From Lachnospiraceae bacterium (lineage in GTDB: Bacteria > Bacillota > Clostridia > Lachnospirales > Lachnospiraceae): a DNA stretch of 64,000 nt. A program made the translations under genes and the position numbers. This document shows, piece after piece, positions 1 to 64,000 of this stretch. Within the stretch, counting starts at the first letter, position 1. Every line of letters starts with the position of its first letter. The stretch is taken from assembly GCA_949383255.1 (NCBI GenBank), contig CASJPF010000006.1, forward strand, positions 1 to 64,000. The letters are read 5' to 3'. The notes below the pieces were generated by a model. It had not been told where the DNA came from, did not search any database, and was given only the letters and a program-made list of their open reading frames with translations.

Positions 1-53
1 AGAGCACTCGGCTGTTAACCGAGTTGTTGTAGGTTCGAGCCCTACTCGGGGAG
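1..53 (+). tRNA. tRNA-Asn (GTT), 5' end cut by window edge
   Basis: The anticodon stem and loop (CTGTTAA loop, anticodon GTT), the T arm (29-45) and the 3' acceptor strand (46-52) with discriminator G53 are present. The 5' acceptor and part of the D arm lie outside the window. CCA is not encoded. It is the first visible member of a co-directional tRNA cluster. Confidence 0.93.
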
Positions 54-93
54 TTAAGCGTGGATTAGCCCAGTTTCGCTTAGTTATTATTGG

Positions 94-165
94 GGCTCCA
101 TGGTCAAGCGGTTAAGACATCGCCCTTTCACGGCGGTAACACGGGTTCGATTCCCGTTGGAGTCA
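94..165 (+). tRNA. tRNA-Glu (TTC)
   Basis: A full cloverleaf can be drawn. The acceptor GGCTCCA (94-100) pairs with 158-164, the anticodon loop CTTTCAC gives TTC, the T arm is 141-157 and the discriminator is A165. CCA is not encoded. Confidence 0.96.
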
Positions 166-170
166 TTTGT

Positions 171-244
171 GCCGATATGGCTCAATTGGCAGAGCAGCTA
201 GATTTATAGTCAGCAGGTTATCAGTTCGAATCTGGTTATCGGCT
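171..244 (+). tRNA. Abnormal tRNA, Thr-like body, anticodon arm with one extra base
   Basis: The acceptor (171-177 with 237-243), D arm (180-195) and T arm (220-236) pair perfectly. The anticodon arm (197-214) is 18 nt instead of 17. The best fold is GCT / bulged A200 / GA, a loop TTTATAG and TCAGC, which puts TAT in the anticodon position; an 8-nt loop is the alternative. From memory the body resembles Lachnospiraceae tRNA-Thr(TGT), whose arm would be GCTGA-TTTGTAA-TCAGC, so the differences here would be an inserted A and two loop changes. It may be a degenerate tRNA, a recoding tRNA or an assembly error. The presence of a tRNA gene is secure; its identity is not. Confidence 0.75.
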
Positions 245-261
245 TAATCATTAGAGGTTTT

Positions 262-335
262 GGACCTTTAGCTCAGTTGGTTAGAGCGCCCGGCTCATAA
301 CCGGATGGTCCTGGGTTCGAGTCCCTGAAGGTCCA
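262..335 (+). tRNA. tRNA with CAT anticodon (elongator Met or Ile2)
   Basis: The acceptor GGACCTT (262-268) pairs with 328-334 and the discriminator is A335. The loop CTCATAA gives anticodon CAT. The GGACC acceptor and the CTCATAA loop resemble bacterial tRNA-Ile2, whose C34 is changed to lysidine by TilS to read AUA, but an elongator Met tRNA cannot be excluded by eye. There is a C-A mismatch at the top of the anticodon stem and a T-T mismatch in the T stem (312/326). Confidence 0.9.
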
Positions 336-423
336 GTTTTATTTTTGGTATATTGCAAAGTTTATATAGAGTTTTAATGTGAAAGAACAAAGTTTTCTGG
401 TGGCTTTGCAAAGCAAAGACATT

Positions 424-497
424 GGCCTCGTGGCTCAGTTGGTTAGAGCGCCGCCCTGTCACGGCGGAGGTCGTCGGTTCGAGTCCGATCGGGGTCG
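424..497 (+). tRNA. tRNA-Asp (GTC)
   Basis: The acceptor GGCCTCG (424-430) pairs with 490-496, including two G-U pairs. The anticodon loop CTGTCAC gives GTC, the T arm is 473-489 and the discriminator is G497. An 88-nt spacer separates it from the preceding CAT tRNA. Confidence 0.96.
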
Positions 498-501
498 TTG
501 A

Positions 502-574
502 GGGATCTTAGCTCAGCTGGGAGAGCATCTGCCTTACAAGCAGAGGGTCATAGGTTCGAGCCCTATAGGTCCCA
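502..574 (+). tRNA. tRNA-Val (TAC)
   Basis: The acceptor GGGATCT (502-508) pairs with 567-573. The anticodon loop CTTACAA gives TAC, the T arm is 550-566 and the discriminator is A574. It starts only 4 nt after tRNA-Asp, so the two are surely co-transcribed. Confidence 0.96.
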
Positions 575-586
575 TATATTTATTGT

Positions 587-672
587 GCCGGCGTGGCGGA
601 ACAGGCAGACGCCCGGGACTTAAAATCCCGTGGGTAGAAATACCCGTACCGGTTCGATTCCGGTCGCCGGCA
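587..672 (+). tRNA. tRNA-Leu (TAA)
   Basis: This is a class II tRNA with a long variable arm (about 629-646). The acceptor GCCGGCG (587-593) pairs with 665-671. The loop CTTAAAA gives anticodon TAA, the T arm is 648-664 and the discriminator is A672. Confidence 0.96.
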
Positions 673-695
673 GATATTTTAATTAATAGTTATTT

Positions 696-769
696 GTGCG
701 TTTAGCTCAGCTGGATAGAGCGTTTGGCTACGGACCAAAAGGTCGGGGGTTCGAATCCTCTAACGCACG
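696..769 (+). tRNA. tRNA-Arg (ACG)
   Basis: The acceptor GTGCGTT (696-702) pairs with 762-768 and the discriminator is G769. The loop CTACGGA gives anticodon ACG, normally edited to ICG by TadA to read CGN codons. It is the last tRNA of the cluster and is followed by a terminator. Confidence 0.95.
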
Positions 770-798
770 TGTAAAATGTAACAAATACATTTTATGGA

Positions 799-826
799 AA
801 GAACTGGAGTATTTCAGTTCTTTTTT
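799..826 (+). terminator. Rho-independent terminator of the tRNA cluster
   Basis: AAGAACTG (799-806) and CAGTTCTT (815-822) form an 8-bp stem with an 8-nt loop, followed by a run of Ts. It closes the tRNA operon 30 nt after tRNA-Arg. Confidence 0.85.
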
Positions 827-882
827 GCTTTACTTTTATGAAAACGTCTTGATATAAAAGGTAAGAAAGTTTGCTGATGGAT

Positions 883-910
883 TTGACTTTTTACGGATTT
901 GTGATAAAAT
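883..910 (+). promoter_or_regulatory. Sigma-A-type promoter of the LytM-bactofilin pair
   Basis: TTGACT (883-888) and TAAAAT (905-910) are spaced by 16 nt, about 45 nt before the start codon of the LytM-like gene. This is the only good promoter match between the tRNA terminator and the gene. Confidence 0.6.
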
Positions 911-955
911 TTTAGAAAGTTACTATTCATTATAAGATGCAGAATGGAGATTCTT

Positions 956-1675
956 ATGAAACAGCAAAAACATAAGCGCAAAGAATCCTTTTCGCTTCTT
1001 CTCGTGTCCAATACGGGTAAGGATATTAGGCAGTTTTATATTTCACTTCTTTCAATACGCTTGATTATTGTACTAATGGCGTTGATTTGTGTTACGCTGG
1101 TATGGAATATCTATCGGTCAGGGGCACATCGTAGAAGTGAGTCCGAGTATCGAAAAAAACTGACTGCTCAAGAGCTGCTTATCAAGCAGCTAGAAAATGA
1201 AAAGGAAGCTTTGAGTACAAAAAATGAAATGCTCTCGGTAGAAAACGAAACGTTAAAGCAACTAGGGCCAGTGGAAACTAAAGAAGAGAATAAGACATCA
1301 AAGGATACTTCAATTCCAAGCCAGTATCCTTATACAGGAGTTGGCGCATTAAAGGAACAGTATTCTGAACAACATCCATGTTTTTCAATCAGCACACAGC
1401 TTGAAGACCATATTGTCGCTGCAGGTGATGGGACAATTGCATCAATAGGATCAAACGATACATATCCTCTGATTGTAGTGGTAGAACATGGAAATGGTTA
1501 TATGACGCAGTATCTGTGTACGAAAGAGGCACAGTTACAGGTGGCAGCCGGAGATCAAGTACAGATGAAAGAAACGTTGATTATCGTTGACAAAGAGAAT
1601 ACACAATTGGATTATCAAGTAATTTATGAGGAGCAAGCAATTGATCCACTGCAAGTGTTGGAAGCGAAAGGATAA
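956..1675 (+). CDS. Membrane-anchored degenerate LytM/M23-domain protein (SpoIIQ position)
   Basis: The 239-aa protein has a short basic N-terminus, one transmembrane helix at about 29-50, a charged coiled-coil-like linker at about 60-105 and a C-terminal LytM/M23-like beta domain at about 140-235. The fold signature GDGTIASIG...VVVEHGNGYMTQY is recognisable. The metal-binding residues are not: the usual HLH near the end is replaced (QLDYQVIYE) and the GH after the Tyr strand is missing, so peptidase activity is unlikely. The start at 956 is preferred over an in-frame ATG at 944 because GGAG (946-949) lies 6 nt before it. In several Clostridia this position, upstream of spoIIID and mreB, is held by spoIIQ. 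Here the next gene is a bactofilin 17 nt downstream, so the protein may be a SpoIIQ relative or a bactofilin-partner scaffold. Confidence 0.75.
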   Translation: MKQQKHKRKESFSLLLVSNTGKDIRQFYISLLSIRLIIVLMALICVTLVWNIYRSGAHRRSESEYRKKLTAQELLIKQLENEKEALSTKNEMLSVENETLKQLGPVETKEENKTSKDTSIPSQYPYTGVGALKEQYSEQHPCFSISTQLEDHIVAAGDGTIASIGSNDTYPLIVVVEHGNGYMTQYLCTKEAQLQVAAGDQVQMKETLIIVDKENTQLDYQVIYEEQAIDPLQVLEAKG

Positions 1676-1692
1676 TAAAAGGAGGAGAAAAA

Positions 1693-2091
1693 ATGTTGGG
1701 AAAAGGTAGGAATTCAATAGGGGATAACAGAGAGAAAGTCAGTACCATGATTGGAAAGGATACGACATTTGACGGTGATTTAACTTCGGCGGAGACAATA
1801 CGGATAGATGGTGTGATTAACGGAAATTGTACTTGTGAGAAAACATTGATTCTCAGCGCGGATGGGCAGATTAAAGGAAATATTTCGGCGTACAGTGTTG
1901 TTATTTCAGGAAGAGTGGATGGTGACATTACCGTACAGGGAAAAATGGAACTTTTGTCCACTGGAAAGATTGCAGGAAATATTATAGCAGGTTCCCTTGT
2001 TATTGATGAGGGCGCATGTTTTGATGGCAGGTGTACTATGGCGGCTGCAATTTCAAATAGCATGGGCAGTTTTGACAGTCTAGATTCCTAA
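1693..2091 (+). CDS. Bactofilin family cytoskeletal protein
   Basis: The 132-aa protein has the bactofilin (DUF583) beta-helix repeat pattern from about residue 20 to 115: recurrent hydrophobic strands with glycines, such as IRIDGVINGNC, GQIKGNI, GRVDGDI and GKIAGNI. Bactofilins polymerise without nucleotide and localise cell-wall enzymes. A strong site (AAAGGAGGAG, 1678-1687) precedes the ATG. Bactofilin genes often neighbour M23 peptidase genes; here the neighbour is an M23-like protein that has lost its metal ligands. Confidence 0.9.
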   Translation: MLGKGRNSIGDNREKVSTMIGKDTTFDGDLTSAETIRIDGVINGNCTCEKTLILSADGQIKGNISAYSVVISGRVDGDITVQGKMELLSTGKIAGNIIAGSLVIDEGACFDGRCTMAAAISNSMGSFDSLDS

Positions 2092-2680
2092 CTGAGTCGA
2101 GTAGAAAAAAGCACATAAAATCCAATCAAGGTATATAAACATAGGGATTTGTAGAAAAATAGTTGATATGATTTGGCTTATTTATTTTTTCGACTGTCTT
2201 GCTGTGGTTCATTATGGCTGTGTTTTTACGCATTAATTTAACAGTTTATTCTCGAGGAAATATCTTGCACAATGTGTATTAATTGTTTTTCTACAGTTTT
2301 TAAGTGAATAGGTGCCCGATGCAAAAGCCAATCGAAAAATGTTCTCCGTGCTATTAGAATTATTTTTAGACAATTCAATAAATTTACATAATATTTTGAA
2401 AATAACTAAAGTATTGCGACAAATAGGTCGATATAGTTACTGTAAACCACTTTAATGGCATTTTTTAAGGTTCCAAAAGTTTTTATTGTAAAAAAAGTAT
2501 GAAAACCCTTTGAAAAATGGTTAATTTAGGTTATAATGGCTTAGTTACAGTATCTCTTCATAGATATATCTGGAATGGGAATACTAAATTATCAGTGGAT
2601 TATGCTGAAGGAGCTAATGATAAATAACTTAAATTTTCTGTTTTAACAAATTTGAAATAAAAAGAAAGGGGCATACAGCC
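2092..2680 (+). other. 589-nt intergenic region without a gene; contains the mreB promoter
   Basis: No ORF with a ribosome binding site and no convincing U-tract terminator is visible. The region is A+T rich. spoIIID, which lies directly upstream of mbl/mreB in Bacillus subtilis and in several Clostridia, is absent. The only clear element is the promoter at 2510-2537, which leaves a leader of about 135 nt before mreB. I see no riboswitch I recognise in that leader. Confidence 0.7.
2510..2537 (+). promoter_or_regulatory. Sigma-A-type promoter of mreB and flagellar rod genes
   Basis: TTGAAA (2510-2515) and a perfect TATAAT (2532-2537) are separated by 16 nt. The predicted transcript has a long leader (about 135 nt) before the mreB start at 2681. 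Confidence 0.8.
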
Positions 2681-3673
2681 ATGCAATACACAGATATTGG
2701 AATCGACCTTGGAACTGCAAGCATATTAGTTTATATCAGAGGGAAGGGCGTAGTGTTGAAAGAGCCTTCCGTTGTTGCTTTTGACAGGGATACGCAGAAG
2801 ATAAAAGCCATTGGAGAAGATGCGCGGTTGATGCTTGGCAGAACGCCGGGAAATATTGTGGCAGTCAGGCCACTTAGGCAAGGCGTAATCTCTGACTATA
2901 AGGTGACAGAGCAAATGATGAAGCATTTTATTCAGAAAGCATTGGGTAGGAAGACGTTTCGCAAGCCGATTATTGCCGTCTGTGTGCCGAGTGGTGTCAC
3001 TGAAGTAGAGAAGAAAGCAGTGCAAGATGCGACATTTCAAGCGGGTGCAAGAGATGTCAAGATAATCGAGGAGCCAATCGCAGCAGCGATTGGTGCTGGT
3101 ATTGATATCTCAAAGCCATGTGGAAATATGATTGTAGATATTGGAGGAGGAACTTCAGATATTGCAGTTATTTCATTGGGGGGGACAGTAGTTAGTGCAT
3201 CTATTAAGGTGGCAGGTGATGATTTTGACGAGGCGCTCGTCAGATATATGAGAAAAAAACACAATCTTTTGATTGGTGAGAGAACAGCAGAAGATATTAA
3301 AATTAAAATTGGTTCAGCATTTAAAAGAGCAGAAGTAGATTATATGGATGTGCGAGGACGCAATCTTGTCACAGGTTTGCCAAAGACAATTCGGGTTTCC
3401 TCGGAGGAAACTGAGGAGGCGTTGCGTGAGACGACAGCACAAATTATTGATACAATCCACAGTGTGTTGGAGAAAACTCCGCCAGAGTTAGCGGCTGATA
3501 TTGCTGACAGGGGAATTGTTCTTACCGGTGGTGGCAGCTTACTTTGCGGTTTGGAAGATCTAATAGAATCCAGAACGGGTATTAATACGATGACAGCGGA
3601 AGACCCTATGACCGCGGTTGCGATTGGCACAGGAAAATATGTGGAATTTCTTGCGGGAAATCGAGAGGAGTAA
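2681..3673 (+). CDS. mreB: Rod-shape-determining actin MreB/Mbl
   Basis: The 330-aa protein is the usual MreB/Mbl length. The phosphate-1 motif DLGTASILVY is near residue 9, the phosphate-2 motif DIGGGTSDIAV is near 157, and the adenosine motif LTGGGSLL is near 285. MreB filaments lie under the membrane and steer lateral wall synthesis. The ATG at 2681 follows GAAAGGGG. The order MreB/Mbl followed by two FlgG-like genes matches mbl-flhO-flhP of Bacillus subtilis, so this may be the Mbl paralogue rather than the main MreB. Confidence 0.95.
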   Translation: MQYTDIGIDLGTASILVYIRGKGVVLKEPSVVAFDRDTQKIKAIGEDARLMLGRTPGNIVAVRPLRQGVISDYKVTEQMMKHFIQKALGRKTFRKPIIAVCVPSGVTEVEKKAVQDATFQAGARDVKIIEEPIAAAIGAGIDISKPCGNMIVDIGGGTSDIAVISLGGTVVSASIKVAGDDFDEALVRYMRKKHNLLIGERTAEDIKIKIGSAFKRAEVDYMDVRGRNLVTGLPKTIRVSSEETEEALRETTAQIIDTIHSVLEKTPPELAADIADRGIVLTGGGSLLCGLEDLIESRTGINTMTAEDPMTAVAIGTGKYVEFLAGNREE

Positions 3674-3726
3674 CCGATTACAAAATGCTTCTTAAAAATG
3701 CGGGAGTGATGAATTAGGAGGAGCTT

Positions 3727-4503
3727 ATGCTTAGAGGTCTATATACAGCGTACACTGGCATGCGAAACGAGCAGTATAGAATGGATATTATGTCAAACAA
3801 TCTGGCAAATGCAGATACGACCGGCTTTAAGAAGGAAGGTTCTACTAGTCAGGCATATGCGGAAGTGATGGCAGTGAAGATTAAGGATGTATCAGAGAAT
3901 CCAAATACCCCGAAACGACTTGGAAAAATGAGTCTTGGTGTAAAGATTGGGGAAACTTACACGGATTTCTCACAGGGTTCTTTGAGAGATACTGGAAATA
4001 CGTATGATATTGCGATTGGCGGCAGTGGATTTTTCAATATTGAATTTACGAATAAAGCAGGTGAGACCTCTACAAAATATACGAGAGATGGAGGATTTAC
4101 AATTACGAAGGACGGGTATCTGGTGACAAAAGATGGCGACTATGTTCTTGGTGAGAATGGCAGAATTCAGCTCTCAACAACAGCAGGCACAACAGTGTTT
4201 GACCGTTCTGGTAATATTTTTCAGGATGACAGACTTGTGGCGAGCCTAAAGATAACAGATTTTGAAGATACCAATTATTTGACCCACTATGGGGAGACGA
4301 TGTGGGATGCCAAGGAAGGTGCAGTGGAGCAGGAGGCGGAAGACGCTCAAATTTATCAGGGATATCTGGAAATGTCAAATGCATCTGTTGTCAAAGAAAT
4401 GGTAAACATGATAACGATTTCTAGGCAGTATGAGTCAAACCAGAAGATGTTGACAACCTTTGACGAGTCATTAGAAAAATCAATGACATTAAGCAAAGTA
4501 TAA
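3727..4503 (+). CDS. flgF: Flagellar basal-body rod protein, FlgF/FlhO type
   Basis: The 258-aa protein has the N-terminal rod signature (MLRGLYTAYTGM... then SNNLANADTTGFKKEG, residues 1-40) and the C-terminal helical signature ending EMVNMITISRQYESNQKMLTTFD. These terminal coiled coils pack together in the flagellar rod. The middle carries the FlgE/F/G core with the IGGSGFFNIE motif. TAGGAGGAG precedes the ATG. It is followed 35 nt later by a paralogue, as flhO-flhP follow mbl in Bacillus subtilis. Confidence 0.9.
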   Translation: MLRGLYTAYTGMRNEQYRMDIMSNNLANADTTGFKKEGSTSQAYAEVMAVKIKDVSENPNTPKRLGKMSLGVKIGETYTDFSQGSLRDTGNTYDIAIGGSGFFNIEFTNKAGETSTKYTRDGGFTITKDGYLVTKDGDYVLGENGRIQLSTTAGTTVFDRSGNIFQDDRLVASLKITDFEDTNYLTHYGETMWDAKEGAVEQEAEDAQIYQGYLEMSNASVVKEMVNMITISRQYESNQKMLTTFDESLEKSMTLSKV

Positions 4504-4538
4504 CAGGAAGTATATAAGGTAACAGGAGGGGAAGAATT

Positions 4539-5360
4539 ATGGTACGATCACTATGGACAGGCGCAACGGGTATGATCGCGCAGCAGTTAAATGTGGATAA
4601 TATTTCTAATAATCTGGCGAATGTGAATACAACAGGGTATAAATCAGAGGTGATGGAGTTTAAGTCACTGTTATATCAAACGATACAGACAAAAACCACA
4701 ACAGCAAATGGTGCACATAAACCGATTGGTGCTGAGGTAGGATTGGGTGTTAGAAATTCTGCCATCACATCGATTTTTACAGATGGAAGTCTTCTTGAAA
4801 CACCTGGTCCAGCGAATTTTGCATTAAATGGGCGTGGCTTTTTTGGAATAAGAGGCGCAGATGGAAATACATATTATACAAGAAACGGAAATTTTGTCTT
4901 TGCGGTTGGCAGCGAGGGGATAACACTGGAGACGACAGATGGTCTTCCTGTATTAAACTCGGAAGGTGATCCAATTATATTGGAAGATGATGATATTGTG
5001 ACAAGTAAAATTACAGTTAGCCAGAAGGATGGTATGCTGTATTACCCAGATGAAAAAGGAATACCGCAGAGCTTAGATATTCAGATTGGCTTATGGCAGT
5101 TTAACAATCCAGCAGGACTGAGTAAAGAAGGTGACAGTTTATTTTCTGTTACCGAGGCGAGTGGTGAGGCTATGAATGAGGCGGAGAATGACAATTTGCC
5201 TAAGACGAAAATGATTCAGGGATATCTGGAAGGTTCCAATGTGCAGATAGCAGACGAGATGGTAAATTTAATTGTGGCACAGAGGGCTTACGAGATGAAC
5301 TCCAAGGTAATCACAACTTCAGATGAGATGCTTCAACAGGCAAATCAGTTAAAGAGATAA
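4539..5360 (+). CDS. flgG: Flagellar distal rod protein, FlgG/FlhP type
   Basis: The 273-aa paralogue of the preceding gene has an N-terminal MVRSLWTGATGM and DNISNNLANVNTTGYKSE, and a C-terminal LEGSNVQIADEMVNLIVAQRAYEMNSKVITTSDEML, which is the FlgG form of the signature. It would form the distal rod of the basal body outside the membrane. The start follows a strong AGGAGGGG site. It sits between the first rod gene and the rod-binding protein gene, all likely in one transcript from 2510. Confidence 0.92.
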   Translation: MVRSLWTGATGMIAQQLNVDNISNNLANVNTTGYKSEVMEFKSLLYQTIQTKTTTANGAHKPIGAEVGLGVRNSAITSIFTDGSLLETPGPANFALNGRGFFGIRGADGNTYYTRNGNFVFAVGSEGITLETTDGLPVLNSEGDPIILEDDDIVTSKITVSQKDGMLYYPDEKGIPQSLDIQIGLWQFNNPAGLSKEGDSLFSVTEASGEAMNEAENDNLPKTKMIQGYLEGSNVQIADEMVNLIVAQRAYEMNSKVITTSDEMLQQANQLKR

Positions 5361-5381
5361 TGACAGGAGGAGTTAAGTGAT

Positions 5382-5771
5382 ATGGATATTGGTGGAGTAG
5401 GTTCTGTATATGCGGATTATATGACAAGCCAGGCTTCCAGCAAAAGGACAGAGACGCTGCAAAATAAGCTGGAGAATAGCAGTACAGCTGCAGATGATGC
5501 AGAACTGAAAGAGGCATGCAAGGAGTTTGAGGCTTACTTTGTGGAACAGGTATTTGACGCAATGTTAAAGACAACAAAAACATTTTCTGATGAAGATGAG
5601 AATGGATACGCGTCGAAAATGGTAGATTATTTTAAGGATTTTGCGGTTCAAGAGTTATGTGATAAAGTGACAGAGGGGCAGGGACTTGGATTGGCAAATA
5701 CCCTTTACGAGCAGATGAAGCGCAACTACGGCATTGGTGTGGCACGGCCGGAGGAGCTTTCGGAGGAATAA
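5382..5771 (+). CDS. Rod-binding protein, FlgJ N-terminal type
   Basis: The 129-aa protein carries only the rod-binding domain of FlgJ: the signature CKEFEAYFVEQVFDAMLKTTK at about 47-67 and a C-terminal half with YASKMVDYFKDFAVQELCDKV and GLGLANTLYEQMKR. The muramidase domain of proteobacterial FlgJ is absent, as is usual in Firmicutes. It probably caps or scaffolds rod growth. GGAGGAG lies upstream of the ATG, and a hairpin follows the stop codon. Confidence 0.85.
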   Translation: MDIGGVGSVYADYMTSQASSKRTETLQNKLENSSTAADDAELKEACKEFEAYFVEQVFDAMLKTTKTFSDEDENGYASKMVDYFKDFAVQELCDKVTEGQGLGLANTLYEQMKRNYGIGVARPEELSEE

Positions 5772-5774
5772 AAG

Positions 5775-5812
5775 ACAGCCGACCTTGTTTGATAGAAACG
5801 GGTCGGCTGTTT
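5775..5812 (+). terminator. Hairpin after the flagellar rod genes
   Basis: ACAGCCGACC (5775-5784) pairs perfectly with GGTCGGCTGT (5801-5810), giving a 10-bp stem with a 16-nt loop. The T run after it is short (TTTCCTG), so termination may be partial. It lies between the rod operon and recD2. Confidence 0.6.
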
Positions 5813-5837
5813 CCTGTTAGGGATAAGGAGGCGCAGC

Positions 5838-8108
5838 TTGGAGAAACTAAAAGGCTTTGTAGAACATATTATCTATAGGAATCCTGACAATGGTTACGCG
5901 GTAATCAGTCTTATGGTTGAGGAGTTAGAAATTACTTGTACTGGTTTTTTTGCAAATTTGGATGAAGGAGAGTGTATTGAGGCAGAGGGCGCCTATGTGG
6001 AACATGCGGTGTATGGAACACAGTTTAAGGTGGAGCGTTATCAGATGACTGCGCCTGAGGATAAAATTGCTATAGAACGCTATCTTGGTTCAGGGGCAGT
6101 TAAAGGAATTGGAGCAGCACTTGCCGCCCGCATTGTAAAGCGTTTTGGCGATGACACATTCCGCATTATTGAGGAGGAACCGCATCGGCTTGCAGAGATT
6201 AAAGGAATTAGTGAGCGAAAGGCACAAGAAATTGCAGAACAGATTGAAGAGAAAAAAGACGCGCGGGAAGCAATGCTATTTCTACAGAAGTATGGTATCT
6301 CAAATACGCTGGCGCTAAAGATTTATAAACAGTATGGAATGGGAATCTATAAAGTGATGCAGGAGAATCCTTATAAGCTTGCGGAGGATGTGTCTGGAAT
6401 TGGATTTCGCATTGCGGATGAGATTGCTGGACGTGTTGGGATTCATACAGATTCAGATTTTCGGATTCGGAGTGGGATATTGTATACACTGTTGCAGGCG
6501 GGGGCAGAAGGGCATGTGTTTTTGCCAGAGGAGGAGCTTTTAGATAAGGCTGCTGGAATGCTTGGCTTAAAGCCAGAACAGATTGCACCACAAATTATGA
6601 ATCTTGCGATTGACAAGAAACTTGTGATTAAGGAGAAAGAGCTTTCAGCAGACCAAAAATTAACCTGTGTCTATAGTTTGAGTTTCTACTACGCAGAGCT
6701 GAATTGTGCCAGAATGCTGTTTGAGCTTCGACAGGCTTTTGACGGTACAGAACGTTTTACAAAAGAGGAGAAAAAACGTCTTAGAGAACAGATTGAGCAG
6801 ATGGAACAAAGTTGTCGTTTGAAATTGGATGAGCTTCAAAGAAGAGCTGTTATGGAGGCTGTCCAAAATGGTATCTTTATTTTGTCAGGAGGTCCGGGAA
6901 CTGGAAAGACAACGACAATCAATATGATTATTCGCTATTTTGAGCAGGAAGGTATGGATATTTTTTTGGCGGCGCCGACTGGGAGAGCAGCAAAACGTAT
7001 GACAGAGGCAACTGGATTTGAGGCTAAGACAATCCATCGGCTTTTGGAGTTAAATGGAGATGTGTCAGATGACAAAAGGGCTTCTGCGGCGCATTTTGAA
7101 AAAAATGAATTGAATCCTCTCGAAGCAGATGTCATTATTATTGACGAGATGTCAATGGTGGATATTCACTTATTTCAATCGCTGTTAAAGGCAATTGCAC
7201 CAGGGACAAGACTGGTGATGGTCGGTGACAGAAATCAGCTTCCTTCTGTTGGACCTGGACAGGTTTTGAAAGACTTGATGGAGAGTGGTTGTATTGCAAC
7301 GGTGGTACTGTCAAAGATTTTTCGTCAAGCAGGAGAGAGTGATATTGTAGTGAATGCACATAATATTAATGAAGGGAAACAGATTAAACTGGATAATAAG
7401 AGCAGGGATTTTTTCTTTTTGGAGCGGGATAATGTCAATGTAATCTATAAACATATGATTCAGCTTATTATGGAAAAACTTCCAAAATATGTGAAAGCGG
7501 GCATGTATGATATACAGGTACTTACACCTATGCGCAAGGGGGCACTTGGTGTCGAGACTTTAAACGGAATTTTACAACAATATTTGAATCCGCCATCTTC
7601 TGAGAAATTGGAATTGACACATGGCGAAGGCATTTTTCGTCTGGGTGATAAGGTGATGCAGATTAAAAACAATTATCAATTGACATGGGAAATTGTGAGT
7701 AAATATGGGATTGCGATTGACAGCGGTCAGGGCGTATTTAATGGTGATGTGGGTATCATAAAGGAAATTAACGTGACGACAAAGACTGTGGTGGTGGAGT
7801 ATGATGACTTGCGCAGAGTTACGTATCCTGCATCTGGGTTGGACGAGATTGAACTTGCCTATGCAGTTACAATACACAAGTCACAGGGCAGCGAGTATCC
7901 GGCGGTAATCATTCCACTTTTGACTGGTCCTAAAATGTTATTAAATAGAAATTTGTTATATACAGGTGTAACAAGGGCAAAAAGTTGTGTTACTATACTA
8001 GGTAGCAGAACGGCAATCGAACAGATGATTGCAAATGAAAATGATTTAAAACGATACACAGGATTGAAAGAGAGAATATGCGAAATAATGAATCAGAATT
8101 TACCATAA
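5838..8108 (+). CDS. recD2: ATP-dependent 5'-3' DNA helicase RecD2 (YrrC type)
   Basis: The 756-aa protein has an N-terminal OB-like region, helix-hairpin-helix motifs (GAVKGIGAALAARIV near 90, AEIKGISERKA near 120) and a superfamily 1B helicase core. Walker A GGPGTGKTT is near 351, the DEMSMVD motif near 435, VGDRNQLPSVGPG near 463, and the C-terminal AVTIHKSQGSE and LYTGVTRAK motifs lie near 675 and 708. This is the RecBC-independent RecD2 form, which acts in repair and replication-fork processing. The start is a TTG at 5838, fixed by AAGGAGG (5826-5832). Its 3' end overlaps comF by 31 nt. Confidence 0.95.
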   Translation: MEKLKGFVEHIIYRNPDNGYAVISLMVEELEITCTGFFANLDEGECIEAEGAYVEHAVYGTQFKVERYQMTAPEDKIAIERYLGSGAVKGIGAALAARIVKRFGDDTFRIIEEEPHRLAEIKGISERKAQEIAEQIEEKKDAREAMLFLQKYGISNTLALKIYKQYGMGIYKVMQENPYKLAEDVSGIGFRIADEIAGRVGIHTDSDFRIRSGILYTLLQAGAEGHVFLPEEELLDKAAGMLGLKPEQIAPQIMNLAIDKKLVIKEKELSADQKLTCVYSLSFYYAELNCARMLFELRQAFDGTERFTKEEKKRLREQIEQMEQSCRLKLDELQRRAVMEAVQNGIFILSGGPGTGKTTTINMIIRYFEQEGMDIFLAAPTGRAAKRMTEATGFEAKTIHRLLELNGDVSDDKRASAAHFEKNELNPLEADVIIIDEMSMVDIHLFQSLLKAIAPGTRLVMVGDRNQLPSVGPGQVLKDLMESGCIATVVLSKIFRQAGESDIVVNAHNINEGKQIKLDNKSRDFFFLERDNVNVIYKHMIQLIMEKLPKYVKAGMYDIQVLTPMRKGALGVETLNGILQQYLNPPSSEKLELTHGEGIFRLGDKVMQIKNNYQLTWEIVSKYGIAIDSGQGVFNGDVGIIKEINVTTKTVVVEYDDLRRVTYPASGLDEIELAYAVTIHKSQGSEYPAVIIPLLTGPKMLLNRNLLYTGVTRAKSCVTILGSRTAIEQMIANENDLKRYTGLKERICEIMNQNLP

Positions 8109-8809
8109 AGGAAGCATTGTTGAATGTGATGTTTCCCAGAAGGTGTGCAGTATGTGATGAGATTGTTCCAGCGGGAGAAGGACTTATTTGCAGACAATGC
8201 CAGACAAAACCACAATATATTAAGGAACCGCGGTGCAGACGATGCGGCAAACAGTTGACCGGGGATACTGGTATATATTGCAAAGACTGCACACAGCGCA
8301 GACACGTGTTTGACTATGGGTATGCGCTGTATGACTACCAGAGTATGAGAAAGAGTATTTATCGTTTTAAGTATAACAGGAGATGTGAATATGCCGTATT
8401 TTATGCGAAGGAGATTTGCAGAAATCTTTGGGATGAGATCTGCATAATGCATGCGGATGCTATTATACCTGTACCTGTACATAAGTCAAGGCTGCGAAGC
8501 AGAGGATATAATCAAGCGAGTCTTGTCGCAACAGAATTATCGAGACTGACAGGGATTCCGGTGTATAAGGATTTGGTGCAAAGAGTCAAAAAGACAATAC
8601 CACAAAAGGAACTTAATATTCAAGAAAGACAAAATAATTTGAAAAAGGCTTTCAATATTGGCACAGATGTTGTAAAATTAAATAAAACTATCTTGGTAGA
8701 CGATATATATACAACAGGTAGTACATTGGATGCCGTTGCGCTCGAACTAAAAAAGCATGGTGTGGAATCTGTTTACTTTATCACACTCTGTATAGGGGAA
8801 GGGCTGTAG
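8078..8809 (+). CDS. comFC: ComF family phosphoribosyltransferase-like competence protein
   Basis: The 243-aa protein has an N-terminal zinc-finger region with CxxC pairs (CAVC, CRQC, CRRC, CKDC, residues 22-75) and a C-terminal phosphoribosyltransferase fold with the PRPP loop ILVDDIYTTGSTLDA near 208-222. ComFC takes part in DNA uptake in competent bacteria. It overlaps the end of recD2 and is followed by a yvyF-like gene, the same neighbour as in Bacillus subtilis. The ATG at 8078 has a GAGAG site. Confidence 0.93.
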   Translation: MRNNESEFTIKEALLNVMFPRRCAVCDEIVPAGEGLICRQCQTKPQYIKEPRCRRCGKQLTGDTGIYCKDCTQRRHVFDYGYALYDYQSMRKSIYRFKYNRRCEYAVFYAKEICRNLWDEICIMHADAIIPVPVHKSRLRSRGYNQASLVATELSRLTGIPVYKDLVQRVKKTIPQKELNIQERQNNLKKAFNIGTDVVKLNKTILVDDIYTTGSTLDAVALELKKHGVESVYFITLCIGEGL

Positions 8810-8877
8810 AGCGGCGGAAAGATACAATACATATTGAGCACAAAAAATAACAGAGATGATGTAAGTGGAGGGATTCA

Positions 8878-9294
8878 ATGAATGTAAGAAATTGTAGAAA
8901 ATGCGGAAAACTTTTTAATTACATAATGGGTATGCCAGTTTGTCCTGCATGTAAGGAAAAACTTGAACAAAAGTTTCAGGAAGTCAAGAAGTATATTCGG
9001 GAAAATCGATTAGCTGGCATTAAAGAGGTGTCCGAGGCGTGTGACGTTGAGCCGGGACAGATTCAGCAGTGGATTCGGGAGGAGCGCCTTGAGTTTACAC
9101 CGGATTCACCTGTGAAAATTCCATGTGAAAACTGCGGTGAGATGATTCGGTCAGGGAAGTACTGCGAAAAATGTAAACGAGAGATTTCTAACAATCTGTC
9201 AAGCGCAATTGAAAAGCCAAAGGCTGTCCTGACAGAATCAAGAAAGATACAGTCAAACGGGAACAAGATGCGTTTCCTTGACCGACAGCAGTAG
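8878..9294 (+). CDS. yvyF: YvyF-like flagellar-region protein with two zinc ribbons
   Basis: The 138-aa protein has four Cys near the N-terminus (CRKCGK...CPAC, residues 6-23), a MerR/HTH-like middle (GIKEVSEACDVEPGQIQQWIREERLEF, about 42-70) and a second Cys4 ribbon (CENCGE...CEKC, about 81-99). This matches the small YvyF family found between comF and flgM in Bacillus. Here flgM does not follow. GTGGAGGG precedes the ATG. The exact biochemical role of the family is not established to my knowledge. Confidence 0.85.
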   Translation: MNVRNCRKCGKLFNYIMGMPVCPACKEKLEQKFQEVKKYIRENRLAGIKEVSEACDVEPGQIQQWIREERLEFTPDSPVKIPCENCGEMIRSGKYCEKCKREISNNLSSAIEKPKAVLTESRKIQSNGNKMRFLDRQQ

Positions 9295-9344
9295 TTTGCT
9301 ACAAATATACTACAGAACAGGACTGCACAGGGAAAAGAGTTATT

Positions 9345-9749
9345 ATGTTAAATGAAGAAAGAATTAAGTTAATGACCAAAATGGCGTGCTATGAGGCTGA
9401 TGAAGGTAGAAAGAATGTCGCAATTGGAAGCTATTTTCGGGGGGATTATATTGGGCTACAGGTTATTAAGTCCATTATCAGTGCTACAATAGCATATGTT
9501 ATTATTTTTGTAATGTATATTTTTTATGATTTTGAGGTTTTTATGGCAGATATTTACAAGATGGATCTGCTACAGTTTGCAAAGTCGGCAATTATTAATT
9601 ATTTAATCTTTATGGCAATATATGCGGCTTTCTCATATGGGGTTTTTACCTACCGATATACAAAGGCAAAAAAGAGCCTTAAGACATATTACAATAATCT
9701 CAAGAAACTTGCTTACCTGTATGACAGGGAAACAAAAAAACAGGGATGA
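9345..9749 (+). CDS. Unknown small membrane protein
   Basis: I do not recognise this 134-aa protein. It has an amphipathic N-terminal 35 residues, two transmembrane helices (about 40-65 and 85-108) and a basic, Lys/Tyr-rich C-terminal tail. The ribosome binding site is weak (GGGAAAAGAG). It overlaps the next ORF's earliest start by 4 nt, and that gene in turn overlaps cdaA, so it belongs to the cdaA operon by position. Confidence 0.75.
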   Translation: MLNEERIKLMTKMACYEADEGRKNVAIGSYFRGDYIGLQVIKSIISATIAYVIIFVMYIFYDFEVFMADIYKMDLLQFAKSAIINYLIFMAIYAAFSYGVFTYRYTKAKKSLKTYYNNLKKLAYLYDRETKKQG

Positions 9750-9775
9750 AAGGTAAGGTTAGAGAGGAAATAATT

Positions 9776-10741
9776 ATGACGACTCTTTTGGTTTTTAGAG
9801 AACAGTTAAAAAATTTTTACAGCAAGTATGAATTGTATCTGACACCCGTTTTTAAGTTTTTGCTTGCGTTGGTAACGCTTGTAATGATTAACAGTAGCAT
9901 TGGCTATATGAGCGAACTCAAGAAAACAGCAGTGGTGTTGGTGCTTGCATTAATGTGCTCGGTTATGCCTATGAATTTTATTGTGTTTGTGGCAGCAGCA
10001 GTGACACTCGGACATCTGTATAAATTTTCTATGGAGTGTGCTCTAATCGCATTGGTAGTTTTTTTGCTGTTGTTTATTCTGTATTTTCGCTTTTCATCAC
10101 ATGATACAGTTGCTGTATTGTTGACACCGCTTTGCTTTATCCTAAAGATACCATATGTGATGCCGATTGTGATGGGGCTTGTCGGAACGCCATTTTCCGC
10201 AGTGTCTGTCGCAAGTGGAGTCATTGTATACTATATGGTGGGCTATATGATTGGCAGTGCATCAGTGTTAAATACTTTTGAAGATGATGGGGCGTTGGAA
10301 AAATTTCGCTATATTATTGATGGATTAATCGGCAATAAAGAAATGTTTGTGATGATCGTGGCGTTTGCTGCGGCATTGATTGTGGTATACTTCATTAGAA
10401 GGCTGAGTGTTGATTACGCATGGACAATTGCAATGGTCACAGGAGCACTTCTTGATGTGATGATTCTATTGTTTGGGGATTTGATGTATAATACAAATCT
10501 TTCCATCATAGGTTTGATTGTCGGAAGCATTGTGTCTGTTCTTCTTGCAAAGATTTTAGAGTTTTTTGTCTTTAATGTGGATTATTCTCGCACAGAGTAT
10601 GTACAGTTTGAAGATGACGAATACTATTATTATGTGAAGGCTGTGCCAAAGAATGCGGTGTCAGCGCCACAAAAAAGAGTGAAGACAATAAGAGTACCTG
10701 AAAAAGCAGTTGGACAGCAGAAGAGGGATGGATCAAAATGA
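9776..10741 (+). CDS. Unknown polytopic membrane protein upstream of cdaA
   Basis: The 321-aa protein has about nine predicted transmembrane helices between residues 20 and 265, then an acidic, Tyr-rich tail (FEDDEYYYYVKAVPK) and a basic C-terminus. I do not recognise a family. An in-frame ATG lies at 9746, but GAGAGG (9762-9767) 8 nt before the ATG at 9776 favours the shorter form. The last codon overlaps the cdaA start (ATGA, 10738-10741), which indicates translational coupling with the diadenylate cyclase. Confidence 0.8.
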   Translation: MTTLLVFREQLKNFYSKYELYLTPVFKFLLALVTLVMINSSIGYMSELKKTAVVLVLALMCSVMPMNFIVFVAAAVTLGHLYKFSMECALIALVVFLLLFILYFRFSSHDTVAVLLTPLCFILKIPYVMPIVMGLVGTPFSAVSVASGVIVYYMVGYMIGSASVLNTFEDDGALEKFRYIIDGLIGNKEMFVMIVAFAAALIVVYFIRRLSVDYAWTIAMVTGALLDVMILLFGDLMYNTNLSIIGLIVGSIVSVLLAKILEFFVFNVDYSRTEYVQFEDDEYYYYVKAVPKNAVSAPQKRVKTIRVPEKAVGQQKRDGSK

Positions 10742-11616
10742 GTATGATTCTTGAACACTTTAATTCATATATTGAAACTTTGTCATTGCGCAGTTTAAAC
10801 ATCAGGTGGGAGGATATAGTGGAGGTCATCATTATATCCTTTTTACTGTATGAGATTATGGCGTGGGTAAAACACACTAAGGTATGGCTCCTCATGAAAG
10901 GAATCATTATTATTATTGCGTTTATTCTGCTGGCGCTTATTTTCAAGATGCATACGATTATATGGATTGTCGAAAATGTATTGAGTATAGCGGTCACAGC
11001 AGTGATTGTTATCCTACAGCCAGAGCTGCGGCATGCGCTTGAGGAACTAGGGCGGAAAAGTTTTATCACAAATATTATTTCTTTTGAGAAACCCACAGAT
11101 GAGCGTTTTTCTGACAAGACGGTCAATGATTTGGTAAAAGCGAGCTTTGAGATGGGTAAAGTAAAAACTGGCGCGCTTATGGTCATTGAGCAGAATGTAT
11201 TACTTACAGAATACGAGAGAACAGGTATTGAGGTGGATGGTCTGATTTCCAGTCAATTGCTTATCAATATTTTTGAGCATAATACGCCACTTCATGATGG
11301 TGCAGTTGTCATTCGTGGCAATCGTGTTGTCTCGGCAACTTGTTATCTACCATTGTCTGACAATATGGGAATTAGTAAAGAGTTGGGAACAAGACACCGT
11401 GCCGCTGTGGGAATCTCGGAAGTGACAGACGCGCTGACAATTATTGTGTCAGAGGAGACGGGGCATGTCAGTGTCACTTACGAGGGAAAATTGTACCGTA
11501 ATCTTGACGCAGATGGTTTGCGAGAAAAGATTAATATGATACAAAATAAAGAAGTGGAGGAGAATAAGAAGCAGAAGCGCAGGCTCTGGAAAGGTAGGGC
11601 TAAGAATGAAAAATAG
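10738..11616 (+). CDS. cdaA: Diadenylate cyclase CdaA (DAC domain)
   Basis: The 292-aa protein makes cyclic di-AMP from two ATP. Three transmembrane helices lie in the first 100 residues, followed by the DAC domain with the catalytic HDGAVVI motif near 186-192 and GTRHRAA near 218-224. Both key motifs (DGA and RHR) are intact. It is membrane-bound and is followed by cdaR and glmM, the conserved cdaA-cdaR-glmM order of Firmicutes, in which CdaR and GlmM modulate the cyclase. It has a charged C-terminal extension rich in Lys and Glu. Confidence 0.97.
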   Translation: MSMILEHFNSYIETLSLRSLNIRWEDIVEVIIISFLLYEIMAWVKHTKVWLLMKGIIIIIAFILLALIFKMHTIIWIVENVLSIAVTAVIVILQPELRHALEELGRKSFITNIISFEKPTDERFSDKTVNDLVKASFEMGKVKTGALMVIEQNVLLTEYERTGIEVDGLISSQLLINIFEHNTPLHDGAVVIRGNRVVSATCYLPLSDNMGISKELGTRHRAAVGISEVTDALTIIVSEETGHVSVTYEGKLYRNLDADGLREKINMIQNKEVEENKKQKRRLWKGRAKNEK

Positions 11617-12967
11617 TCTGTTGAAAAAAGCTGTAAGAATGCTCACCAACAATATCGGATTGAAACTTCTGGCAGTGATTGTATCCTGTGGCCTGTGGTT
11701 TGTGGTGAACAATATTACGGACCCCATAAAGTCAAAGAATTTTAATAATATTCCTGTTGAGTTTATCAATGTGGATGCAGTGACAAATGAGGGAAAGGTC
11801 TATGAGGTGCTTGACGGAACGAATATAGTCAATGTGACAGTGACTGGAAAGAGTTCAGTGCTTTCCAATATAGCACGAGAAGATATCAGAGCAGTTGCGG
11901 ATATGTCAGAGTTGACTTTTATGAACACTGTGAGAATTACCATGTCAAGCGTGAGAAATAATTCTGAATTGGATTTTAAGACGAATATTGAAAATGTAAA
12001 GCTTTCTATTGAAACAAAAACGAGTATTCAGAAGCCAATTCTTGCGTCTACAACTGGCTCACCGGCAGACGGTTATGTGGTTGGAAAGGTCGAGATTAGT
12101 GAGAATGTTGTCAGATTCTCGGGACCAGAATCTCTTATACAACAGATTGACCATGTGGATGCAGTGACCAATATTGAGGGAAGTTCTTCTGATATCAATA
12201 CAAGTGTTGATCTTAAATTGTATGATGTGGAAGGAAAGGAAATAAAAAATAATTCTATTAAAATGAATATTTCCAAAGTAAATGTGTCAGTTACAATCTT
12301 AGCGACTAAGGATGTGCCATTGAGCTTTACAGTTGTGGGGGAACCTGCAAGGGGATATGTGGTGAGTGAAGGGATTGTCAGTGTACCGGAGACAGTAAAG
12401 ATAGCAGGCAGAGCGAGTGCATTGGACAGTATATCAAAAATTTCTATTGCAGATGGGGCACTTACGGTGGAGGATGCGCAAGAACCTGTGACAGTAGTAC
12501 TCAATATTAAAAAATATCTGCCAAGTAATGTGCAGTTTGCGGATAGCAATTTTAGTGGCAATGTGAGTGTTACTGTTGGGATTGAGCAGCTTGTGACAAG
12601 GGAGTTGCAGATACCAGCTAGAAACTTTGCCGCTGGAAGTTTACCAGAGCAGTTTAATGTGATTTTGAGAGAAGTAGAGGGTCAAGAGTACTATACCATA
12701 CGCATATCAGGAACGCGGGCAGCAGTTGACGCTGTAATCGTAGAAAATACGATTGGAGTCGTGGATATGGATGCCTTGTTAGAAAAACTAGGACTTGCAG
12801 AATGGGTTGCAGGAACATATCCGGGAGAAATTACATTTAATCTTCCTGAGAATGTAACGTTACAACAGTCATATCTAATGACAGTCGTGCTGGAGGAGAT
12901 TGTGGAAGATACAGGAGAGGAAGGCGCAGAAGGCGCCGAAAATCAGGATAACGCTGAGAATGAGTAA
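11606..12967 (+). CDS. cdaR: CdaR, YbbR-domain regulator of CdaA
   Basis: The 453-aa protein has one N-terminal transmembrane helix (about 16-36, LKLLAVIVSCGLWFVV) followed by about four YbbR repeats on the outside. The repeats show recurrent patterns such as PVEFINV, VTVTGKSSVL, VRFSGPESLI, VKIAGRASAL and IRISGTRAAV. The acidic C-terminus is Glu-rich. CdaR binds the membrane part of CdaA and tunes c-di-AMP synthesis. It overlaps cdaA by 11 nt; GGTAGGG is upstream of the ATG. Confidence 0.95.
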   Translation: MKNSLLKKAVRMLTNNIGLKLLAVIVSCGLWFVVNNITDPIKSKNFNNIPVEFINVDAVTNEGKVYEVLDGTNIVNVTVTGKSSVLSNIAREDIRAVADMSELTFMNTVRITMSSVRNNSELDFKTNIENVKLSIETKTSIQKPILASTTGSPADGYVVGKVEISENVVRFSGPESLIQQIDHVDAVTNIEGSSSDINTSVDLKLYDVEGKEIKNNSIKMNISKVNVSVTILATKDVPLSFTVVGEPARGYVVSEGIVSVPETVKIAGRASALDSISKISIADGALTVEDAQEPVTVVLNIKKYLPSNVQFADSNFSGNVSVTVGIEQLVTRELQIPARNFAAGSLPEQFNVILREVEGQEYYTIRISGTRAAVDAVIVENTIGVVDMDALLEKLGLAEWVAGTYPGEITFNLPENVTLQQSYLMTVVLEEIVEDTGEEGAEGAENQDNAENE

Positions 12968-12983
12968 TTGGAGGATGGAAGAG

Positions 12984-14333
12984 ATGGCAAGGTTATTTGG
13001 AACAGACGGAGTAAGAGGTGTGGCAAATGATGAGCTGACGCCACTGCTTGCAATGCAGTTAGGGCAGGCAGGGGCCTATGTACTATCAAAGGAGAAGGCG
13101 CATAAACCAACGATTATGGTTGGCTGCGATACGCGTATTTCGGGCGATATGTTGGCAAATGCACTGATGGCAGGCGCGTGCTCTGTCGGGGCCAATGTAG
13201 TGTATGTGGGCGTGGTTCCCACACCGGCGATTGCTTATCTGACAAAAAAGTATAGAGTTGATGCTGGAGTCGTAATTTCGGCTTCGCACAATCCAGTGGA
13301 GTTTAATGGTATTAAGTTTTTTGATGGAAATGGATTTAAGTTGCCAGACTCCTTGGAGGATGAGATTGAGGAGCTGATACGCAGCGGGATGAAAGATGTT
13401 CAGTTCCCAACAGGACCAAGTGTGGGAAAAATTAAGTATCGTACAGATGCGCGCGAGGAGTATATTAATCATACAGTACAGTCTGTTCCAGTGGAACTTT
13501 CGGGTATGAAAATTGTTGTCGATTGTGCAGAGGGTGCATCTTATTATACTTCTGTTGAGACATTAAAGGAACTTGGAGCGGAGGTTGTAGCTATTCATAA
13601 TAATCCTGACGGAACAAATATCAACGCGAATTGTGGCTCTACGCACATGGGAGAACTTCAGGCAAGAGTTGTGTATGAGAAGGCGAATATAGGTTTGGCG
13701 TTTGATGGAGATGCGGACAGATTACTTGCTGTGGATGAAACGGGAAAACGGGTTGATGGTGATGTGATTATGGCAATCATTGGCAACCATATGAAATTTA
13801 AAGGGACTTTGAAGGATAATACAATTGTGGCTACCGTGATGAGTAATCTGGGATTTTTCCTTATGGGAAAGGAGAAGGGTATTCATATTGAACAGACAAA
13901 GGTGGGAGACCGATATGTGCTGGAACGGATGCAGGAAATTGGCGCAAATCTCGGCGGAGAACAATCGGGACACATTATTTTTCTTGATGAAAATACCACG
14001 GGAGATGGTTTGCTCAGTGCACTTCATTTGCTTCAGGTAATGGTTGAGACAGGACAGAATCTATCAGAGCTTGCTACGATAATGACAGTGCTGCCACAGG
14101 CACTTGTGGGGGCGAAGGTTCCAAATCATAAGAAGAATAGTTATATGGAGTACACAGAGATTGCAGAGGCAATCGAACATGTGAATGCCAAATTCGCAGA
14201 TGAGGGTAGAGTGTTAATTAGACCTTCAGGCACAGAGCCACTTGTACGAGTTATGATTGAGGGCAGGGACCAGAAACTGATTGAGAAGGAGGCAAGGGAG
14301 CTGGCAGAGTTGATACAGAATGTGATGTTGTGA
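12984..14333 (+). CDS. glmM: Phosphoglucosamine mutase GlmM
   Basis: The 449-aa enzyme converts GlcN-6-P to GlcN-1-P for UDP-GlcNAc and cell-wall synthesis. The N-terminus MARLFGTDGVRG is canonical, the phosphoserine loop SASHNPVEFNG has its Ser at about 101, the metal loop is FDGDADRLL near 239, and the phosphate-binding RPSGTEPLVRVM is near 413. The upstream reading frame is longer (from 12900), but the ATG at 12984 fits family length and follows GGAGG (12970-12974). It supplies UDP-GlcNAc for the downstream polysaccharide genes and is a known partner of CdaA. Confidence 0.97.
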   Translation: MARLFGTDGVRGVANDELTPLLAMQLGQAGAYVLSKEKAHKPTIMVGCDTRISGDMLANALMAGACSVGANVVYVGVVPTPAIAYLTKKYRVDAGVVISASHNPVEFNGIKFFDGNGFKLPDSLEDEIEELIRSGMKDVQFPTGPSVGKIKYRTDAREEYINHTVQSVPVELSGMKIVVDCAEGASYYTSVETLKELGAEVVAIHNNPDGTNINANCGSTHMGELQARVVYEKANIGLAFDGDADRLLAVDETGKRVDGDVIMAIIGNHMKFKGTLKDNTIVATVMSNLGFFLMGKEKGIHIEQTKVGDRYVLERMQEIGANLGGEQSGHIIFLDENTTGDGLLSALHLLQVMVETGQNLSELATIMTVLPQALVGAKVPNHKKNSYMEYTEIAEAIEHVNAKFADEGRVLIRPSGTEPLVRVMIEGRDQKLIEKEARELAELIQNVML

Positions 14334-14335
14334 TG

Positions 14336-14450
14336 ATAACAGTTCAGACAAGCTGACCGGTTACTGCAAAAATCCATTGAAAATCGCCTTTGGCGATGGG
14401 ATTTTTGCATGGTCAGCACAGTAAATGCGCAGACTTGTCGGAATTGTTAC
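14336..14450. repeat. Nested palindromic intergenic element, copy 1
   Basis: Three nested arms are visible. The outer arm AACAGTTCAGACAAGCT (14338-14353) pairs imperfectly with AGACTTGTCGGAATTGTT (14431-14448). The middle arm is GCTGACC/GGTCAGC (14352-14358, 14411-14417). The inner arm is GCAAAAATCC / GGATTTTTGC (14366-14375, 14399-14408). The inverse complement of 39434-39505 is nearly identical to the first 70 nt. The element directly follows glmM and may also terminate its transcript. Confidence 0.8.
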
Positions 14451-14485
14451 TTGTAATGTACAATAAATGTTGTAATGTACAATAA
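14451..14485 (+). promoter_or_regulatory. Tandem 16-bp repeat with dyad TTGTA-N3-TACAA, possible operator upstream of HPr
   Basis: TTGTAATGTACAATAA occurs exactly at 14451-14466 and again at 14470-14485, a 19-bp period or about two helical turns. Each copy contains the inverted repeat TTGTA-ATG-TACAA and a -10-like TACAAT. No well-spaced -35 box is obvious, so the promoter itself is uncertain. The repeats end 30 nt before the HPr start codon. Confidence 0.55.
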
Positions 14486-14514
14486 GAAGATTTAGAAATT
14501 CGGAGGGATGAGGT

Positions 14515-14778
14515 ATGGTTCGTCAGAAGGTAGTCATTAAAAACCCAACAGGGCTGCATTTGCGTCCGGCAGGTATCTTATGTAAGGAAGCGATGCAGTT
14601 CAACGCGCTGATAACCTTTACATTCCGTGGAAATACGGCAAATGCCAAGAGCGTGCTGAGTGTGCTGGGTGCATGCGTGAAAAGCGGCGATGAGATTGAG
14701 ATTATCTGTGATGGTTCCGATGAGAACGAAGCTTTGTCAACTATGGTAAAAGTCATAGAAGACGGCTTAGGTGAGTAG
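14515..14778 (+). CDS. ptsH: Phosphocarrier protein HPr
   Basis: The 87-aa protein of the sugar phosphotransferase system accepts phosphate from enzyme I at His15 (motif PTGLHLRPAG) and passes it to EIIA. Ser46 (AKSVLSVLG) is also present, the site used by HPr kinase for CcpA-dependent catabolite repression. The ATG follows CGGAGGGATGAGG. It stands alone with its own terminator, without ptsI next to it, which is common in Clostridia. A Crh-like role is unlikely because His15 is kept. Confidence 0.95.
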   Translation: MVRQKVVIKNPTGLHLRPAGILCKEAMQFNALITFTFRGNTANAKSVLSVLGACVKSGDEIEIICDGSDENEALSTMVKVIEDGLGE

Positions 14779-14788
14779 GGAATGAGAT

Positions 14789-14818
14789 TGGTCCGAAGCT
14801 GCTTCGGACTAATTTTAT
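14789..14818 (+). terminator. Rho-independent terminator after HPr
   Basis: TTGGTCCGAAG and CTTCGGACTAA form an 11-bp stem with one G-U pair around a CTG loop, followed by TTTTAT. It lies 10 nt after the HPr stop codon. Confidence 0.88.
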
Positions 14819-14872
14819 GCACAGATCCGTGCAGAGGAAATAAGCCACTAACGTGGCACGTAGGTCGCGCGG

Positions 14873-14902
14873 CGAGTAGGGAAGATAAGATTTCCCTACT
14901 CG
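14873..14902. repeat. Perfect hairpin upstream of the polysaccharide promoter
   Basis: CGAGTAGGGA (14873-14882) pairs with TCCCTACTCG (14893-14902) around a 10-nt loop. It lies immediately before the -35 box at 14904, so it could insulate the promoter from upstream transcription. Confidence 0.7.
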
Positions 14903-14903
14903 A

Positions 14904-14931
14904 TTGTAAAATGTTTTGTTTCCCTTACAAT
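14904..14931 (+). promoter_or_regulatory. Promoter of polysaccharide block A
   Basis: TTGTAA (14904-14909) and TACAAT (14926-14931) are spaced by 16 nt, about 50 nt before the first gene of the locus. The two hexamers echo the TTGTAA/TACAAT words repeated upstream of HPr. Confidence 0.65.
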
Positions 14932-14989
14932 GAATAGTCTTTAGGATTCGGAGAAAAGATAAGGAATACAGGAAAGGAAATTGGATTTT

Positions 14990-15865
14990 ATGGTACTTGG
15001 AAAAAAGAGAATAATTGTTACAGGTTGTAATGGACAGCTAGGACGCGCAATCAATAAGAGATATCAAAACAGCACAGAATATGAGTGTGTGAACACAGAT
15101 GTGGGAGAGCTTGATATTACAAATATAGAGGCAGTGGACAAGTTTGTAGCGGAAGTGAAACCGTTTGCAATCATCAACTGTGCAGCGCACACCAATGTAA
15201 ATGGCTGTGAGACAGATGTGGATAATGCATACAAGATTAATGCAATTGGACCAAGAAATTTAAGTATTGCTGCGGCAAGATACCATGCACGACTGATGCA
15301 TATCTCTACGGATTATGTGTTCGATGGAACTGCAAGTACACCATACACGGAGTTTGACAGACCGAATCCCAAGGCAGTATATGGGAAGACCAAGCTTGCA
15401 GGAGAGCAGTTTGTCAAGGAATTTGCACAAGAATATTTTATTATCCGCACAGCATGGCTGTATGGCGATGGAAAAAATTTTGTAAAGACAATGCTTGGTT
15501 TGTCTAAACAACATGATCGCGTGACGGTTGTAGGCGATCAGTTTGGCTCTCCTACAAGTGCCGACGAACTTGCAGGGGCGATTGTTCATCTGCTGCCAAC
15601 AGATAATTTTGGACTCTTTCACGGCACTTGTGAGGGGATTACAAACTGGGCTGATTTCACAAGAGAAATCTATAGACTTACTGGTAAACATACGATTGTT
15701 GAGACAGTGACAACAGAACAGTATGACAAAAATGCAAAAGGGATTATTGCGCCAAGACCAGCGTATTCTGTGCTTGAAAATTATATGCTAAGTTTGACGA
15801 CAGATTACAGATTTGCAGATTGGGAAAAGGCTATTGCAGAATATATAAAGGACTTGTCATATTGA
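14990..15865 (+). CDS. rfbD: RmlD-like dTDP-4-dehydrorhamnose reductase
   Basis: The 291-aa short-chain dehydrogenase has the NAD(P) loop TGCNGQLG near 10, the Ser/Thr of HISTDYVFDG near 103-112, and the YGKTK catalytic motif near 131. RmlD reduces dTDP-4-keto-L-rhamnose to dTDP-L-rhamnose. rmlA, rmlB and rmlC are not in this window, so the substrate must come from elsewhere; a related 4-reductase role is possible. The ATG at 14990 is chosen over an in-frame TTG at 14981 because AAGGAA lies at a proper distance. It is the first gene after the promoter. Confidence 0.85.
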   Translation: MVLGKKRIIVTGCNGQLGRAINKRYQNSTEYECVNTDVGELDITNIEAVDKFVAEVKPFAIINCAAHTNVNGCETDVDNAYKINAIGPRNLSIAAARYHARLMHISTDYVFDGTASTPYTEFDRPNPKAVYGKTKLAGEQFVKEFAQEYFIIRTAWLYGDGKNFVKTMLGLSKQHDRVTVVGDQFGSPTSADELAGAIVHLLPTDNFGLFHGTCEGITNWADFTREIYRLTGKHTIVETVTTEQYDKNAKGIIAPRPAYSVLENYMLSLTTDYRFADWEKAIAEYIKDLSY

Positions 15866-15937
15866 CAAAGTATCTGTATACTAAAAGGGGAAATGGAAGA
15901 GATTGGAAGATAGATCTGGAAAGGAAAAAAGGTTTAT

Positions 15938-17026
15938 ATGAATAATATAGCGTTGATTACAGGAATAACAGGACAGGATGGCTCTTATCTGGCAGAGTTT
16001 CTTTTGGCAAAGGGATATGAAGTGCACGGATTGATTCGCAGGCACAGCATATCCAATACAATGCGCATTGATCATCTGATTCAGTCCGAGTATTATAAAA
16101 TTAAATTTTTTCTCCATTTTGCAGACACGACGGACTCTTCAAATCTAATGCGAATTATCGGTGAAATTAGACCGACAGAGGTTTATAATCTTGCTGCACA
16201 GTCCCACGTGGGTGTGTCGTTTGAGGTTCCAGAATATACTGCGGATGCGACAGGAGTGAGCACGCTAAAACTACTTGAAGCGATTCGGGTAAATGGTGGA
16301 AACTGTAGATATTATCAGGCGTCCACATCAGAGCTTTTTGGCGGACTTCCTGAGACAGCGCCGCAGAGTGAAACAACCCCATTTTATCCAAAAAGTCCAT
16401 ATGGCGTGGCAAAATTGTATTCTTATTGGATCACGGTGAACTATAGGGAATCTTACAATATGTTTGCGTGCAATGGTATTTTGTTTAACCATGAATCGCC
16501 ACGGCGCGGTGAGAACTTTGTGACAAGGAAAATCACCCTTGCTATTGCGAATATTATTGCTGGAAAACAGAACAAACTTTCACTGGGAAATATGAATGCG
16601 AAAAGAGATTGGGGATTTGCAGGAGATTATGTGGAGGGTATGTGGCTGATGCTTCAGCAGAATGTACCAGGAGATTATGTGCTCGCCACCAATGAGACAC
16701 ATACAGTACGCCAGTTTGTTGAGGCGGCATTTGGTGAGTTGGGAATTATAATCCGCTGGGAAGGAGAAGGAGTCAAGGAAAAAGGATATGATTCGGAAAG
16801 CGGAAAACTGCTTGTTGATGTCAACCCTGAGTTTTACCGACCAGCAGAAGTAGAGTTTTTATGGGGAAATGCAGCAAAGGCGGAAAAAGAACTTGGCTGG
16901 AAACGAAAAGTCGATTTTAAGGGGCTTGTTTCTATGATGATGGATGCTGACTTAAGAACAGCAGCAAGGATTTCATGCGCGGAATACAGGGCGCAAAGAA
17001 GGGAAGGAAGAGATGAACCAATCTGA
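15938..17026 (+). CDS. gmd: GDP-mannose 4,6-dehydratase
   Basis: The 362-aa SDR enzyme converts GDP-D-mannose to GDP-4-keto-6-deoxy-D-mannose. The N-terminus [15 protein letters not shown] is the Gmd form of the nucleotide-binding loop. [10 protein letters not shown] near 127 and [10 protein letters not shown] near 155 hold the catalytic Thr/Ser, Glu, Tyr and Lys, and [16 protein letters not shown] near 186 is diagnostic of GMD. It overlaps fcl by 14 nt, so the two steps of GDP-fucose synthesis are coupled. Confidence 0.97.
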
Positions 17027-17954
17027 TAAAATCTATGTGGCAGGACATAGAGGGCTTGTTGGCTCCGCGATTATGCGGAGTCTTGACAAAAATGGATACA
17101 ACAATGTGATTGGCAGGACGCACAGAGAGCTTGATCTTACAAATCAACAAGCAGTTTGGGATTTTTTTGAGGAACAGCGGCCAGACATAGTGATTCTTGC
17201 GGCGGCGAAAGTTGGCGGAATTAACGCCAACAATACGACGCCTGCGGATTTTGCCTATGAAAATATGCAGATTCAGTGCAATGTAATTAAGTGTTGCCAT
17301 GATTATCAGGTAAAAAAGCTGCTGTTTCTAGGAAGCACTTGTATTTATCCCCGCATGGCGCCGCAACCGATTCCGGAGAATGCACTGCTGACAGGACCAT
17401 TGGAGGAGACAAATGAGGCATATGCAATCGCAAAGATTGCAGGGCTGGAAATGTGCAAATTTTTTAAACGGCAGTACGGAGATAATTTTATTAGTTGTAT
17501 GCCAACAAATCTCTATGGTCCCTATGATAATTATGACCTTTCGGGTTCCCATGTGATGCCGGCAATGATTCGAAAATTTTATGACGCGAAACAAAAGAAT
17601 ACATCAACTGTAGAATTGTGGGGAACAGGAACACCACTGCGGGAATTTTTGTATGTGGATGATATGGCAGATGCTTGTGTGTTTTTGTTGGAACATTATG
17701 ATGGAGAACAACATGTCAATATTGGTACAGGGGAGGAGGTTTCTATCAGCGAACTTGCCAACACGGTTCAGCGTGTGGTTGGCTACCAGGGGGAGATTGT
17801 CTGGAATAAGGACATGCCAGATGGTACACCAAGAAAACTTACCGATGTGACAAAGCTTCACGAATTGGGTTGGACTCATAAAGTGGCTCTTGAAGAGGGT
17901 ATCCGTCTTGCTTACGAATGGTTTTGTGAGAATGCAGGAAACGCTAGATTATAG
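17013..17954 (+). CDS. fcl: GDP-L-fucose synthase
   Basis: The 313-aa epimerase/reductase makes GDP-L-fucose from the Gmd product. The start region has the [11 protein letters not shown] loop. GSTCIYPR near 109 and [12 protein letters not shown] near 138 hold the active Ser, Tyr and Lys, and [24 protein letters not shown] near 167 is typical of the family. AGGGAAGGAAGAG precedes the ATG. Fucose is therefore a likely component of the polysaccharide. Confidence 0.97.
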
Positions 17955-17976
17955 AAATTTGGCGAATTAGGATGTG

Positions 17977-18342
17977 ATGAAAGTAAATATGGATGATGAG
18001 TGTTCGAGAGCAGATATCCTCAGACAAACTACATACCATATGATTAGATTCGGATTTCGGGCGAGACAGAAGGGATACCGCTATTTGAGGGAAGCAATTC
18101 TGATAGCCTGTCAAGAACCTGAAACTTTGACCGCTGTCACAAAACGTTTGTATCCAGAGGTGGCAAAGCGTTATAATACTACAGATAAACAGGTTGAGCG
18201 TGCAATACGAAATGCGATAGAGACAGCATGGAACGCAGAAGAATCTGAAAGCTTTAAAACATTATTTGAGAAAAGCTATAATAATAGAACTACAAGACCA
18301 ACAAACACGGAGGTTATAGCGAAGATAGCCGGATTGATATAG
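17977..18342 (+). CDS. Free-standing Spo0A C-terminal DNA-binding domain protein
   Basis: The 121-aa protein aligns over its whole length with the effector domain of Spo0A. The recognisable parts are GFRARQKGYRYLREAI, VTKRLYPEVAKRYNTTDKQVERAIRNAIETAW and a final TRPTNTEVIAKIAGLI. The phospho-receiver domain is absent, so phosphorelay control is not possible through this protein. The GTG at 17974 is an alternative start. It lies 22 nt after fcl and 41 nt before a glycosyltransferase gene, inside the operon, so it is a candidate transcription factor for 0A-box-like sites, possibly of this locus. Confidence 0.88.
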   Translation: MKVNMDDECSRADILRQTTYHMIRFGFRARQKGYRYLREAILIACQEPETLTAVTKRLYPEVAKRYNTTDKQVERAIRNAIETAWNAEESESFKTLFEKSYNNRTTRPTNTEVIAKIAGLI

Positions 18343-18383
18343 AAGTACAATAGAGTCCGATAAGTGAATTGGAGGATAAGCAG

Positions 18384-19325
18384 TTGAAGGCATATGCAAA
18401 GATGTTGAGTATTATTGTGCCCTGTTATAATGAGGAGGAGAGTGTGCCGCTTTTTTATGCAGAAGCAGTGAAACAGGAATCTTTTTTCCATGAGAAGGAT
18501 GTGGAGTTTGAGTTTATATTTATAGATGATGGTTCTAAAGATGGAACTGTGCGTGCGGTGAGAGCGCTGCGGGAACAAGATGCGCGGGTGCATCTCGTCT
18601 CGTTTTCCCGAAATTTTGGCAAGGAAGCTGCGATTATAGCAGGGCTTGAGAAGGCGACAGGGGACTTTACTGTATTAATGGATGCAGATTTGCAGGACCC
18701 GCCAGCAATTCTGCCAGAAATGTATCAGTATATAGAACAAGGGTATGACTCTGTGGCGACAAGGCGTGTGGACAGAAAAGGAGAACCGCCAATTCGCTCA
18801 TTTTTTGCCAGAAGATTTTATGGGCTTATGCGAAAGATTTCCAAGACGGAGATTGTTGATGGAGCAAGAGATTACAGATTAATGACGCGGAAGGTGACAG
18901 ATGCGATTTTGTCCATGCGGGAGTACAACCGCTTTTCTAAAGGAATTTTCGGTTGGGTTGGATACCAGACAAAATGGATTGAGTATGAAAATGTACAGCG
19001 GGCAGCAGGCGAGACAAAATGGTCTTTCTGGAAATTATTTTTATATTCTTTGGATGGAATTATGGCATTTTCGACAGCGCCCTTGTCAATTGCGTCTATA
19101 TTTGGGATTTTATTTTGCGTTGTCGCGTTTGTATTTATGATTTTTATCTTTGTCAGAGCGCTAATTTACGGGGACCCAGTCGCTGGTTGGCCCTCTATGA
19201 TGTGCATTATCTCTCTGATTGGAGGGGTTCAATTGCTCTGTCTTGGCATTATGGGGCAGTATATGAGTAAAATGTATATGGAAGTAAAGGACCGGCCCAA
19301 ATATCTTGTAAAGGAAGAGTTTTAG
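18384..19325 (+). CDS. GT2 polyprenyl-phosphate glycosyltransferase, GtrB/DPM1-like
   Basis: The 313-aa protein has an N-terminal GT-A domain (SIIVPCYNEEESVP at the start, VLMDADLQDPP near 98) and two C-terminal transmembrane helices (about 228-250 and 265-290), the layout of GtrB and of bacterial dolichyl-phosphate-mannose-synthase-like enzymes. These move a hexose from a nucleotide sugar to undecaprenyl phosphate. The start is a TTG at 18384, set by GGAGG (18371-18375) 8 nt upstream. A second enzyme of this layout is at 49169. Confidence 0.88.
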   Translation: MKAYAKMLSIIVPCYNEEESVPLFYAEAVKQESFFHEKDVEFEFIFIDDGSKDGTVRAVRALREQDARVHLVSFSRNFGKEAAIIAGLEKATGDFTVLMDADLQDPPAILPEMYQYIEQGYDSVATRRVDRKGEPPIRSFFARRFYGLMRKISKTEIVDGARDYRLMTRKVTDAILSMREYNRFSKGIFGWVGYQTKWIEYENVQRAAGETKWSFWKLFLYSLDGIMAFSTAPLSIASIFGILFCVVAFVFMIFIFVRALIYGDPVAGWPSMMCIISLIGGVQLLCLGIMGQYMSKMYMEVKDRPKYLVKEEF

Positions 19326-19327
19326 GC

Positions 19328-20110
19328 ATGGGCGAAAAAAAAGCAGGGGTTGTAAGTATTATTGTGCCAGTGTACAACGCGGAACAGTTTATTCGGCAGA
19401 CGATTGATTGTGTGCAGGCACAAACTTATAAAAACTGGGAACTTTTGTTGGTGGATGATTGTTCGCGCGATAAGAGTCCGAAATATATTCAGGAAAAAAG
19501 CAGCGCAGACCAGCGTATAAAACTTGTGTCGCTCAAAGAAAATAGTGGTGCGGCGGAGGCGAGAAACAGAGGTGTCAGAGAGGCTTGTGGGCAGTACATC
19601 TGTTATCTGGATGCAGATGATATTTGGTTGCCGGATAAGCTTGCTGTAGAGTTGGAATCGCTAAGAACCATACAACAGACAGAAAATGCCAATGCTGGCT
19701 TTGTGTTTATGGGGTATGAATTTGCAGATGTGTCTGGAGAAGGGCTGGGAAAGGTGGTACATGTACCTAGACGTATCACATACCGACAGGCACTAAAAAA
19801 TACAACAATTTTTACTTCCACAGTGATGATTGACAGAGAGAAAATCCCAGACGAAGATATTTATATGCCGCAGATTGCAAGTGAGGATACAGCCGCATGG
19901 TGGCAGATTCTAAAAAGGCATGGTGCGGGATATGGAATTGATAAGAATCTGGTAAGGTACAGAAGAAGCGCAGATACATTGTCGTCAAACAAACTGACAG
20001 CAGTCAAAAGAATTTGGAATCTGTATCGCAGACAGGAGAAGCTGTCTGTCGCAGAAAGTGTGTACTGTATGTTTTTCTGGGCATTTCGGGCTGTGTTGAG
20101 ACGGATTTAA
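19328..20110 (+). CDS. GT2 family glycosyltransferase
   Basis: The 260-aa protein has a GT-A fold with the start motif SIIVPVYNAEQFIRQTI, VDDCSRD near 50, GAAEARNRGV near 77 and the DxD region YLDADDIW near 95. It lacks membrane helices, so it acts at the inner membrane face on a lipid-linked oligosaccharide. It starts 2 nt after the previous stop codon. The acceptor and donor cannot be read from sequence. Confidence 0.88.
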   Translation: MGEKKAGVVSIIVPVYNAEQFIRQTIDCVQAQTYKNWELLLVDDCSRDKSPKYIQEKSSADQRIKLVSLKENSGAAEARNRGVREACGQYICYLDADDIWLPDKLAVELESLRTIQQTENANAGFVFMGYEFADVSGEGLGKVVHVPRRITYRQALKNTTIFTSTVMIDREKIPDEDIYMPQIASEDTAAWWQILKRHGAGYGIDKNLVRYRRSADTLSSNKLTAVKRIWNLYRRQEKLSVAESVYCMFFWAFRAVLRRI

Positions 20111-20136
20111 CTGCATTGTGGGCAGGAGGCTGGACA

Positions 20137-21573
20137 GTGGGACGGATAGAGGCAGTAAAAAGAACAATTATATTACAGTTGTCGTTAGTAGGGTTATTTG
20201 TTCAGACAATTTTGTATATTTATGTTTGGCAGCGTGTGTATAACGACATTATGCAGAGCGGCATGTGGAGAAGCTTTCATAGAAAAGGGTTCTGGCTTTT
20301 GGCAGCCGTTTATTTTATATTGCTGTTATTCTTTTCAGCGACCTATGGAGGGCTTAAGGTAGGCTATCTCAAACCAATGGATGTGTTTTTTTCTCAGGTG
20401 ATTTCATTACTGTGTGCAAACATTGTCTCTTATTTTCAGATTTCTCTGTTGTCGCTAGGTCTTGTCACACCTTATCCACTTTTGCTTATGATGCTGGGGC
20501 AGATTATTGTAGCTGCCGCATGGACCTTTGTCAGCCATAAATTGTATCAGCGTTTTTTTCCGCCAAAGAACTTGTTGTTTATTAGCGGAGAGCGGCCGAC
20601 AGAAGATATTTTAATGAAATTTGAGTCGCGCAAGGACAAGTACAATATTGTGAAATGTGCTTTTGAGAGTGATGGATTGCAGGCGCTAGAACAAGAGATT
20701 TTAACAGATTATGATGGCGTAATACTGTGGGATATGGACACAGTGCTTCGCAACAAGTTGTTAAAGTTTTGTTATAGCAGAGGAATCCGAGTGTATATGA
20801 TGCCCAAAATTCCAGATATTATGATAAAGGGATCAGACCAGCTTCACCTGTTTGACACACCAATTTTGCTCACGCGAGAATACGCTATGACAATTGAGCA
20901 GCGCGTGGTCAAAAGGCTGATTGACATTGTTTGTTCGCTGTTGTTAATGATTGTTGCATCGCCGTTTATGCTTGTGACAGCCATAGCGATAAAGTTGTAC
21001 GATGGTGGTCCAGTATTTTATAAGCAGGTGCGCTGTACCCGTGACATGCAAGAATTTCAGATATTAAAATTTCGCAGTATGCGTACTGATGCCGAGAAAG
21101 ATGGTGTTGCAAGGCTTGCGGAAAAGAATGACAGTCGCATTACGCCCATTGGCAAATTTATTAGGAAAGTGCGGATTGATGAACTGCCACAACTTTTTAA
21201 TATATTGAGTGGGGAGATGTCTTTTATTGGTCCAAGACCGGAGCGACCAGAGATTATTCAACAGTATCAAGAAGATATGCCAGAGTTTACTTTTCGGACA
21301 AAGGTGAAAGCTGGGCTTGCGGGGTATGCACAGGTGTATGGAAAATACAATACAACGCCCTATGACAAGCTAAAACTAGATTTATTTTATATTGAAAATT
21401 ACAGTGTGTGGCTTGACCTGAAACTAATGCTTTTAACGCTAAAAATATTGTTTCAATCAGAGAGTACAGAGGGCGTAAATGTAGGGCAGACAACTGCGGC
21501 GAAAAGTAAAAATGTATCCAAAGAGATAAATGAAGGAGAAAAGAGCGAGCAAAGTGGAAAAGACAGGGATTGA
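20137..21573 (+). CDS. Polytopic undecaprenyl-phosphate sugar phosphotransferase (WbaP/WcaJ type)
   Basis: The 478-aa protein has four to five transmembrane helices in the first 150 residues, a nucleotide-binding-like middle, and a C-terminal bacterial sugar transferase domain from about 259. The motifs are KRLIDIVCSLLL, ILKFRSMRTDAEKDG, RIDELPQLFNILSGEMSFIGPRPE and KAGLAGYAQVYGKYNT. It would start repeat-unit synthesis by linking sugar-1-phosphate to undecaprenyl phosphate. The GTG at 20137 is fixed by AGGAGG (20124-20129); the frame is open further upstream inside the GT2 gene, but without a site. A second, PglC-type initiator lies at 56257. Confidence 0.93.
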   Translation: MGRIEAVKRTIILQLSLVGLFVQTILYIYVWQRVYNDIMQSGMWRSFHRKGFWLLAAVYFILLLFFSATYGGLKVGYLKPMDVFFSQVISLLCANIVSYFQISLLSLGLVTPYPLLLMMLGQIIVAAAWTFVSHKLYQRFFPPKNLLFISGERPTEDILMKFESRKDKYNIVKCAFESDGLQALEQEILTDYDGVILWDMDTVLRNKLLKFCYSRGIRVYMMPKIPDIMIKGSDQLHLFDTPILLTREYAMTIEQRVVKRLIDIVCSLLLMIVASPFMLVTAIAIKLYDGGPVFYKQVRCTRDMQEFQILKFRSMRTDAEKDGVARLAEKNDSRITPIGKFIRKVRIDELPQLFNILSGEMSFIGPRPERPEIIQQYQEDMPEFTFRTKVKAGLAGYAQVYGKYNTTPYDKLKLDLFYIENYSVWLDLKLMLLTLKILFQSESTEGVNVGQTTAAKSKNVSKEINEGEKSEQSGKDRD

Positions 21574-22594
21574 CAGCAGGGCGCTATTTGCCACATATAT
21601 AATAAAACTTCCAAGATTATTGATTCTGGCAGTGGCCGGTGCCATTTTGGGCAGCGGTCTTTCTCTCATTATAGTGTTGATACAGATGCAAGAAAGATGC
21701 TATGTGTCGGAGACAGAGTATTGTATCCAATTTGCCGAAGGACAGTTAGAGGCAAAACATCATTATAATGATTTTACATGGAATGATGTGCTTACCTCGA
21801 ATTTAATCCTTGGCAGGGCAATGGAACAGCTTGGTGAGGGCTATGATAGAAATGAAGTGCAAAAAATGTTAACCGCTGATATTCTATCAGATGTGCGCTA
21901 TCTGACAATCACTGTGCGTGGACTGGATTTCAATCAGGTAGAAGCTGTCAAAAATGCAATTGGTACCGCACTGGAAACGTTTGGAGCCACAAAGGAAGAA
22001 TTTGATAGGATTTATAAGATTGATGACTTGGAGATTGTGCAGGAAGAAATTCCATTTTTTACATGGAGGGCAGCCTTTTTAGGAGGTTTTTTGGCAGTCT
22101 GTGCAGGCGTTTTCTTCATAGCGCTTCGTTTTGGTATAGGGTCTGTATTTTATACCAAAAGGGATATTACAAAACATACTGGTATGTCTGTATATGGTAT
22201 GACATTTGCAAAATATTGCGAAAAAAACCATTTTCGGACCATTCAGAATAGACAATTAAAGATGCTTTCTGAAAATTTACAGATATTAATACAAGACAAT
22301 TTGGAAGTGATATTGATAGACGCTTCGGGTGGTGAGGAAGCAGCAGCATTTTTACAGGATATGCAAAATCAAGGATTTGCTGACAGTACACGATTTCGGA
22401 TATTTGATAGCGAGTGTGATAAAAAGACAATGACAAATGCAGTGTTTCTAGCAGTGATTCCATTTGGACAGACTTATCGAGAGAAAATAGTTGATGAGAT
22501 GGATTTTGTACAATTTCAAGGCGGAAAAATAGCGGGTGCAGTCCTTACGAAAGCCAATGTATCTTGGACAGCAATTTATTATGGCTTAAAATAG
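21530..22594 (+). CDS. Wzz/YveK-like polysaccharide co-polymerase with BY-kinase-like tail
   Basis: The 354-aa protein has a Wzz layout: a transmembrane helix at about 24-48, a periplasmic part, and a second helix at about 180-202. The cytoplasmic tail of about 150 residues resembles a bacterial tyrosine kinase (CpsD): LKMLSENLQIL matches the RTLRTNL region, and the end AVFLAVIPFGQTYREKI...GGKIAGAVLTK matches the last strands of CpsD. No Walker A loop (GxxxxGKS/T) and no Tyr cluster is visible, so the tail should be inactive. It overlaps the sugar transferase by 44 nt. It likely sets chain length together with the EpsG-like polymerase. Confidence 0.78.
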   Translation: MKEKRASKVEKTGIDSRALFATYIIKLPRLLILAVAGAILGSGLSLIIVLIQMQERCYVSETEYCIQFAEGQLEAKHHYNDFTWNDVLTSNLILGRAMEQLGEGYDRNEVQKMLTADILSDVRYLTITVRGLDFNQVEAVKNAIGTALETFGATKEEFDRIYKIDDLEIVQEEIPFFTWRAAFLGGFLAVCAGVFFIALRFGIGSVFYTKRDITKHTGMSVYGMTFAKYCEKNHFRTIQNRQLKMLSENLQILIQDNLEVILIDASGGEEAAAFLQDMQNQGFADSTRFRIFDSECDKKTMTNAVFLAVIPFGQTYREKIVDEMDFVQFQGGKIAGAVLTKANVSWTAIYYGLK

Positions 22595-22634
22595 CTTTTT
22601 GTAATGTTGAGCGTAGGAAGGGGGTGGGATTTCA

Positions 22635-23417
22635 ATGAAATTGCAAGTGTTAGTGTCGGCTGTCAATCAGGATATTGCAACAATTGCAGAGCGTATGGGT
22701 TTGGAAAGTGATGCGATTATTATTAATCAGACAGACCATTTTGGTTATAAAGAATATACGCACAATGGCAGGCGAATACAGTGCTATGAACTTCAAGAAA
22801 AAGGGGTTGGCCTTAGCAGAAATAACGCATTGATGCGCGCGGAGGCAGACATTGTGCTCTTTTCTGACGAGGATATTCGCTATGATAAGGGATATGAGAA
22901 GCGCGTACTCGATGCGTTTGCGGCACACCCAGAGGCGGATTTTTTACTGTTTAATGTGCGTGTGGGCGCATCGCGGGCGACTTACCATACAGAACGGTAT
23001 CACAGGGTTCATGTGTGGAATGCAGGGCGTTATCCGACCTATTCTTTTGCGGTGCGGCGCGAGAAACTACATGCGGCACACATTACATTTTCTCTATTGT
23101 TTGGTGGCGGGGCAAAGTATAGCAATGGCGAGGACAGTCTATTTTTGAAAGACTGTTTAAAATATGGTCTTGTGGTCTATGCCATTCCCGTTGAGATTGG
23201 CTTAGAAATTGAGCGGGAATCAACATGGTTTGCGGGATATACAGACAAGTTTTTTATTGATAGAGGGGTGCTGTATCACTTTTTGTATGGCGGGCTGGCT
23301 TACCCAATGGCGGTGCGATTTATCTTGGCACATGGAAAAGTAATGTGTCAGGAAATTCCAAGGAAAAATGCGTTGGCATTGATGCGAAAAGGGATTCAAT
23401 CTGTGGAAGGATTGTGA
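22635..23417 (+). CDS. Putative GT2-like glycosyltransferase
   Basis: The 260-aa protein has an N-terminal GT-A-like part with GVGLSRNNALMRAEADIVLFSDEDIRYD (about 56-84), where SDED is the metal-binding DxD-like motif, and GGGAKYSNGEDSLFLKDCLKYG near 156. This resembles small GT2 relatives of capsule loci. No membrane helices are evident. A GGGGGTGGG stretch upstream of the ATG acts as ribosome binding site. Donor and acceptor are unknown. Confidence 0.75.
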   Translation: MKLQVLVSAVNQDIATIAERMGLESDAIIINQTDHFGYKEYTHNGRRIQCYELQEKGVGLSRNNALMRAEADIVLFSDEDIRYDKGYEKRVLDAFAAHPEADFLLFNVRVGASRATYHTERYHRVHVWNAGRYPTYSFAVRREKLHAAHITFSLLFGGGAKYSNGEDSLFLKDCLKYGLVVYAIPVEIGLEIERESTWFAGYTDKFFIDRGVLYHFLYGGLAYPMAVRFILAHGKVMCQEIPRKNALALMRKGIQSVEGL

Positions 23418-23430
23418 GAAGGAGGCTTTT

Positions 23431-24618
23431 GTGACAGCAGATAGAATATGTTCTATTTTGTTTTATTTGTTCATAACCGCAGTGACTTGTAAAATGGCAT
23501 GTCAGATACAGCCATATCAGACAGGGGAATCCATTTGGATTTGTGGACAGCGGACAGTGAAAAGTTTTCAGAACAGATTATATTTCGCAGCAATTTTTGT
23601 AATACTTTTTCTAATGTCTGCGCTTCGTTTTGGCATTGGAAATGATTATTGGCAATACACACAGACAGCTCATGAAGTGTATGTCGGCGGTTACGTTGTG
23701 ACAGAGGTGGGATTTAACTGGCTAGTAAAATTTCTGTATCTGCTTTCCAGTGGAGAGTATTATGAACTGGTGTTTGCTGTCTTTGCTTTTGCCACTTTAT
23801 TTTTTTTCCTAAAAGCATTTGTTGAACAAAGCGTTTGTTTTTCGCAGAGTTTTTTTCTGTTTATGACCCTAGGATTATATTTTCAGACATTTAACACGGT
23901 TCGATATTATCTTGCTTTATCAATTGCACTTTTTTCTATTCAATATGTTCTAAAAAAAGATTTCTTGAAATTTGTATTTTGGATAGGATTGGCAGCACTG
24001 TTTCATAAGTCGGTCTTGCTGGTGATTCCTGTTTACTGGATTGCTTTGCTTAATTGGAAAAAATGGCAGATTGTGGCAGGGTTGGTGATAAGTGCTGTCT
24101 GTTTTGTAGGAAGAGGCGTGATTTTAAAGCTTGCGTTGGTATTGTATCCTTCTTATAAAAATACGATTTATCTAGCAGGCGGTGGCAGTCTCTTTGGCAC
24201 GCTGCGTACTTTGGCAGTTCTTGCTTTTTATGCATGGTTTTTATATTCCCGCGCTTTTGTGGGACAAGAATATCGCAAGCACCCTCTGAAACCTTTGCTT
24301 GCGGCACAAAGTTGGTATCCAGAACTGCGTTTTTATGGACATTTGAATTTGCTTGCGTTTGTGACTGGAACGTTTTTTTCTTTCTTGCCAGTGGTAACAC
24401 GAATTTCCTATTATTTTGGAATTTCCCAGCTATTTATGATTCCACTTATTTTAGAACAGATACAGGATATAAAAACACAAAAAAAAGTAAAAGGAATTCT
24501 TTTTGTAATATGTTTAACTTCTTTTTTTGTTTTTTTATTACAGGCACATCAAGAGGGCGTGGGATTGCTTCCTTATCGGAGTTGGCTTTTTGAGACACAA
24601 CGCTATGTGCATAAATAA
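23431..24618 (+). CDS. EpsG family polysaccharide polymerase
   Basis: The 395-aa membrane protein has about ten transmembrane helices and the EpsG hallmark LRFGIGNDYWQYTQ near residue 67, followed by EVGFNWLVKFLY. EpsG proteins are Wzy-like polymerases of exopolysaccharide repeat units. The GTG at 23431 is set by GGAGGC just upstream. It sits between glycosyltransferases in the first block. A second Wzy/WaaL-like protein is at 50360. Confidence 0.9.
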   Translation: MTADRICSILFYLFITAVTCKMACQIQPYQTGESIWICGQRTVKSFQNRLYFAAIFVILFLMSALRFGIGNDYWQYTQTAHEVYVGGYVVTEVGFNWLVKFLYLLSSGEYYELVFAVFAFATLFFFLKAFVEQSVCFSQSFFLFMTLGLYFQTFNTVRYYLALSIALFSIQYVLKKDFLKFVFWIGLAALFHKSVLLVIPVYWIALLNWKKWQIVAGLVISAVCFVGRGVILKLALVLYPSYKNTIYLAGGGSLFGTLRTLAVLAFYAWFLYSRAFVGQEYRKHPLKPLLAAQSWYPELRFYGHLNLLAFVTGTFFSFLPVVTRISYYFGISQLFMIPLILEQIQDIKTQKKVKGILFVICLTSFFVFLLQAHQEGVGLLPYRSWLFETQRYVHK

Positions 24619-24642
24619 AGAAAAGGGAAGGAATGGTATGAT

Positions 24643-25467
24643 ATGGGACAAGAAATTTTTTACAGTATTATTATTGTTTGTCTAAATTCTGGCCAGCGGC
24701 TCTATGATACGATAGATAGTATTTTAGAACAGACCTATTCTAACTATGAAGTGATTATAAAAGATGGGGATTCCTCAGACGGTTCTGTAAAGGCGCTTGC
24801 AGAGCGGTATACAGACGCACGGCTTCATGTGCATATCAAAAAAGACAAAGGCATTTATGACGCGATGAATCAGGCGGTAGCATTGGCGAATGGAACATAT
24901 TTTCTGTTTTTAAATACTGGGGATAGTTTTTATCATGCAAAAGTGCTAGAAAAAATAACGGAGGAGATTAAAAAATTTCAGCAAACAGGACATCAAGCGG
25001 ATATTGTATATGGAAATTTATATCATAAGGCGCAGCAGACTGTGATATATGCATCGCCGCAAATGAATGATTTCACTTGTTATCGAAATGTGCCTTGTCA
25101 TCAGACTTGTTTTTATCATCGCACAATGTTTGACATGAGAGTGTATCGAACAGAGTATACTGTAAGAGCAGACTATGAACATTTTCTATGGTGTTTTTAT
25201 GAGCGAAAGGCAGAGATTTTGTATGTGCCTGTGGTGGTTGCATCGTATGAGGGAGGCGGCTATTCTGAGACACGGGAAAACAAAAAGCGTTCTGCTCGCC
25301 AACATCGCGAGATTGTGGTACACTATATGGGTAGAAAAAAAGCTGATAAATACCGATTGCTTTTGTTATTGACCTTGGCGCCGCTGCGAAGTGCGATTGC
25401 AGGAAATCGGCATTTGTCAGGAATCTATAATAAAATCAAAAAGGTGGTTTATAGTAACAGCTTGTAA
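24643..25467 (+). CDS. GT2 glycosyltransferase, WcaA/WcaE-like
   Basis: The 274-aa protein has the start YSIIIVCLNSGQRLYDTI, the motif EVIIKDGDSSDGSV near 40, KDKGIYDAMNQAVALANGTY near 70 and the acidic LNTGD near 92, a pattern seen in WcaE-like GT2 enzymes. The last hundred residues are basic. The stop codon lies within GTAACAG at 25464, the start of a small palindromic repeat. Confidence 0.88.
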   Translation: MGQEIFYSIIIVCLNSGQRLYDTIDSILEQTYSNYEVIIKDGDSSDGSVKALAERYTDARLHVHIKKDKGIYDAMNQAVALANGTYFLFLNTGDSFYHAKVLEKITEEIKKFQQTGHQADIVYGNLYHKAQQTVIYASPQMNDFTCYRNVPCHQTCFYHRTMFDMRVYRTEYTVRADYEHFLWCFYERKAEILYVPVVVASYEGGGYSETRENKKRSARQHREIVVHYMGRKKADKYRLLLLLTLAPLRSAIAGNRHLSGIYNKIKKVVYSNSL

Positions 25468-25493
25468 CAGGAAGCCAAAGGCTGAACTGTTAT
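25464..25493. repeat. 30-bp GTAACAG palindrome, short form copy 1
   Basis: The unit runs GTAACAG-GAAGCC-AAAGGCTGAA-CTGTTAT and folds with GTAACAG/CTGTTAT outside and AGCC/GGCT inside. It is 27 of 30 identical to 28108-28137. The first bases carry the stop codon of the preceding gene. Confidence 0.8.
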
Positions 25494-25523
25494 GGTTTAT
25501 AGGATTCAGGAGAAGGGGATTGT

Positions 25524-26834
25524 ATGAGAGTATTATGGTTGTGTAATATTATGCTCCCGTTTATCGCAAAGAGTCTGGGGCAGAAAATCGTGATTAAGGA
25601 AGGATGGCTTTCTGGTCTTGCAGGAAAATTAATGGCACATCAGGACAGAAATGACATAACACTTGCAATTTGTTTTCCGGAATCAGAGAGCAGAAAATTT
25701 GTAAAAGAAGATACTTCCCTGTTTGTGAAGGATAAGGCACAAGGAGTGAACTATTATATTTTTCGCGAGGATACAGTACATCCAGAGAAATATGATGCTG
25801 CTTTGGAGGAAAGTCTTGCCGCGATAATAAGAGACTTTGAGCCAGACCTTGTGCATATTTTTGGTACAGAATATCCACATACACTTGCCTGTGTGAAGGC
25901 ATTTCAGCATCCATCGCGCACGCTAATTGGAATACAAGGGCTTTGCAGCTCAATCGCAGAAGTGTATATGGCAGACTTGCCATATTCGGTGCAGAAGAAG
26001 AAGACGTTTCGAGACATTTTGAAAAAAGATGGTCTGTTTGAACAACAGGCAAAGTTTGCAAAGCGTGGTGAATACGAAAAAGAAGCGCTCTCTATGGTGG
26101 GGCATATCACTGGAAGGACAGATTTTGACAGAGAGATGACCAAAAAAATTGCGCCCAATGCAAAATATCATTTTATGAATGAGACACTGCGCGCAGACTT
26201 TTACAATGATACATGGAGTATTGATAAAATTGAGCGCTACTCTCTGTTCTTAAGTCAGGGCAATTATCCAATTAAGGGCTTGCATTATGTGATTGACATT
26301 TTGCCAGACCTTTTGGAAGAATTTGAAGATACTGTGGTCTATGTGGCAGGAGATGTCATTACTGCAAATGACAGCCTTAAGGATAAAATAAAACTTTCAG
26401 GATATGGAAAGTTTTTGCTCAAACAGATTAAACAGAATAAATTGGAGGACCACGTGCGTTTTGTAGGGCGGTTACAGTCTGATAAAATGTGTGCTCGTTT
26501 TTTGAAATCACATGTGTTTTTATGTCCATCTGCCATTGAAAACTCGCCTAATTCTGTTGGGGAGGCGATGCTTTTAGGCGTGCCAGTTGTCTCAGCCAAT
26601 GTCGGCGGTGTGCACAATCTGGTTGAGGATGGAAAAGATGGTCTTCTGTATCCAAAGGATAAGCCCAAGCGATTAAAAGATTCTATTTTGCGTATTTTTG
26701 AAGATGATAAACTTGCAATATCGCTTTCGTCAAATGCAAAAGCACATGCACTTAGGACACATGACCCAGATACAAACTACAGGAGGCTTTTGAATATTTA
26801 TCATGCGATTAACAATTGTATCGAACTATATTAA
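25524..26834 (+). CDS. GT4 family glycosyltransferase
   Basis: The 436-aa protein has the GT-B fold. An N-terminal DLVHIFGTEYPHTLACVKAF near 110 leads to a C-terminal donor domain with the GT4 motif SAIENSPNSVGEAMLLGVPVVSA near 335-357, containing the paired Glu residues. It uses a nucleotide sugar and retains the anomeric configuration. ATG follows AGGAGAAGGGG. It overlaps the next GT4 gene by 32 nt. Confidence 0.92.
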   Translation: MRVLWLCNIMLPFIAKSLGQKIVIKEGWLSGLAGKLMAHQDRNDITLAICFPESESRKFVKEDTSLFVKDKAQGVNYYIFREDTVHPEKYDAALEESLAAIIRDFEPDLVHIFGTEYPHTLACVKAFQHPSRTLIGIQGLCSSIAEVYMADLPYSVQKKKTFRDILKKDGLFEQQAKFAKRGEYEKEALSMVGHITGRTDFDREMTKKIAPNAKYHFMNETLRADFYNDTWSIDKIERYSLFLSQGNYPIKGLHYVIDILPDLLEEFEDTVVYVAGDVITANDSLKDKIKLSGYGKFLLKQIKQNKLEDHVRFVGRLQSDKMCARFLKSHVFLCPSAIENSPNSVGEAMLLGVPVVSANVGGVHNLVEDGKDGLLYPKDKPKRLKDSILRIFEDDKLAISLSSNAKAHALRTHDPDTNYRRLLNIYHAINNCIELY

Positions 26835-28017
26835 TCATCATCAAATACCAATGGCGAACGCGCTCTATCAAAGGCTTGGCACAGAGTTTGCTTTTATACA
26901 GACTTCCCCAATGGAAGAGGAACGCGTAAAAATGGGCTGGGGGAGTGAAGTGCGCGCGATTCCTTATCTTATGCTGTTCTATCAGGAGCCAGAACAGTGT
27001 GCCAAGTTGATTCTGGACAGTGATGTAGTGGTGTTTGGAGGCGTTGAAGATGAGCGTTATATTAAGCCTAGATTAAATGCGGGGAAGATTGTGATTCGTG
27101 CCAGTGAGCGTTTGTATCGGGAAGGGCAGTGGAAATCAATCTCTCCGCGTGGCAGAAAGAAAAAGTATGAGGATCACACACAATATGCAAATGCACCAGT
27201 TTATTTGTTGTGTCATGGTGCCTATGTGGCGTCTGATTTTGCGCTGGTTCATGCATATCCAGAAAAAAAGTTTGTCTGGGGATATTTTCCAGCAGTAAAT
27301 ACTTATGATTTGGATAGATTGTTTGAGGGAAAACAGCATTTTAACCAGAGTGCTAAACCAGAGATTCAAATTTTGTGGGCAGGGCGTTTTTTGAAGTTAA
27401 AGCACCCAGAATATGCGATTAAAGTGGCAAGATTTCTTGAACAACAAAACGTTTGTTTTCATCTGGATATGGTCGGAGATGGAGCACTTGCCGAAACACT
27501 TTTAGAACTTGTACACAATTGGCATCTGGAACACAGAGTTACATTTCATGGATTTCAGCCGCCGCAGAAAGTGCGACGTTTTATGGAAGAAGCGAATATT
27601 TTTCTGTTTACCAGCAATTATCTGGAAGGCTGGGGAGCAGTTTTAAATGAGTCAATGAATAGTGCCTGCGCAGTTGTGGCGGGAAGCGGCATTGGGGCAG
27701 TCCCGTTTTTAATAAAGCATAACAATAATGGATTGGTCTATAAAACAGGGCATTATCGGGAATTTCAGCGACAGGTATTGACCTTATGTCAGGACATGGA
27801 ATTGCAAAAAAAGTTGGGAATGAACGCGTATGATACAATTGTAAACCTGTGGAATCCAAAGGAGGCTGCGGACAGGCTTTATCGGTTTTGTGAGGGATTG
27901 ATAGAAGGGCGTGTGACGCCAGAAAAAGAGGGACCGCTAAGTCCAGCGTCACTGATTGCGCCAAGGAAAGGCTATCAATATACTAGAAATGCGAGTATAG
28001 ATTACAGTTCAGTCTAG
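26803..28017 (+). CDS. GT4 family glycosyltransferase
   Basis: The 404-aa GT-B protein has an acceptor-domain start LTIVSNYINHHQIPMANAL. Its C-terminal donor domain contains ILWAGRFLKLKHPEYAIKVA near 188 and the GT4 motif YLEGWGAVLNESMNSACAVVAG near 270. The translation start lies inside the end of the previous GT4 gene, indicating coupling. After the stop codon comes a cluster of three hairpins. Confidence 0.9.
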   Translation: MRLTIVSNYINHHQIPMANALYQRLGTEFAFIQTSPMEEERVKMGWGSEVRAIPYLMLFYQEPEQCAKLILDSDVVVFGGVEDERYIKPRLNAGKIVIRASERLYREGQWKSISPRGRKKKYEDHTQYANAPVYLLCHGAYVASDFALVHAYPEKKFVWGYFPAVNTYDLDRLFEGKQHFNQSAKPEIQILWAGRFLKLKHPEYAIKVARFLEQQNVCFHLDMVGDGALAETLLELVHNWHLEHRVTFHGFQPPQKVRRFMEEANIFLFTSNYLEGWGAVLNESMNSACAVVAGSGIGAVPFLIKHNNNGLVYKTGHYREFQRQVLTLCQDMELQKKLGMNAYDTIVNLWNPKEAADRLYRFCEGLIEGRVTPEKEGPLSPASLIAPRKGYQYTRNASIDYSSV

Positions 28018-28041
28018 GACTTTGCATTTACTGCAAAGTCC
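28017..28041. repeat. Perfect 10-bp hairpin after the second GT4 gene
   Basis: GGACTTTGCA (28017-28026) and TGCAAAGTCC (28032-28041) are perfect arms with a 5-nt loop, starting at the last base of the stop codon. No T run follows, so it may be an RNA-stabilising end or a weak terminator. Confidence 0.75.
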
Positions 28042-28065
28042 GTAAAACAGTGTTGCGGTTGAGAA

Positions 28066-28105
28066 GCATCAAGCCACTACGAAGTAGTTTTGCATGGCTT
28101 GATGC
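28066..28105. repeat. Hairpin with nested arm
   Basis: GCATCAAGCCA (28066-28076) pairs with TGGCTTGATGC (28095-28105), 11 bp. CTACGAAGTAG forms a small inner hairpin. It is the middle of three consecutive hairpins in the 142-nt gap before the GT52-like gene. Confidence 0.75.
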
Positions 28106-28107
28106 AC

Positions 28108-28137
28108 GTAACAGGAAGCCGAAGGCTGAGCTGTTAC
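28108..28137. repeat. 30-bp GTAACAG palindrome, short form copy 2
   Basis: The unit GTAACAG-GAAGCC-GAAGGCTGAG-CTGTTAC is perfectly palindromic at its ends and nearly identical to 25464-25493. It lies 22 nt before the GT52-like start codon. Confidence 0.8.
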
Positions 28138-28159
28138 GAATATAGGCGAGGGATTATAA

Positions 28160-29278
28160 ATGAAAAAGACAAAAAGTAGAATATATGTTTGCCATACTTT
28201 TTATCATGTCTATGTGGCACTCTTAAAAGAAATGAAGATTGTGAGACAGACGCCGGCCAATCAATATCAAAAGGCAGATATTGCGTTGAGCTCTATATCG
28301 ACGGACTTTGAACGTCTAGGAGAGAGACTTGAAAAGACAGGAATTTTCCATAAAGTTTTTGCACTCGACGAAAAGCGGGAGGACTTTTTTCCAGAGCTTG
28401 CAAAATACAGAAAAAATTATAGCAATATATTAAAGCACATGATAAATCGTATTATTTTTACAAAAAAGTTAGCAAGGTGTGAGATTCCATATTTGCAGGT
28501 TATTGATTTTGCGGCATATAAAGATATTTATGTATTCTGTGATAGTGACCCAATTGGATATTATCTAAATTATAAGCATATTTATTACCATGCTGTAGAA
28601 GATGGGTTGGATTGTCTTAAAAATCTCGACGACGCCTATGTGGCAAACCACGGGCATTTTCGCTTAAAGACTTATCTTTCGCGCCAAAATCTTATTTTTA
28701 TTATGAATGGTTGGGGAAAATATTGTATTGATATGGAAATTAACGACAGAAGTGTCGTGCCTACTGATTGCCCGCGTTTTGTCGAGGAGCCAAGAAAACC
28801 ATTAGAGTTGGCGCTAACTCCAGAACAAAAAAAGTTAATGATTCAAGCGTTTATTGAGAATGCAGAGCATTTGATGGAGCAGCTAAAACCTGCGCACGAG
28901 GGTGAGGAGTTTGCCTGTTTTCTAACAGAACCGCATCCAGTCGATGTGGAGGCGCGGAAAAAGGTTTGCCTAGATGTGATTGCGCAATACTGCAAAGGTT
29001 ATCGAGTATTGATAAAACCACATCCAAGAGATACAATTGATTATGAAGTGCTCTGTCCAGATGCAGTGGTGCTTCGCGGGCGGTTTCCGGTGGAAGTTCT
29101 TAATTTTTTTGAGGGACTTCGCATAAAAAGAGCAGTTTCTATTGTAACCACAGCACTTAACAATATGGATTTTGTGGAGGAGAAAATAAATCTTGGCGCA
29201 TCTTTTTGGGATGCGTATGAGGACCCTGAAAAACATGCATATAACAAAAAGGCGGGGCTTGCAATGGCGGATAAATAA
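28160..29278 (+). CDS. GT52/polysialyltransferase-like glycosyltransferase
   Basis: The 372-aa protein starts with SRIYVCHTFYHVYVALLKEM, a typical opening of GT52-type LPS sialyltransferases. It has YKHIYYHAVEDGLDCL near 137 and YRVLIKPHPRDTIDYE near 282, the KPHPRD motif shared with polysialyltransferase-like families. GT52 enzymes transfer nonulosonic acids or other sugars. With a complete pseudaminic acid pathway 6 kb downstream, it is a candidate pseudaminyltransferase, which is inference. Confidence 0.7.
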   Translation: MKKTKSRIYVCHTFYHVYVALLKEMKIVRQTPANQYQKADIALSSISTDFERLGERLEKTGIFHKVFALDEKREDFFPELAKYRKNYSNILKHMINRIIFTKKLARCEIPYLQVIDFAAYKDIYVFCDSDPIGYYLNYKHIYYHAVEDGLDCLKNLDDAYVANHGHFRLKTYLSRQNLIFIMNGWGKYCIDMEINDRSVVPTDCPRFVEEPRKPLELALTPEQKKLMIQAFIENAEHLMEQLKPAHEGEEFACFLTEPHPVDVEARKKVCLDVIAQYCKGYRVLIKPHPRDTIDYEVLCPDAVVLRGRFPVEVLNFFEGLRIKRAVSIVTTALNNMDFVEEKINLGASFWDAYEDPEKHAYNKKAGLAMADK

Positions 29279-29331
29279 AAGTGGTTTGGCGTGCAGATAA
29301 TATCCAAGGAACGCGAAAGGGTGAAGTATCA

Positions 29332-31071
29332 GTGCTTAAAATATTAAAAAAGATAAATATTTTGATGGACAAAAAACAAAAAGGTGCTATGGCGCGGCTG
29401 TTTGTGATGATGATTATATCGGCTGGTTTGGAGACGGGAGCAGTGATGATGGTAATGGCTGTCGTACAACTGATTCTTGACCCTGTGGCGCTAGAACAGG
29501 GAGAGACTTATCAGAAGATTAGCAACTTGTTTCACTTACAAGATACCGTGCAATTTTCTGTGCTTGCAATTCTTTTTTTAATCATATTATATATTGCAAA
29601 AAATGTATTCCAGTTCTTTTTGCAGAGAAATTTATATCGGTTTGTGTACAGCAATCAATTTAAAACGGCGTCAAGTCTAATGAAAAATTTTGTGCGGCGC
29701 GAATATGAATATTACTTAAACGCAGAGACTTCTGTTATCCAGCGCAGTATTACGGCAGATGTCAGCAATATGTATGCGCTGATTATGGCTGTTTTACAGA
29801 TTGCTTCAGAGGCGACGGTTGCCTTGTTTCTTGTGGTGGCACTTGCCATGCAGGACCCTGTGATGACAGTGGTTATTGCAGTGCTTTTGGTTGCGACATT
29901 GGTTGTAATCAAAAAGATTGTTAAGCCAATTATGAATCGCACGGGAAAAGAAAATCAGGATTACGGCGCATCAATGTTTGCGTGGATTTCTCAGACAGTA
30001 CAGGGAATTAAGGAAATTAAGGTTGCAGGGCGCGAACAGTATTTCATTGGAGCATACTGTAAGGTTGGCGAAGGCTATGTAAAGGCAATGGAACGGTTTA
30101 GCCTGTTTAACAACACGCCAAAGCTTTTGATTGAGACTGTCTGTATGGCTGGACTGCTTGGCTATATTTTGGTATTGATTGTGTCGGGAGCAGATGTGTC
30201 TAGTATGGTTTCTCTGTTTGCGGCATTTGGGATTGCGGCAATGCGTCTATTGCCCGCTGCCAGCCGTATTAACAATCAGATTACAAGCATGGCTTTTAAT
30301 GAGCCGTTTTTCTTTAATGTAAGTGATAATCTTGTCGAGGAGACAGACGAGGCGCACACGGATATTTCCTATGCAGTTGTTGCAAAGGAAAAGTTGCCAG
30401 TTACAAGGGAAGTGAAATTGTCTGACATCACATATCACTATCCCAATTCGGACAAGCTAATTTTTGACCATGCGACAGTTTCATTTCCTATTGGTAAATC
30501 GATTGGTGTAGTAGGTGCAAGCGGCGCAGGAAAGACAACGATTATTGATATTTTGTTAGGGCTTTTAAAATTGCAGGGCGGCAAAGTGCTGGCGGATAAT
30601 GTGGATATTCAAGAACGCTATCGTGAATGGCTTGCCAATGTGGGATATATTCCGCAGATGATTTTTTTATTAGATGCAGATATTCGGAAAAATATTGCAT
30701 TTGGGATTCCGGAGGAAGAGATTGATGACAACAAGTTGTGGTATGCATTAAAAGAGGCGCAACTTGACACGTTTGTTAAGACCTTGCCAGACGGTGTCAA
30801 CACTGGTATTGGAGAGCGCGGTATTCGACTTTCGGGTGGGCAGCGCCAGCGGATTGGCATTGCGCGGGCACTGTACAATGACCCAGAAGTATTGATTCTT
30901 GACGAGGCGACATCAGCGCTTGACAATGATACAGAAGCGGCAATTATGGAGTCGATTAACAGACTGCACGGCAAGAAAACGCTTGTGATTATTGCGCACC
31001 GCTTACAGACAATTGAAAAGTGTGATATGGTGTTTCGGGTGGAGGATGGTAAGATTATAAAAGAGCGTTGA
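29332..31071 (+). CDS. ABC exporter/flippase, MsbA-PglK-like
   Basis: The 579-aa half transporter has six transmembrane helices in the first 330 residues and an ATPase domain. Walker A GASGAGKTT is near 393, the signature LSGGQRQR near 500, and Walker B VLILDEATSALD near 519. Fused TMD-NBD exporters of this size include PglK, which flips lipid-linked oligosaccharides in Campylobacter. No Wzx-like flippase is in the window, so it is the best candidate to move the repeat unit. The GTG at 29332 follows AAAGGGTG; a longer frame opens at 29281 but lacks a site. Confidence 0.9.
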   Translation: MLKILKKINILMDKKQKGAMARLFVMMIISAGLETGAVMMVMAVVQLILDPVALEQGETYQKISNLFHLQDTVQFSVLAILFLIILYIAKNVFQFFLQRNLYRFVYSNQFKTASSLMKNFVRREYEYYLNAETSVIQRSITADVSNMYALIMAVLQIASEATVALFLVVALAMQDPVMTVVIAVLLVATLVVIKKIVKPIMNRTGKENQDYGASMFAWISQTVQGIKEIKVAGREQYFIGAYCKVGEGYVKAMERFSLFNNTPKLLIETVCMAGLLGYILVLIVSGADVSSMVSLFAAFGIAAMRLLPAASRINNQITSMAFNEPFFFNVSDNLVEETDEAHTDISYAVVAKEKLPVTREVKLSDITYHYPNSDKLIFDHATVSFPIGKSIGVVGASGAGKTTIIDILLGLLKLQGGKVLADNVDIQERYREWLANVGYIPQMIFLLDADIRKNIAFGIPEEEIDDNKLWYALKEAQLDTFVKTLPDGVNTGIGERGIRLSGGQRQRIGIARALYNDPEVLILDEATSALDNDTEAAIMESINRLHGKKTLVIIAHRLQTIEKCDMVFRVEDGKIIKER

Positions 31072-31099
31072 CACAAATAATTTTATCTCAGCCGGAAAA

Positions 31100-31260
31100 G
31101 ATTCGCGCTTCTATAACTGGCGGGTAAAATACAATTTTGGCTCAGTGGGAGTGCAACCGCTGACTCAGATAAGTATCCGCCGAGAGTGCAGGTGTGCGAA
31201 TCTGTAATATGTCAGACGAGCTGAGCCACACGCCGCAACAAGAATGCCGATGGCATTCTT
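31100..31260 (+). other. Structured intergenic segment, candidate leader RNA
   Basis: Three nested stems are visible. P1 is GATTCGCGC/GTGCGAATC (31100-31108, 31194-31202), P2 is GGCGGGTA/TATCCGCC (31119-31126, 31174-31181) and P3 is CAGTGG/CCGCTG (31143-31148, 31157-31162). An alternative pairing, GGCTCAG/CTGAGCC (31139-31145, 31221-31227), would break P3. A perfect 9-bp hairpin AAGAATGCC/GGCATTCTT (31240-31260) follows, 43 nt before the next start codon. I recognise no known riboswitch class. Confidence 0.5.
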
Positions 31261-31303
31261 AGATGATTGGTCGTGCCAAATATTGGAAAGGGAGTGGAAT
31301 CAT

Positions 31304-32332
31304 ATGAAGCTTAGTATCATAGTACCTGTTTATAATATGGCAGCGGATAACAAACTCAAGTTCTGTTTAGATTCACTGATTGAACAGTCAATTGCAGATT
31401 ATGAGATTATTGCGGTTGATGATGCCTCTACGGATGCGTCAGTGGAGATTCTAAGAGAATATGAATCCAATTACCCGTGGAAATTCAAAGTAATTCAGTC
31501 CTATGAGAATCTCAAACAAGGCGGTGCACGCAACAAGGGGATTGATGCGGCGCGCGGCAAGTGGATTGGATTTGTGGACTCCGATGACTGGGTTGCACCA
31601 GATATGTATAAAAAGTTGATAAAAAAGGCGGAAAAAACAGGGGCGGATGTTGTGGGCTGTGACTATTGCATGGTGGATTCCCACACAATGAATGTAGGCA
31701 AACTAATGCCAAACAACACAATGGACCAGACAGGGGTATTAGATCACGAACGGTATAAAAAGCTTGTTATGAATCCGGGAAGCATGGTGATTAAGATTTA
31801 CTTAAAATCCGTTATTGACACGTATCAACTGCGATTTCCAGAAAATACATTCTATGAGGACAACTGTGCTTCCCCAATCTGGATGCTGCACTTTACACAC
31901 TTTGAAAAAATTGAGGAACCGCTTTATTATTATTATCAGCATGATTTGTCCACTGTGCATGAGATTAGCCAAGAAAAGTGTGAGATGCGGCTTTTAATGG
32001 GAAAAAAATTAATTGAGGAAGCGCGCAGATATGGCATTTACAAACCATACAGACAAGAATTTGAGTTTGCTTTTTCCAAGCTGTATTATATGAATACACT
32101 TTTTACGTATATGCTTGGTGTAAAGAATCCCAAAGTAAGTTTTTTAAAACAGATTGCGGAGGGCATTCGACAGGAATTTCCTGATTTTCAGGAAAATATT
32201 TATTATCAGAATGCGTTTGATGAGGAACAAAAACGACTTGCGGCAATGCATATGGAATCACCATTAAAATTTAAACTTTATTATCAGTTACTTTGTTTTT
32301 ACCGCCACAAAATACGTCATATAAAAGGATAG
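31304..32332 (+). CDS. GT2 family glycosyltransferase
   Basis: The 342-aa protein has a GT-A domain with the opening KLSIIVPVYN, the motif IAVDDASTDASVEIL near 38, GGARNKGIDAARGKWIGFVDSDDW near 73-96, and a helical C-terminal half. The ATG at 31304 follows AAAGGGAG; the frame is open from 31244 but that start lies in the structured leader. It resembles EpsJ/EpsE-like enzymes of exopolysaccharide operons. Confidence 0.88.
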   Translation: MKLSIIVPVYNMAADNKLKFCLDSLIEQSIADYEIIAVDDASTDASVEILREYESNYPWKFKVIQSYENLKQGGARNKGIDAARGKWIGFVDSDDWVAPDMYKKLIKKAEKTGADVVGCDYCMVDSHTMNVGKLMPNNTMDQTGVLDHERYKKLVMNPGSMVIKIYLKSVIDTYQLRFPENTFYEDNCASPIWMLHFTHFEKIEEPLYYYYQHDLSTVHEISQEKCEMRLLMGKKLIEEARRYGIYKPYRQEFEFAFSKLYYMNTLFTYMLGVKNPKVSFLKQIAEGIRQEFPDFQENIYYQNAFDEEQKRLAAMHMESPLKFKLYYQLLCFYRHKIRHIKG

Positions 32333-32336
32333 TGTT

Positions 32337-32370
32337 TGCCAAAGTGGGCGCATGGGGGTTAGGGAAATAT
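32337..32370 (+). repeat. 34-nt direct repeat, copy 1
   Basis: This segment up to the MBOAT start codon matches 55023-55056 at about 28 of 34 positions, sharing AAAGTGGGCG, ATGGG and GTTAG. Both lie just upstream of a translation start and include the ribosome binding site region. Confidence 0.5.
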
Positions 32371-33868
32371 GCAGTTTACTTCATTTGAGTTTTTAATCTT
32401 CTTTCCAGTAGTAGTTTTGTTGTATTATATAATGCCAAGAAGATTGCGACAGTTTTGGCTGCTGCTTGCAAGTTATTATTTTTATATGAGCTGGAATGCG
32501 AAATATGGAATTTTAATCCTTGCATCAACAGTGATTACATATTTGTGTGCCCTTCTTATAGCACGGATGAAAGTGCAAGAGGCGCAGGGCAAAACAAAGC
32601 GTAAGCTTATTTTAATCACAGCCATTATAACAAATCTAGCGTTGCTTGTATTTTTTAAATATTTTTATTTTCTGCATGATACTGCTGCAATGGTCAGTTC
32701 TATCTTTGGTGTGGAGCTAAAAGAGTCTCGCTTGGAGATTGTTCTTCCCGTTGGAATCTCATTCTATACATTTCAGGCGTTGGGATACACAATTGACGTA
32801 TATCGTGGAACAGTTAAGGCAGAGAAAAATTTTATAAGATATGCACTGTTTGTATCATTCTTTCCGCAGTTGGTTGCAGGTCCAATTGAGCGCAGTAAAA
32901 ATTTGTTGTGGCAGATAGAGAACATGCAGCGTCAGAGAATTGGGAGTTTTGAGAAAATTACGCGGGGATTGTTGTTAATGCTTTGGGGATTTTTTATGAA
33001 GATGGTCATTGCAGACCGCGCAGCAGTGTTGGTTAATCAAGTATTTGATGTGTACTATCTGTTTGATGGCGTTGCGCTTTTAATGGCGAGTGTGCTGTTT
33101 GCAGTGCAGATTTACTGCGATTTTGCAAGCTATTCTATTATTGCAATGGGCGCAGCGAAAGTTCTTGGAATTGAGCTTATGATAAATTTTGAGGCGCCTT
33201 TTTTCTCCACAAGTATTCGGAAATTGTGGCGGCGCTGGCATGTGTCATTAAGCTCGTGGTTTCGCGATTATCTCTATATTCCAATGGGAGGAAGTCGCTG
33301 TTCAAAGCCGCGCAAATACCTCAATACCCTAATAACGTTTCTGGCGAGCGGATTTTGGCATGGTGCGAGCTGGCATTTTGTAGTGTGGGGTGCAATACAG
33401 GGAATCTATATTATTATAGGAGATTTGTTAGACCCACTTCGGAAATGGGTTGATACTGTTTTTCATGTGCGTTGGAAAACACTTGTCTGTCAATTCTGCC
33501 GTGGTGTCTGTACTTTTTTGTTATTTGCGTTTTCTTTTGTGTTTTTCCGTGCAGACACAGTAAAGGATGCAATCTATTTTTTGCAGAGAATGGTTCAGAA
33601 TTTTGATGTCTGGTTTTTGTTTGACGAATCGATATTTTATTTGGGATTGGATAGAAAAGAAATGGGCGTACTGTTGTTTGGGATTTTACTTCTATTGATT
33701 GTAGATGCCTGTTATGCAGCAAAGCATAAATTATTTGACGCAATTGTAAAAGAACAGTGTCTTGCAGTACAATATATAGTTGTGGCAGTGCTGCTTGTGA
33801 TGGTTCTTATATTTGGCGTATATGGGGAAGGATACGACGCATCGCAGTTTATCTATTTTCAGTTTTAA
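32369..33868 (+). CDS. MBOAT family O-acyltransferase (AlgI/DltB-like)
   Basis: The 499-aa protein has about ten to twelve transmembrane helices. The MBOAT active region SGFWHGASWHFVVWGAIQG is near 327-345, with the conserved His. SFYTFQALGYTIDVYRG near 131 and FFPQLVAGPIER near 172 are typical of the AlgI branch. These proteins bring acyl groups across the membrane for O-acetylation of exopolysaccharide. A separate SGNH-type gene follows 20 nt later, the usual partner. Confidence 0.94.
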   Translation: MQFTSFEFLIFFPVVVLLYYIMPRRLRQFWLLLASYYFYMSWNAKYGILILASTVITYLCALLIARMKVQEAQGKTKRKLILITAIITNLALLVFFKYFYFLHDTAAMVSSIFGVELKESRLEIVLPVGISFYTFQALGYTIDVYRGTVKAEKNFIRYALFVSFFPQLVAGPIERSKNLLWQIENMQRQRIGSFEKITRGLLLMLWGFFMKMVIADRAAVLVNQVFDVYYLFDGVALLMASVLFAVQIYCDFASYSIIAMGAAKVLGIELMINFEAPFFSTSIRKLWRRWHVSLSSWFRDYLYIPMGGSRCSKPRKYLNTLITFLASGFWHGASWHFVVWGAIQGIYIIIGDLLDPLRKWVDTVFHVRWKTLVCQFCRGVCTFLLFAFSFVFFRADTVKDAIYFLQRMVQNFDVWFLFDESIFYLGLDRKEMGVLLFGILLLLIVDACYAAKHKLFDAIVKEQCLAVQYIVVAVLLVMVLIFGVYGEGYDASQFIYFQF

Positions 33869-33888
33869 AGGGATAGCCGGAGGCGACA

Positions 33889-35253
33889 ATGACAAAAAGA
33901 ACAATAATTTCCAGACTGGCATCAGTCATTAGTTTTTTTGTGTTGATCAGTTTGGTTTTAATGGTTACAAATGAGATTGTGTGTGCAAAGTTTATTGGGG
34001 ATTCCACAACGATTGTAAAAGGATTCTATGCGGAAAAAAAGAATGATATAGATGTGATTGTAATTGGCAGCAGCAATAGTTTTTGTACAATCGACCCAAT
34101 TGTATTGTATGAAGAATATGGAATTACGGCATATGATTTTGGCAGCTCGTCACAGCCAATGAATATTTCAGTGCTCTATTTAAAGGAAGCATTTCGGAGA
34201 CAAAAGCCAAAAGTGGTTGTGCTTGAGGTTAATATGATGGTGGGTGGTGGTATTCACACAATCAATGAGGCAGGGTTGCGTTGGGGATTGACAAATATAC
34301 CATTTTCAATAGACAAGCTTAAATGCATCTACCAGTCAGTTGGAGCAGTCAATGCAGAATATTTCTCCTATGTTTTTCCAGTGTTTCGCTATCACAGCCG
34401 ATGGAAAGAGTTAAGCAAACTGGACTATACATATTTTGGTCAAGATAAGACAAACTATACGAAAGGGTATCTGGAGACACAATCTGTATCAGAAACTGCA
34501 ATTAATTTGCAGGAGTATCTTTTTGATGGTGAGGCATGGATAGAAGAAGAAAATATTCATTATCTGGATGAGATTGTCAATCTTTGCAAAAAGAATAATG
34601 TGGAACTGTTGCTGTTTAAATCTCCTAAAGAGAACTGGCATTGTTATGAGACAGAGGCAATACAAGCGCTTGCAGATGCGCGAGGTGTGCGTTTTGTAGA
34701 TTACAATGAACTCTATCAAAATGGTGTGGTGGAGCTTGACTTGACAGCAGACTTTCGAGATGAGGAGCATTTAAACGATTTTGGTGCTAGAAAAGTTACA
34801 AGTCATCTGGGACAATACCTAAAAGAAAATTATGCGTTGCCGGACAGGAGAACGGATACACAGCCTAACGCATGGGATATGGCGAGCATGTATCGCGAGC
34901 GAAAAGAATGGAAGGAGTATATGGAAGCCACCACAGCAAGGGAGTGTCTTGAGCTGTTGCAGGAGGACAAGAATTTTATTCTTGTTGTGACAGACACAAA
35001 AGCGGGAACAGGAAAAGAGACGCGCCAGTGGGTGTATGAGGATTGCAAGATTGCGCTTGACATTACCTGGAAAGAAGAGGGGATTCGCCATAGAAAAGCC
35101 GGGAAAAGTGAATTGGTACTTGCAAGAATTGGAAAAGGAAACCAAGTGCTAATTGATGGCATAAATCATTATCAGATGGGCGGCAGATGGAATATTATTG
35201 TGTATGACAAAATTCTAAACAGTGTCACAGCAAGTCTTGTCTTTCCAGAATAA
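33889..35253 (+). CDS. SGNH/AlgX-like acyltransferase partner of MBOAT
   Basis: The 454-aa protein has one N-terminal membrane anchor (about 10-30) and an extracellular SGNH-like domain: IVIGSSNSFCTID near 57-69 with the nucleophile Ser block, and FRDEEHLNDFGARKV near 288, which carries the Asp/His-like part. The last 110 residues form a separate domain. The family acts outside the cell, receiving acyl groups from an MBOAT and placing them on the polymer. Position directly behind the MBOAT gene supports this. Confidence 0.78.
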   Translation: MTKRTIISRLASVISFFVLISLVLMVTNEIVCAKFIGDSTTIVKGFYAEKKNDIDVIVIGSSNSFCTIDPIVLYEEYGITAYDFGSSSQPMNISVLYLKEAFRRQKPKVVVLEVNMMVGGGIHTINEAGLRWGLTNIPFSIDKLKCIYQSVGAVNAEYFSYVFPVFRYHSRWKELSKLDYTYFGQDKTNYTKGYLETQSVSETAINLQEYLFDGEAWIEEENIHYLDEIVNLCKKNNVELLLFKSPKENWHCYETEAIQALADARGVRFVDYNELYQNGVVELDLTADFRDEEHLNDFGARKVTSHLGQYLKENYALPDRRTDTQPNAWDMASMYRERKEWKEYMEATTARECLELLQEDKNFILVVTDTKAGTGKETRQWVYEDCKIALDITWKEEGIRHRKAGKSELVLARIGKGNQVLIDGINHYQMGGRWNIIVYDKILNSVTASLVFPE

Positions 35254-35310
35254 AGAGAATAATGAGGTTGGCTGAAAGCCAAATGTTGAACTGTTGCAAG
35301 TCGATATTTT

Positions 35311-35339
35311 TTGACGGGCAAGGAAAATTATGGTAGAAT
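35311..35339 (+). promoter_or_regulatory. Sigma-A-type promoter of the pseudaminic acid block
   Basis: TTGACG (35311-35316) and TAGAAT (35334-35339) have the ideal 17-nt spacing, 40 nt before the pseB start codon. A small hairpin TTGGC-TGAA-AGCCAA (35269-35283), related to the GTAACAG repeats, lies just upstream. Confidence 0.8.
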
Positions 35340-35379
35340 ATTCAAAATCAAAGGATTTTGCAAAAATGGAGGAAATAAA

Positions 35380-36375
35380 ATGTTATTAGATAATAAAACA
35401 ATATTAATTACAGGTGGTACAGGCTCTTTTGGAAGATGCTTTACAGAGTATGTGCTAACACATTATAACCCCAAAAAGATTATTATCTATTCGCGGGATG
35501 AGTTCAAACAGTGGATGATGGCAAATGATTTTGCACAATACAAAGAAAAATTGCGCTTTTTTATTGGAGATGTGCGCGATTATGAGCGTATGAAACGCGC
35601 ATTTGAGGGTGTGGACTATGTAATTCACGCTGCGGCGCTCAAACAAGTGCCTGCGTGCGAGTACAATCCCAATGAGGCGATTAAAACAAATGTCAATGGC
35701 GCACAGAATGTAATTGATGCAGCACTCAATACAGGGATTCAAAAGGTGGTTGCGCTGTCTACAGACAAGGCAGTCAATCCAGTAAATTTATACGGCGGTA
35801 CGAAATTAGTATCGGACAAATTGTTTATTGCTGCCAATGCTTACTGCGGCACAAAGGACTTGAACTTTTCCATTGTGCGATATGGAAATGTGGCAGGCAG
35901 CCGTGGATCAATTATACCACTTTTTCAGAAATTAATTGATGAGGGTGCTAAGGAGCTTCCAATTACAGACTATCGCATGACGCGGTTTTGGATTAGTTTG
36001 ACGCAAGGGGTTGAGCTTGTGATTAAGGCACTTGAGGAAGCAAAGGGTGGTGAGACGTTTATCAGCCGGATTCCATCTTTTAAGATTACAGACCTTGCAG
36101 AAGCGATGGCGCCGGGTATGAAGACAGTGGAAGTCGGTATTCGCCCCGGTGAGAAGCTTCATGAGGTCATGATTACAGCGGAAGACTCTATGACAACTTA
36201 CGAGTATGAAAAGAATTTTATTATCTATCCACAGATGTTCTGGCAGGAGTCAAAGCGCCCAAATCCAAGTGGTAAGAAGGTAGATGATGGTTTTTACTAT
36301 TCTTCTGGAAACAATACAGAATGGCTTTCTGTAGAACAGATTCGTGCACTTTTAAAGACAGACCTTCATGAGTAG
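35380..36375 (+). CDS. pseB: UDP-GlcNAc 4,6-dehydratase (5-inverting), PseB
   Basis: The 331-aa SDR enzyme performs the first step of pseudaminic acid synthesis, giving UDP-2-acetamido-2,6-dideoxy-beta-L-arabino-hexos-4-ulose. TGGTGSFG is near 10, HAAALKQVPACEYNPNEAIKTNVNG near 83-107, and STDKAVNPVNLYGGTK near 126-141 with Asp, Lys and Tyr of the catalytic set. It is the short soluble form without membrane helices, unlike the protein at 53109. The ATG follows TGGAGGAA; a frame opening at 35311 is the -35 box. A PseC gene follows. Confidence 0.96.
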   Translation: MLLDNKTILITGGTGSFGRCFTEYVLTHYNPKKIIIYSRDEFKQWMMANDFAQYKEKLRFFIGDVRDYERMKRAFEGVDYVIHAAALKQVPACEYNPNEAIKTNVNGAQNVIDAALNTGIQKVVALSTDKAVNPVNLYGGTKLVSDKLFIAANAYCGTKDLNFSIVRYGNVAGSRGSIIPLFQKLIDEGAKELPITDYRMTRFWISLTQGVELVIKALEEAKGGETFISRIPSFKITDLAEAMAPGMKTVEVGIRPGEKLHEVMITAEDSMTTYEYEKNFIIYPQMFWQESKRPNPSGKKVDDGFYYSSGNNTEWLSVEQIRALLKTDLHE

Positions 36376-36396
36376 AGAAAGGAACATTATTCAATC

Positions 36397-37590
36397 ATGG
36401 AAAAACCAGCAATCGCCGGAGGCACTCCGGTTCGGGACACAAAATTATTTTATGGACATCAGTATATTGACGCGGCAGATGTCAAGGCTGTGGAGGAAGT
36501 CCTAATCAGCAATGATTTAACCTGTGGGCCGAAAGTTATAGCACTTGAGCAAAAACTCTGCGCGCTGACAGGAGCAAAATATGCAGTTGTGTGCAGCAAT
36601 GGCACAGCGGCGCTTCATATTGCAGCGATGGCAGCAGGTGTTGGTGCAGGAGATGAGCTTATTACCTCGCCGATTACCTTTGCTGCTTCTGCAAACTGTG
36701 CGCTTTACTGTGGAGCAACCCCAGTTTTTGCAGATATTGATCCAGAAACTTATAATATTGATCCAGAAAGCGTTCTGGAAAAGATTACGAGCAAAACAAA
36801 GGCAGTGGTAGCAGTGGATTATACGGGGCAGGCTGCCAAGCTAGAGGAATTGATGGCACTGTGCCATAAGAGAGAGATTGTGTTGATAGAAGACGCTTGT
36901 CATTCTATTGGGACAAAGTATAAAGGAAAGCCTGTTGGCAGTATAGCGGATATGACTATATTTAGTTTCCACCCAGTTAAGACAGTGACAGGCGGCGAGG
37001 GTGGCGCAGTTCTTACAAACCGCAAAGATTTGTACGAAAAGCTTTTGCTCTACCGTTCGCATGGCATTACAAAAAAGGAAGCGTATTACGTAAATGAAAG
37101 TCATGGCCCTTGGTATCATGAACAAATTGATTTGGGATATAATTATCGACTGACAGATATTCAATGCGCGCTAATATTGAGTCAGATTGATAAACTTCCA
37201 CAGTTTTCCAAGCGGCGCAAGGAGATTGTAGAACAATACAACAAGGCATTTTTGCAGATACCACAACTTTTTGTGCAGCGAGAGATTCCGGAGTCCGATA
37301 CGACAAGGCATCTCTACATACTGCGAATCCGGCCGGAATTGCTCAATATTGACCGCAAGGGATTTTTTGAGGCAATGATGGCAGAGAACATTTATTGCAA
37401 TGTGCATTATATTCCAGTGTATTGGCACCCCTATTATGAAAAACTTGGCTATAAAAAGGGATTATGCCCAAATGCGGAAAAGTTGTATCAAGAGATGATG
37501 AGTCTGCCAATCTATTATTCTTTGACGGACAAAGATGTGAATGATGTAATATGGGCAGTGCAAAAGATTGTGAACTATTATAAAAAATAA
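36397..37590 (+). CDS. pseC: UDP-4-amino-4,6-dideoxy-N-acetyl-L-altrosamine transaminase, PseC
   Basis: The 397-aa PLP enzyme of the DegT/DnrJ/EryC1/StrS family aminates the PseB product at C4. LSNDLTCGPKVIALEQKL-like N-terminal features, NGTAALHIAAMAAGVG near 68, EDACHSIGTKYKGKPVGS near 166 and SFHPVKTVTGGEGGA near 190 with the PLP Lys at about 195 are visible. Both the start motif GGTPVRDTKLFYGHQYID and the position between pseB and pseF support PseC rather than another aminotransferase. Confidence 0.95.
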   Translation: MEKPAIAGGTPVRDTKLFYGHQYIDAADVKAVEEVLISNDLTCGPKVIALEQKLCALTGAKYAVVCSNGTAALHIAAMAAGVGAGDELITSPITFAASANCALYCGATPVFADIDPETYNIDPESVLEKITSKTKAVVAVDYTGQAAKLEELMALCHKREIVLIEDACHSIGTKYKGKPVGSIADMTIFSFHPVKTVTGGEGGAVLTNRKDLYEKLLLYRSHGITKKEAYYVNESHGPWYHEQIDLGYNYRLTDIQCALILSQIDKLPQFSKRRKEIVEQYNKAFLQIPQLFVQREIPESDTTRHLYILRIRPELLNIDRKGFFEAMMAENIYCNVHYIPVYWHPYYEKLGYKKGLCPNAEKLYQEMMSLPIYYSLTDKDVNDVIWAVQKIVNYYKK

Positions 37591-37609
37591 AAATGGAAGG
37601 GACATTTCG

Positions 37610-38329
37610 ATGAAAAGTGTAGCAATCATAACGGCAAGGGGCGGCAGCAAACGGATTTCGCGCAAAAATATTCGGCCATTTTTGGGAAAACCGATTTTAG
37701 AATATAGTATTGAGGCGGCTTTGCAAACAGAACTGTTTGAGGAAGTGATGGTGTCAACAGATGACGCGGAGATTGCAGAGATTGCACAGCAGGCAGGAGC
37801 AAAGGTTCCATTTTTTCGGAGTGCGGAGACTGCCAATGATTTTGCTACAACGGCAGATGTAATCGCAGAAGTTTTGGCAGCGTATGCACAGATTGGGAAA
37901 ACATTTGAAGCGGTAAGTTGCATTTATCCCACAGCGCCTTTTGTGACAGCAGATACGTTAAGCGCAGCAATGCAACTTTTAGAGCAAAATCAGGCAGATT
38001 GTGTGATTCCTGTTGTAAAATTTTCTTTTCCGCCACAGAGAGGTGTCATTATTGACAATGGTAAAATTGCACCCAAATGGCCGGAGAATATGGCAAAACG
38101 CTCGCAGGATTTAGAGCCGATTTACCATGATTGTGGTCAGTTTTATTGTTTAAATGTAGAGCGCTTTTTACAACAGAAAGCAATTTGGATGGAACATGCG
38201 ATTCCATTCATACAAGAGGAACGATATGTGCAGGATATTGACACTTTGGAGGATTGGGCGCTTGCAGAAATGAAGTACAAGCTCTTGCAGGCAGAAAGGA
38301 GCAAAAAGGCAGATGGGAAGTACAATTAA
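37610..38329 (+). CDS. pseF: Pseudaminic acid cytidylyltransferase, PseF
   Basis: The 239-aa protein activates pseudaminic acid as CMP-Pse. The CTP-binding opening IITARGGSKRISRKNIRPFLGKPIL is at 6-30, VMVSTDDAEIAEIAQQAGA near 46-64, and IYPTAPFVTADTL near 104. A PseF assignment over NeuA rests on the neighbouring pse genes and on the KRISRKNI wording. It overlaps pseI by 17 nt. Confidence 0.93.
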   Translation: MKSVAIITARGGSKRISRKNIRPFLGKPILEYSIEAALQTELFEEVMVSTDDAEIAEIAQQAGAKVPFFRSAETANDFATTADVIAEVLAAYAQIGKTFEAVSCIYPTAPFVTADTLSAAMQLLEQNQADCVIPVVKFSFPPQRGVIIDNGKIAPKWPENMAKRSQDLEPIYHDCGQFYCLNVERFLQQKAIWMEHAIPFIQEERYVQDIDTLEDWALAEMKYKLLQAERSKKADGKYN

Positions 38330-39374
38330 TATAAACGAACGGATTATTGGAGATGGATGCCCTGCCTATATTATTGCGGAAATGTCTGCAAACCATGCGG
38401 GCAGTATTGAGCGGGCGTTGGAACTGATTCATGTGGCAAAAGACGCCGGTGCAGACTGTGTAAAGATACAGACTTACACAGCAGATACGATGACAATAAA
38501 CTGTCAGAATGAATATTTCCAGATTGGAAAAGGCACTTGGGGAGGGGAGAATCTCTACGAACTGTATCAGAAGGCATATACGCCGTGGGAATGGCAAAAA
38601 CAGCTTTGCGACGAGGCTGCAAAAGTGGGGATAGATTTTCTCTCAACACCATTTGACACAACTTCTGTTGATTTTCTTGAGAATCTTGGAGTACCATTTT
38701 ACAAAATTGCTTCTTTTGAACTGGTGGATATTCCTTTACTAGAATACATTGCATCAAAGCAGAAACCAATCATTATGTCAACAGCAATGGGAACTTTGGA
38801 GGAGATTGAGGAAGCAGTTGCGGCGATTTACAGTACAGGAAACAAACAGCTTGCGCTAATGAAATGTTCAAGTGCTTACCCAGCAAAAAGTGAAGAGATG
38901 AATCTGTGTATGATTCGCGATATGAAGGAACGATTTGGCATTCCGGTGGGGCTTTCTGATCATTCTATGGGGGCGTTTAGCGCTGCAACTGCAACTGCGC
39001 TTGGCGCCAACCTAATTGAAAAGCATTTCTGTATGAGTCGTGCTATTAAAAATCCAGATTCTAGTTTTTCTATGGAGCCAGAAGAATTTCGGGATATGGT
39101 TTGTCAAGTGCGCGAGGTGGAAAAGGCGTTGGGAACAGTCCACTATGGTGTTTCTAGCCAAGAGGAAAGCAATACATGTTTTCGGCGGTCTTTATTTGTG
39201 GTGCAGGACATTGCGGCGGGGGAAGTGCTCACACCAGATAATATTAGAAGTATTCGGCCAGCATATGGATTAAAACCAAAGTATTACAAAAAAGTATTAG
39301 GGCAAACTGCAAAGCGCGATTTAAAGCGCGGCACACCATTATCTTTTTCTGATATAGATTGTGATCTGGAGTAA
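38313..39374 (+). CDS. pseI: Pseudaminic acid synthase, PseI
   Basis: The 353-aa protein condenses the altropyranose with phosphoenolpyruvate. An N-terminal NeuB-type TIM barrel (CPAYIIAEMSANHAGSIERALELI near 14, GADCVKIQTYTADTMTI near 42, ISTPFDTTSVDFLE-like stretch near 108) is followed by a C-terminal SAF domain (VVQDIAAGEVLTPDNIRSIRPAYGLKP near 295). The stop codon TAA is part of the palindromic element that begins at 39371. PseI rather than sialic or legionaminic acid synthase is inferred from PseB/C/G around it. Confidence 0.94.
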   Translation: MGSTININERIIGDGCPAYIIAEMSANHAGSIERALELIHVAKDAGADCVKIQTYTADTMTINCQNEYFQIGKGTWGGENLYELYQKAYTPWEWQKQLCDEAAKVGIDFLSTPFDTTSVDFLENLGVPFYKIASFELVDIPLLEYIASKQKPIIMSTAMGTLEEIEEAVAAIYSTGNKQLALMKCSSAYPAKSEEMNLCMIRDMKERFGIPVGLSDHSMGAFSAATATALGANLIEKHFCMSRAIKNPDSSFSMEPEEFRDMVCQVREVEKALGTVHYGVSSQEESNTCFRRSLFVVQDIAAGEVLTPDNIRSIRPAYGLKPKYYKKVLGQTAKRDLKRGTPLSFSDIDCDLE

Positions 39375-39505
39375 CAGTTCAAACAGGTCTTCGCAAGACC
39401 TGCGAAGACCTTATGAAAACATAAGCCTTGAGAGCAAAAATCCCATTGCCAAAGGCGATCTTCAATGGATTTTTGCAGTAACAGGTCAGCTTGTCTGAAC
39501 TGTTA
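39371..39505. repeat. Nested palindromic intergenic element, copy 2 (inverted relative to copy 1)
   Basis: GTAACAGTTC (39371-39380) pairs with GAACTGTTAC (39496-39505). Inside are AGGTCTTCGCA/TGCGAAGACCT (39385-39395, 39401-39411) and GCAAAAATCC/GGATTTTTGC (39434-39443, 39467-39476). The reverse complement of its right 70 nt is almost identical to the left 70 nt of 14336-14450. It separates pseI from the PseH-formyltransferase gene and may modulate expression of the second half of the block. Confidence 0.82.
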
Positions 39506-39525
39506 CTGTTGGGGGGAGAGACAAA

Positions 39526-40710
39526 ATGAAAAAATTAGAAACAAATCTGTATTTGCGACAAGCTTGTCTAGCAGATAGAGAACTTTTGTTTGAATGGGCA
39601 AATGATTCTGTAGTCCGCGCAAATGCATTTCATACAAAGAAGATTCCTTATGCGGACCATGTAAAGTGGTTTGCAGATGTAATGACAAAGGATTCTATAC
39701 AACAATATATTTTGTGTGATAATAAGATTCCTGTAGGACAAATACGGTTCAATATGGAAGGCGATAAGGCATTTATTGATTACAGTATTGCGGCGGATTT
39801 TCGCGGAATGGGATATGGAACGATATTAATGCAGTTGCTTTTGCAGAAACTAGAAACAGCAAAGATGTCAGATGAAATAACGTTGGTTGGGCAGGTAAAA
39901 CAGGAAAATCTTGCGTCTGCAAGTGTCTTTGAAAAATGCGGATTTACGCCAATAACAAAGAAAGATTATATTCAATATGAGTATGTTTGGAGGCGACATG
40001 GAATGCGGATTATTATCGCGACAATAAAGTCATGGAATATTGCGCGCGCGCAGGCGCTACAAAAAAAGTATGAAGGGGTGCACAATATTCGCATTTTTAC
40101 CAAGAAGGAAGAGTTTACCGCAGAAAATGTGTATAATTTTCAGCCAGATTATATTTTCTTGCCACACTGGTCTTATATTATGCCGCGTGAGATTACCGAC
40201 AACTGGGAATGTATTGTGTTTCATATGACAGATTTACCTTATGGGCGCGGTGGAAGCCCTTTGCAAAATTTAATAGTGCGCGGTCATAAAGAGACAAAAA
40301 TCTCAGCGATAAAAATGACAGAGAAACTTGACGGCGGACCAGTGTATATGAAACATACGTTGTCTTTGGAAGGCAGCGCGCAAGAGATTTTTATACGGTG
40401 TGCAGATATTATTTTTGCAGAGATGATACCACTTTTTTTGGACGGCGGCAATCAGAAAAAACTAGAACCTGTGCCGCAGGAGGGAGAGCCAGTAATCTTT
40501 AAGCGCAGAAAACCTGAGGAAAGTCAGATTACATCAGAGATGGATATAGAAAAAATTTACGATTATATTAGAATGCTGGATGCGGAAGGTTATCCCAAGG
40601 CGTTTATGGAGTTTGGAACATATCGTTTGGAGTTTGCGCAAGCCAATCTTTCAGAGGATAAAAAAGAGCTTTCAGCACAAGTAATCTTTCGGTGCAAGGC
40701 GGAGGAATAG
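39526..40710 (+). CDS. PseH-like N-acetyltransferase fused to a formyltransferase domain
   Basis: The 394-aa protein has two parts. Residues 1-160 are a GNAT domain with LRQACLADRELLFEWAND, the acetyl-CoA loop FRGMGYGTILMQ near 90 and SASVFEKCGF near 130, as in PseH. Residues 165-330 form a formyltransferase fold: FHMTDLPYGRGGSPLQNLIVRG near 230 and IKMTEKLDGGPVYM near 263, matching the methionyl-tRNA formyltransferase motifs including His and Asp. The usual catalytic Asn is a Val here. PseH acetylates the C4 amine made by PseC; a formyl group could be added to the same or another amine. GGGGGGAG precedes the ATG. Confidence 0.85.
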   Translation: MKKLETNLYLRQACLADRELLFEWANDSVVRANAFHTKKIPYADHVKWFADVMTKDSIQQYILCDNKIPVGQIRFNMEGDKAFIDYSIAADFRGMGYGTILMQLLLQKLETAKMSDEITLVGQVKQENLASASVFEKCGFTPITKKDYIQYEYVWRRHGMRIIIATIKSWNIARAQALQKKYEGVHNIRIFTKKEEFTAENVYNFQPDYIFLPHWSYIMPREITDNWECIVFHMTDLPYGRGGSPLQNLIVRGHKETKISAIKMTEKLDGGPVYMKHTLSLEGSAQEIFIRCADIIFAEMIPLFLDGGNQKKLEPVPQEGEPVIFKRRKPEESQITSEMDIEKIYDYIRMLDAEGYPKAFMEFGTYRLEFAQANLSEDKKELSAQVIFRCKAEE

Positions 40711-40715
40711 CAGAG

Positions 40716-41417
40716 ATGGGAAAAACAGTATTGGTTGTGGCAGCACACCCAGATGATGAGATTCTTGGCGTTGGTGGCACAGTCGCAAGGCACGTGGCAG
40801 AGGGCGACATTGTCTATGCGTTAATTTTGGGAGAAGGACAGACTTCCCGTGGCAGACACAGAGAAGATATTGATCAAAATGTAGTAAAAGAGTTGCATCA
40901 AAATACGCTGGAGAGTGCAAAAATTATTGGGTATCAGGAGGTATTTTTTGCTGATTTTCCAGACAACCGCTTTGACCATGTGGATTTGCTTGATATTGTA
41001 AAAGTAGTCGAACAAATGATTGACAAATTGCGCCCGCAAGTACTCTATACACATTACAGTGGAGATTTAAATGTAGACCATCAATATACTGCGCGTGCAG
41101 TACTCACAGCGTCAAGACCAATTGGCACGTACTGCGCTGAAGAAATTTATGCTTTTGAGACGCTTTCATCTTCCGAGTGGAATTTTGATTACAGCACACA
41201 ACCAGCATTTTGCCCCAATGTGTTTATTGATATTACAGATTATTATCATAAAAAAGAGCAGGCAATGGACTGTTATGTGTCAGAACTTTGCAATTTTCCA
41301 CACCCAAGAAGTCTTGTAGGCATGGATGTCTTGTCAAAAACACGCGGTATGACGGCCGGCATGGAGCGTGCAGAGGCGTTTATGTTGGTGCGAAGTGTAA
41401 GGAGGCGTTTTGACTAG
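40716..41417 (+). CDS. PIG-L/LmbE family N-acetyl-sugar deacetylase
   Basis: The 233-aa protein has the metal-binding motif VVAAHPDDEILGVGGTVARH at 7-26, the second motif HYSGDLNVDHQYTARAV near 112 and a later HPRSLVGMD near 198. The family removes N-acetyl groups from GlcNAc-type sugars with zinc. It lies 5 nt after the GNAT-formyltransferase fusion and directly abuts pseG, so an N-acetyl of the pseudaminic acid pathway is the likely target. GGAGG (40701-40705) supports the ATG at 40716. Confidence 0.9.
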   Translation: MGKTVLVVAAHPDDEILGVGGTVARHVAEGDIVYALILGEGQTSRGRHREDIDQNVVKELHQNTLESAKIIGYQEVFFADFPDNRFDHVDLLDIVKVVEQMIDKLRPQVLYTHYSGDLNVDHQYTARAVLTASRPIGTYCAEEIYAFETLSSSEWNFDYSTQPAFCPNVFIDITDYYHKKEQAMDCYVSELCNFPHPRSLVGMDVLSKTRGMTAGMERAEAFMLVRSVRRRFD

Positions 41418-42545
41418 ATGTTTTATATTCGTGCGGACGGAAATACAAAGATCGGCATGGGGCATGTGATGCGCTGCCTGTCAGTTGCGGAGGCAACAGC
41501 AAAGATAGACTGCTTGCATCCGCCTATTTTTATATTAGCGGATGAAACGTGCCGCTCTTTGATAGAGGAGCGAGGATTTCAAGTGATTGTATTGCATACA
41601 GACTACTGCGATATGATGGGAGAGCTTCCACTGTTAGAAGCAATTTTTCAGGAAAAACCTACAATTAAAAATGTAGGAAATCAGAATAAAAATATTGTGC
41701 TGGTGGATAGCTATCAGGCAGATAGCACATATTATTTTGCCCTAAGCAAAATGGTGAAAACAGTGTGCTTTGAGGATATGGGGCAGGCGTACCCAGTTGA
41801 TTTGCTGATCAATTATAATCTCTATGCTCCGCGGCTAGCTGCGCAATATATTGCGGCGGAGACAGAAAGTCAGGCAATCAATAAGTATCCGCGCAAGGTT
41901 CTGCTGGGAGCAAATTATATGCCGCTTCGCAAGGCATTTCAAACACCTTCTAATTACAGTGTGGCAGAGCAAGTGCGCAATGTTACAATCACCACAGGAG
42001 GAAGTGATCCTTATTTTGCAACAGCTACGCTTGTAGAGGCATTAATGCGTGATCCTATGATAACAGAACAGGAAATAACATTGCATTTGATCAGTGGACC
42101 TTTTAATGAATTTGCAGAGGAATTAAAGCGAAAATATCAAAATTATGAAAAGAAATCCGCAAATGCAACGACATTGCAGATTCAAATTCATGAAAATATA
42201 AAAGATATGCGCAGTCTTTTGTATGATAGCGATATAGTGATAACAGCAACAGGAAGCACAATTTATGAAGTGAGTGCGCTGGGTGTTCCAATGATTGTTT
42301 TTTATTTTGCTGAAAATCAAAGACAGGGAGCCAAGGAGCTAGAAAGGCTGACAAATATTGTCAATGCAGGAAATATTGCCATAGAGCCTGATAGAACAGC
42401 AGAACGTATACGAGATACACTAAGACGCTGCATTCAGAACAAAAAGTACAGAGAGCGTTTATACAGACAGGAAAAAGAACTGATTGATGCAAAAGGAGCA
42501 CAGCGTATTGCAGAACAGATAAAGGAATTGCTGCTATCACAGTGA
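41418..42545 (+). CDS. pseG: UDP-2,4-diacetamido-2,4,6-trideoxy-altropyranose hydrolase, PseG
   Basis: The 375-aa protein has a GT-B-like fold and cleaves UDP from the PseH product. The opening FYIRADGNTKIGMGHVMRCLSVAEA is diagnostic. VLVDSYQADSTYYFALSK near 95 and TITTGGSDPYFATATLVEAL near 190 follow, then SDIVITATGSTIYEVSALGVPMIVFY near 272. It starts at the base after the previous stop codon. Confidence 0.93.
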   Translation: MFYIRADGNTKIGMGHVMRCLSVAEATAKIDCLHPPIFILADETCRSLIEERGFQVIVLHTDYCDMMGELPLLEAIFQEKPTIKNVGNQNKNIVLVDSYQADSTYYFALSKMVKTVCFEDMGQAYPVDLLINYNLYAPRLAAQYIAAETESQAINKYPRKVLLGANYMPLRKAFQTPSNYSVAEQVRNVTITTGGSDPYFATATLVEALMRDPMITEQEITLHLISGPFNEFAEELKRKYQNYEKKSANATTLQIQIHENIKDMRSLLYDSDIVITATGSTIYEVSALGVPMIVFYFAENQRQGAKELERLTNIVNAGNIAIEPDRTAERIRDTLRRCIQNKKYRERLYRQEKELIDAKGAQRIAEQIKELLLSQ

Positions 42546-42565
42546 TTGCGAAAGTGAGGGAGAGA

Positions 42566-45418
42566 ATGGCAACAGAAAAAAAGCGGCAGTTAAACTATGA
42601 GCTGCTACGCATTATTGCAATGTTGATGATTGTGAGTTTGCATTATCTAAGCAAGGGAGAAATCCTTGGTGATCCTGCAAGGAACGATATGACTGTGACT
42701 GGCTACGTGGCATGGTTAATTGAGGCGTTCTGTATTGTGGCGGTTAACGTGTATGTGCTTATCAGTGGATACTTTGGCATGGATGCATATGAAAGTGGGG
42801 GAAGTGAGAAGGAACTGACCTTTTGGAAAGTGCTAAGAAAACCTCTAAAAATATGGAAACAAGTGTTTTTTTATTCCATGCTTTTTGGGTGTGGTGCGCT
42901 GATTATTGGTGTGCAGGAGTTTGATCTCTATCAGTTTTTTTCGTATTGTTTTCCGATTGTGACAGAACATTATTGGTTTGCGTCGTCCTATGTAATTCTT
43001 TGCCTGATAATGCCCTTTCTTAATGCGGGGATTTCCCGTTTGAATCAGCGGGAGACAAAATATCTGCTGCTGGGATTTTTACTGGTATTTAGTGTGTCAA
43101 AGACAGTGATTCCTATGCAGCTTCCGTGGGACAAGTATGGTTATGACAGCTTGTGGTTTGTGGTTCTCTATCTGACAGGAGCATATCTAAGACGCTATGG
43201 AATCTCTGTGCTTTATGCCAAGTGGACAGCGGCAGCCTTGTACTTTGGCAGCGTGGCGGCAGTCTTTTTTTCTTTTTTTCTAATTCGTGCAATCTATCTT
43301 AGAACAGGCAGCCTTGGAAAAATGATACAGTATGGTTACACATATAATTTTTTGTTTTGCTATACAGGTGCAGTGGGGTTGTTTTTGCTATTTGCGGAGG
43401 GTAAAAAGGAGTCGGGCAAGGCAGGAATTTTTTTGGAGAGGTTTCGTAAGCCGATTGAATTGTTTTCGGGGGCAGCTTTTGGTGTCTATCTTATTCATGA
43501 GCATATCAATATCCGCTATGTATGGCCAAAATGGTTGCACTGTGAGGCACAGGCAGACAATTCTGTAATGGCATTTCTAGGGCATATGGTTTGCAGTGTG
43601 CTGGCTGTGTATCTGGTATGCACTGTTATCGAGTGGATTCGACAAAAAGGGAGTAGGACGATTCTTCCAATGTTGATTTTGCTGATCTATCCATTGCGCC
43701 ATGCCTTCATAGGACTAGATATTATGGATGCGGGTTATGCGCTTGGCAATTATCGCTTTTTTGACACATTGAATCCAATGTGGAAACTGGCAACTTATCT
43801 GGCAAATGTGACAGGCGTGTTTTTGTCAAAGCTTCCGGGCGGAGATTATTGGATTGGTATGAATTTATATTGTGGTCTGCTAATTGGAGGTGTGGCAGCG
43901 TGGGTTTATCTGTTCTTTTGGCGACGCTATGGACAAGGAAAGCGATGGATGGGGATTGCGTTGTTCGTGGCAGAGTTGACAGCACTGTCTCTTTGTTGGG
44001 CTCCTCCTGTAATTTTGTATCATTATCTTGGCTATTTAGCGATGACAATCGCAGTGCTTGCTTTGTATACAGCAATCTTAGATGGAAAAAGGAAAAATTT
44101 TATTATTTCAGGTGTTATCTTAGGGCTTTGTGTTGCTGTTAGAATGCCAAATATTACTTATATGGCATTGATTTTGCCTGTGTGGTGTAATTGTTTTTGG
44201 AAGCGCAAAAATGACAAGACTTGGCTGCGTCAACTTGTTTTATATACTCTGTACTGTATTGGCGGCTATTTGGTAGGGTTGTTTGTGCCGTTGGCGGTTA
44301 TCGCCGTGCGTTATGGGGTGGATGCATATCCGCAAATGATTGCTGCGCTGTTTGGCATGACTGAACAGGCGTCGGATTATAAGCCGACCGCAATGCTCAA
44401 TGCAATGTTTGGAGATTATGCCCAGTATAGCGGATGGCTGTTATTGTTTGCTGGATTTATGGTTGCAGGTATGATTGGCTTTTATTTTGCCAAAAAACTT
44501 GAAAGAAATCAAACATTGTCCCTCAAAGTAACACGTGTACTTGAAATTTTTTATTCATTTTTGTTTCTAGTACTTCTGCGTTTCTGTTATGGTCGAGGAA
44601 TGTTTGATTTTAATTATACAGAATATTTTAGTATGTACAAGTGGGCGACAGTCTATTTGTTAATTGTATTTTGTCTGTGTATTTGGTGTTTAATAAATCC
44701 TAAAATAAATCACGATTTACGGTTGTGGGCGGTGTTTTTGCCCAGTATCATATTGGTTACGCCACTGGGGAGCAACAATGGGCTTTATCCAATTATCAAC
44801 AACCTTTTTCTAATAATGCCTGTCTCAATATTGATGGCATATAAGGCTTTTAAAAACAGCTATTGTGTAAAAACAACGGGTTTTGCATTTCGGTTGGTAT
44901 TTGGAATGGTGCTTGTATGTGTGGCTGTTCAAAGCATTCTGTTTGGAATTAATTTTGTGTTTCACGACGCAAAGGCATACAGAGATAGACAGCAATTAGA
45001 ACTGCAATGCAGTGGCAAAGGAACCAGATTGCGGACGACAGCCGACAAGGCAGCCGCATTGCAGGAGTTGGATGCATATTTATATCAGAATGAATTAAAT
45101 AAAAAACAAGTGATATTATATGGAAATATTCCGGCATTGGCATATCTGTTTGACATGGCACCTGCTATTTATACAACGTGGGCAGATTTGGATTCAAACA
45201 GTATAGAGATTTTAAAAAAGGAACTTGAAGAACTGTCTAATGAGACCGCATTGGAAAAAACACCTGTTATTATATTGGGGCGCACAGCGATAGAACATGA
45301 AATGCGGACAGATGGACTAGCGTTTCAGAAATATCAATTGATTTTGGAATTTGTTAGGGAAAATGGCTATAGTCAGTGTTTTCAGAATGAGGAGTATTGC
45401 GTGTTTGTAAACTTCTAA
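42566..45418 (+). CDS. Acyltransferase-3 domain fused to a GT-C-like membrane domain
   Basis: The 950-aa protein has two polytopic parts. Residues 10-370 are an acyltransferase family 3 domain (NYELLRIIAMLMIVSLHYLS at the start, FWFAS/YVILCLIMPFLN near 145, FGVYLIHEHINIRYVW near 310). From about 375 a second set of ten or more helices begins with LRHAFIGLDIMDAGYALGNYRFFD, where the acidic loop after the first helix resembles GT-C glycosyltransferases, and it ends in a soluble domain of about 150 residues. GAGGGAG favours ATG 42566 over GTG 42542. It is the last gene of the pse block. The first half likely O-acylates a sugar; the second half is unassigned. Confidence 0.8.
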   Translation: MATEKKRQLNYELLRIIAMLMIVSLHYLSKGEILGDPARNDMTVTGYVAWLIEAFCIVAVNVYVLISGYFGMDAYESGGSEKELTFWKVLRKPLKIWKQVFFYSMLFGCGALIIGVQEFDLYQFFSYCFPIVTEHYWFASSYVILCLIMPFLNAGISRLNQRETKYLLLGFLLVFSVSKTVIPMQLPWDKYGYDSLWFVVLYLTGAYLRRYGISVLYAKWTAAALYFGSVAAVFFSFFLIRAIYLRTGSLGKMIQYGYTYNFLFCYTGAVGLFLLFAEGKKESGKAGIFLERFRKPIELFSGAAFGVYLIHEHINIRYVWPKWLHCEAQADNSVMAFLGHMVCSVLAVYLVCTVIEWIRQKGSRTILPMLILLIYPLRHAFIGLDIMDAGYALGNYRFFDTLNPMWKLATYLANVTGVFLSKLPGGDYWIGMNLYCGLLIGGVAAWVYLFFWRRYGQGKRWMGIALFVAELTALSLCWAPPVILYHYLGYLAMTIAVLALYTAILDGKRKNFIISGVILGLCVAVRMPNITYMALILPVWCNCFWKRKNDKTWLRQLVLYTLYCIGGYLVGLFVPLAVIAVRYGVDAYPQMIAALFGMTEQASDYKPTAMLNAMFGDYAQYSGWLLLFAGFMVAGMIGFYFAKKLERNQTLSLKVTRVLEIFYSFLFLVLLRFCYGRGMFDFNYTEYFSMYKWATVYLLIVFCLCIWCLINPKINHDLRLWAVFLPSIILVTPLGSNNGLYPIINNLFLIMPVSILMAYKAFKNSYCVKTTGFAFRLVFGMVLVCVAVQSILFGINFVFHDAKAYRDRQQLELQCSGKGTRLRTTADKAAALQELDAYLYQNELNKKQVILYGNIPALAYLFDMAPAIYTTWADLDSNSIEILKKELEELSNETALEKTPVIILGRTAIEHEMRTDGLAFQKYQLILEFVRENGYSQCFQNEEYCVFVNF

Positions 45419-45569
45419 TGTCGCCTCGAATCGTTATTATGAGCGCCTTTTATGCCGCGAATAGTAATGAAATAAATGCATATTAATGCCAAAACCTTGC
45501 CAAAATCATATTAAAAGAGTACAATAAAGCGAGAAATAGCTTACCAGATTTCGGAAATTATGGAAAGGC
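45419..45569 (+). other. Gap carrying the block C promoter
   Basis: No ORF is visible. The segment is A+T rich in its second half, where the promoter at 45497-45525 lies. I see no clear terminator after the preceding gene. Confidence 0.6.
45497..45525 (+). promoter_or_regulatory. Sigma-A-type promoter of block C
   Basis: TTGCCA (45497-45502) and TACAAT (45520-45525) have the ideal 17-nt spacing, about 57 nt before the WecE-like start codon. Confidence 0.72.
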
Positions 45570-45581
45570 ATGGTTATCAAA

Positions 45582-46712
45582 ATGATTAATTTTAACGTAC
45601 CACCATTTACAGGCAGGGAATTGGAATATATTAGGCAAGCGGTCGAAAATCAAAAAATTTGTGGGGATGGTCCGTTCACACAGCGATGTAGTGCATGGAT
45701 TGAGGAGAAAACAGGTGCTACAAAGTGTCTCCTGACCCCTTCCTGCACACAGGCAAACGAGCTTGCGGCGCTGTTAATTGACATTCAGGAGGGAGAAGAG
45801 GTGATATTGCCCTCTTACACTTTTGTGTCCACTGCGGACGCCTTTGTGCTGCGCGGCGCAAAGGCAGTGTTTGTCGATATCCGTCCTGACACTATGAATA
45901 TAGATGAGACTTTGATTGAGCAGGCTGTGACAGAGCGGACAAGGGCGATCTTGCCAGTTCATTATGCAGGGGTGGCGTGTGAGATGGATACCATTATGGA
46001 GATTGCGAGACGTCACCACCTCTTTGTGGTAGAGGATGCAGCGCAGGGAATTGCAGCGACTTACAAGGGGAGGGCGCTTGGCACAATTGGAGACTTTGGC
46101 TGTTATTCTTTTCATGAGACCAAGAATCTAAGTATGGGAGAAGGCGGTGCACTGCTCATTCAGGATAAAAAATATATTAGCGAGGCCGAGATTATTCGGG
46201 AGAAAGGGACAAATCGCTCTCAATTTTACAGAGGGGAAATTGATAAATATCGGTGGATGAATTATGGTTCGTCGTATCTGCCAAGTGATATGAATGCAGC
46301 GTATCTCTGGGCTCAGATTGAGCAGATTGATATCATTACACAAAAGCGTTTGGCGCTGTGGAGACAGTATGATGCGCTGTTGCGCCCTCTTCAGGAGCGT
46401 GGAGTTTTAGAGTTGCCAACTGTGCCAGAGGGCTGTGTGCACAATGGGCATATGTATTATATTAAGACGAAAGATTTGGATGAGCGCACGCAGTTAATTA
46501 CATTTTTAAAGGAAAATGGCATTATGGCTGTATCTCACTATGTTCCGCTACACTCAGCGCCTGCGGGACTTAAGTTTGGACGGTTTTCGGGGGAGGATGT
46601 GTATACGACGCGGGAGAGCGAACGCTTGTTGCGTCTGCCAATGTTTTATGCGCTGACATCGGACCAAGTGGACTATATTGTTAGTAAAGTGAAGGAGTTC
46701 TATCACGTATGA
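45582..46712 (+). CDS. rffA: WecE-like dTDP-4-amino-4,6-dideoxygalactose transaminase
   Basis: The 376-aa PLP aminotransferase follows the WecE pattern closely: INFNVPPFTGRELEYI at the start, LLTPSCTQANELAALL near 50, SYTFVSTADAFVLRGAKAVFVDIRPDTMNID near 77-107, and CYSFHETKNLSMGEGGA near 173 with the PLP Lys near 181. WecE turns dTDP-4-keto-6-deoxyglucose into dTDP-Fuc4N. An in-frame ATG at 45570 exists, but family alignment supports 45582. RmlA and RmlB, needed for the substrate, are not in the window. Confidence 0.88.
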   Translation: MINFNVPPFTGRELEYIRQAVENQKICGDGPFTQRCSAWIEEKTGATKCLLTPSCTQANELAALLIDIQEGEEVILPSYTFVSTADAFVLRGAKAVFVDIRPDTMNIDETLIEQAVTERTRAILPVHYAGVACEMDTIMEIARRHHLFVVEDAAQGIAATYKGRALGTIGDFGCYSFHETKNLSMGEGGALLIQDKKYISEAEIIREKGTNRSQFYRGEIDKYRWMNYGSSYLPSDMNAAYLWAQIEQIDIITQKRLALWRQYDALLRPLQERGVLELPTVPEGCVHNGHMYYIKTKDLDERTQLITFLKENGIMAVSHYVPLHSAPAGLKFGRFSGEDVYTTRESERLLRLPMFYALTSDQVDYIVSKVKEFYHV

Positions 46713-48577
46713 TGGATGACCGCACCAGAGTAAAGGCAGCAAAAGTGTGTGGTGCACTAACTTTTACGTTTTCGCTCGCGCTGCTTTTATCTGCCCAATT
46801 TGATTTTTATTATGATCTAAATGATGACACCATGATTAAAGATATTGTGTCAGGGGCATACACAGGCCAGCCGAGTGGTTATTGTATTCAGATGCTGTAT
46901 CCTCTGGCGTGGTGCATTGCGCTTTGTTACAGGGCCATTCCAACGGTTCCGTGGTATGGCTTGTTTTTGTGTCTGTGTCAATTTGGTGTGATTTTTTTGA
47001 TTACTGTGAGGTTATTGTCTCTTGCGCAGCGTGTGCGAACAGGGCTTTTGGCGCTTGCGGTGGAGGCAGCACTTGCGGTTGGACTATTTTTGAGAGAAAT
47101 TGTGGTGATACAGTACAGTGTGACCGCAGGAATTTGTATGGCCGGGGCAGTATTTTTGTTTCTCACAGCAAAAAATGCCGATAAGCCGTCTGTTTTTTTC
47201 CGCAGAAATCTAATTCCGCTGCTGCTTGTTGTGCTGTCTTTTTTGATTCGGACAGAAATCTGTATGATGCTTTTGCCGTTTTTGCTGCTCGCAGGGCTTG
47301 CCCGATGGTGCGGGGAGGAATATTTTTTTACCGCGGTGAATTTTAGAAAGTATTTGATGCTGGTCGGCATAGCATTTTTGGGTATGGCAGCGGCATATTG
47401 TGTAGATTTGGTGGCATATCAGGAAAGCGAGTGGAGTAACTTTCGGAGCTTTTTTAATGCCCGGACGAAATTATATGATTTTTATGGATTACCTGATTAC
47501 GCAGACAACCAGAAATTTTATGAGTCGATTGGATTGTCACAGGAATCTTACACACTGCTTGAAAACTATAATTTTGCTCTGGATGAATCGATTGACACAT
47601 GGAGGTTGGAAGCGATTGTCAATTATCAAGAACAGAGTGCTCAAACTTCCAGTTATGGAAGCGGATTGAAAAACACATTTGGCTTTGTCAGCAAAAACAG
47701 TGTGCGGGAGGCATTGTGGCTGTATAGAAATCAAATTTTAAAAGATTTACAGATGGTAAGGAGTGCCATTTTGCGTCAAACACCTGATTTGGGGATTCCA
47801 GCGGGGCTGGGAGTTCGCATGGCGGTGCTGGTTCTGTATCTGTTGTACTTTGCAGTTTGTGTCATTCCAGCAACAGGAAAACGGCGTGTGCTTGCAGTTT
47901 TTAAGGTTGTGTGTCTCTTGATGATTCGGATAGTTTTGTGGTTGTATTTATATATGGTGGACAGGCTGCCAGACCGTGTCACAATCCCTCTGTTAATGTT
48001 GGAATTCGTGATGCTTATTGCGTTCGTAATCTGTGATAATTCTTTTAAGAAAGACAGCAAGGTAGTAAAGTATATCTTGTATGTTTTATGTACTGTAGGA
48101 TTTCTTGTAGTGTCTGTGGGAAATCTTCAGAGTGTGCACAGTGAATATCAAAACAGAGCACAGGCAGATGCGCGCTGGATTGCATTGATGGATTATTGCC
48201 GAAAAAATGGAAATAATTATTATATCGTGGATGTGTATTCCTCTACCTCTTATCAGGGAACTCCTTATTCGGAGAAAATATTTACAAGCGGTTTTTATAA
48301 AAATTTTGATATATGCGGTGGGTGGGCGGCAAAAAGTCCTCTGGCAAGACGGAAACTGGAGCGACATCATTTTAAAGATATTCAAAATGCATTGTACAAT
48401 CCCAAAGGACGAAATGCGACAAAGGCATATTTTGTGGTAAAGCCCGACCAAGAACTAGACTGGCTGATACAATATTACAAAAAGCGCGGCATGGCTGTGT
48501 GCACGGAGTCTGTTGACCAAGTTCAGACAGCGTCTGGTACACACGCATTTGATATCGTGGCAGTCAAACAACTATAA
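46709..48577 (+). CDS. Polytopic membrane protein, possible GT-C glycosyltransferase
   Basis: The 622-aa protein has about twelve transmembrane helices. After the first helix comes an acidic loop, FDFYYDLNDDTMIKDIVSG (residues 30-48), as in GtrII-like and other GT-C glycosyltransferases. A soluble C-terminal part of about 150 residues follows. I cannot assign a precise family. It overlaps the aminotransferase gene by 4 nt (ATGA). Neighbours that make an amino sugar and load a polyprenyl phosphate suggest it transfers that sugar outside the membrane. Confidence 0.7.
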   Translation: MMDDRTRVKAAKVCGALTFTFSLALLLSAQFDFYYDLNDDTMIKDIVSGAYTGQPSGYCIQMLYPLAWCIALCYRAIPTVPWYGLFLCLCQFGVIFLITVRLLSLAQRVRTGLLALAVEAALAVGLFLREIVVIQYSVTAGICMAGAVFLFLTAKNADKPSVFFRRNLIPLLLVVLSFLIRTEICMMLLPFLLLAGLARWCGEEYFFTAVNFRKYLMLVGIAFLGMAAAYCVDLVAYQESEWSNFRSFFNARTKLYDFYGLPDYADNQKFYESIGLSQESYTLLENYNFALDESIDTWRLEAIVNYQEQSAQTSSYGSGLKNTFGFVSKNSVREALWLYRNQILKDLQMVRSAILRQTPDLGIPAGLGVRMAVLVLYLLYFAVCVIPATGKRRVLAVFKVVCLLMIRIVLWLYLYMVDRLPDRVTIPLLMLEFVMLIAFVICDNSFKKDSKVVKYILYVLCTVGFLVVSVGNLQSVHSEYQNRAQADARWIALMDYCRKNGNNYYIVDVYSSTSYQGTPYSEKIFTSGFYKNFDICGGWAAKSPLARRKLERHHFKDIQNALYNPKGRNATKAYFVVKPDQELDWLIQYYKKRGMAVCTESVDQVQTASGTHAFDIVAVKQL

Positions 48578-48593
48578 GACAGAGGAGATTTTT

Positions 48594-49145
48594 ATGGAGC
48601 CATTGAGAAAAGATTTGATTTTAGAGGGAGCACAAATTTATTTAAGGCCAATTTGCGCTGCCGATACAGATAGGGTTGTAAGATGGAGAAACGATAAGAA
48701 TGTAGTAAAAAATTTTATTTATCGGATTCCTCTTTCTAGGGAGGCGCATTTAGACTGGCTAAAAAATAAAGTAGAACGAGGATACGTACATCAGTTTGTT
48801 ATTTGTAGAAATGAAGACAAGATGCCCCTTGGCAGTGTCTATCTTCAAAACTTTGAGGAGCAGAATAAAAAGGCGGAGGAAGGTATTTTTCTTGGAGAGG
48901 AGCAGGCGTATGGAAAGGGTATTGGCACAGAGGCTGCAAAACTAATGCTGCAATATGCCTTTGAGCAATTAAGGCTACACAAGGTAGCAGCGCGAGTATT
49001 GGCGTACAATCGGGCAAGTGTGTGTATGCATGAGAAGGCAGGCTATGTGCAGGAGGCGTATTTTAGGGAGGAATTGTTTCTGGACGGAAAATATGAGGAC
49101 CTAATTTTTTTTGGTGCAATCAATCCATCTAGTAAGGAACTGTAG
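48594..49145 (+). CDS. GNAT N-acetyltransferase for a 4-amino sugar (WecD/PseH/RimJ-like)
   Basis: The 183-aa protein has the RimJ/PseH-like start IYLRPICAADTDRVVRWRND near 17, GSVYLQNFE near 84, the acetyl-CoA loop EEQAYGKGIGTEAAKLMLQYAF near 100 and VLAYNRASVCMHEKAGYVQEAYFREE near 134. It probably acetylates the amine made by the WecE-like enzyme two genes upstream, the step done by WecD in enterobacteria. PseH activity is an alternative. AGAGGAG lies 6 nt before the ATG. Confidence 0.85.
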   Translation: MEPLRKDLILEGAQIYLRPICAADTDRVVRWRNDKNVVKNFIYRIPLSREAHLDWLKNKVERGYVHQFVICRNEDKMPLGSVYLQNFEEQNKKAEEGIFLGEEQAYGKGIGTEAAKLMLQYAFEQLRLHKVAARVLAYNRASVCMHEKAGYVQEAYFREELFLDGKYEDLIFFGAINPSSKEL

Positions 49146-49168
49146 AACAAAGAAAAGGAATTATCAAG

Positions 49169-50152
49169 ATGAGTAAAATAAGTTTTGTCATTCCCTGCTA
49201 TCGGAGCGCAAGGACTCTTGAGGGAGTCGTGGCGGAAATAAGAGAGACGATGCAGACTATGAAGGAGTATGAGTATGATATCTTTCTAATAAACGACTGT
49301 TCGCCTGATGATACTTATGAGGTAATCACCGCACTTGCCCAAAAATATAATAATATATCAGGAGTTAGCTTGGCAAAGAACTTTGGACAGCACGCGGCGC
49401 TGATGGCGGGGTTGCGCAAGGCAGACGGAGATATTGTGGTGTGCCTAGATGACGATGGACAGACGCCTGCAGATGAGGTAGGAAAACTGATAGATGGCAT
49501 AGAGAATGGTAGTGATGTGGTCTATGCAAGCTATGACAATAAAAAGCATAGTGCCTTTCGCAATTTTGGCACTTGGATGAATGATATTATGACAAGGATT
49601 ATGCTTGGGAAACCGAAAGACTTGCACTTGACCAGCTACTTTGCAGCAAGGCGGTTTGTAGTTGACAGTATGTTGGAATATGAGAACAGCTATCCTTATA
49701 TTATTGGTCTAGTGTTGCGCTCTACAAGAAATATTACCAATGTTCCTGTGCAGCACAGAAGCCGTGAAGTGGGGGCTTCTGGTTATACAATGAAGAAGTT
49801 AATGGCGCTTTGGTTTAATGGGTTTACGGCATTTTCTATACTGCCGCTAAGGATTGCCACCATCACAGGAGTTACCTTTGCTGTCGGGGGATTTTTATAT
49901 GGGATTTATACGATTATTAAAAAAATTGTAAACCCTGCGGTGCCAATGGGATTTAGCTCTCTGATGGCGGCAACTGTTTTTATTGGTGGTATGCTTATGA
50001 TTATGTTAGGATTGATTGGAGAGTATATTGGGCGAATCTATATCAGTATCAACAATTCTCCACAGTATGTAATCCGTGAGGAAACAGACAATACTCCCGT
50101 TACTATTCACGGCATGGAAGCCGCCCATAGTAACGATTCGGGGCGATATTAA
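49169..50152 (+). CDS. GT2 polyprenyl-phosphate transferase, ArnC/GtrB-like
   Basis: The 327-aa protein has a GT-A domain (ISFVIPCYRSARTLEGVV at 4-21, AKNFGQHAALMAGLRKADGDIVVCLDDDGQTP near 69-100) and two C-terminal helices (about 230-255 and 270-292). FSILPLRIATITG resembles ArnC and GtrB. These enzymes put one sugar on undecaprenyl phosphate for later extracellular transfer. The last 16 codons lie in a palindrome (50099-50134), so the tail after about residue 310 looks added. Confidence 0.88.
   Translation: MSKISFVIPCYRSARTLEGVVAEIRETMQTMKEYEYDIFLINDCSPDDTYEVITALAQKYNNISGVSLAKNFGQHAALMAGLRKADGDIVVCLDDDGQTPADEVGKLIDGIENGSDVVYASYDNKKHSAFRNFGTWMNDIMTRIMLGKPKDLHLTSYFAARRFVVDSMLEYENSYPYIIGLVLRSTRNITNVPVQHRSREVGASGYTMKKLMALWFNGFTAFSILPLRIATITGVTFAVGGFLYGIYTIIKKIVNPAVPMGFSSLMAATVFIGGMLMIMLGLIGEYIGRIYISINNSPQYVIREETDNTPVTIHGMEAAHSNDSGRY
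50099..50134. repeat. GTTACTAT palindrome inside the 3' end of a GT2 gene
   Basis: GTTACTAT (50099-50106) pairs with ATAGTAAC (50127-50134), with GGC/GCC inside and a GAAGCCG word shared with the short GTAACAG units. It lies in frame within the last codons of the ArnC-like gene. Confidence 0.65.
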
Positions 50153-50226
50153 AAGTTTTGCTTCGCAAAAATTGCCCCTCATTTCTGAATCATATTCTCA
50201 CGGAATGCGCAGTTTATGCGCATTCC
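50153..50226. repeat. Two hairpins between blocks C and D
   Basis: GTTTTGC-TTC-GCAAAAA (about 50155-50171) and GGAATGCGCA/TGCGCATTCC (50202-50211, 50217-50226; 10-bp perfect stem with 5-nt loop) follow the stop codon. Neither is followed by a clear T run. They could end the block C transcript or protect it. Confidence 0.65.
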
Positions 50227-50283
50227 TACCCCGTAAAAAGTAACATACTTTACCGCAGAAATCACAGTAAAGGAAAGCTTTTG

Positions 50284-50312
50284 TTGTATTCATATTTGTA
50301 ATGTGCTATACT
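50284..50312 (+). promoter_or_regulatory. Sigma-A-type promoter of block D
   Basis: TTGTAT (50284-50289) and TATACT (50307-50312) have the ideal 17-nt spacing, with TG one base before the -10 box (extended -10). The predicted start of transcription is near 50319. Confidence 0.8.
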
Positions 50313-50359
50313 CTAAACGCGAAGGAAAATGTTACCAGGAATCTTTAGAAGGGCAGGGT

Positions 50360-53104
50360 GTGGGCTTGGATAGTAACAGACAATCAAAACAAAACGGTAT
50401 AATCCCATTTTTATATGCGTTCTTTCATGAGATTATCGACCATACATTTTCCGATAGCAGTTTTACTAGGAATTACGCGAAGAGAAATGCAGTGATTCAG
50501 ATTGTGATTGTGACAGTTGCATTTATTTTTCTTGTACGCATCTTTCCAATGGGGGTTGTAAAAAACCATACAATATCACGGCAAGGAGTCTATAAGGGAA
50601 CTGCAAAGACAGGAAGCGCAGAGGAACAATTTACTGCCGCAGACAAAAAACTTCAGACAATTTTTTTTGCAGATACTCATATAGAACACATCACGCTATA
50701 TTTAAATTGCAGAATCGAACAAGGATTTGGTGGTGCCGAGAGTGTTTTATTTCGATTGTATAATGAATCTTTTTCCTGTATTTATGAGGAGGAGGTAGAC
50801 AGCAGAGCAATTGAAAAAAAAGGGTTTTTAACAGCGACACCTAATCTGGATGTGGAGATAGGGAAGTCTTATTATTATGAGATTTTGGTGCAAGAGACAA
50901 GTCATGCCACATATTGGCTGCCTGTGGCAGACAATATGGCGCTGGGACAATCAGAGAACAGTACGCTCTATATTGATGGAATTATCAATGATGAAGTAAG
51001 TCTTGTCGCCGATTTTGATTATGCGAAACCGTTGAGCGCAGTGGGGATTATAGTGCGTCAACTGGCTGTGATATTTGTGGCACTGGCAATTTATTGTTTG
51101 GCGCTTGTGTTGGTATGGTTGTATGATCGTTTTTTGGAGGAGTACACAGACCAAATTTGGAAGTGTGTGCGCATTGGAATTTGTGTTTTAAGTTTACTAG
51201 CCGCTGTTGTGTTAATTTTCTTTGCGGTGGTGTTCAATTGTTTTGGTGGGGAAATATGGGACAGACTCTTTTTTTTGGCGGGCATTTTGGTGGCTGAACT
51301 GTGGCTTGTAGGTTTTTTGATGCGTTCTTCCAAAATTTATTTCCGACAGAAGGACTCCAAACTCGTTGCAGGGAAAAAAATGTGTCTTGTGTGGCACAAT
51401 TATCTTCAGACAGTAAGCTTTGGCTTGTTGTTTTATGCATTATGTCAGTATGCCAACGCAGACAGAAATTATTTTCATGACACCAATACACGATGGATGC
51501 TTATTTTTCTAGCGATTGCATTTTTGATGAACTACCATGAGAGACGATTTGTAAATGCAATCAGTGCAGTATGGTTAACTGCAGGAATTGTGGGTTCCGT
51601 CTTTTATTGCAACATTGTGCGGGCAGATGACAAGGAATTGCTGCTTGCGCGTCTTACTTGTGGAGTTGTCCTGACATGGGGGCTTTTGCTAATTGCCATT
51701 TTACTGGAGTGTTTGTCTGTAAGAAGATCGAATTTGAAAAAAAGAAATTCAGTTCATATTCTCCATAAAATTACGCAAAATAAACAACAGACCCTATTTG
51801 TTGTGTTGTGGGTTCTGTTTGGTGCATTGATGATTTTATACCGATTTGAAAAAATGTGGGTTTTCACAGCAACTTTACCGTTTGTGGCATATTTTTTTAC
51901 GCGCAATACACTGGTAAAATTAAATCGGTTTCTAAATAATTTTTGTAATGGTATTTTTGTTAGTTTTGCGCTGGTGACGTTGTTTTGTCTGATGCACAGA
52001 CCGCATCATTACTGGATGGTATACCGTTATGGCGGTATATTTCATACCGTGGCTTGCACTGGCATGTATCTTGCAGTGGTATTTGGCGCTGCGCTGGCGA
52101 AGTTGTATGGAAAGCTAAAGCTTAGAAAGAGATACGTGTGGTATTGTTGCCCAGAGTACTTTGTAGTAGCATGTGTGATGGGGTTTATCTTGCTTACAAT
52201 GTCTAGGACAGCATTTCTTACTGTGACAGTGACACTGATTGCAGTTGTAGCGTTGAGTGCAGTTGCATACCACAAGAAGATTGGAAGGATTTTGTCAGAG
52301 TTTGGCATTTTGTCAGTAGCTTGTCTTGTCAGTTTTCCTATGGTGTTTACCGCAGTGAGAATGATTCCAGCAGTTGTCAATGAGCCTGTGCGTTATGATA
52401 TTGAATTTCAGGATAAATCTTTTATGATTTATGAAGGAGATCCGATTGATTCGGATAAATATATGACTGTGCGCCGTTTTTTTGACACACTGTTTGGACG
52501 TTTTCAAACACAAATGCAGCGCGTGGCAGTCGATACAGCAATAGAGGATGAAACAAAGGGGCTTGAATTGGAGGAGGCAGGAGAACTTGCCTTTATAGGC
52601 GCTGGACTTGCCGGTCTTGACAGGCGGGCTGTAGATAATAATATAGAAGAGAATGCAACCACAAAAACAGATATTTCTAACGGAAGATTTACGATTTTTC
52701 AGGATTATTGGAAGGCAATAACGCTTCGAGGACATCCTAAAATGGGACCAAAGGACCAAAGTGGTTCAGAGTATGCGCACGCACATAATTCCTATTTGCA
52801 GGTAGCCTATAATTTTGGCGGGATAGCTGGTGTTGTCTTTTTAGTTCTGTGTGTGCTGACACTTTGGAGGGCGATTTGTCTCTATCTAAAATATGGGAAA
52901 GAGTATATAATGTTAATTGTACCATTTGCACTAGTGGTTGTATTTGGATTTGAAAGCTTGACAGAGTGGACTTATCATCCGTGTATTTCGCCGGGGTTTA
53001 GTTTTATATTAATTCAGGTGGTGTTAATGCGGGATTACAAGGATAGTGCGGTGCCACACAGAGAGAAACAACCGCGGAATCAAAGAGCCGGGAGGCAGGA
53101 GTAA
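50360..53104 (+). CDS. Wzy/WaaL-like O-antigen polymerase or ligase, large form
   Basis: The 914-aa protein starts with a soluble N-terminus, one helix near 50-70, an extracellular beta domain to about 220, and then about twelve helices. A large loop precedes the HAHNSYLQVAYNFGGIAGVVF motif near 828, the Wzy_C/WaaL signature with the conserved His. The upstream frame reaches 50303, but that GTG sits in the -10 box; GTG 50360 with AAGGG (50349-50353) is chosen, with TTG 50366 as an alternative. It likely polymerises or attaches polysaccharide outside the membrane. The N-terminal extension is unusual for the family. Confidence 0.82.
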   Translation: MGLDSNRQSKQNGIIPFLYAFFHEIIDHTFSDSSFTRNYAKRNAVIQIVIVTVAFIFLVRIFPMGVVKNHTISRQGVYKGTAKTGSAEEQFTAADKKLQTIFFADTHIEHITLYLNCRIEQGFGGAESVLFRLYNESFSCIYEEEVDSRAIEKKGFLTATPNLDVEIGKSYYYEILVQETSHATYWLPVADNMALGQSENSTLYIDGIINDEVSLVADFDYAKPLSAVGIIVRQLAVIFVALAIYCLALVLVWLYDRFLEEYTDQIWKCVRIGICVLSLLAAVVLIFFAVVFNCFGGEIWDRLFFLAGILVAELWLVGFLMRSSKIYFRQKDSKLVAGKKMCLVWHNYLQTVSFGLLFYALCQYANADRNYFHDTNTRWMLIFLAIAFLMNYHERRFVNAISAVWLTAGIVGSVFYCNIVRADDKELLLARLTCGVVLTWGLLLIAILLECLSVRRSNLKKRNSVHILHKITQNKQQTLFVVLWVLFGALMILYRFEKMWVFTATLPFVAYFFTRNTLVKLNRFLNNFCNGIFVSFALVTLFCLMHRPHHYWMVYRYGGIFHTVACTGMYLAVVFGAALAKLYGKLKLRKRYVWYCCPEYFVVACVMGFILLTMSRTAFLTVTVTLIAVVALSAVAYHKKIGRILSEFGILSVACLVSFPMVFTAVRMIPAVVNEPVRYDIEFQDKSFMIYEGDPIDSDKYMTVRRFFDTLFGRFQTQMQRVAVDTAIEDETKGLELEEAGELAFIGAGLAGLDRRAVDNNIEENATTKTDISNGRFTIFQDYWKAITLRGHPKMGPKDQSGSEYAHAHNSYLQVAYNFGGIAGVVFLVLCVLTLWRAICLYLKYGKEYIMLIVPFALVVVFGFESLTEWTYHPCISPGFSFILIQVVLMRDYKDSAVPHREKQPRNQRAGRQE

Positions 53105-53108
53105 CTTT

Positions 53109-54977
53109 ATGAAATTGTTGAATCAGATAAATGTACAACTTTTGCAGAGAAGGGTTGTGCTTGTGATACTGGATATTATGACGGTATGCATTGCAAGCAT
53201 TGCACCATTGTGGTTTCGCTTTGAATTAAACTATAGGGATATTCCAGAAGTATATTTAAGTTCGGCATGGAATTTTATGATAGCCAATGTTGTGATAACC
53301 CTAATTGTGTTTTATTTTTTTAAATTGTATCATAGCCTGTGGGCGTTTGCGGGTACGGCAGAAGTGCAGAATATTTTAGCAGCCTGTATTCTAAGTGCGA
53401 TTCTTGATTTTATTGGAATAAAGTTGATGCAATATTCAATTCCCAGAAGTTACTATTTTATGTACGCGTTGGTATTGACAGGAATTACCACCTGCACACG
53501 CTTTTCTTACCGGATTATGCGCAGTATGCGTCACAAGGCACAGAACCGGAAAAATGGTACGCGCGTGATGATTATTGGTGCTGGCGATGCTGGAAATACA
53601 GTGATTAAGGAGATTACAAACAGTAGTTACAGCACAATGACAATCAAGTGCATTATTGATGATGACGAGGGAAAATGGGGTAGATTTATACAAGGCATCA
53701 AAATTGTAGGTGGTCGTGATAGAATTGTGGAGTACGCTGCACTATATGGTATTGATGAGATTTTTATTGCAATACCTTCAGCGAACCGCGCAACTATGAA
53801 AGCACTTGTAGAAATCTGTAAGGAAACAAGCTGCAAGTTGCGGACCCTGCCGGGTATCTATCAGCTTGTGAACGGCGAGGTCAATGTCAGCAAGTTAAGA
53901 GATGTGGATGTTGAAGACCTGCTTGGTAGAGATCCAATTAAGGTTGATTTGGATTCTATTTTAAATTATGTCCGGAATCAGACGATTATGGTGACAGGCG
54001 GAGGCGGCTCCATTGGAAGTGAGCTTTGCCGACAGATTGCAGGACATAAGCCTGCGCGATTGATTATTGTTGATATCTACGAGAACAATGCCTACGAGAT
54101 ACAACAGGAATTAAAGCATAAGTATCCCAACCTTGATTTGGTAGTGCTAATCGCTTCTGTGAGAAATACAAATCGAATCAATCATATAATGGAGGAGTAC
54201 CATCCCGATATTATCTATCATGCGGCGGCGCACAAACATGTGCCGCTGATGGAAGTCAGTCCAAATGAGGCGATTAAGAACAATGTATTTGGTACTTGGA
54301 AGACCGCGCAGGCCGCTGTGCAAAATGGCGTCAAGAAATTTGTGCTTATCTCAACAGACAAGGCGGTAAATCCTACGAATATTATGGGGGCGAGCAAGCG
54401 AATTTGTGAGATGGTGATACAGACCTACAATCGTCATTATGACACCGAGTTTGTGGCGGTTCGCTTTGGAAATGTGCTAGGCAGCAATGGAAGTGTAATC
54501 CCACTGTTTAAGAAACAAATTGCGGCGGGTGGTCCGGTTACAGTCACCCATCCAGATATAATTCGTTACTTTATGACAATTCCCGAAGCGGTATCCCTTG
54601 TGCTTCAGGCTGGTGTCTACGCCAAGGGGGGAGAAATCTTTGTGCTGGATATGGGCGAGCCGGTTAAAATACTAGATCTTGCAAAGAATTTAATACGACT
54701 CTCTGGATATAAGGTAGATGAAGACATTAAAATAGAATTTACGGGCTTGAGACCGGGCGAGAAATTGTACGAAGAACTTTTGATGCGTGAGGAAGGTCTT
54801 ATGGATACTGAAAATAAGCTAATTCATGTAGGTCGACCGATTGAATTTGATGAGCCGTTGTTTTATGTACAGCTTAACAACTTAAAGCGCGCAGTAGAAA
54901 GTGAATGTGATGATGTGCGTTCTTTGATACAAGAAATTGTGCCAACTTATTCGCCGAAAAGTGATGATATGTCGTAG
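53109..54977 (+). CDS. Membrane-bound UDP-GlcNAc 4,6-dehydratase (PglF/WbpM/CapD type)
   Basis: The 622-aa protein has four N-terminal transmembrane helices, a Rossmann-like domain near 145-270 (VMIIGAGDAGNTVIKEI) and the catalytic SDR domain from about 290 (VTGGGGSIGSELCRQIAG). STDKAVNPTNIMGASKR near 412 has Met where short enzymes have Tyr, typical of the long WbpM/PglF type. The product is UDP-2-acetamido-2,6-dideoxy-4-keto-D-xylo-hexose. An aminotransferase, a PglC-like and a PglA-like gene follow. AGGAG supports ATG 53109. Confidence 0.94.
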   Translation: MKLLNQINVQLLQRRVVLVILDIMTVCIASIAPLWFRFELNYRDIPEVYLSSAWNFMIANVVITLIVFYFFKLYHSLWAFAGTAEVQNILAACILSAILDFIGIKLMQYSIPRSYYFMYALVLTGITTCTRFSYRIMRSMRHKAQNRKNGTRVMIIGAGDAGNTVIKEITNSSYSTMTIKCIIDDDEGKWGRFIQGIKIVGGRDRIVEYAALYGIDEIFIAIPSANRATMKALVEICKETSCKLRTLPGIYQLVNGEVNVSKLRDVDVEDLLGRDPIKVDLDSILNYVRNQTIMVTGGGGSIGSELCRQIAGHKPARLIIVDIYENNAYEIQQELKHKYPNLDLVVLIASVRNTNRINHIMEEYHPDIIYHAAAHKHVPLMEVSPNEAIKNNVFGTWKTAQAAVQNGVKKFVLISTDKAVNPTNIMGASKRICEMVIQTYNRHYDTEFVAVRFGNVLGSNGSVIPLFKKQIAAGGPVTVTHPDIIRYFMTIPEAVSLVLQAGVYAKGGEIFVLDMGEPVKILDLAKNLIRLSGYKVDEDIKIEFTGLRPGEKLYEELLMREEGLMDTENKLIHVGRPIEFDEPLFYVQLNNLKRAVESECDDVRSLIQEIVPTYSPKSDDMS

Positions 54978-55022
54978 AACATAGAGTAAAATGAGAGATT
55001 TCACCATTTTGATTTGCGTGTC

Positions 55023-55056
55023 TGCAAAAGTGGGCGAATGGGAGTTAGATGAATAT
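55023..55056 (+). repeat. 34-nt direct repeat, copy 2
   Basis: The segment matches 32337-32370 at about 28 of 34 positions. It lies in the gap between the dehydratase and the aminotransferase, 26 nt before the chosen start codon. Confidence 0.5.
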
Positions 55057-55081
55057 AAGGGTACAGAAAAGGAGGGGTATT

Positions 55082-56242
55082 ATGAGTACGATAGCAAATG
55101 ATACAATGAATGACAAAAGGAGAATTTATCTGTCTAGTCCTACTATGCATGGGGACGAACAGCGCTTTGTGGCGGAGGCATTTGATACAAATTGGGTGGC
55201 GCCTTTGGGACCAAATGTCAACAATTTTGAAACAGAGATGGCGGCATATACAAAATGTGGGTATGCTGCGGCATTAAGTTCCGGAACGGCGGCGATTCAT
55301 CTAGGACTTAAACTTCTGGGAGTAGGGCAAGGCGATATTGTGTTTGTGTCGTCTCTTACTTTTTCGGCAAGCTGTAATCCAATTGTATATGAGAAGGCGC
55401 AGCCTGTCTTTATTGATGCAGAACCTGATACTTGGAATATGTCTCCCCGCGCATTGGAGAAAGCATTTGAAAAATATCCTACCCCAAAGGCGGTTGTTGT
55501 CGTACATTTGTACGGAACCCCAGCTAAATTGGATGAAATCCTAAAAATCTGTCAAAGGCATCATGTGCCAGTGCTTGAGGATGCGGCAGAGTCGCTCGGC
55601 TCTACATATGATGGAAAACATACGGGAACTTTTGGGCAAATTGGGATTTATTCTTTTAATGGAAATAAAATTATTACAACTTCCGGCGGGGGTATGCTTG
55701 TTTCCAAGGAGGAGGCGCTTGTGCAGGAGGCGCGGACGCTCTCCACACAGGCAAGAGACCCGGCAAGGCATTACCAACATTCAAAAATTGGTTACAACTA
55801 CCGAATGAGCAATGTCCTTGCAGGAATTGGCAGGGGACAGTTAATGCATCTTGACAGACATGTGCAGTTAAAGAGGGCAATTTATGCCAGATATCAAGAA
55901 GCATTTGCTGATATGGATGAAATTGCAATGAATCCATTAAATCCGCGGGGAGAGGCAAATAACTGGCTGTCCTGTATGACAATAAAAGAAGGCAGTAGCG
56001 TGACACCGAATTTGGTGATGGATGCGCTTGAGACAGAAAATATTGAGTCGCGTCCTATCTGGAAACCAATGCATTTACAGCCTGTATTTTCTGCCTGTGA
56101 CTTTTTTAACCACAATGAGAGCGACACAAGTGTCAGCGAAGATATTTTTGCACGCGGCGTGTGTCTGCCAAGTGACATTAAAAATACAGAAGTGAATATG
56201 GAAAAAATAATTGGCATTGTGAGACAATTATTTGGAAAATAA
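55082..56242 (+). CDS. DegT/DnrJ family UDP-4-keto-sugar aminotransferase (PglE-like)
   Basis: The 386-aa PLP enzyme has IYLSSPTMHGDEQRFVAEAFDTNWVAPLG at 14-42, SSGTAAIHLGLKLLGVGQGD near 67, EDAAESLGSTYDG near 166 and YSFNGNKIITTSGGGML with the PLP Lys at 196. The WVAPLGPNV opening is typical of PglE/LegC-like enzymes that aminate the product of PglF-type dehydratases, giving UDP-4-amino-4,6-dideoxy-GlcNAc. AAGGAGGGG (55069-55077) fixes ATG 55082 over ATG 55049. Confidence 0.9.
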   Translation: MSTIANDTMNDKRRIYLSSPTMHGDEQRFVAEAFDTNWVAPLGPNVNNFETEMAAYTKCGYAAALSSGTAAIHLGLKLLGVGQGDIVFVSSLTFSASCNPIVYEKAQPVFIDAEPDTWNMSPRALEKAFEKYPTPKAVVVVHLYGTPAKLDEILKICQRHHVPVLEDAAESLGSTYDGKHTGTFGQIGIYSFNGNKIITTSGGGMLVSKEEALVQEARTLSTQARDPARHYQHSKIGYNYRMSNVLAGIGRGQLMHLDRHVQLKRAIYARYQEAFADMDEIAMNPLNPRGEANNWLSCMTIKEGSSVTPNLVMDALETENIESRPIWKPMHLQPVFSACDFFNHNESDTSVSEDIFARGVCLPSDIKNTEVNMEKIIGIVRQLFGK

Positions 56243-56256
56243 TAGGAGCTGATAAG

Positions 56257-56907
56257 ATGTATCGAAAATATATGAAACGGCTGTTGGATATTTTGATATC
56301 TCTCACGGCGCTCATTTTGCTTAGCCCTGTGTTGTTAGTAGTCGCAGTGCTTGTCCGCATAAAGCTTGGCGCACCAATTATTTTTCATCAAGACAGACCC
56401 GGATATCACGAGAAAATTTTTCGGCTTTATAAATTTAGAACAATGACAGATGCGCACGATGCGGACGGTGCATTGCTGCCAGATGCGGTCAGACTGACGA
56501 AGTTTGGAAAGATGCTGCGGGCGACTAGCCTTGATGAGCTTCCTGAACTGTGGAATATCTTAAAAGGAGATATGAGTTTGATTGGTCCGCGTCCGCTTCT
56601 TGTAAGCTATTTGCCATATTATACAAAGGAGGAAAGTCTTCGCCATACTGTCAGACCCGGGTTGACAGGGCTTGCACAGGTGCGTGGCAGAAATTTGCTA
56701 GACTGGGATACACGGTTTGCAACAGATGTAGAATACGTAAGAAAACTTACATTTACACTTGATATAAAAATATTTTTTTTGACAATCCGAAAGGTATTTG
56801 TTCATGAGGATATTGTGGTGGATACCAATCAGGCAGAGGGTAATTTTGCTGAAATTAGAAAGGCAAAACAGAAGGCGGAAGCCGAAAAAAGAGAGGTGGA
56901 GACATGA
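56257..56907 (+). CDS. Monotopic phosphoglycosyltransferase (PglC-like sugar transferase)
   Basis: The 216-aa protein has one N-terminal re-entrant membrane helix (MKRLLDILISLTALILLSPV, 5-25) and the compact PglC-type domain: LYKFRTMTDAHDADG near 54-68, TSLDELPELWNILKGDMSLIGPRP near 89-112 and RPGLTGLAQVRGRN near 132. It transfers a sugar-1-phosphate, often a 4-amino-4,6-dideoxy-GlcNAc derivative, to undecaprenyl phosphate. It overlaps the ATP-grasp gene by 4 nt. Confidence 0.93.
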   Translation: MYRKYMKRLLDILISLTALILLSPVLLVVAVLVRIKLGAPIIFHQDRPGYHEKIFRLYKFRTMTDAHDADGALLPDAVRLTKFGKMLRATSLDELPELWNILKGDMSLIGPRPLLVSYLPYYTKEESLRHTVRPGLTGLAQVRGRNLLDWDTRFATDVEYVRKLTFTLDIKIFFLTIRKVFVHEDIVVDTNQAEGNFAEIRKAKQKAEAEKREVET

Positions 56908-57893
56908 ATCTTTTAATCTTAAGCTGTGGGACAAGAAACAAAGTTGTTCAATATTTTAGGGAGGCATTTGGAAAGGAAGGTCGCGTAATCTGTACGGACT
57001 GCAGCCCCTATGCACCTGCATTGTACGAGGCAGATGCCTATTATATTGTACCGCGCATTACGGAGCCAGGATATCTGGGTATTTTATATGACATTTGTAA
57101 AAAGGAATCAATTACAGGGGTGCTTTCGCTTATTGACCCAGAATTGTCATTGATTGCAGCACACAAAAATCAGTTTGCAGAGCTGGGGGTAACTGTAATT
57201 GGTTCAGATTATGCGCTGTGTGAGCGTTCATTGAATAAGTGGGAGCTGTACTGTTGGATGAGAGAGCATGGCTATCCCTGTGTAAAGACATATGCATTAT
57301 GGGAGGATTTTGACAGCGCGCTCAATCAGGGTGAGATTGCCTTTCCTGTGTTTGTCAAGCCGATGAAAGGCAGCGCCAGCATACAGATTGCAAAGGCGCA
57401 GGACCGGGAGACAGCCGCATTTTTATTCTCTCACGGCGAGGAGATGATAATACAGGAGTATATGACAGGACAGGAAATTGGATCAGACGTCTATATTGAT
57501 TTGGTGAGCAAGGAAGTGGTATCTATTTTTACCAAAAAGAAGTTGGTGATGCGCGCCGGTGAGACAGATAAGGCGATATCCTTTTTTGACGCCAATCTAA
57601 ATAGTCAAATCACACAGTTTGTCCGCGAGAATGGTTTTGTGGGTCAGATTGATATTGACTTGTTTGAGCAGGATGGAGTGTATTATTTCTCGGAGGTAAA
57701 TCCTCGGTTTGGAGGAGGTTATCCACATGCATATGCCTGTGGCGTTGACCATATGACATTGATTAAAAATAATCTTCTGGGCATTGCCAATCCAGTTAGG
57801 ACAGCACCTTATCCACAAAATCAGGTGATGATGAAATACTGTGAAATTATGTTATTAGATGCACAGGAGCCAAAGAAGGAAACGCCAATATGA
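56904..57893 (+). CDS. ATP-grasp ligase in a 4-amino-sugar operon
   Basis: The 329-aa protein has an N-terminal PreATP-like domain (LLILSCGTRNKVVQYF at the start) and an ATP-grasp domain with FPVFVKPMKGSASIQIAKA near 149, IIQEYMTGQEIGSDVYID near 187 and FSEVNPRFGGGYPHAYACG near 263, which hold the Mg-ATP ligands. ATP-grasp enzymes make an amide or peptide bond through an acyl phosphate. It lies between PglC-like and PglA-like genes (4-nt overlaps each side), where a PglD N-acetyltransferase would be expected, so it may join an amino acid or other carboxylate to the 4-amino sugar. That role is inference. Confidence 0.82.
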   Translation: MNLLILSCGTRNKVVQYFREAFGKEGRVICTDCSPYAPALYEADAYYIVPRITEPGYLGILYDICKKESITGVLSLIDPELSLIAAHKNQFAELGVTVIGSDYALCERSLNKWELYCWMREHGYPCVKTYALWEDFDSALNQGEIAFPVFVKPMKGSASIQIAKAQDRETAAFLFSHGEEMIIQEYMTGQEIGSDVYIDLVSKEVVSIFTKKKLVMRAGETDKAISFFDANLNSQITQFVRENGFVGQIDIDLFEQDGVYYFSEVNPRFGGGYPHAYACGVDHMTLIKNNLLGIANPVRTAPYPQNQVMMKYCEIMLLDAQEPKKETPI

Positions 57894-58990
57894 ATAAAAT
57901 ATTGATTTTGGCAAATTCTGCAAGCGGACTCTATGATTTTCGGAATGAATTAATTTTAGAATTGTTGAAAGTGTATGAGGTACATATCAGCCTTCCAGAC
58001 AAGGAGAAAGTGCCACAGTTTGCGGAGGAAGGCTGTAGTGTATATCATACAGCAATTGACAGACGCGGTGTCAATCCAGCGCGCGACTTAAAACTTTTAT
58101 GCAGCTATTGGAAATTGATTCGTCACATCAAACCAATGATAGTTCTCACGTACACAATTAAACCTAACATTTATGGAAATATTTGTTGTCGCTTGCAGCG
58201 AGTACCCTATATTGCCAATATTACTGGACTTGGTTCTGCATTTGAAAATGGCGGGGCTATACAAAAGATTGTGACAATACTCTATCGTGTTGCACTAAAG
58301 AACGCGGCGTGTATTTTTTTTCAAAATCAAGGGAATCAAAAGATTTTTGCGCAGTTTCATATTCATGGCAAAAAGAGTAGGTTGGTGTCAGGATCTGGGG
58401 TAAATCTTGACAGACATTGTGTTCAGGAATATCCTTTAGAGGAGGAGCGCATGATATTTTTGTATGTTGGTAGGATTATGCAGGAGAAAGGGATTGATGA
58501 GTTGTTGTATACAGCGGAGGCAATCCATAAGGAATATCCGAAAGTGCTGTTTCAACTGGTGGGCAACTATGAGGAGAATTACAAGGAGAAAATAGCACGC
58601 GCACAGGCAAGCGGTGCCTTGCAACTTGTTGGATATCAAAGGAATATCACCCCATTTTATCAAAAAGCATCCGCGGTTCTAATGCCAAGCTACCACGAAG
58701 GAATGTCAAATGTGATTCTTGAGGCGGCGGCGAGTGGCAGACCTGTCTTAGCGACGGACATTCCGGGGTGTCAGGAAGGCTTTGAAGATGGGGTAACTGG
58801 ATTTGGATTTCCGCCCAAAGATTGGGAAGCACTGTACAATGCTGTTGTTCGGTTTATCAAACTTCCTTATGCGGAGCGTGTGCAGATGGGAAGACGTGCA
58901 AGAGAAAAAATGGAGCGGGAATTTGACCGAAGGAAAGTGGTACAGGCTTATTTAGAAGAAATACAGGGTGCAGGAAAGGAGTATACTTAA
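57890..58990 (+). CDS. GT4 glycosyltransferase, PglA-like
   Basis: The 366-aa protein has a GT-B fold. [19 protein letters not shown] near 85 and [13 protein letters not shown] near 110 are typical of PglA/WfpP-like GT4 enzymes that add the second sugar on an undecaprenyl-diphosphate amino sugar. The donor domain has [17 protein letters not shown] near 187 and the GT4 motif [23 protein letters not shown] near 264. It follows the ATP-grasp gene with a 4-nt overlap. Confidence 0.9.
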
Positions 58991-58992
58991 AA

Positions 58993-60309
58993 ATGAGTTT
59001 ATATGAAGAGATTGTAAGTGGGAGAGAGAAATTGTCATTGGTTGGGCTTGGCTATGTAGGAATGCCAATTGCCGTCGCATTTGCAAAAAAAATTAAAGTG
59101 GTAGGATTTGATCTCAATGCGGAAAAGATTAATCTCTACAAGTCTGGCGTGGACCCCACAAACGAGGTGGGCGATGCAGTGATTAAAAGTACAACAGTGG
59201 AGTTTACCACAGACCCCCATAGATTAAAAGAAGCAAAGTTCCATATTGTGGCGGTTCCAACCCCTGTTAATGACGATCATACGCCAGATTTGACTCCTGT
59301 CGAGGGAGCAAGCCGTATTCTGGGGCAGAATCTTTCTAAAGGTTCTATTGTTGTGTTTGAGTCCACTGTATATCCGGGGGTTACAGAGGAGGTCTGTGTG
59401 CCAATACTAGAAAAGGAGTCCGGCTTAAAATGCGGTGTGGATTTTAAGATTGGTTATTCGCCGGAGCGCATCAATCCGGGAGATAAAGTGCATCGTCTGG
59501 AAACCATCACGAAGATTGTGTCTGGTATGGATGAGGAAACGCTGGATGAGATTGCACATGTGTATGAACTTGTGGTAGAAGCAGGTGTGTATCGGGCAGA
59601 GTCCATCAAGGTTGCGGAGGCGGCAAAAGTTATTGAGAACAGTCAGCGGGATATTAACATTGCCTTTATGAATGAACTTTCGATTATTTTTAATAAGATG
59701 GGTATAGACACAAAGTCTGTTCTGGCGGCGGCGGGGACAAAGTGGAATTTCTTAAATTTTCAGCCGGGACTTGTAGGAGGTCACTGTATTGGGGTGGACC
59801 CTTATTATTTGACTTACAAGGCTGAACAACTTGGATATCATTCGCAGATTATTCTCTCTGGGCGCCGTATCAATGATGATATGGGAAAATATGTAGCAGA
59901 AAATTTAGTAAAAAATTTAATTCGGGCAGATATTCCTGTAAAGAGTGCAAAGGTAGCAATTCTTGGTTTTACGTTTAAAGAGAATTGCCCAGACACGAGA
60001 AATACCAAGATTATTGATATTTATAATGAGTTGAGGGAATATGGCATCGTAGCGCAGGTGGCAGATGACAATGCAGATGCCGATGAGGCAAAACGGCTTT
60101 ATGGAATCGAATTTACCCCGATGGCAGAGATTTGTGACTGTGATGCAGTGATTCTTGCAGTGGCACATGAGTCGTACAAATCGCTTGATATGACGGCGCT
60201 GAATGCGCTCTATGCCAAGAATGGCAAGGCAAAGGTACTAACGGACTTAAAAGGAATCTTGGATAAAAAGGCGTATATTGACGCAGGATATATATATTGG
60301 AGGCTGTAA
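58993..60309 (+). CDS. tviB: UDP-N-acetylhexosamine 6-dehydrogenase (TviB/WbpO type)
   Basis: The 438-aa UDP-sugar dehydrogenase oxidises UDP-GlcNAc or UDP-GalNAc to the uronic acid. [18 protein letters not shown] near 16 is the NAD loop, [21 protein letters not shown] near 88, [12 protein letters not shown] near 157 and [12 protein letters not shown] near 262, with the catalytic Cys at 265. The wording matches the TviB/WbpO branch. A TviC/WbpP-like epimerase is two genes downstream, so UDP-GalNAcA is the likely product. Confidence 0.93.
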
Positions 60310-60320
60310 AAAGCAGAGGA

Positions 60321-61727
60321 ATGAGGAAGAAGAAAACAGATTTTATCCCCGCCGTTATCTTTATCTTGTTTTTTGGAATTTTGTTTTTGACAGGAGAACC
60401 AATTTATGTCGGAGATACGTTTCAGCATGAAAATCAGATGGTTATGCGAGAGCCAGGATATGCATTGTTAATTCAGTTGTTAAGGTTTTTAGCGCCCCAA
60501 AAGCATTACTGGATACTAATTGCGTTACAAAATCTGCTGGCGGTTGTGGCAAACAGTATGGTTCTCACTTTTATGCGCCAGCGTTTTTCGTTGCGGTTGC
60601 CAGAGTCATTATTATTTACAGTAATTTTATTGATACCACATCTGATGACTCCATTTTTTTCCAGCACGCATCTTGTGTTGACAAATGCTCTTATGACAGA
60701 GGGAATTTTGTTCTCCTTGTATCCGCTGGCATTTGTAAGTCTTCTAAAGATGATGGAGGCAGGGAAGGCGATAAGTCGTGAAAGTTTTTGTACTATTGGG
60801 TGGTTTTTCCTGTTGTCGATGATTCGCGGTCAGATAATGGTATTGTTTATTGTCTGGTTTCTTGTGGCTTATGCTCTAGCTGTGAAAAATGGGATTTGGG
60901 AAACCAACAAGACGACAGAAAAAGGAAACACGTTTGTGCTCGCAGAAAATATTGCACGTCAGGGCTTGATTGCTGCTTTGGCAGTGATTATTATTGCATT
61001 TTCTGCGCGCAGTATTTTTATTCGCGGGTATAATTTTTTAGAACAGGGACTTTTTATAGAGACTGTTTCTGGAAAGGCGATGTCATTTGCCAATGTGCTG
61101 TATGTGGCAGACCGCGAAGATGGAGAAGCAATTGCAGACGACGCGTTAAGAACACTTTTCTATGAGATATATGACAGTGCAGATGCGAGCAAAATGAATT
61201 ATAAGTATGCGTCGCCGGGGCTGTTAAACAGAGCCAAGCATCATGAGCAGTGTCATGATGAATTGAATTTCACATACTTTGCGGAGCCAACAAAGCAGTT
61301 TCTAATACAGACGCAAGGGCTTTCTGTCGAGCACTATCAGGAGCTGATGGCAGCGGTTGATCAGGTGGCAGAAAAGTTGAGCGCGGCACTGATGCCGCAG
61401 GTTCTGCTGCGTTATCTGCGTAATTATATGAGTGTGACTGCGCTGGGATTTGTGAGAACTGTTTCCTATGAAAATCTTTTGCTGGCATGGTATGCTGTTC
61501 TTGTCTATCTAGCAGCTGTGATGTTGACAATAAAGCTTTTTAGAAGTGATAGAGGAAGTCAGGCAGCACCTTTTATGGCAGTTGTGCTGCTTACAATTAT
61601 AGGAAATGTATGTGCGACAGCACTGATGATACAGTGCACCTCGCGCTATATGATTTATAATTTGCCATTGTTTTATATGGCGGGATTTTTGGAACTGCGG
61701 GAGCTGATAGGAATAAAACAGAAATGA
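60321..61727 (+). CDS. Polytopic membrane protein, possible GT-C glycosyltransferase
   Basis: The 468-aa protein has about ten helices and an acidic loop after the first one (GEPIYVGDTFQHENQMVMREPGY, near 25-45), as in GT-C enzymes. A soluble extracellular stretch of about 120 residues lies between residues 255 and 375. No family is recognised. The ATG at 60321 has a weak AGAGG site; a TTG at 60297 is an alternative that would overlap the dehydrogenase gene. It sits between the TviB-like and TviC-like genes. Confidence 0.7.
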   Translation: MRKKKTDFIPAVIFILFFGILFLTGEPIYVGDTFQHENQMVMREPGYALLIQLLRFLAPQKHYWILIALQNLLAVVANSMVLTFMRQRFSLRLPESLLFTVILLIPHLMTPFFSSTHLVLTNALMTEGILFSLYPLAFVSLLKMMEAGKAISRESFCTIGWFFLLSMIRGQIMVLFIVWFLVAYALAVKNGIWETNKTTEKGNTFVLAENIARQGLIAALAVIIIAFSARSIFIRGYNFLEQGLFIETVSGKAMSFANVLYVADREDGEAIADDALRTLFYEIYDSADASKMNYKYASPGLLNRAKHHEQCHDELNFTYFAEPTKQFLIQTQGLSVEHYQELMAAVDQVAEKLSAALMPQVLLRYLRNYMSVTALGFVRTVSYENLLLAWYAVLVYLAAVMLTIKLFRSDRGSQAAPFMAVVLLTIIGNVCATALMIQCTSRYMIYNLPLFYMAGFLELRELIGIKQK

Positions 61728-62722
61728 GAGGAGAACTAAAGTTCAATATGGGATATTTGGATTTGAAATTTGACAAAGGTAGCACATTTCTTGTGACAGG
61801 TGGAGCGGGATTTATTGGTTCTAACTTATGTGAGGCATTAACAGATATGGGGTATGCAGTGCGATGTCTGGATGACCTTTCCACAGGAAGGGAAGAAAAT
61901 GTACAGATGTTTGTAGACCGGCCGAACTATGTCTTTTTCAAGGGAGATATTAAAGATTTCAATATTTGTATGGAAGCTTGCAAAGGTGTGGATTATGTTT
62001 TGCATCAGGCAGCGTGGGGTTCTGTTCCAAGAAGTATTGAGATGCCTTTGTTTTATGAACAGAATAATATTATGGGGACTCTAAATATGATGGAGGCGGC
62101 AAGGCAGAATGGTGTGAAAAAATTTGTCTATGCATCTAGCTCCTCTGTGTATGGAGATCACCCCGTACTGCCTAAAAAAGAAGGGCAGGAAGGAAATTTG
62201 CTTTCACCCTATGCACTTACAAAGCGCACAGACGAAGAGTATGGAAAACTCTATAAGAAGCTCTATCATTTAGATACCTATGGGCTTCGTTATTTTAATG
62301 TATTTGGTCGCAGACAGGATCCGAATGGTGCTTATGCGGCAGTAATTCCCAAATTTATTAAACAGTTATTAAATGGAGAAGTACCTACAATCAATGGAGA
62401 TGGAAAGCAGTCGCGGGATTTCACTTATATTGACAACGTGATTGAGGCGAATCTTAAGGCGTGTCTTGCGTCAGGTGATGTGGCAGGAGAGGCGTTTAAT
62501 ATAGCTTATGGCGGGCGGGAATACCTAATTGATATTTATTATGATTTGTGCAAGGCGCTTGGCAAGGAAGTGGAACCACAGTTTGGACCAGACCGCGCAG
62601 GAGATATCAAGCACTCTAACGCTGATATTTCCAAGGCGAGAAAGCTACTAGGATATGCGCCGGAGTTTGACTTTGAGCAGGGAATTGCACTTGCAATTGA
62701 CTGGTACAAGGAAAATCTATGA
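61724..62722 (+). CDS. tviC: UDP-N-acetylglucosamine(uronate) 4-epimerase (TviC/WbpP type)
   Basis: The 332-aa SDR enzyme has TFLVTGGAGFIGSNLCEAL near 21, HQAAWGSVPRSIEMPLFYEQNNIMGTLNM near 92, SSSSVYGDHPVLPK near 137 and SPYALTKRTDE near 163 with the catalytic Tyr and Lys. QDPNGAYAAVIPKF near 200 is typical of WbpP/TviC. It interconverts GlcNAc and GalNAc (or their uronates) as UDP sugars. The ATG at 61724 overlaps the previous gene by 4 nt; family length would also fit ATG 61748. Confidence 0.92.
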   Translation: MRGELKFNMGYLDLKFDKGSTFLVTGGAGFIGSNLCEALTDMGYAVRCLDDLSTGREENVQMFVDRPNYVFFKGDIKDFNICMEACKGVDYVLHQAAWGSVPRSIEMPLFYEQNNIMGTLNMMEAARQNGVKKFVYASSSSVYGDHPVLPKKEGQEGNLLSPYALTKRTDEEYGKLYKKLYHLDTYGLRYFNVFGRRQDPNGAYAAVIPKFIKQLLNGEVPTINGDGKQSRDFTYIDNVIEANLKACLASGDVAGEAFNIAYGGREYLIDIYYDLCKALGKEVEPQFGPDRAGDIKHSNADISKARKLLGYAPEFDFEQGIALAIDWYKENL

Positions 62723-63495
62723 AAATCAGCATAAGAATGGATGATATTACACCTGATATGGATTGGAAAAAGTTTCTTAGATTTAAGGAACTTTGCGATT
62801 TGTATCAGATTAAGCCACTTATAGGGGTGGTGCCGGATAATCAGGATGGAAATCTTCATATTGACACCGCAGAATCAACTTTAGCAGAGAATTTTTGGAG
62901 GTATATTAAGAGTTTGCAAAATGAGGGCTGGTGTGTTGCACAACATGGGGTAACACATGTTTATACCACAAAAAAGATGGGGTGTTTTCCACTTAATAGG
63001 CTCTCAGAATTTGCAGGAACAGGGTATGAGAATCAGTATGCAGCACTAAAGTACGGCAGAGATATCCTTCTTTCACATGGGATTGAGACAGAGATATTTA
63101 TGGCACCTGCACATTCATTTGATTGTAATACCATAAAGGCATTACGGAAACTAGGATTTTCTAAAATGACAGACGGTTTTGGTGAAAGACCCTATCTTTG
63201 GAGGGGCATAATATTTTATCCAATTTCATACAGACAGAACAGTTGCCTGAAAAAAAACAGTGGTTACACCACGTTTGTGGTTCATTCCAATACTATGAAT
63301 GATAAAGATTTTGAGCGCTATGAAAAACTTTTTGCAAAATACAAGGACAGATTAATTTCCTACGCAGAATTGATGGTGATTGAGGCACACAAGCGCGGGG
63401 TACTTGAGAAAACAGCAGAGTACGCAATGGCGCTGACAAAATATATACTGGTAAGCGGGAAAAGAATCTTCAAGAACCCAAAAAAAGAATTCTAA
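62719..63495 (+). CDS. Polysaccharide deacetylase-like protein (DUF2334 type)
   Basis: The 258-aa protein has the NodB-like start ISIRMDDITPDMDW with the two metal-site Asp residues at 8 and 9, a HxxxH-type motif CVAQHGVTHVYTT near 74, and IFMAPAHSFDCNTIKALRKLGF near 129. These correspond to motifs of DUF2334/carbohydrate esterase 4-like deacetylases. It lacks a signal peptide, so it would act on cytoplasmic substrates such as lipid-linked sugars. It overlaps the epimerase gene by 4 nt. Confidence 0.8.
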   Translation: MKISIRMDDITPDMDWKKFLRFKELCDLYQIKPLIGVVPDNQDGNLHIDTAESTLAENFWRYIKSLQNEGWCVAQHGVTHVYTTKKMGCFPLNRLSEFAGTGYENQYAALKYGRDILLSHGIETEIFMAPAHSFDCNTIKALRKLGFSKMTDGFGERPYLWRGIIFYPISYRQNSCLKKNSGYTTFVVHSNTMNDKDFERYEKLFAKYKDRLISYAELMVIEAHKRGVLEKTAEYAMALTKYILVSGKRIFKNPKKEF

Positions 63496-63520
63496 GAAGA
63501 TAAAGTTAGAGGGAAAAATT

Positions 63521-64000
63521 ATGACAAATCCGGTAAGAGTATTAAATGTTCTAGGGACAACAAATCTTGGCGGTGCGGAGAGCAGGGTGATGGAGCTGTA
63601 CCGGGCAATGGACAAAAAGAAGGTGCAGTTCGATTTTCTGGTGCACACGGACAAAGAAGGTCAATATGATGCAGAAATACAGCAGCTTGGAGGTAGAATT
63701 TACCATGTTCCACGGTTTCGGGTAATCAATTACTTATCTTATCGCAAGGCACTTCGCAGATTTTTTGGAGAACATAGAGAGTTTGTGGCTGTACAGGGAC
63801 ATATGACAAGTACTGCAGCAATTTATCTGCCAATTGCAAAAAAGGCGGGAATCCCTATGACAATTGCACATGCGCGGAGTGCTGGTGTGGACCGCGGGTT
63901 AAAAGGGTTTGTGACAAGGATACTGCGTAGTTCACTAAAATATAAGGCAGATTATTGTTTTGCCTGCTCTGCTGAGGCGGCGGAGGCAGTCTATGGCAGA
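63521..64000 (+). CDS. GT4 glycosyltransferase, N-terminal part (cut by window end)
   Basis: The first 160 codons show a GT-B acceptor domain with VRVLNVLGTTNLGGAESRVMELY near 5, FDFLVHTDKEGQYDAEIQQLGGRIYHVP near 37 and a GHMTSTAAIYLPIAKKAGIPMTIAHARS stretch near 94-121, as in EpsF/CapM-like GT4 enzymes. AGAGGGAAAAA lies before the ATG. The catalytic donor domain lies beyond position 64000. Confidence 0.88.
   Translation, partial: MTNPVRVLNVLGTTNLGGAESRVMELYRAMDKKKVQFDFLVHTDKEGQYDAEIQQLGGRIYHVPRFRVINYLSYRKALRRFFGEHREFVAVQGHMTSTAAIYLPIAKKAGIPMTIAHARSAGVDRGLKGFVTRILRSSLKYKADYCFACSAEAAEAVYGR

Follow-up and report, generated by a model that had tools for sequence, protein, structure and literature searches.

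The window, i.e. the whole 64,000-nucleotide stretch of Lachnospiraceae DNA analysed here, contains a set of pseudaminic acid (pse) biosynthesis genes, in the midst of which lie a GNAT acyltransferase domain fused to a formyltransferase (FMT) domain and a PIG-L deacetylase. The features are as follows:

28160..29278, + strand: GT52-family glycosyltransferase, inferred candidate CMP-nonulosonate transferase (PF07922, 45.6 bits, cut-off 26.1)
35311..36375, + strand: PseB, inverting UDP-GlcNAc 4,6-dehydratase (TIGR03589, 534 bits; true start probably internal to the ORF)
36397..37590, + strand: PseC aminotransferase (TIGR03588, 459.5 bits)
37610..38329, + strand: PseF, CMP-pseudaminate synthase (TIGR03584, 291 bits)
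38313..39374, + strand: PseI, pseudaminate synthase (TIGR03586, 473.2 bits)
39526..39984, + strand: GNAT domain, residues 1–153, candidate PseH (Pfam GNAT; AlphaFold2 GNAT fold)
39985..40005, + strand: GNAT–FMT junction, with GGAGG at 39989–39993 and an in-frame ATG at 40003 (Met160); the stop codon of relatives is lost
40003..40710, + strand: FMT domain, residues 160–394, of the PDB 1zgh subfamily (PF00551/PF21553; 1zgh match; alignments)
40716..41417, + strand: PIG-L (LmbE-like) metal-dependent deacetylase (PF02585; alignment; AlphaFold2 fold)
41418..42545, + strand: PseG, UDP-sugar hydrolase (TIGR03590, 149.4 bits, narrowly under the cut-off of 153.55)

All four pse genes upstream of the fusion, i.e. 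those for PseB, PseC, PseF and PseI, exceed their NCBIfam equivalog cut-offs, and the role suggested for the glycosyltransferase follows from its membership of GT52, which we take to be a family that includes sialyltransferases. Other sugar genes are also present in the window, including WecE at 45570. The ORF at 39526–40710 (+ strand) has no internal stop and encodes one protein of 394 amino acids, in which GNAT models match residues 8–141 (PF13302, 58.3 bits, Pfam cut-off 25.4), PF00551 Formyl_trans_N matches residues 194–279 (36.0 bits, cut-off 26.1) and PF21553 Formyl_trans_C_2 matches residues 330–386 (94.3 bits, cut-off 27). The ATG of the PIG-L gene, at 40716, lies 5 nt past the stop of this ORF (PF02585, 95.5 bits, cut-off 28.2). 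The initial annotation had described a GNAT–formyltransferase fusion followed 5 nt later by PIG-L and then by PseG, and these ORF and profile calls confirm that order.

The GNAT had also been called PseH-like, a description that its genomic context supports and its sequence score does not, the match to the PseH model TIGR03585 being 38.2 bits against an equivalog cut-off of 93.1. A second GNAT at 48588–49142 scores higher (79.6 bits, also under the cut-off) and sits in the WecE block. In congeners where both are visible, the 48588 GNAT stays with WecE, unlike the 39526 GNAT, which stays with PseI and PseG; for this reason the latter is favoured as PseH, and the higher-scoring protein is disfavoured by the company it keeps. 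Within the genus the GNAT has PseI on one side and FMT on the other, PseG taking the latter place when FMT and PIG-L are absent; it is missing from two species (G003 and G016), and homologues are fused to PseG (G035) or PseI (G410). The AlphaFold2 model of the domain (pLDDT 94.3) has a GNAT fold, and in a VIA-align comparison of the model PseH did not stand out from other GNATs. A further acyltransferase, besides FMT, is present in all 28 evaluable clusters of the genus (27 GNATs and one protein of the lipoyl-PglD type) and in all 13 evaluable clusters outside it, ten of which have a GNAT; in the other three (L006, G980 and G887, one of them on a 4-kb contig) no GNAT was seen and a second formyltransferase occupies its place. 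On this sequence evidence the 39526 GNAT is a candidate PseH for the 4-amine of UDP-4-amino-4,6-dideoxy-AltNAc.

A second assembly from the window species (L004, JAAZZQ010000056.1, genome G722) has the same open frame across GNAT and FMT; it shows 27 mismatches to the window over a 15,362-base alignment, 3 of them inside the fusion ORF, so an assembly error restricted to one genome does not account for the fusion. As far as sampled, it is seen only in the window species (2/2 assemblies); GNAT and FMT are separate genes in all 29 congeners where both are visible, and in the nearest other species, G021, a TGA closes GNAT right before the FMT ATG. Neighbouring genes are joined elsewhere too, FMT and PIG-L forming one ORF in G007 in addition to the GNAT–PseG and GNAT–PseI joins mentioned above. 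The idea that placing both acyltransferases in one polypeptide is the novelty here is rejected on these observations: the fusion is a species-level loss of a stop codon between adjacent genes, dispensable to the pathway, and, since the genes are separate in every informative congener, incidental. GGAGG and the in-frame ATG at 40003 are kept in the window, so that a separate FMT start is still possible. Purifying selection seems to act on both halves, with low dN/dS between the window and G021 by the Nei–Gojobori method (GNAT half, dN 0.116 and dS 0.80; FMT half, dN 0.070 and dS 1.22; dS is high in both). FMT itself recurs with PIG-L in other genomes; it is this pair, not the GNAT–FMT fusion, that is the meaningful unit.

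The pairing was followed through 36 species of the genus, i.e. the window species and 35 congeners. FMT and PIG-L occur in cis in 29 of them, neither occurs in three, and the locus is cut by a contig end in four; among the uncut loci of these species, none has FMT alone or PIG-L alone. In the three species without the pair (G009, G026 and G035) GNAT is followed directly by PseG, and these species occupy three separate positions in the pse-gene tree, with adjoining node supports of 0.935–0.999. A whole-genome search of 11 genomes found no PIG-L in these three or in G174, a member of another genus that has neither gene, in which G133 has both. For two of the cut loci (G021 and G033) the same search placed a close PIG-L on a different contig; in two (G016 and G005) FMT stands at the contig end, and the assembly holds no close PIG-L.

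Fourteen FMT loci turned up outside the genus, and every one shares its cluster with PIG-L and PseI. In a phylum sample of 398 genomes, which yielded 45 PseI loci at ≥45% identity, PIG-L is present at seven and FMT at five, all five within the seven (hypergeometric 1.7e-5; 1.1e-4 without the window). A 1zgh-type FMT is also carried by six other genomes of the class to which the window belongs, in every case in a pse cluster. No uncut locus with FMT lacks a PIG-L gene, that of G980 being broken into two ORFs; FMT is broken in G530. PIG-L occurs without an FMT of the window type in G344, which carries a different formyltransferase together with a GNAT lying about 8 kb off next to PseF, and in the nonulosonate clusters of G629 and G544, where a transferase was not found. 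Mariluticola has PIG-L and another formyltransferase, with no PseH candidate found adjoining the latter, and this cluster does not fit the three-enzyme logic set out below. Among clusters with a distant NeuB-type synthase, six have PIG-L and a PglD-like protein, with no formyltransferase detected; G063 and a Halorussus plasmid each carry such a synthase with both a formyltransferase and PIG-L. Phage records gave distant formyltransferases only (4 records, <26% identity). The paired presence and absence of the two genes supports the suggestion of the initial annotation that, in the pse pathway, the deacetylase may strip an N-acetyl group which formyl then replaces. The clusters that have PIG-L and no FMT of the window type, the broken copies in G980 and G530, the loci of G016 and G005 and the low PseH score of the GNAT speak against it.

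The two proteins were also considered individually. In PIG-L the AHPDDE and D-x-N-x-D-H metal motifs are intact in 11/11 aligned rows, the window included, and the AlphaFold2 model (pLDDT 83.3) matches the fold of BC1534, BshB and diacetylchitobiose deacetylases. The fold search gave the general family only and no substrate hint, and the fold family also holds GalB, a non-deacetylase. The substrates of characterised PIG-L enzymes are 2-acetamido sugars, and the window protein is, from its sequence, a candidate remover of a 2-N-acetyl group. The FMT domain carries the VFHMTDLPYGRGGSPLQNL motif. At the Asn position of N-x-H...D, which we take to be the catalytic triad of sugar N-formyltransferases, the window has Val, and all inspected FMT rows have Val, Ile or Cys; H77 and D113 (numbered on window 39994–40707) are invariant in 11/11 and 14/14 aligned rows. 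Without the usual catalytic Asn, formyl-transfer activity is not assured; this residue is absent throughout the rows of a conserved subfamily, and several other formyltransferases of such clusters likewise lack it, and we do not accept its loss as proof of a dead domain. A role as the cell's tRNA formyltransferase is rejected on the basis of the score against TIGR00460 (methionyl-tRNA formyltransferase; 40.6 bits, equivalog cut-off 201.5) and of a second Fmt-like ORF of 315 amino acids in the same genome (G000:C1:121533). FMT is a candidate N-formyltransferase for the amine that PIG-L would free.

Taken in order, PseB and PseC would produce UDP-4-amino-4,6-dideoxy-L-AltNAc, the GNAT, as PseH, would acetylate the C4 amine, PIG-L would strip the original N-acetyl at C2 and FMT would formylate the freed C2 amine from N10-formyl-THF, after which PseG, PseI and PseF would complete the synthesis of CMP-Pse5Fo7Ac. 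We hold this acyl swap, with that product, to be somewhat favoured by the evidence; the swap may take place on the UDP-sugar or later. The initial annotation had offered a 5-acetamido-7-formamido sugar as its example, which is not the likeliest product, as the combination of PseH, PIG-L and FMT points to formyl at N5: to make a 7-formyl sugar it would be enough to exchange PseH for a formyltransferase, and no deacetylase would be needed.

That simpler scheme, in which FMT formylates the PseC-made 4-amine to give Pse5Ac7Fo and GNAT and PIG-L act on different substrates or contribute to a mixed population, nevertheless deserves consideration. Sugar formyltransferases of known function use 4-amino or 3-amino nucleotide sugars. 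Pse5Ac7Fo is cited from Pseudoalteromonas distincta in PMC3210612, and Geobacillus type III flagellin islands combine fmt2 with pse genes, PseH not being reported in the part of PMC5109656 consulted. It has, however, no need for PIG-L, yet FMT and PIG-L are jointly absent at three places in the genus, and the further acyltransferase is retained in the evaluable clusters, three of which show a pair of formyltransferases and no GNAT; we judge it unlikely. Those three clusters make diformyl sugars plausible there, and would suit a scheme in which PIG-L removes the 4-N-acetyl added by PseH, or both acetyls, before FMT reformylates, as a form of editing or on the way to a 5,7-diformyl sugar. Adding an acetyl and then stripping it from one position would be futile, though, and both the 2-acetamido substrates of characterised PIG-L enzymes and the fold neighbours of the window protein speak against it, making this scheme improbable.

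The replacement of Asn by Val, Ile or Cys might instead mean that the group added by PIG-L and FMT is not formyl, which the invariant His and Asp of the triad, and the lack of Asn in several other formyltransferases of such clusters, render quite improbable. There is only a very slim chance that the two proteins are bystanders acting on another surface sugar of the locus, such as a WecE-made 4-amino sugar; the other sugar genes of the window, WecE among them, and a formyltransferase–PIG-L pair in a non-nonulosonate cluster of Sulfitobacter would agree with this, but the FMT loci outside the genus sit in pse clusters without exception (14/14).

Returning to the acyl swap at C5, pseudaminic and legionaminic acids with differing acyl groups at N5 and N7 have long been known from structures, and the PseH step explains the C7 group; to our knowledge, the enzymes that alter the C5 group are mostly unknown. 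The co-travelling PIG-L and formyltransferase are a testable two-enzyme candidate answer for N5-formyl, and probably act as a linked pair that swaps one acetyl for formyl on a sialic-acid-like surface sugar. The pair may also serve as a marker by which surface-sugar formylation can be predicted in Lachnospiraceae, in further genomes of the phylum and in at least one cyanobacterium; Synechococcus sp. NIES-970 is among its carriers. We give roughly even chances to a broader scheme, in which deacetylate–reacylate editing at C5 and a swappable PseH slot together generate combinations of N5 and N7 acyl groups, including 5,7-diformyl pseudaminate. In such a scheme PIG-L would free the GlcNAc-derived amine and a partner transferase, often of the 1zgh type without the classical Asn, would recap it, and the occupant of the PseH slot would be a GNAT, an additional formyltransferase or a lipoyl-PglD protein supplied by a 2-oxoacid dehydrogenase of its own.

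Considering known systems, the window PIG-L shares fold and metal motifs with BshB and the diacetylchitobiose deacetylases, and is distant from them in sequence (68.9 bits against BshB1, cut-off 182.5; 17–22% identity in structural alignments with fold neighbours). FMT has the PF00551 fold in common with ArnA-type sugar N-formyltransferases (NF005998, 53 bits) but is far under the equivalog cut-off of 777, is a short form with a PF21553 C-terminus and lacks the Asn. It belongs to the same subfamily as PDB 1zgh (E 7e-79 over query residues 4–225; VFHMTDLP motif in common), presumably from Clostridium thermocellum, whose deposited name of methionyl-tRNA formyltransferase is a label, with no tested function according to the search listing; the present analysis offers a possible function for this structure. 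The core genes of the canonical pse pathway (PseB-C-H-G-I-F, leading to Pse5Ac7Ac) are present in the window, which differs in the divergent GNAT of the PseH slot and in the extra FMT and PIG-L. A ‘deacetylase’ is listed among the pse genes of Aeromonas flagellin islands, with no function stated in the part of PMC7874193 consulted, and no link between PIG-L and nonulosonate formylation was found in the open-access literature, a weak negative for that scope. A precedent is the archaeon Halorubrum sp. PV6, which has 5-N-formyl-legionaminic acid and a predicted formyltransferase, HrrPV6_1050, co-transcribed with leg genes in a cluster that also holds a NeuD homologue (PMC6137143). The available text of that paper contains no mention of ‘deacetyl’, ‘PIG-L’ or ‘LmbE’, and its main text none of the HrrPV6_1052 product. 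Although its sugar is legionaminic rather than pseudaminic acid and its formyltransferase is predicted only, the Halorubrum system, as described in the available text, combines formyl at the nonulosonate N5 with a formyltransferase in the cluster, as we propose for the window.

The pseudaminic acid (pse) cluster of the window runs PseB, PseC, PseF, PseI, GNAT–formyltransferase, PIG-L and PseG, and its open reading frames bear out the initial annotation of a fused GNAT–formyltransferase followed 5 nt past its stop by PIG-L, an LmbE-like putative deacetylase, and directly after that by PseG. Here GNAT denotes the candidate PseH and FMT the formyltransferase of the PDB 1zgh subfamily, while G- and L-numbers denote genomes and loci taken from genomes or plasmids, respectively. 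The features of the window are:

from 39526: GNAT–FMT open reading frame of 394 residues, GNAT domain joined to formyltransferase
45570-49145: block of WecE-type aminotransferase, 622-aa protein (without Pfam match at 1e-5) and second PseH-like GNAT, which stays beside the pse genes in many congeners
56904-57893: ATP-grasp protein with PylC-like N-terminal domain, among polysaccharide genes

The fusion is real in the window species, since a near-identical record from a different assembly, G722 (27 bases differ in a 15,362-base alignment), keeps it. In G021, the nearest other species, the GNAT stops at a TGA and the FMT has its ATG three bases on; at the site of this TGA the window has other codons, and it retains both GGAGG (39989-39993) and an in-frame ATG at 40003. 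As GNAT and FMT are separate genes in all 29 congeners showing both, the presence of both acyltransferases in one polypeptide, which had been put forward as part of a possible new arrangement, is incidental, and the fusion itself is ordinary. Operon neighbours are joined in other genomes as well (FMT to PIG-L in G007, GNAT to PseG in G035, GNAT to PseI in G410), which suggests a role for both GNAT and FMT in the pse pathway. Elsewhere, locus L093 (G174) contains a single 598-residue open frame matching both PseF and PseB (7991-9784).

FMT and PIG-L form a cassette. The pse locus was retrieved for each of the 35 congeners returned by a search, and its genes were mapped by tblastn, with L004, from G722, used in place of the window. 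Of the 36 species, 29 have the two genes in cis, three (G009, G026 and G035) have neither, and four (G005, G016, G021 and G033) have a contig that breaks off within FMT or next to it. Whole-genome searches of 11 genomes found no PIG-L in G009, G026, G035, G174 or G016; in G021 and G033 a close PIG-L turned up on a separate contig, and in G005 the only match was distant. The three species without the pair are scattered in a PseB/C/F/I tree of 36 taxa (G006 and G008 omitted for missing data): G009 lies next to the carrier G018 (support 0.996), G035 adjoins a clade of carriers (0.995, 0.997) and G026 adjoins G016/G019/G028 (0.999, inner node 0.935). The deeper nodes and root are weak, with support down to 0.307, and the tree therefore allows both gain and loss of the pair. 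In another genus, G133 has both genes and G174 neither.

Beyond the window genus, 14 more loci carry an FMT of this subfamily: G133; G356, G410, G530, G687; G746, G887, G895, G927, G980, G1046; and a Synechococcus NIES-970 plasmid, a Saganbacteria MAG and an Anaeromyxobacter MAG. PIG-L and PseI are present in the cluster at all 14. Two of these clusters contain a broken gene, FMT in G530 and PIG-L in G980, in each case split across two overlapping ORFs through real decay or sequence error:

L106 (G530) 9108-9796: split FMT
L131 (G980) 10316-10988: split PIG-L

A phylum sample of 398 genomes gave 45 PseI loci at at least 45% identity, six of them partial matches; PIG-L is nearby in seven and FMT in five, all within the seven, an overlap whose hypergeometric probability (1.7e-5, or 1.1e-4 without the window) is indicative only, as species are not independent.

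The nearest match of FMT is PDB 1zgh, a structure deposited under the name methionyl-tRNA formyltransferase. Its motif VFHMTDLP is without the classical Asn two residues ahead of the His in all rows inspected, the His and Asp are invariant across alignments, and dN/dS is low. PIG-L keeps the AHPDDE and D-x-N-x-D-H motifs, and its predicted model (pLDDT 83.3) matches BC1534, BshB and diacetylchitobiose deacetylases. The predicted GNAT model (pLDDT 94.3) has a GNAT fold, with PseH structures ranking among, not above, other GNATs in its matches.

Considering which nitrogen is formylated, were FMT a mere substitute for PseH, neither PIG-L nor GNAT would be needed. An extra N-acyltransferase is nevertheless found in 28/28 evaluable genus clusters (27 GNAT, one lipoyl-PglD type; G008 is cut) and in 13/13 evaluable clusters outside the genus (G356 is cut). 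Its retention alongside FMT and PIG-L fits a route in which the PseH-slot enzyme would acylate the C4 amine of the UDP-sugar (C7 of the product), while PIG-L and FMT would swap the acyl group at C2 (C5). We regard the pathway variant as new, its formylation cassette being predicted to act at N5. In three of the 13 (L006, G980 and G887, the last on a 4-kb contig) a second formyltransferase is present and no GNAT was seen; from their gene content, these clusters are predicted to make 5,7-diformyl pseudaminate:

L006 12786-13532: second formyltransferase, cluster also with FMT and PIG-L
L131 (G980) 7915-8442: the same
L135 2605-3105 (4-kb contig): the same

Other clusters are less tidy. G344 and Mariluticola have PIG-L and one different formyltransferase, with a GNAT some 8 kb off adjoining PseF in the former and no PseH candidate found adjoining in the latter; in G629 and G544, which have PIG-L, a transferase was not found in the cluster. 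PIG-L is accompanied by a PglD/NeuD-like protein in six clusters whose synthase is of a distant NeuB type (L115-L120, from G474, G633, G586, G669, G654 and G600); no formyltransferase was detected in them.

In two congeners four genes stand in the place of the GNAT, called from ORFs in both and from Pfam matches of all four proteins in G003 and of the lipoyl-PglD protein in G016:

L068 (G003) 3995-9532 and L087 (G016) 2389-7786: 2-oxoacid dehydrogenase E1 combining alpha and beta; lipoyl domain joined to PglD-like hexapeptide acyltransferase; lipoate-protein ligase; dihydrolipoamide dehydrogenase

It looks as if an acyl group is made on the lipoyl arm and passed from there straight to the amino sugar; in the literature on pseudaminic acid and lipoyl, the available part of PMC4875605 does not treat such a gene set.

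Related gene pairs occur in other settings. On a Sulfitobacter plasmid (L111, 7980-9634) a formyltransferase and PIG-L overlap by 1 base near UDP-sugar epimerase and aminotransferase genes, with no nonulosonate cluster in view, and the acyl swap may thus be used on other amino sugars too. Priestia and Cytobacillus plasmids (L109, L110) encode a PIG-L ~40% identical to that of the window, with genes for a GT4-family glycosyltransferase and for a ‘carbamoyl-phosphate synthase’ after it; the Priestia set lies close to spore coat genes, and the stretches in view carry no annotated pse genes. In G063, from the family of the window, a formyltransferase overlaps PIG-L in a cluster that we read as leg-type, and a Halorussus plasmid groups formyltransferase, NeuB, PIG-L and NeuC genes together. 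A precedent for N5 formylation is offered by Halorubrum PV6, which, according to the available part of PMC6137143, carries 5-N-formyl-legionaminic acid and co-transcribes a predicted formyltransferase gene with its leg genes.
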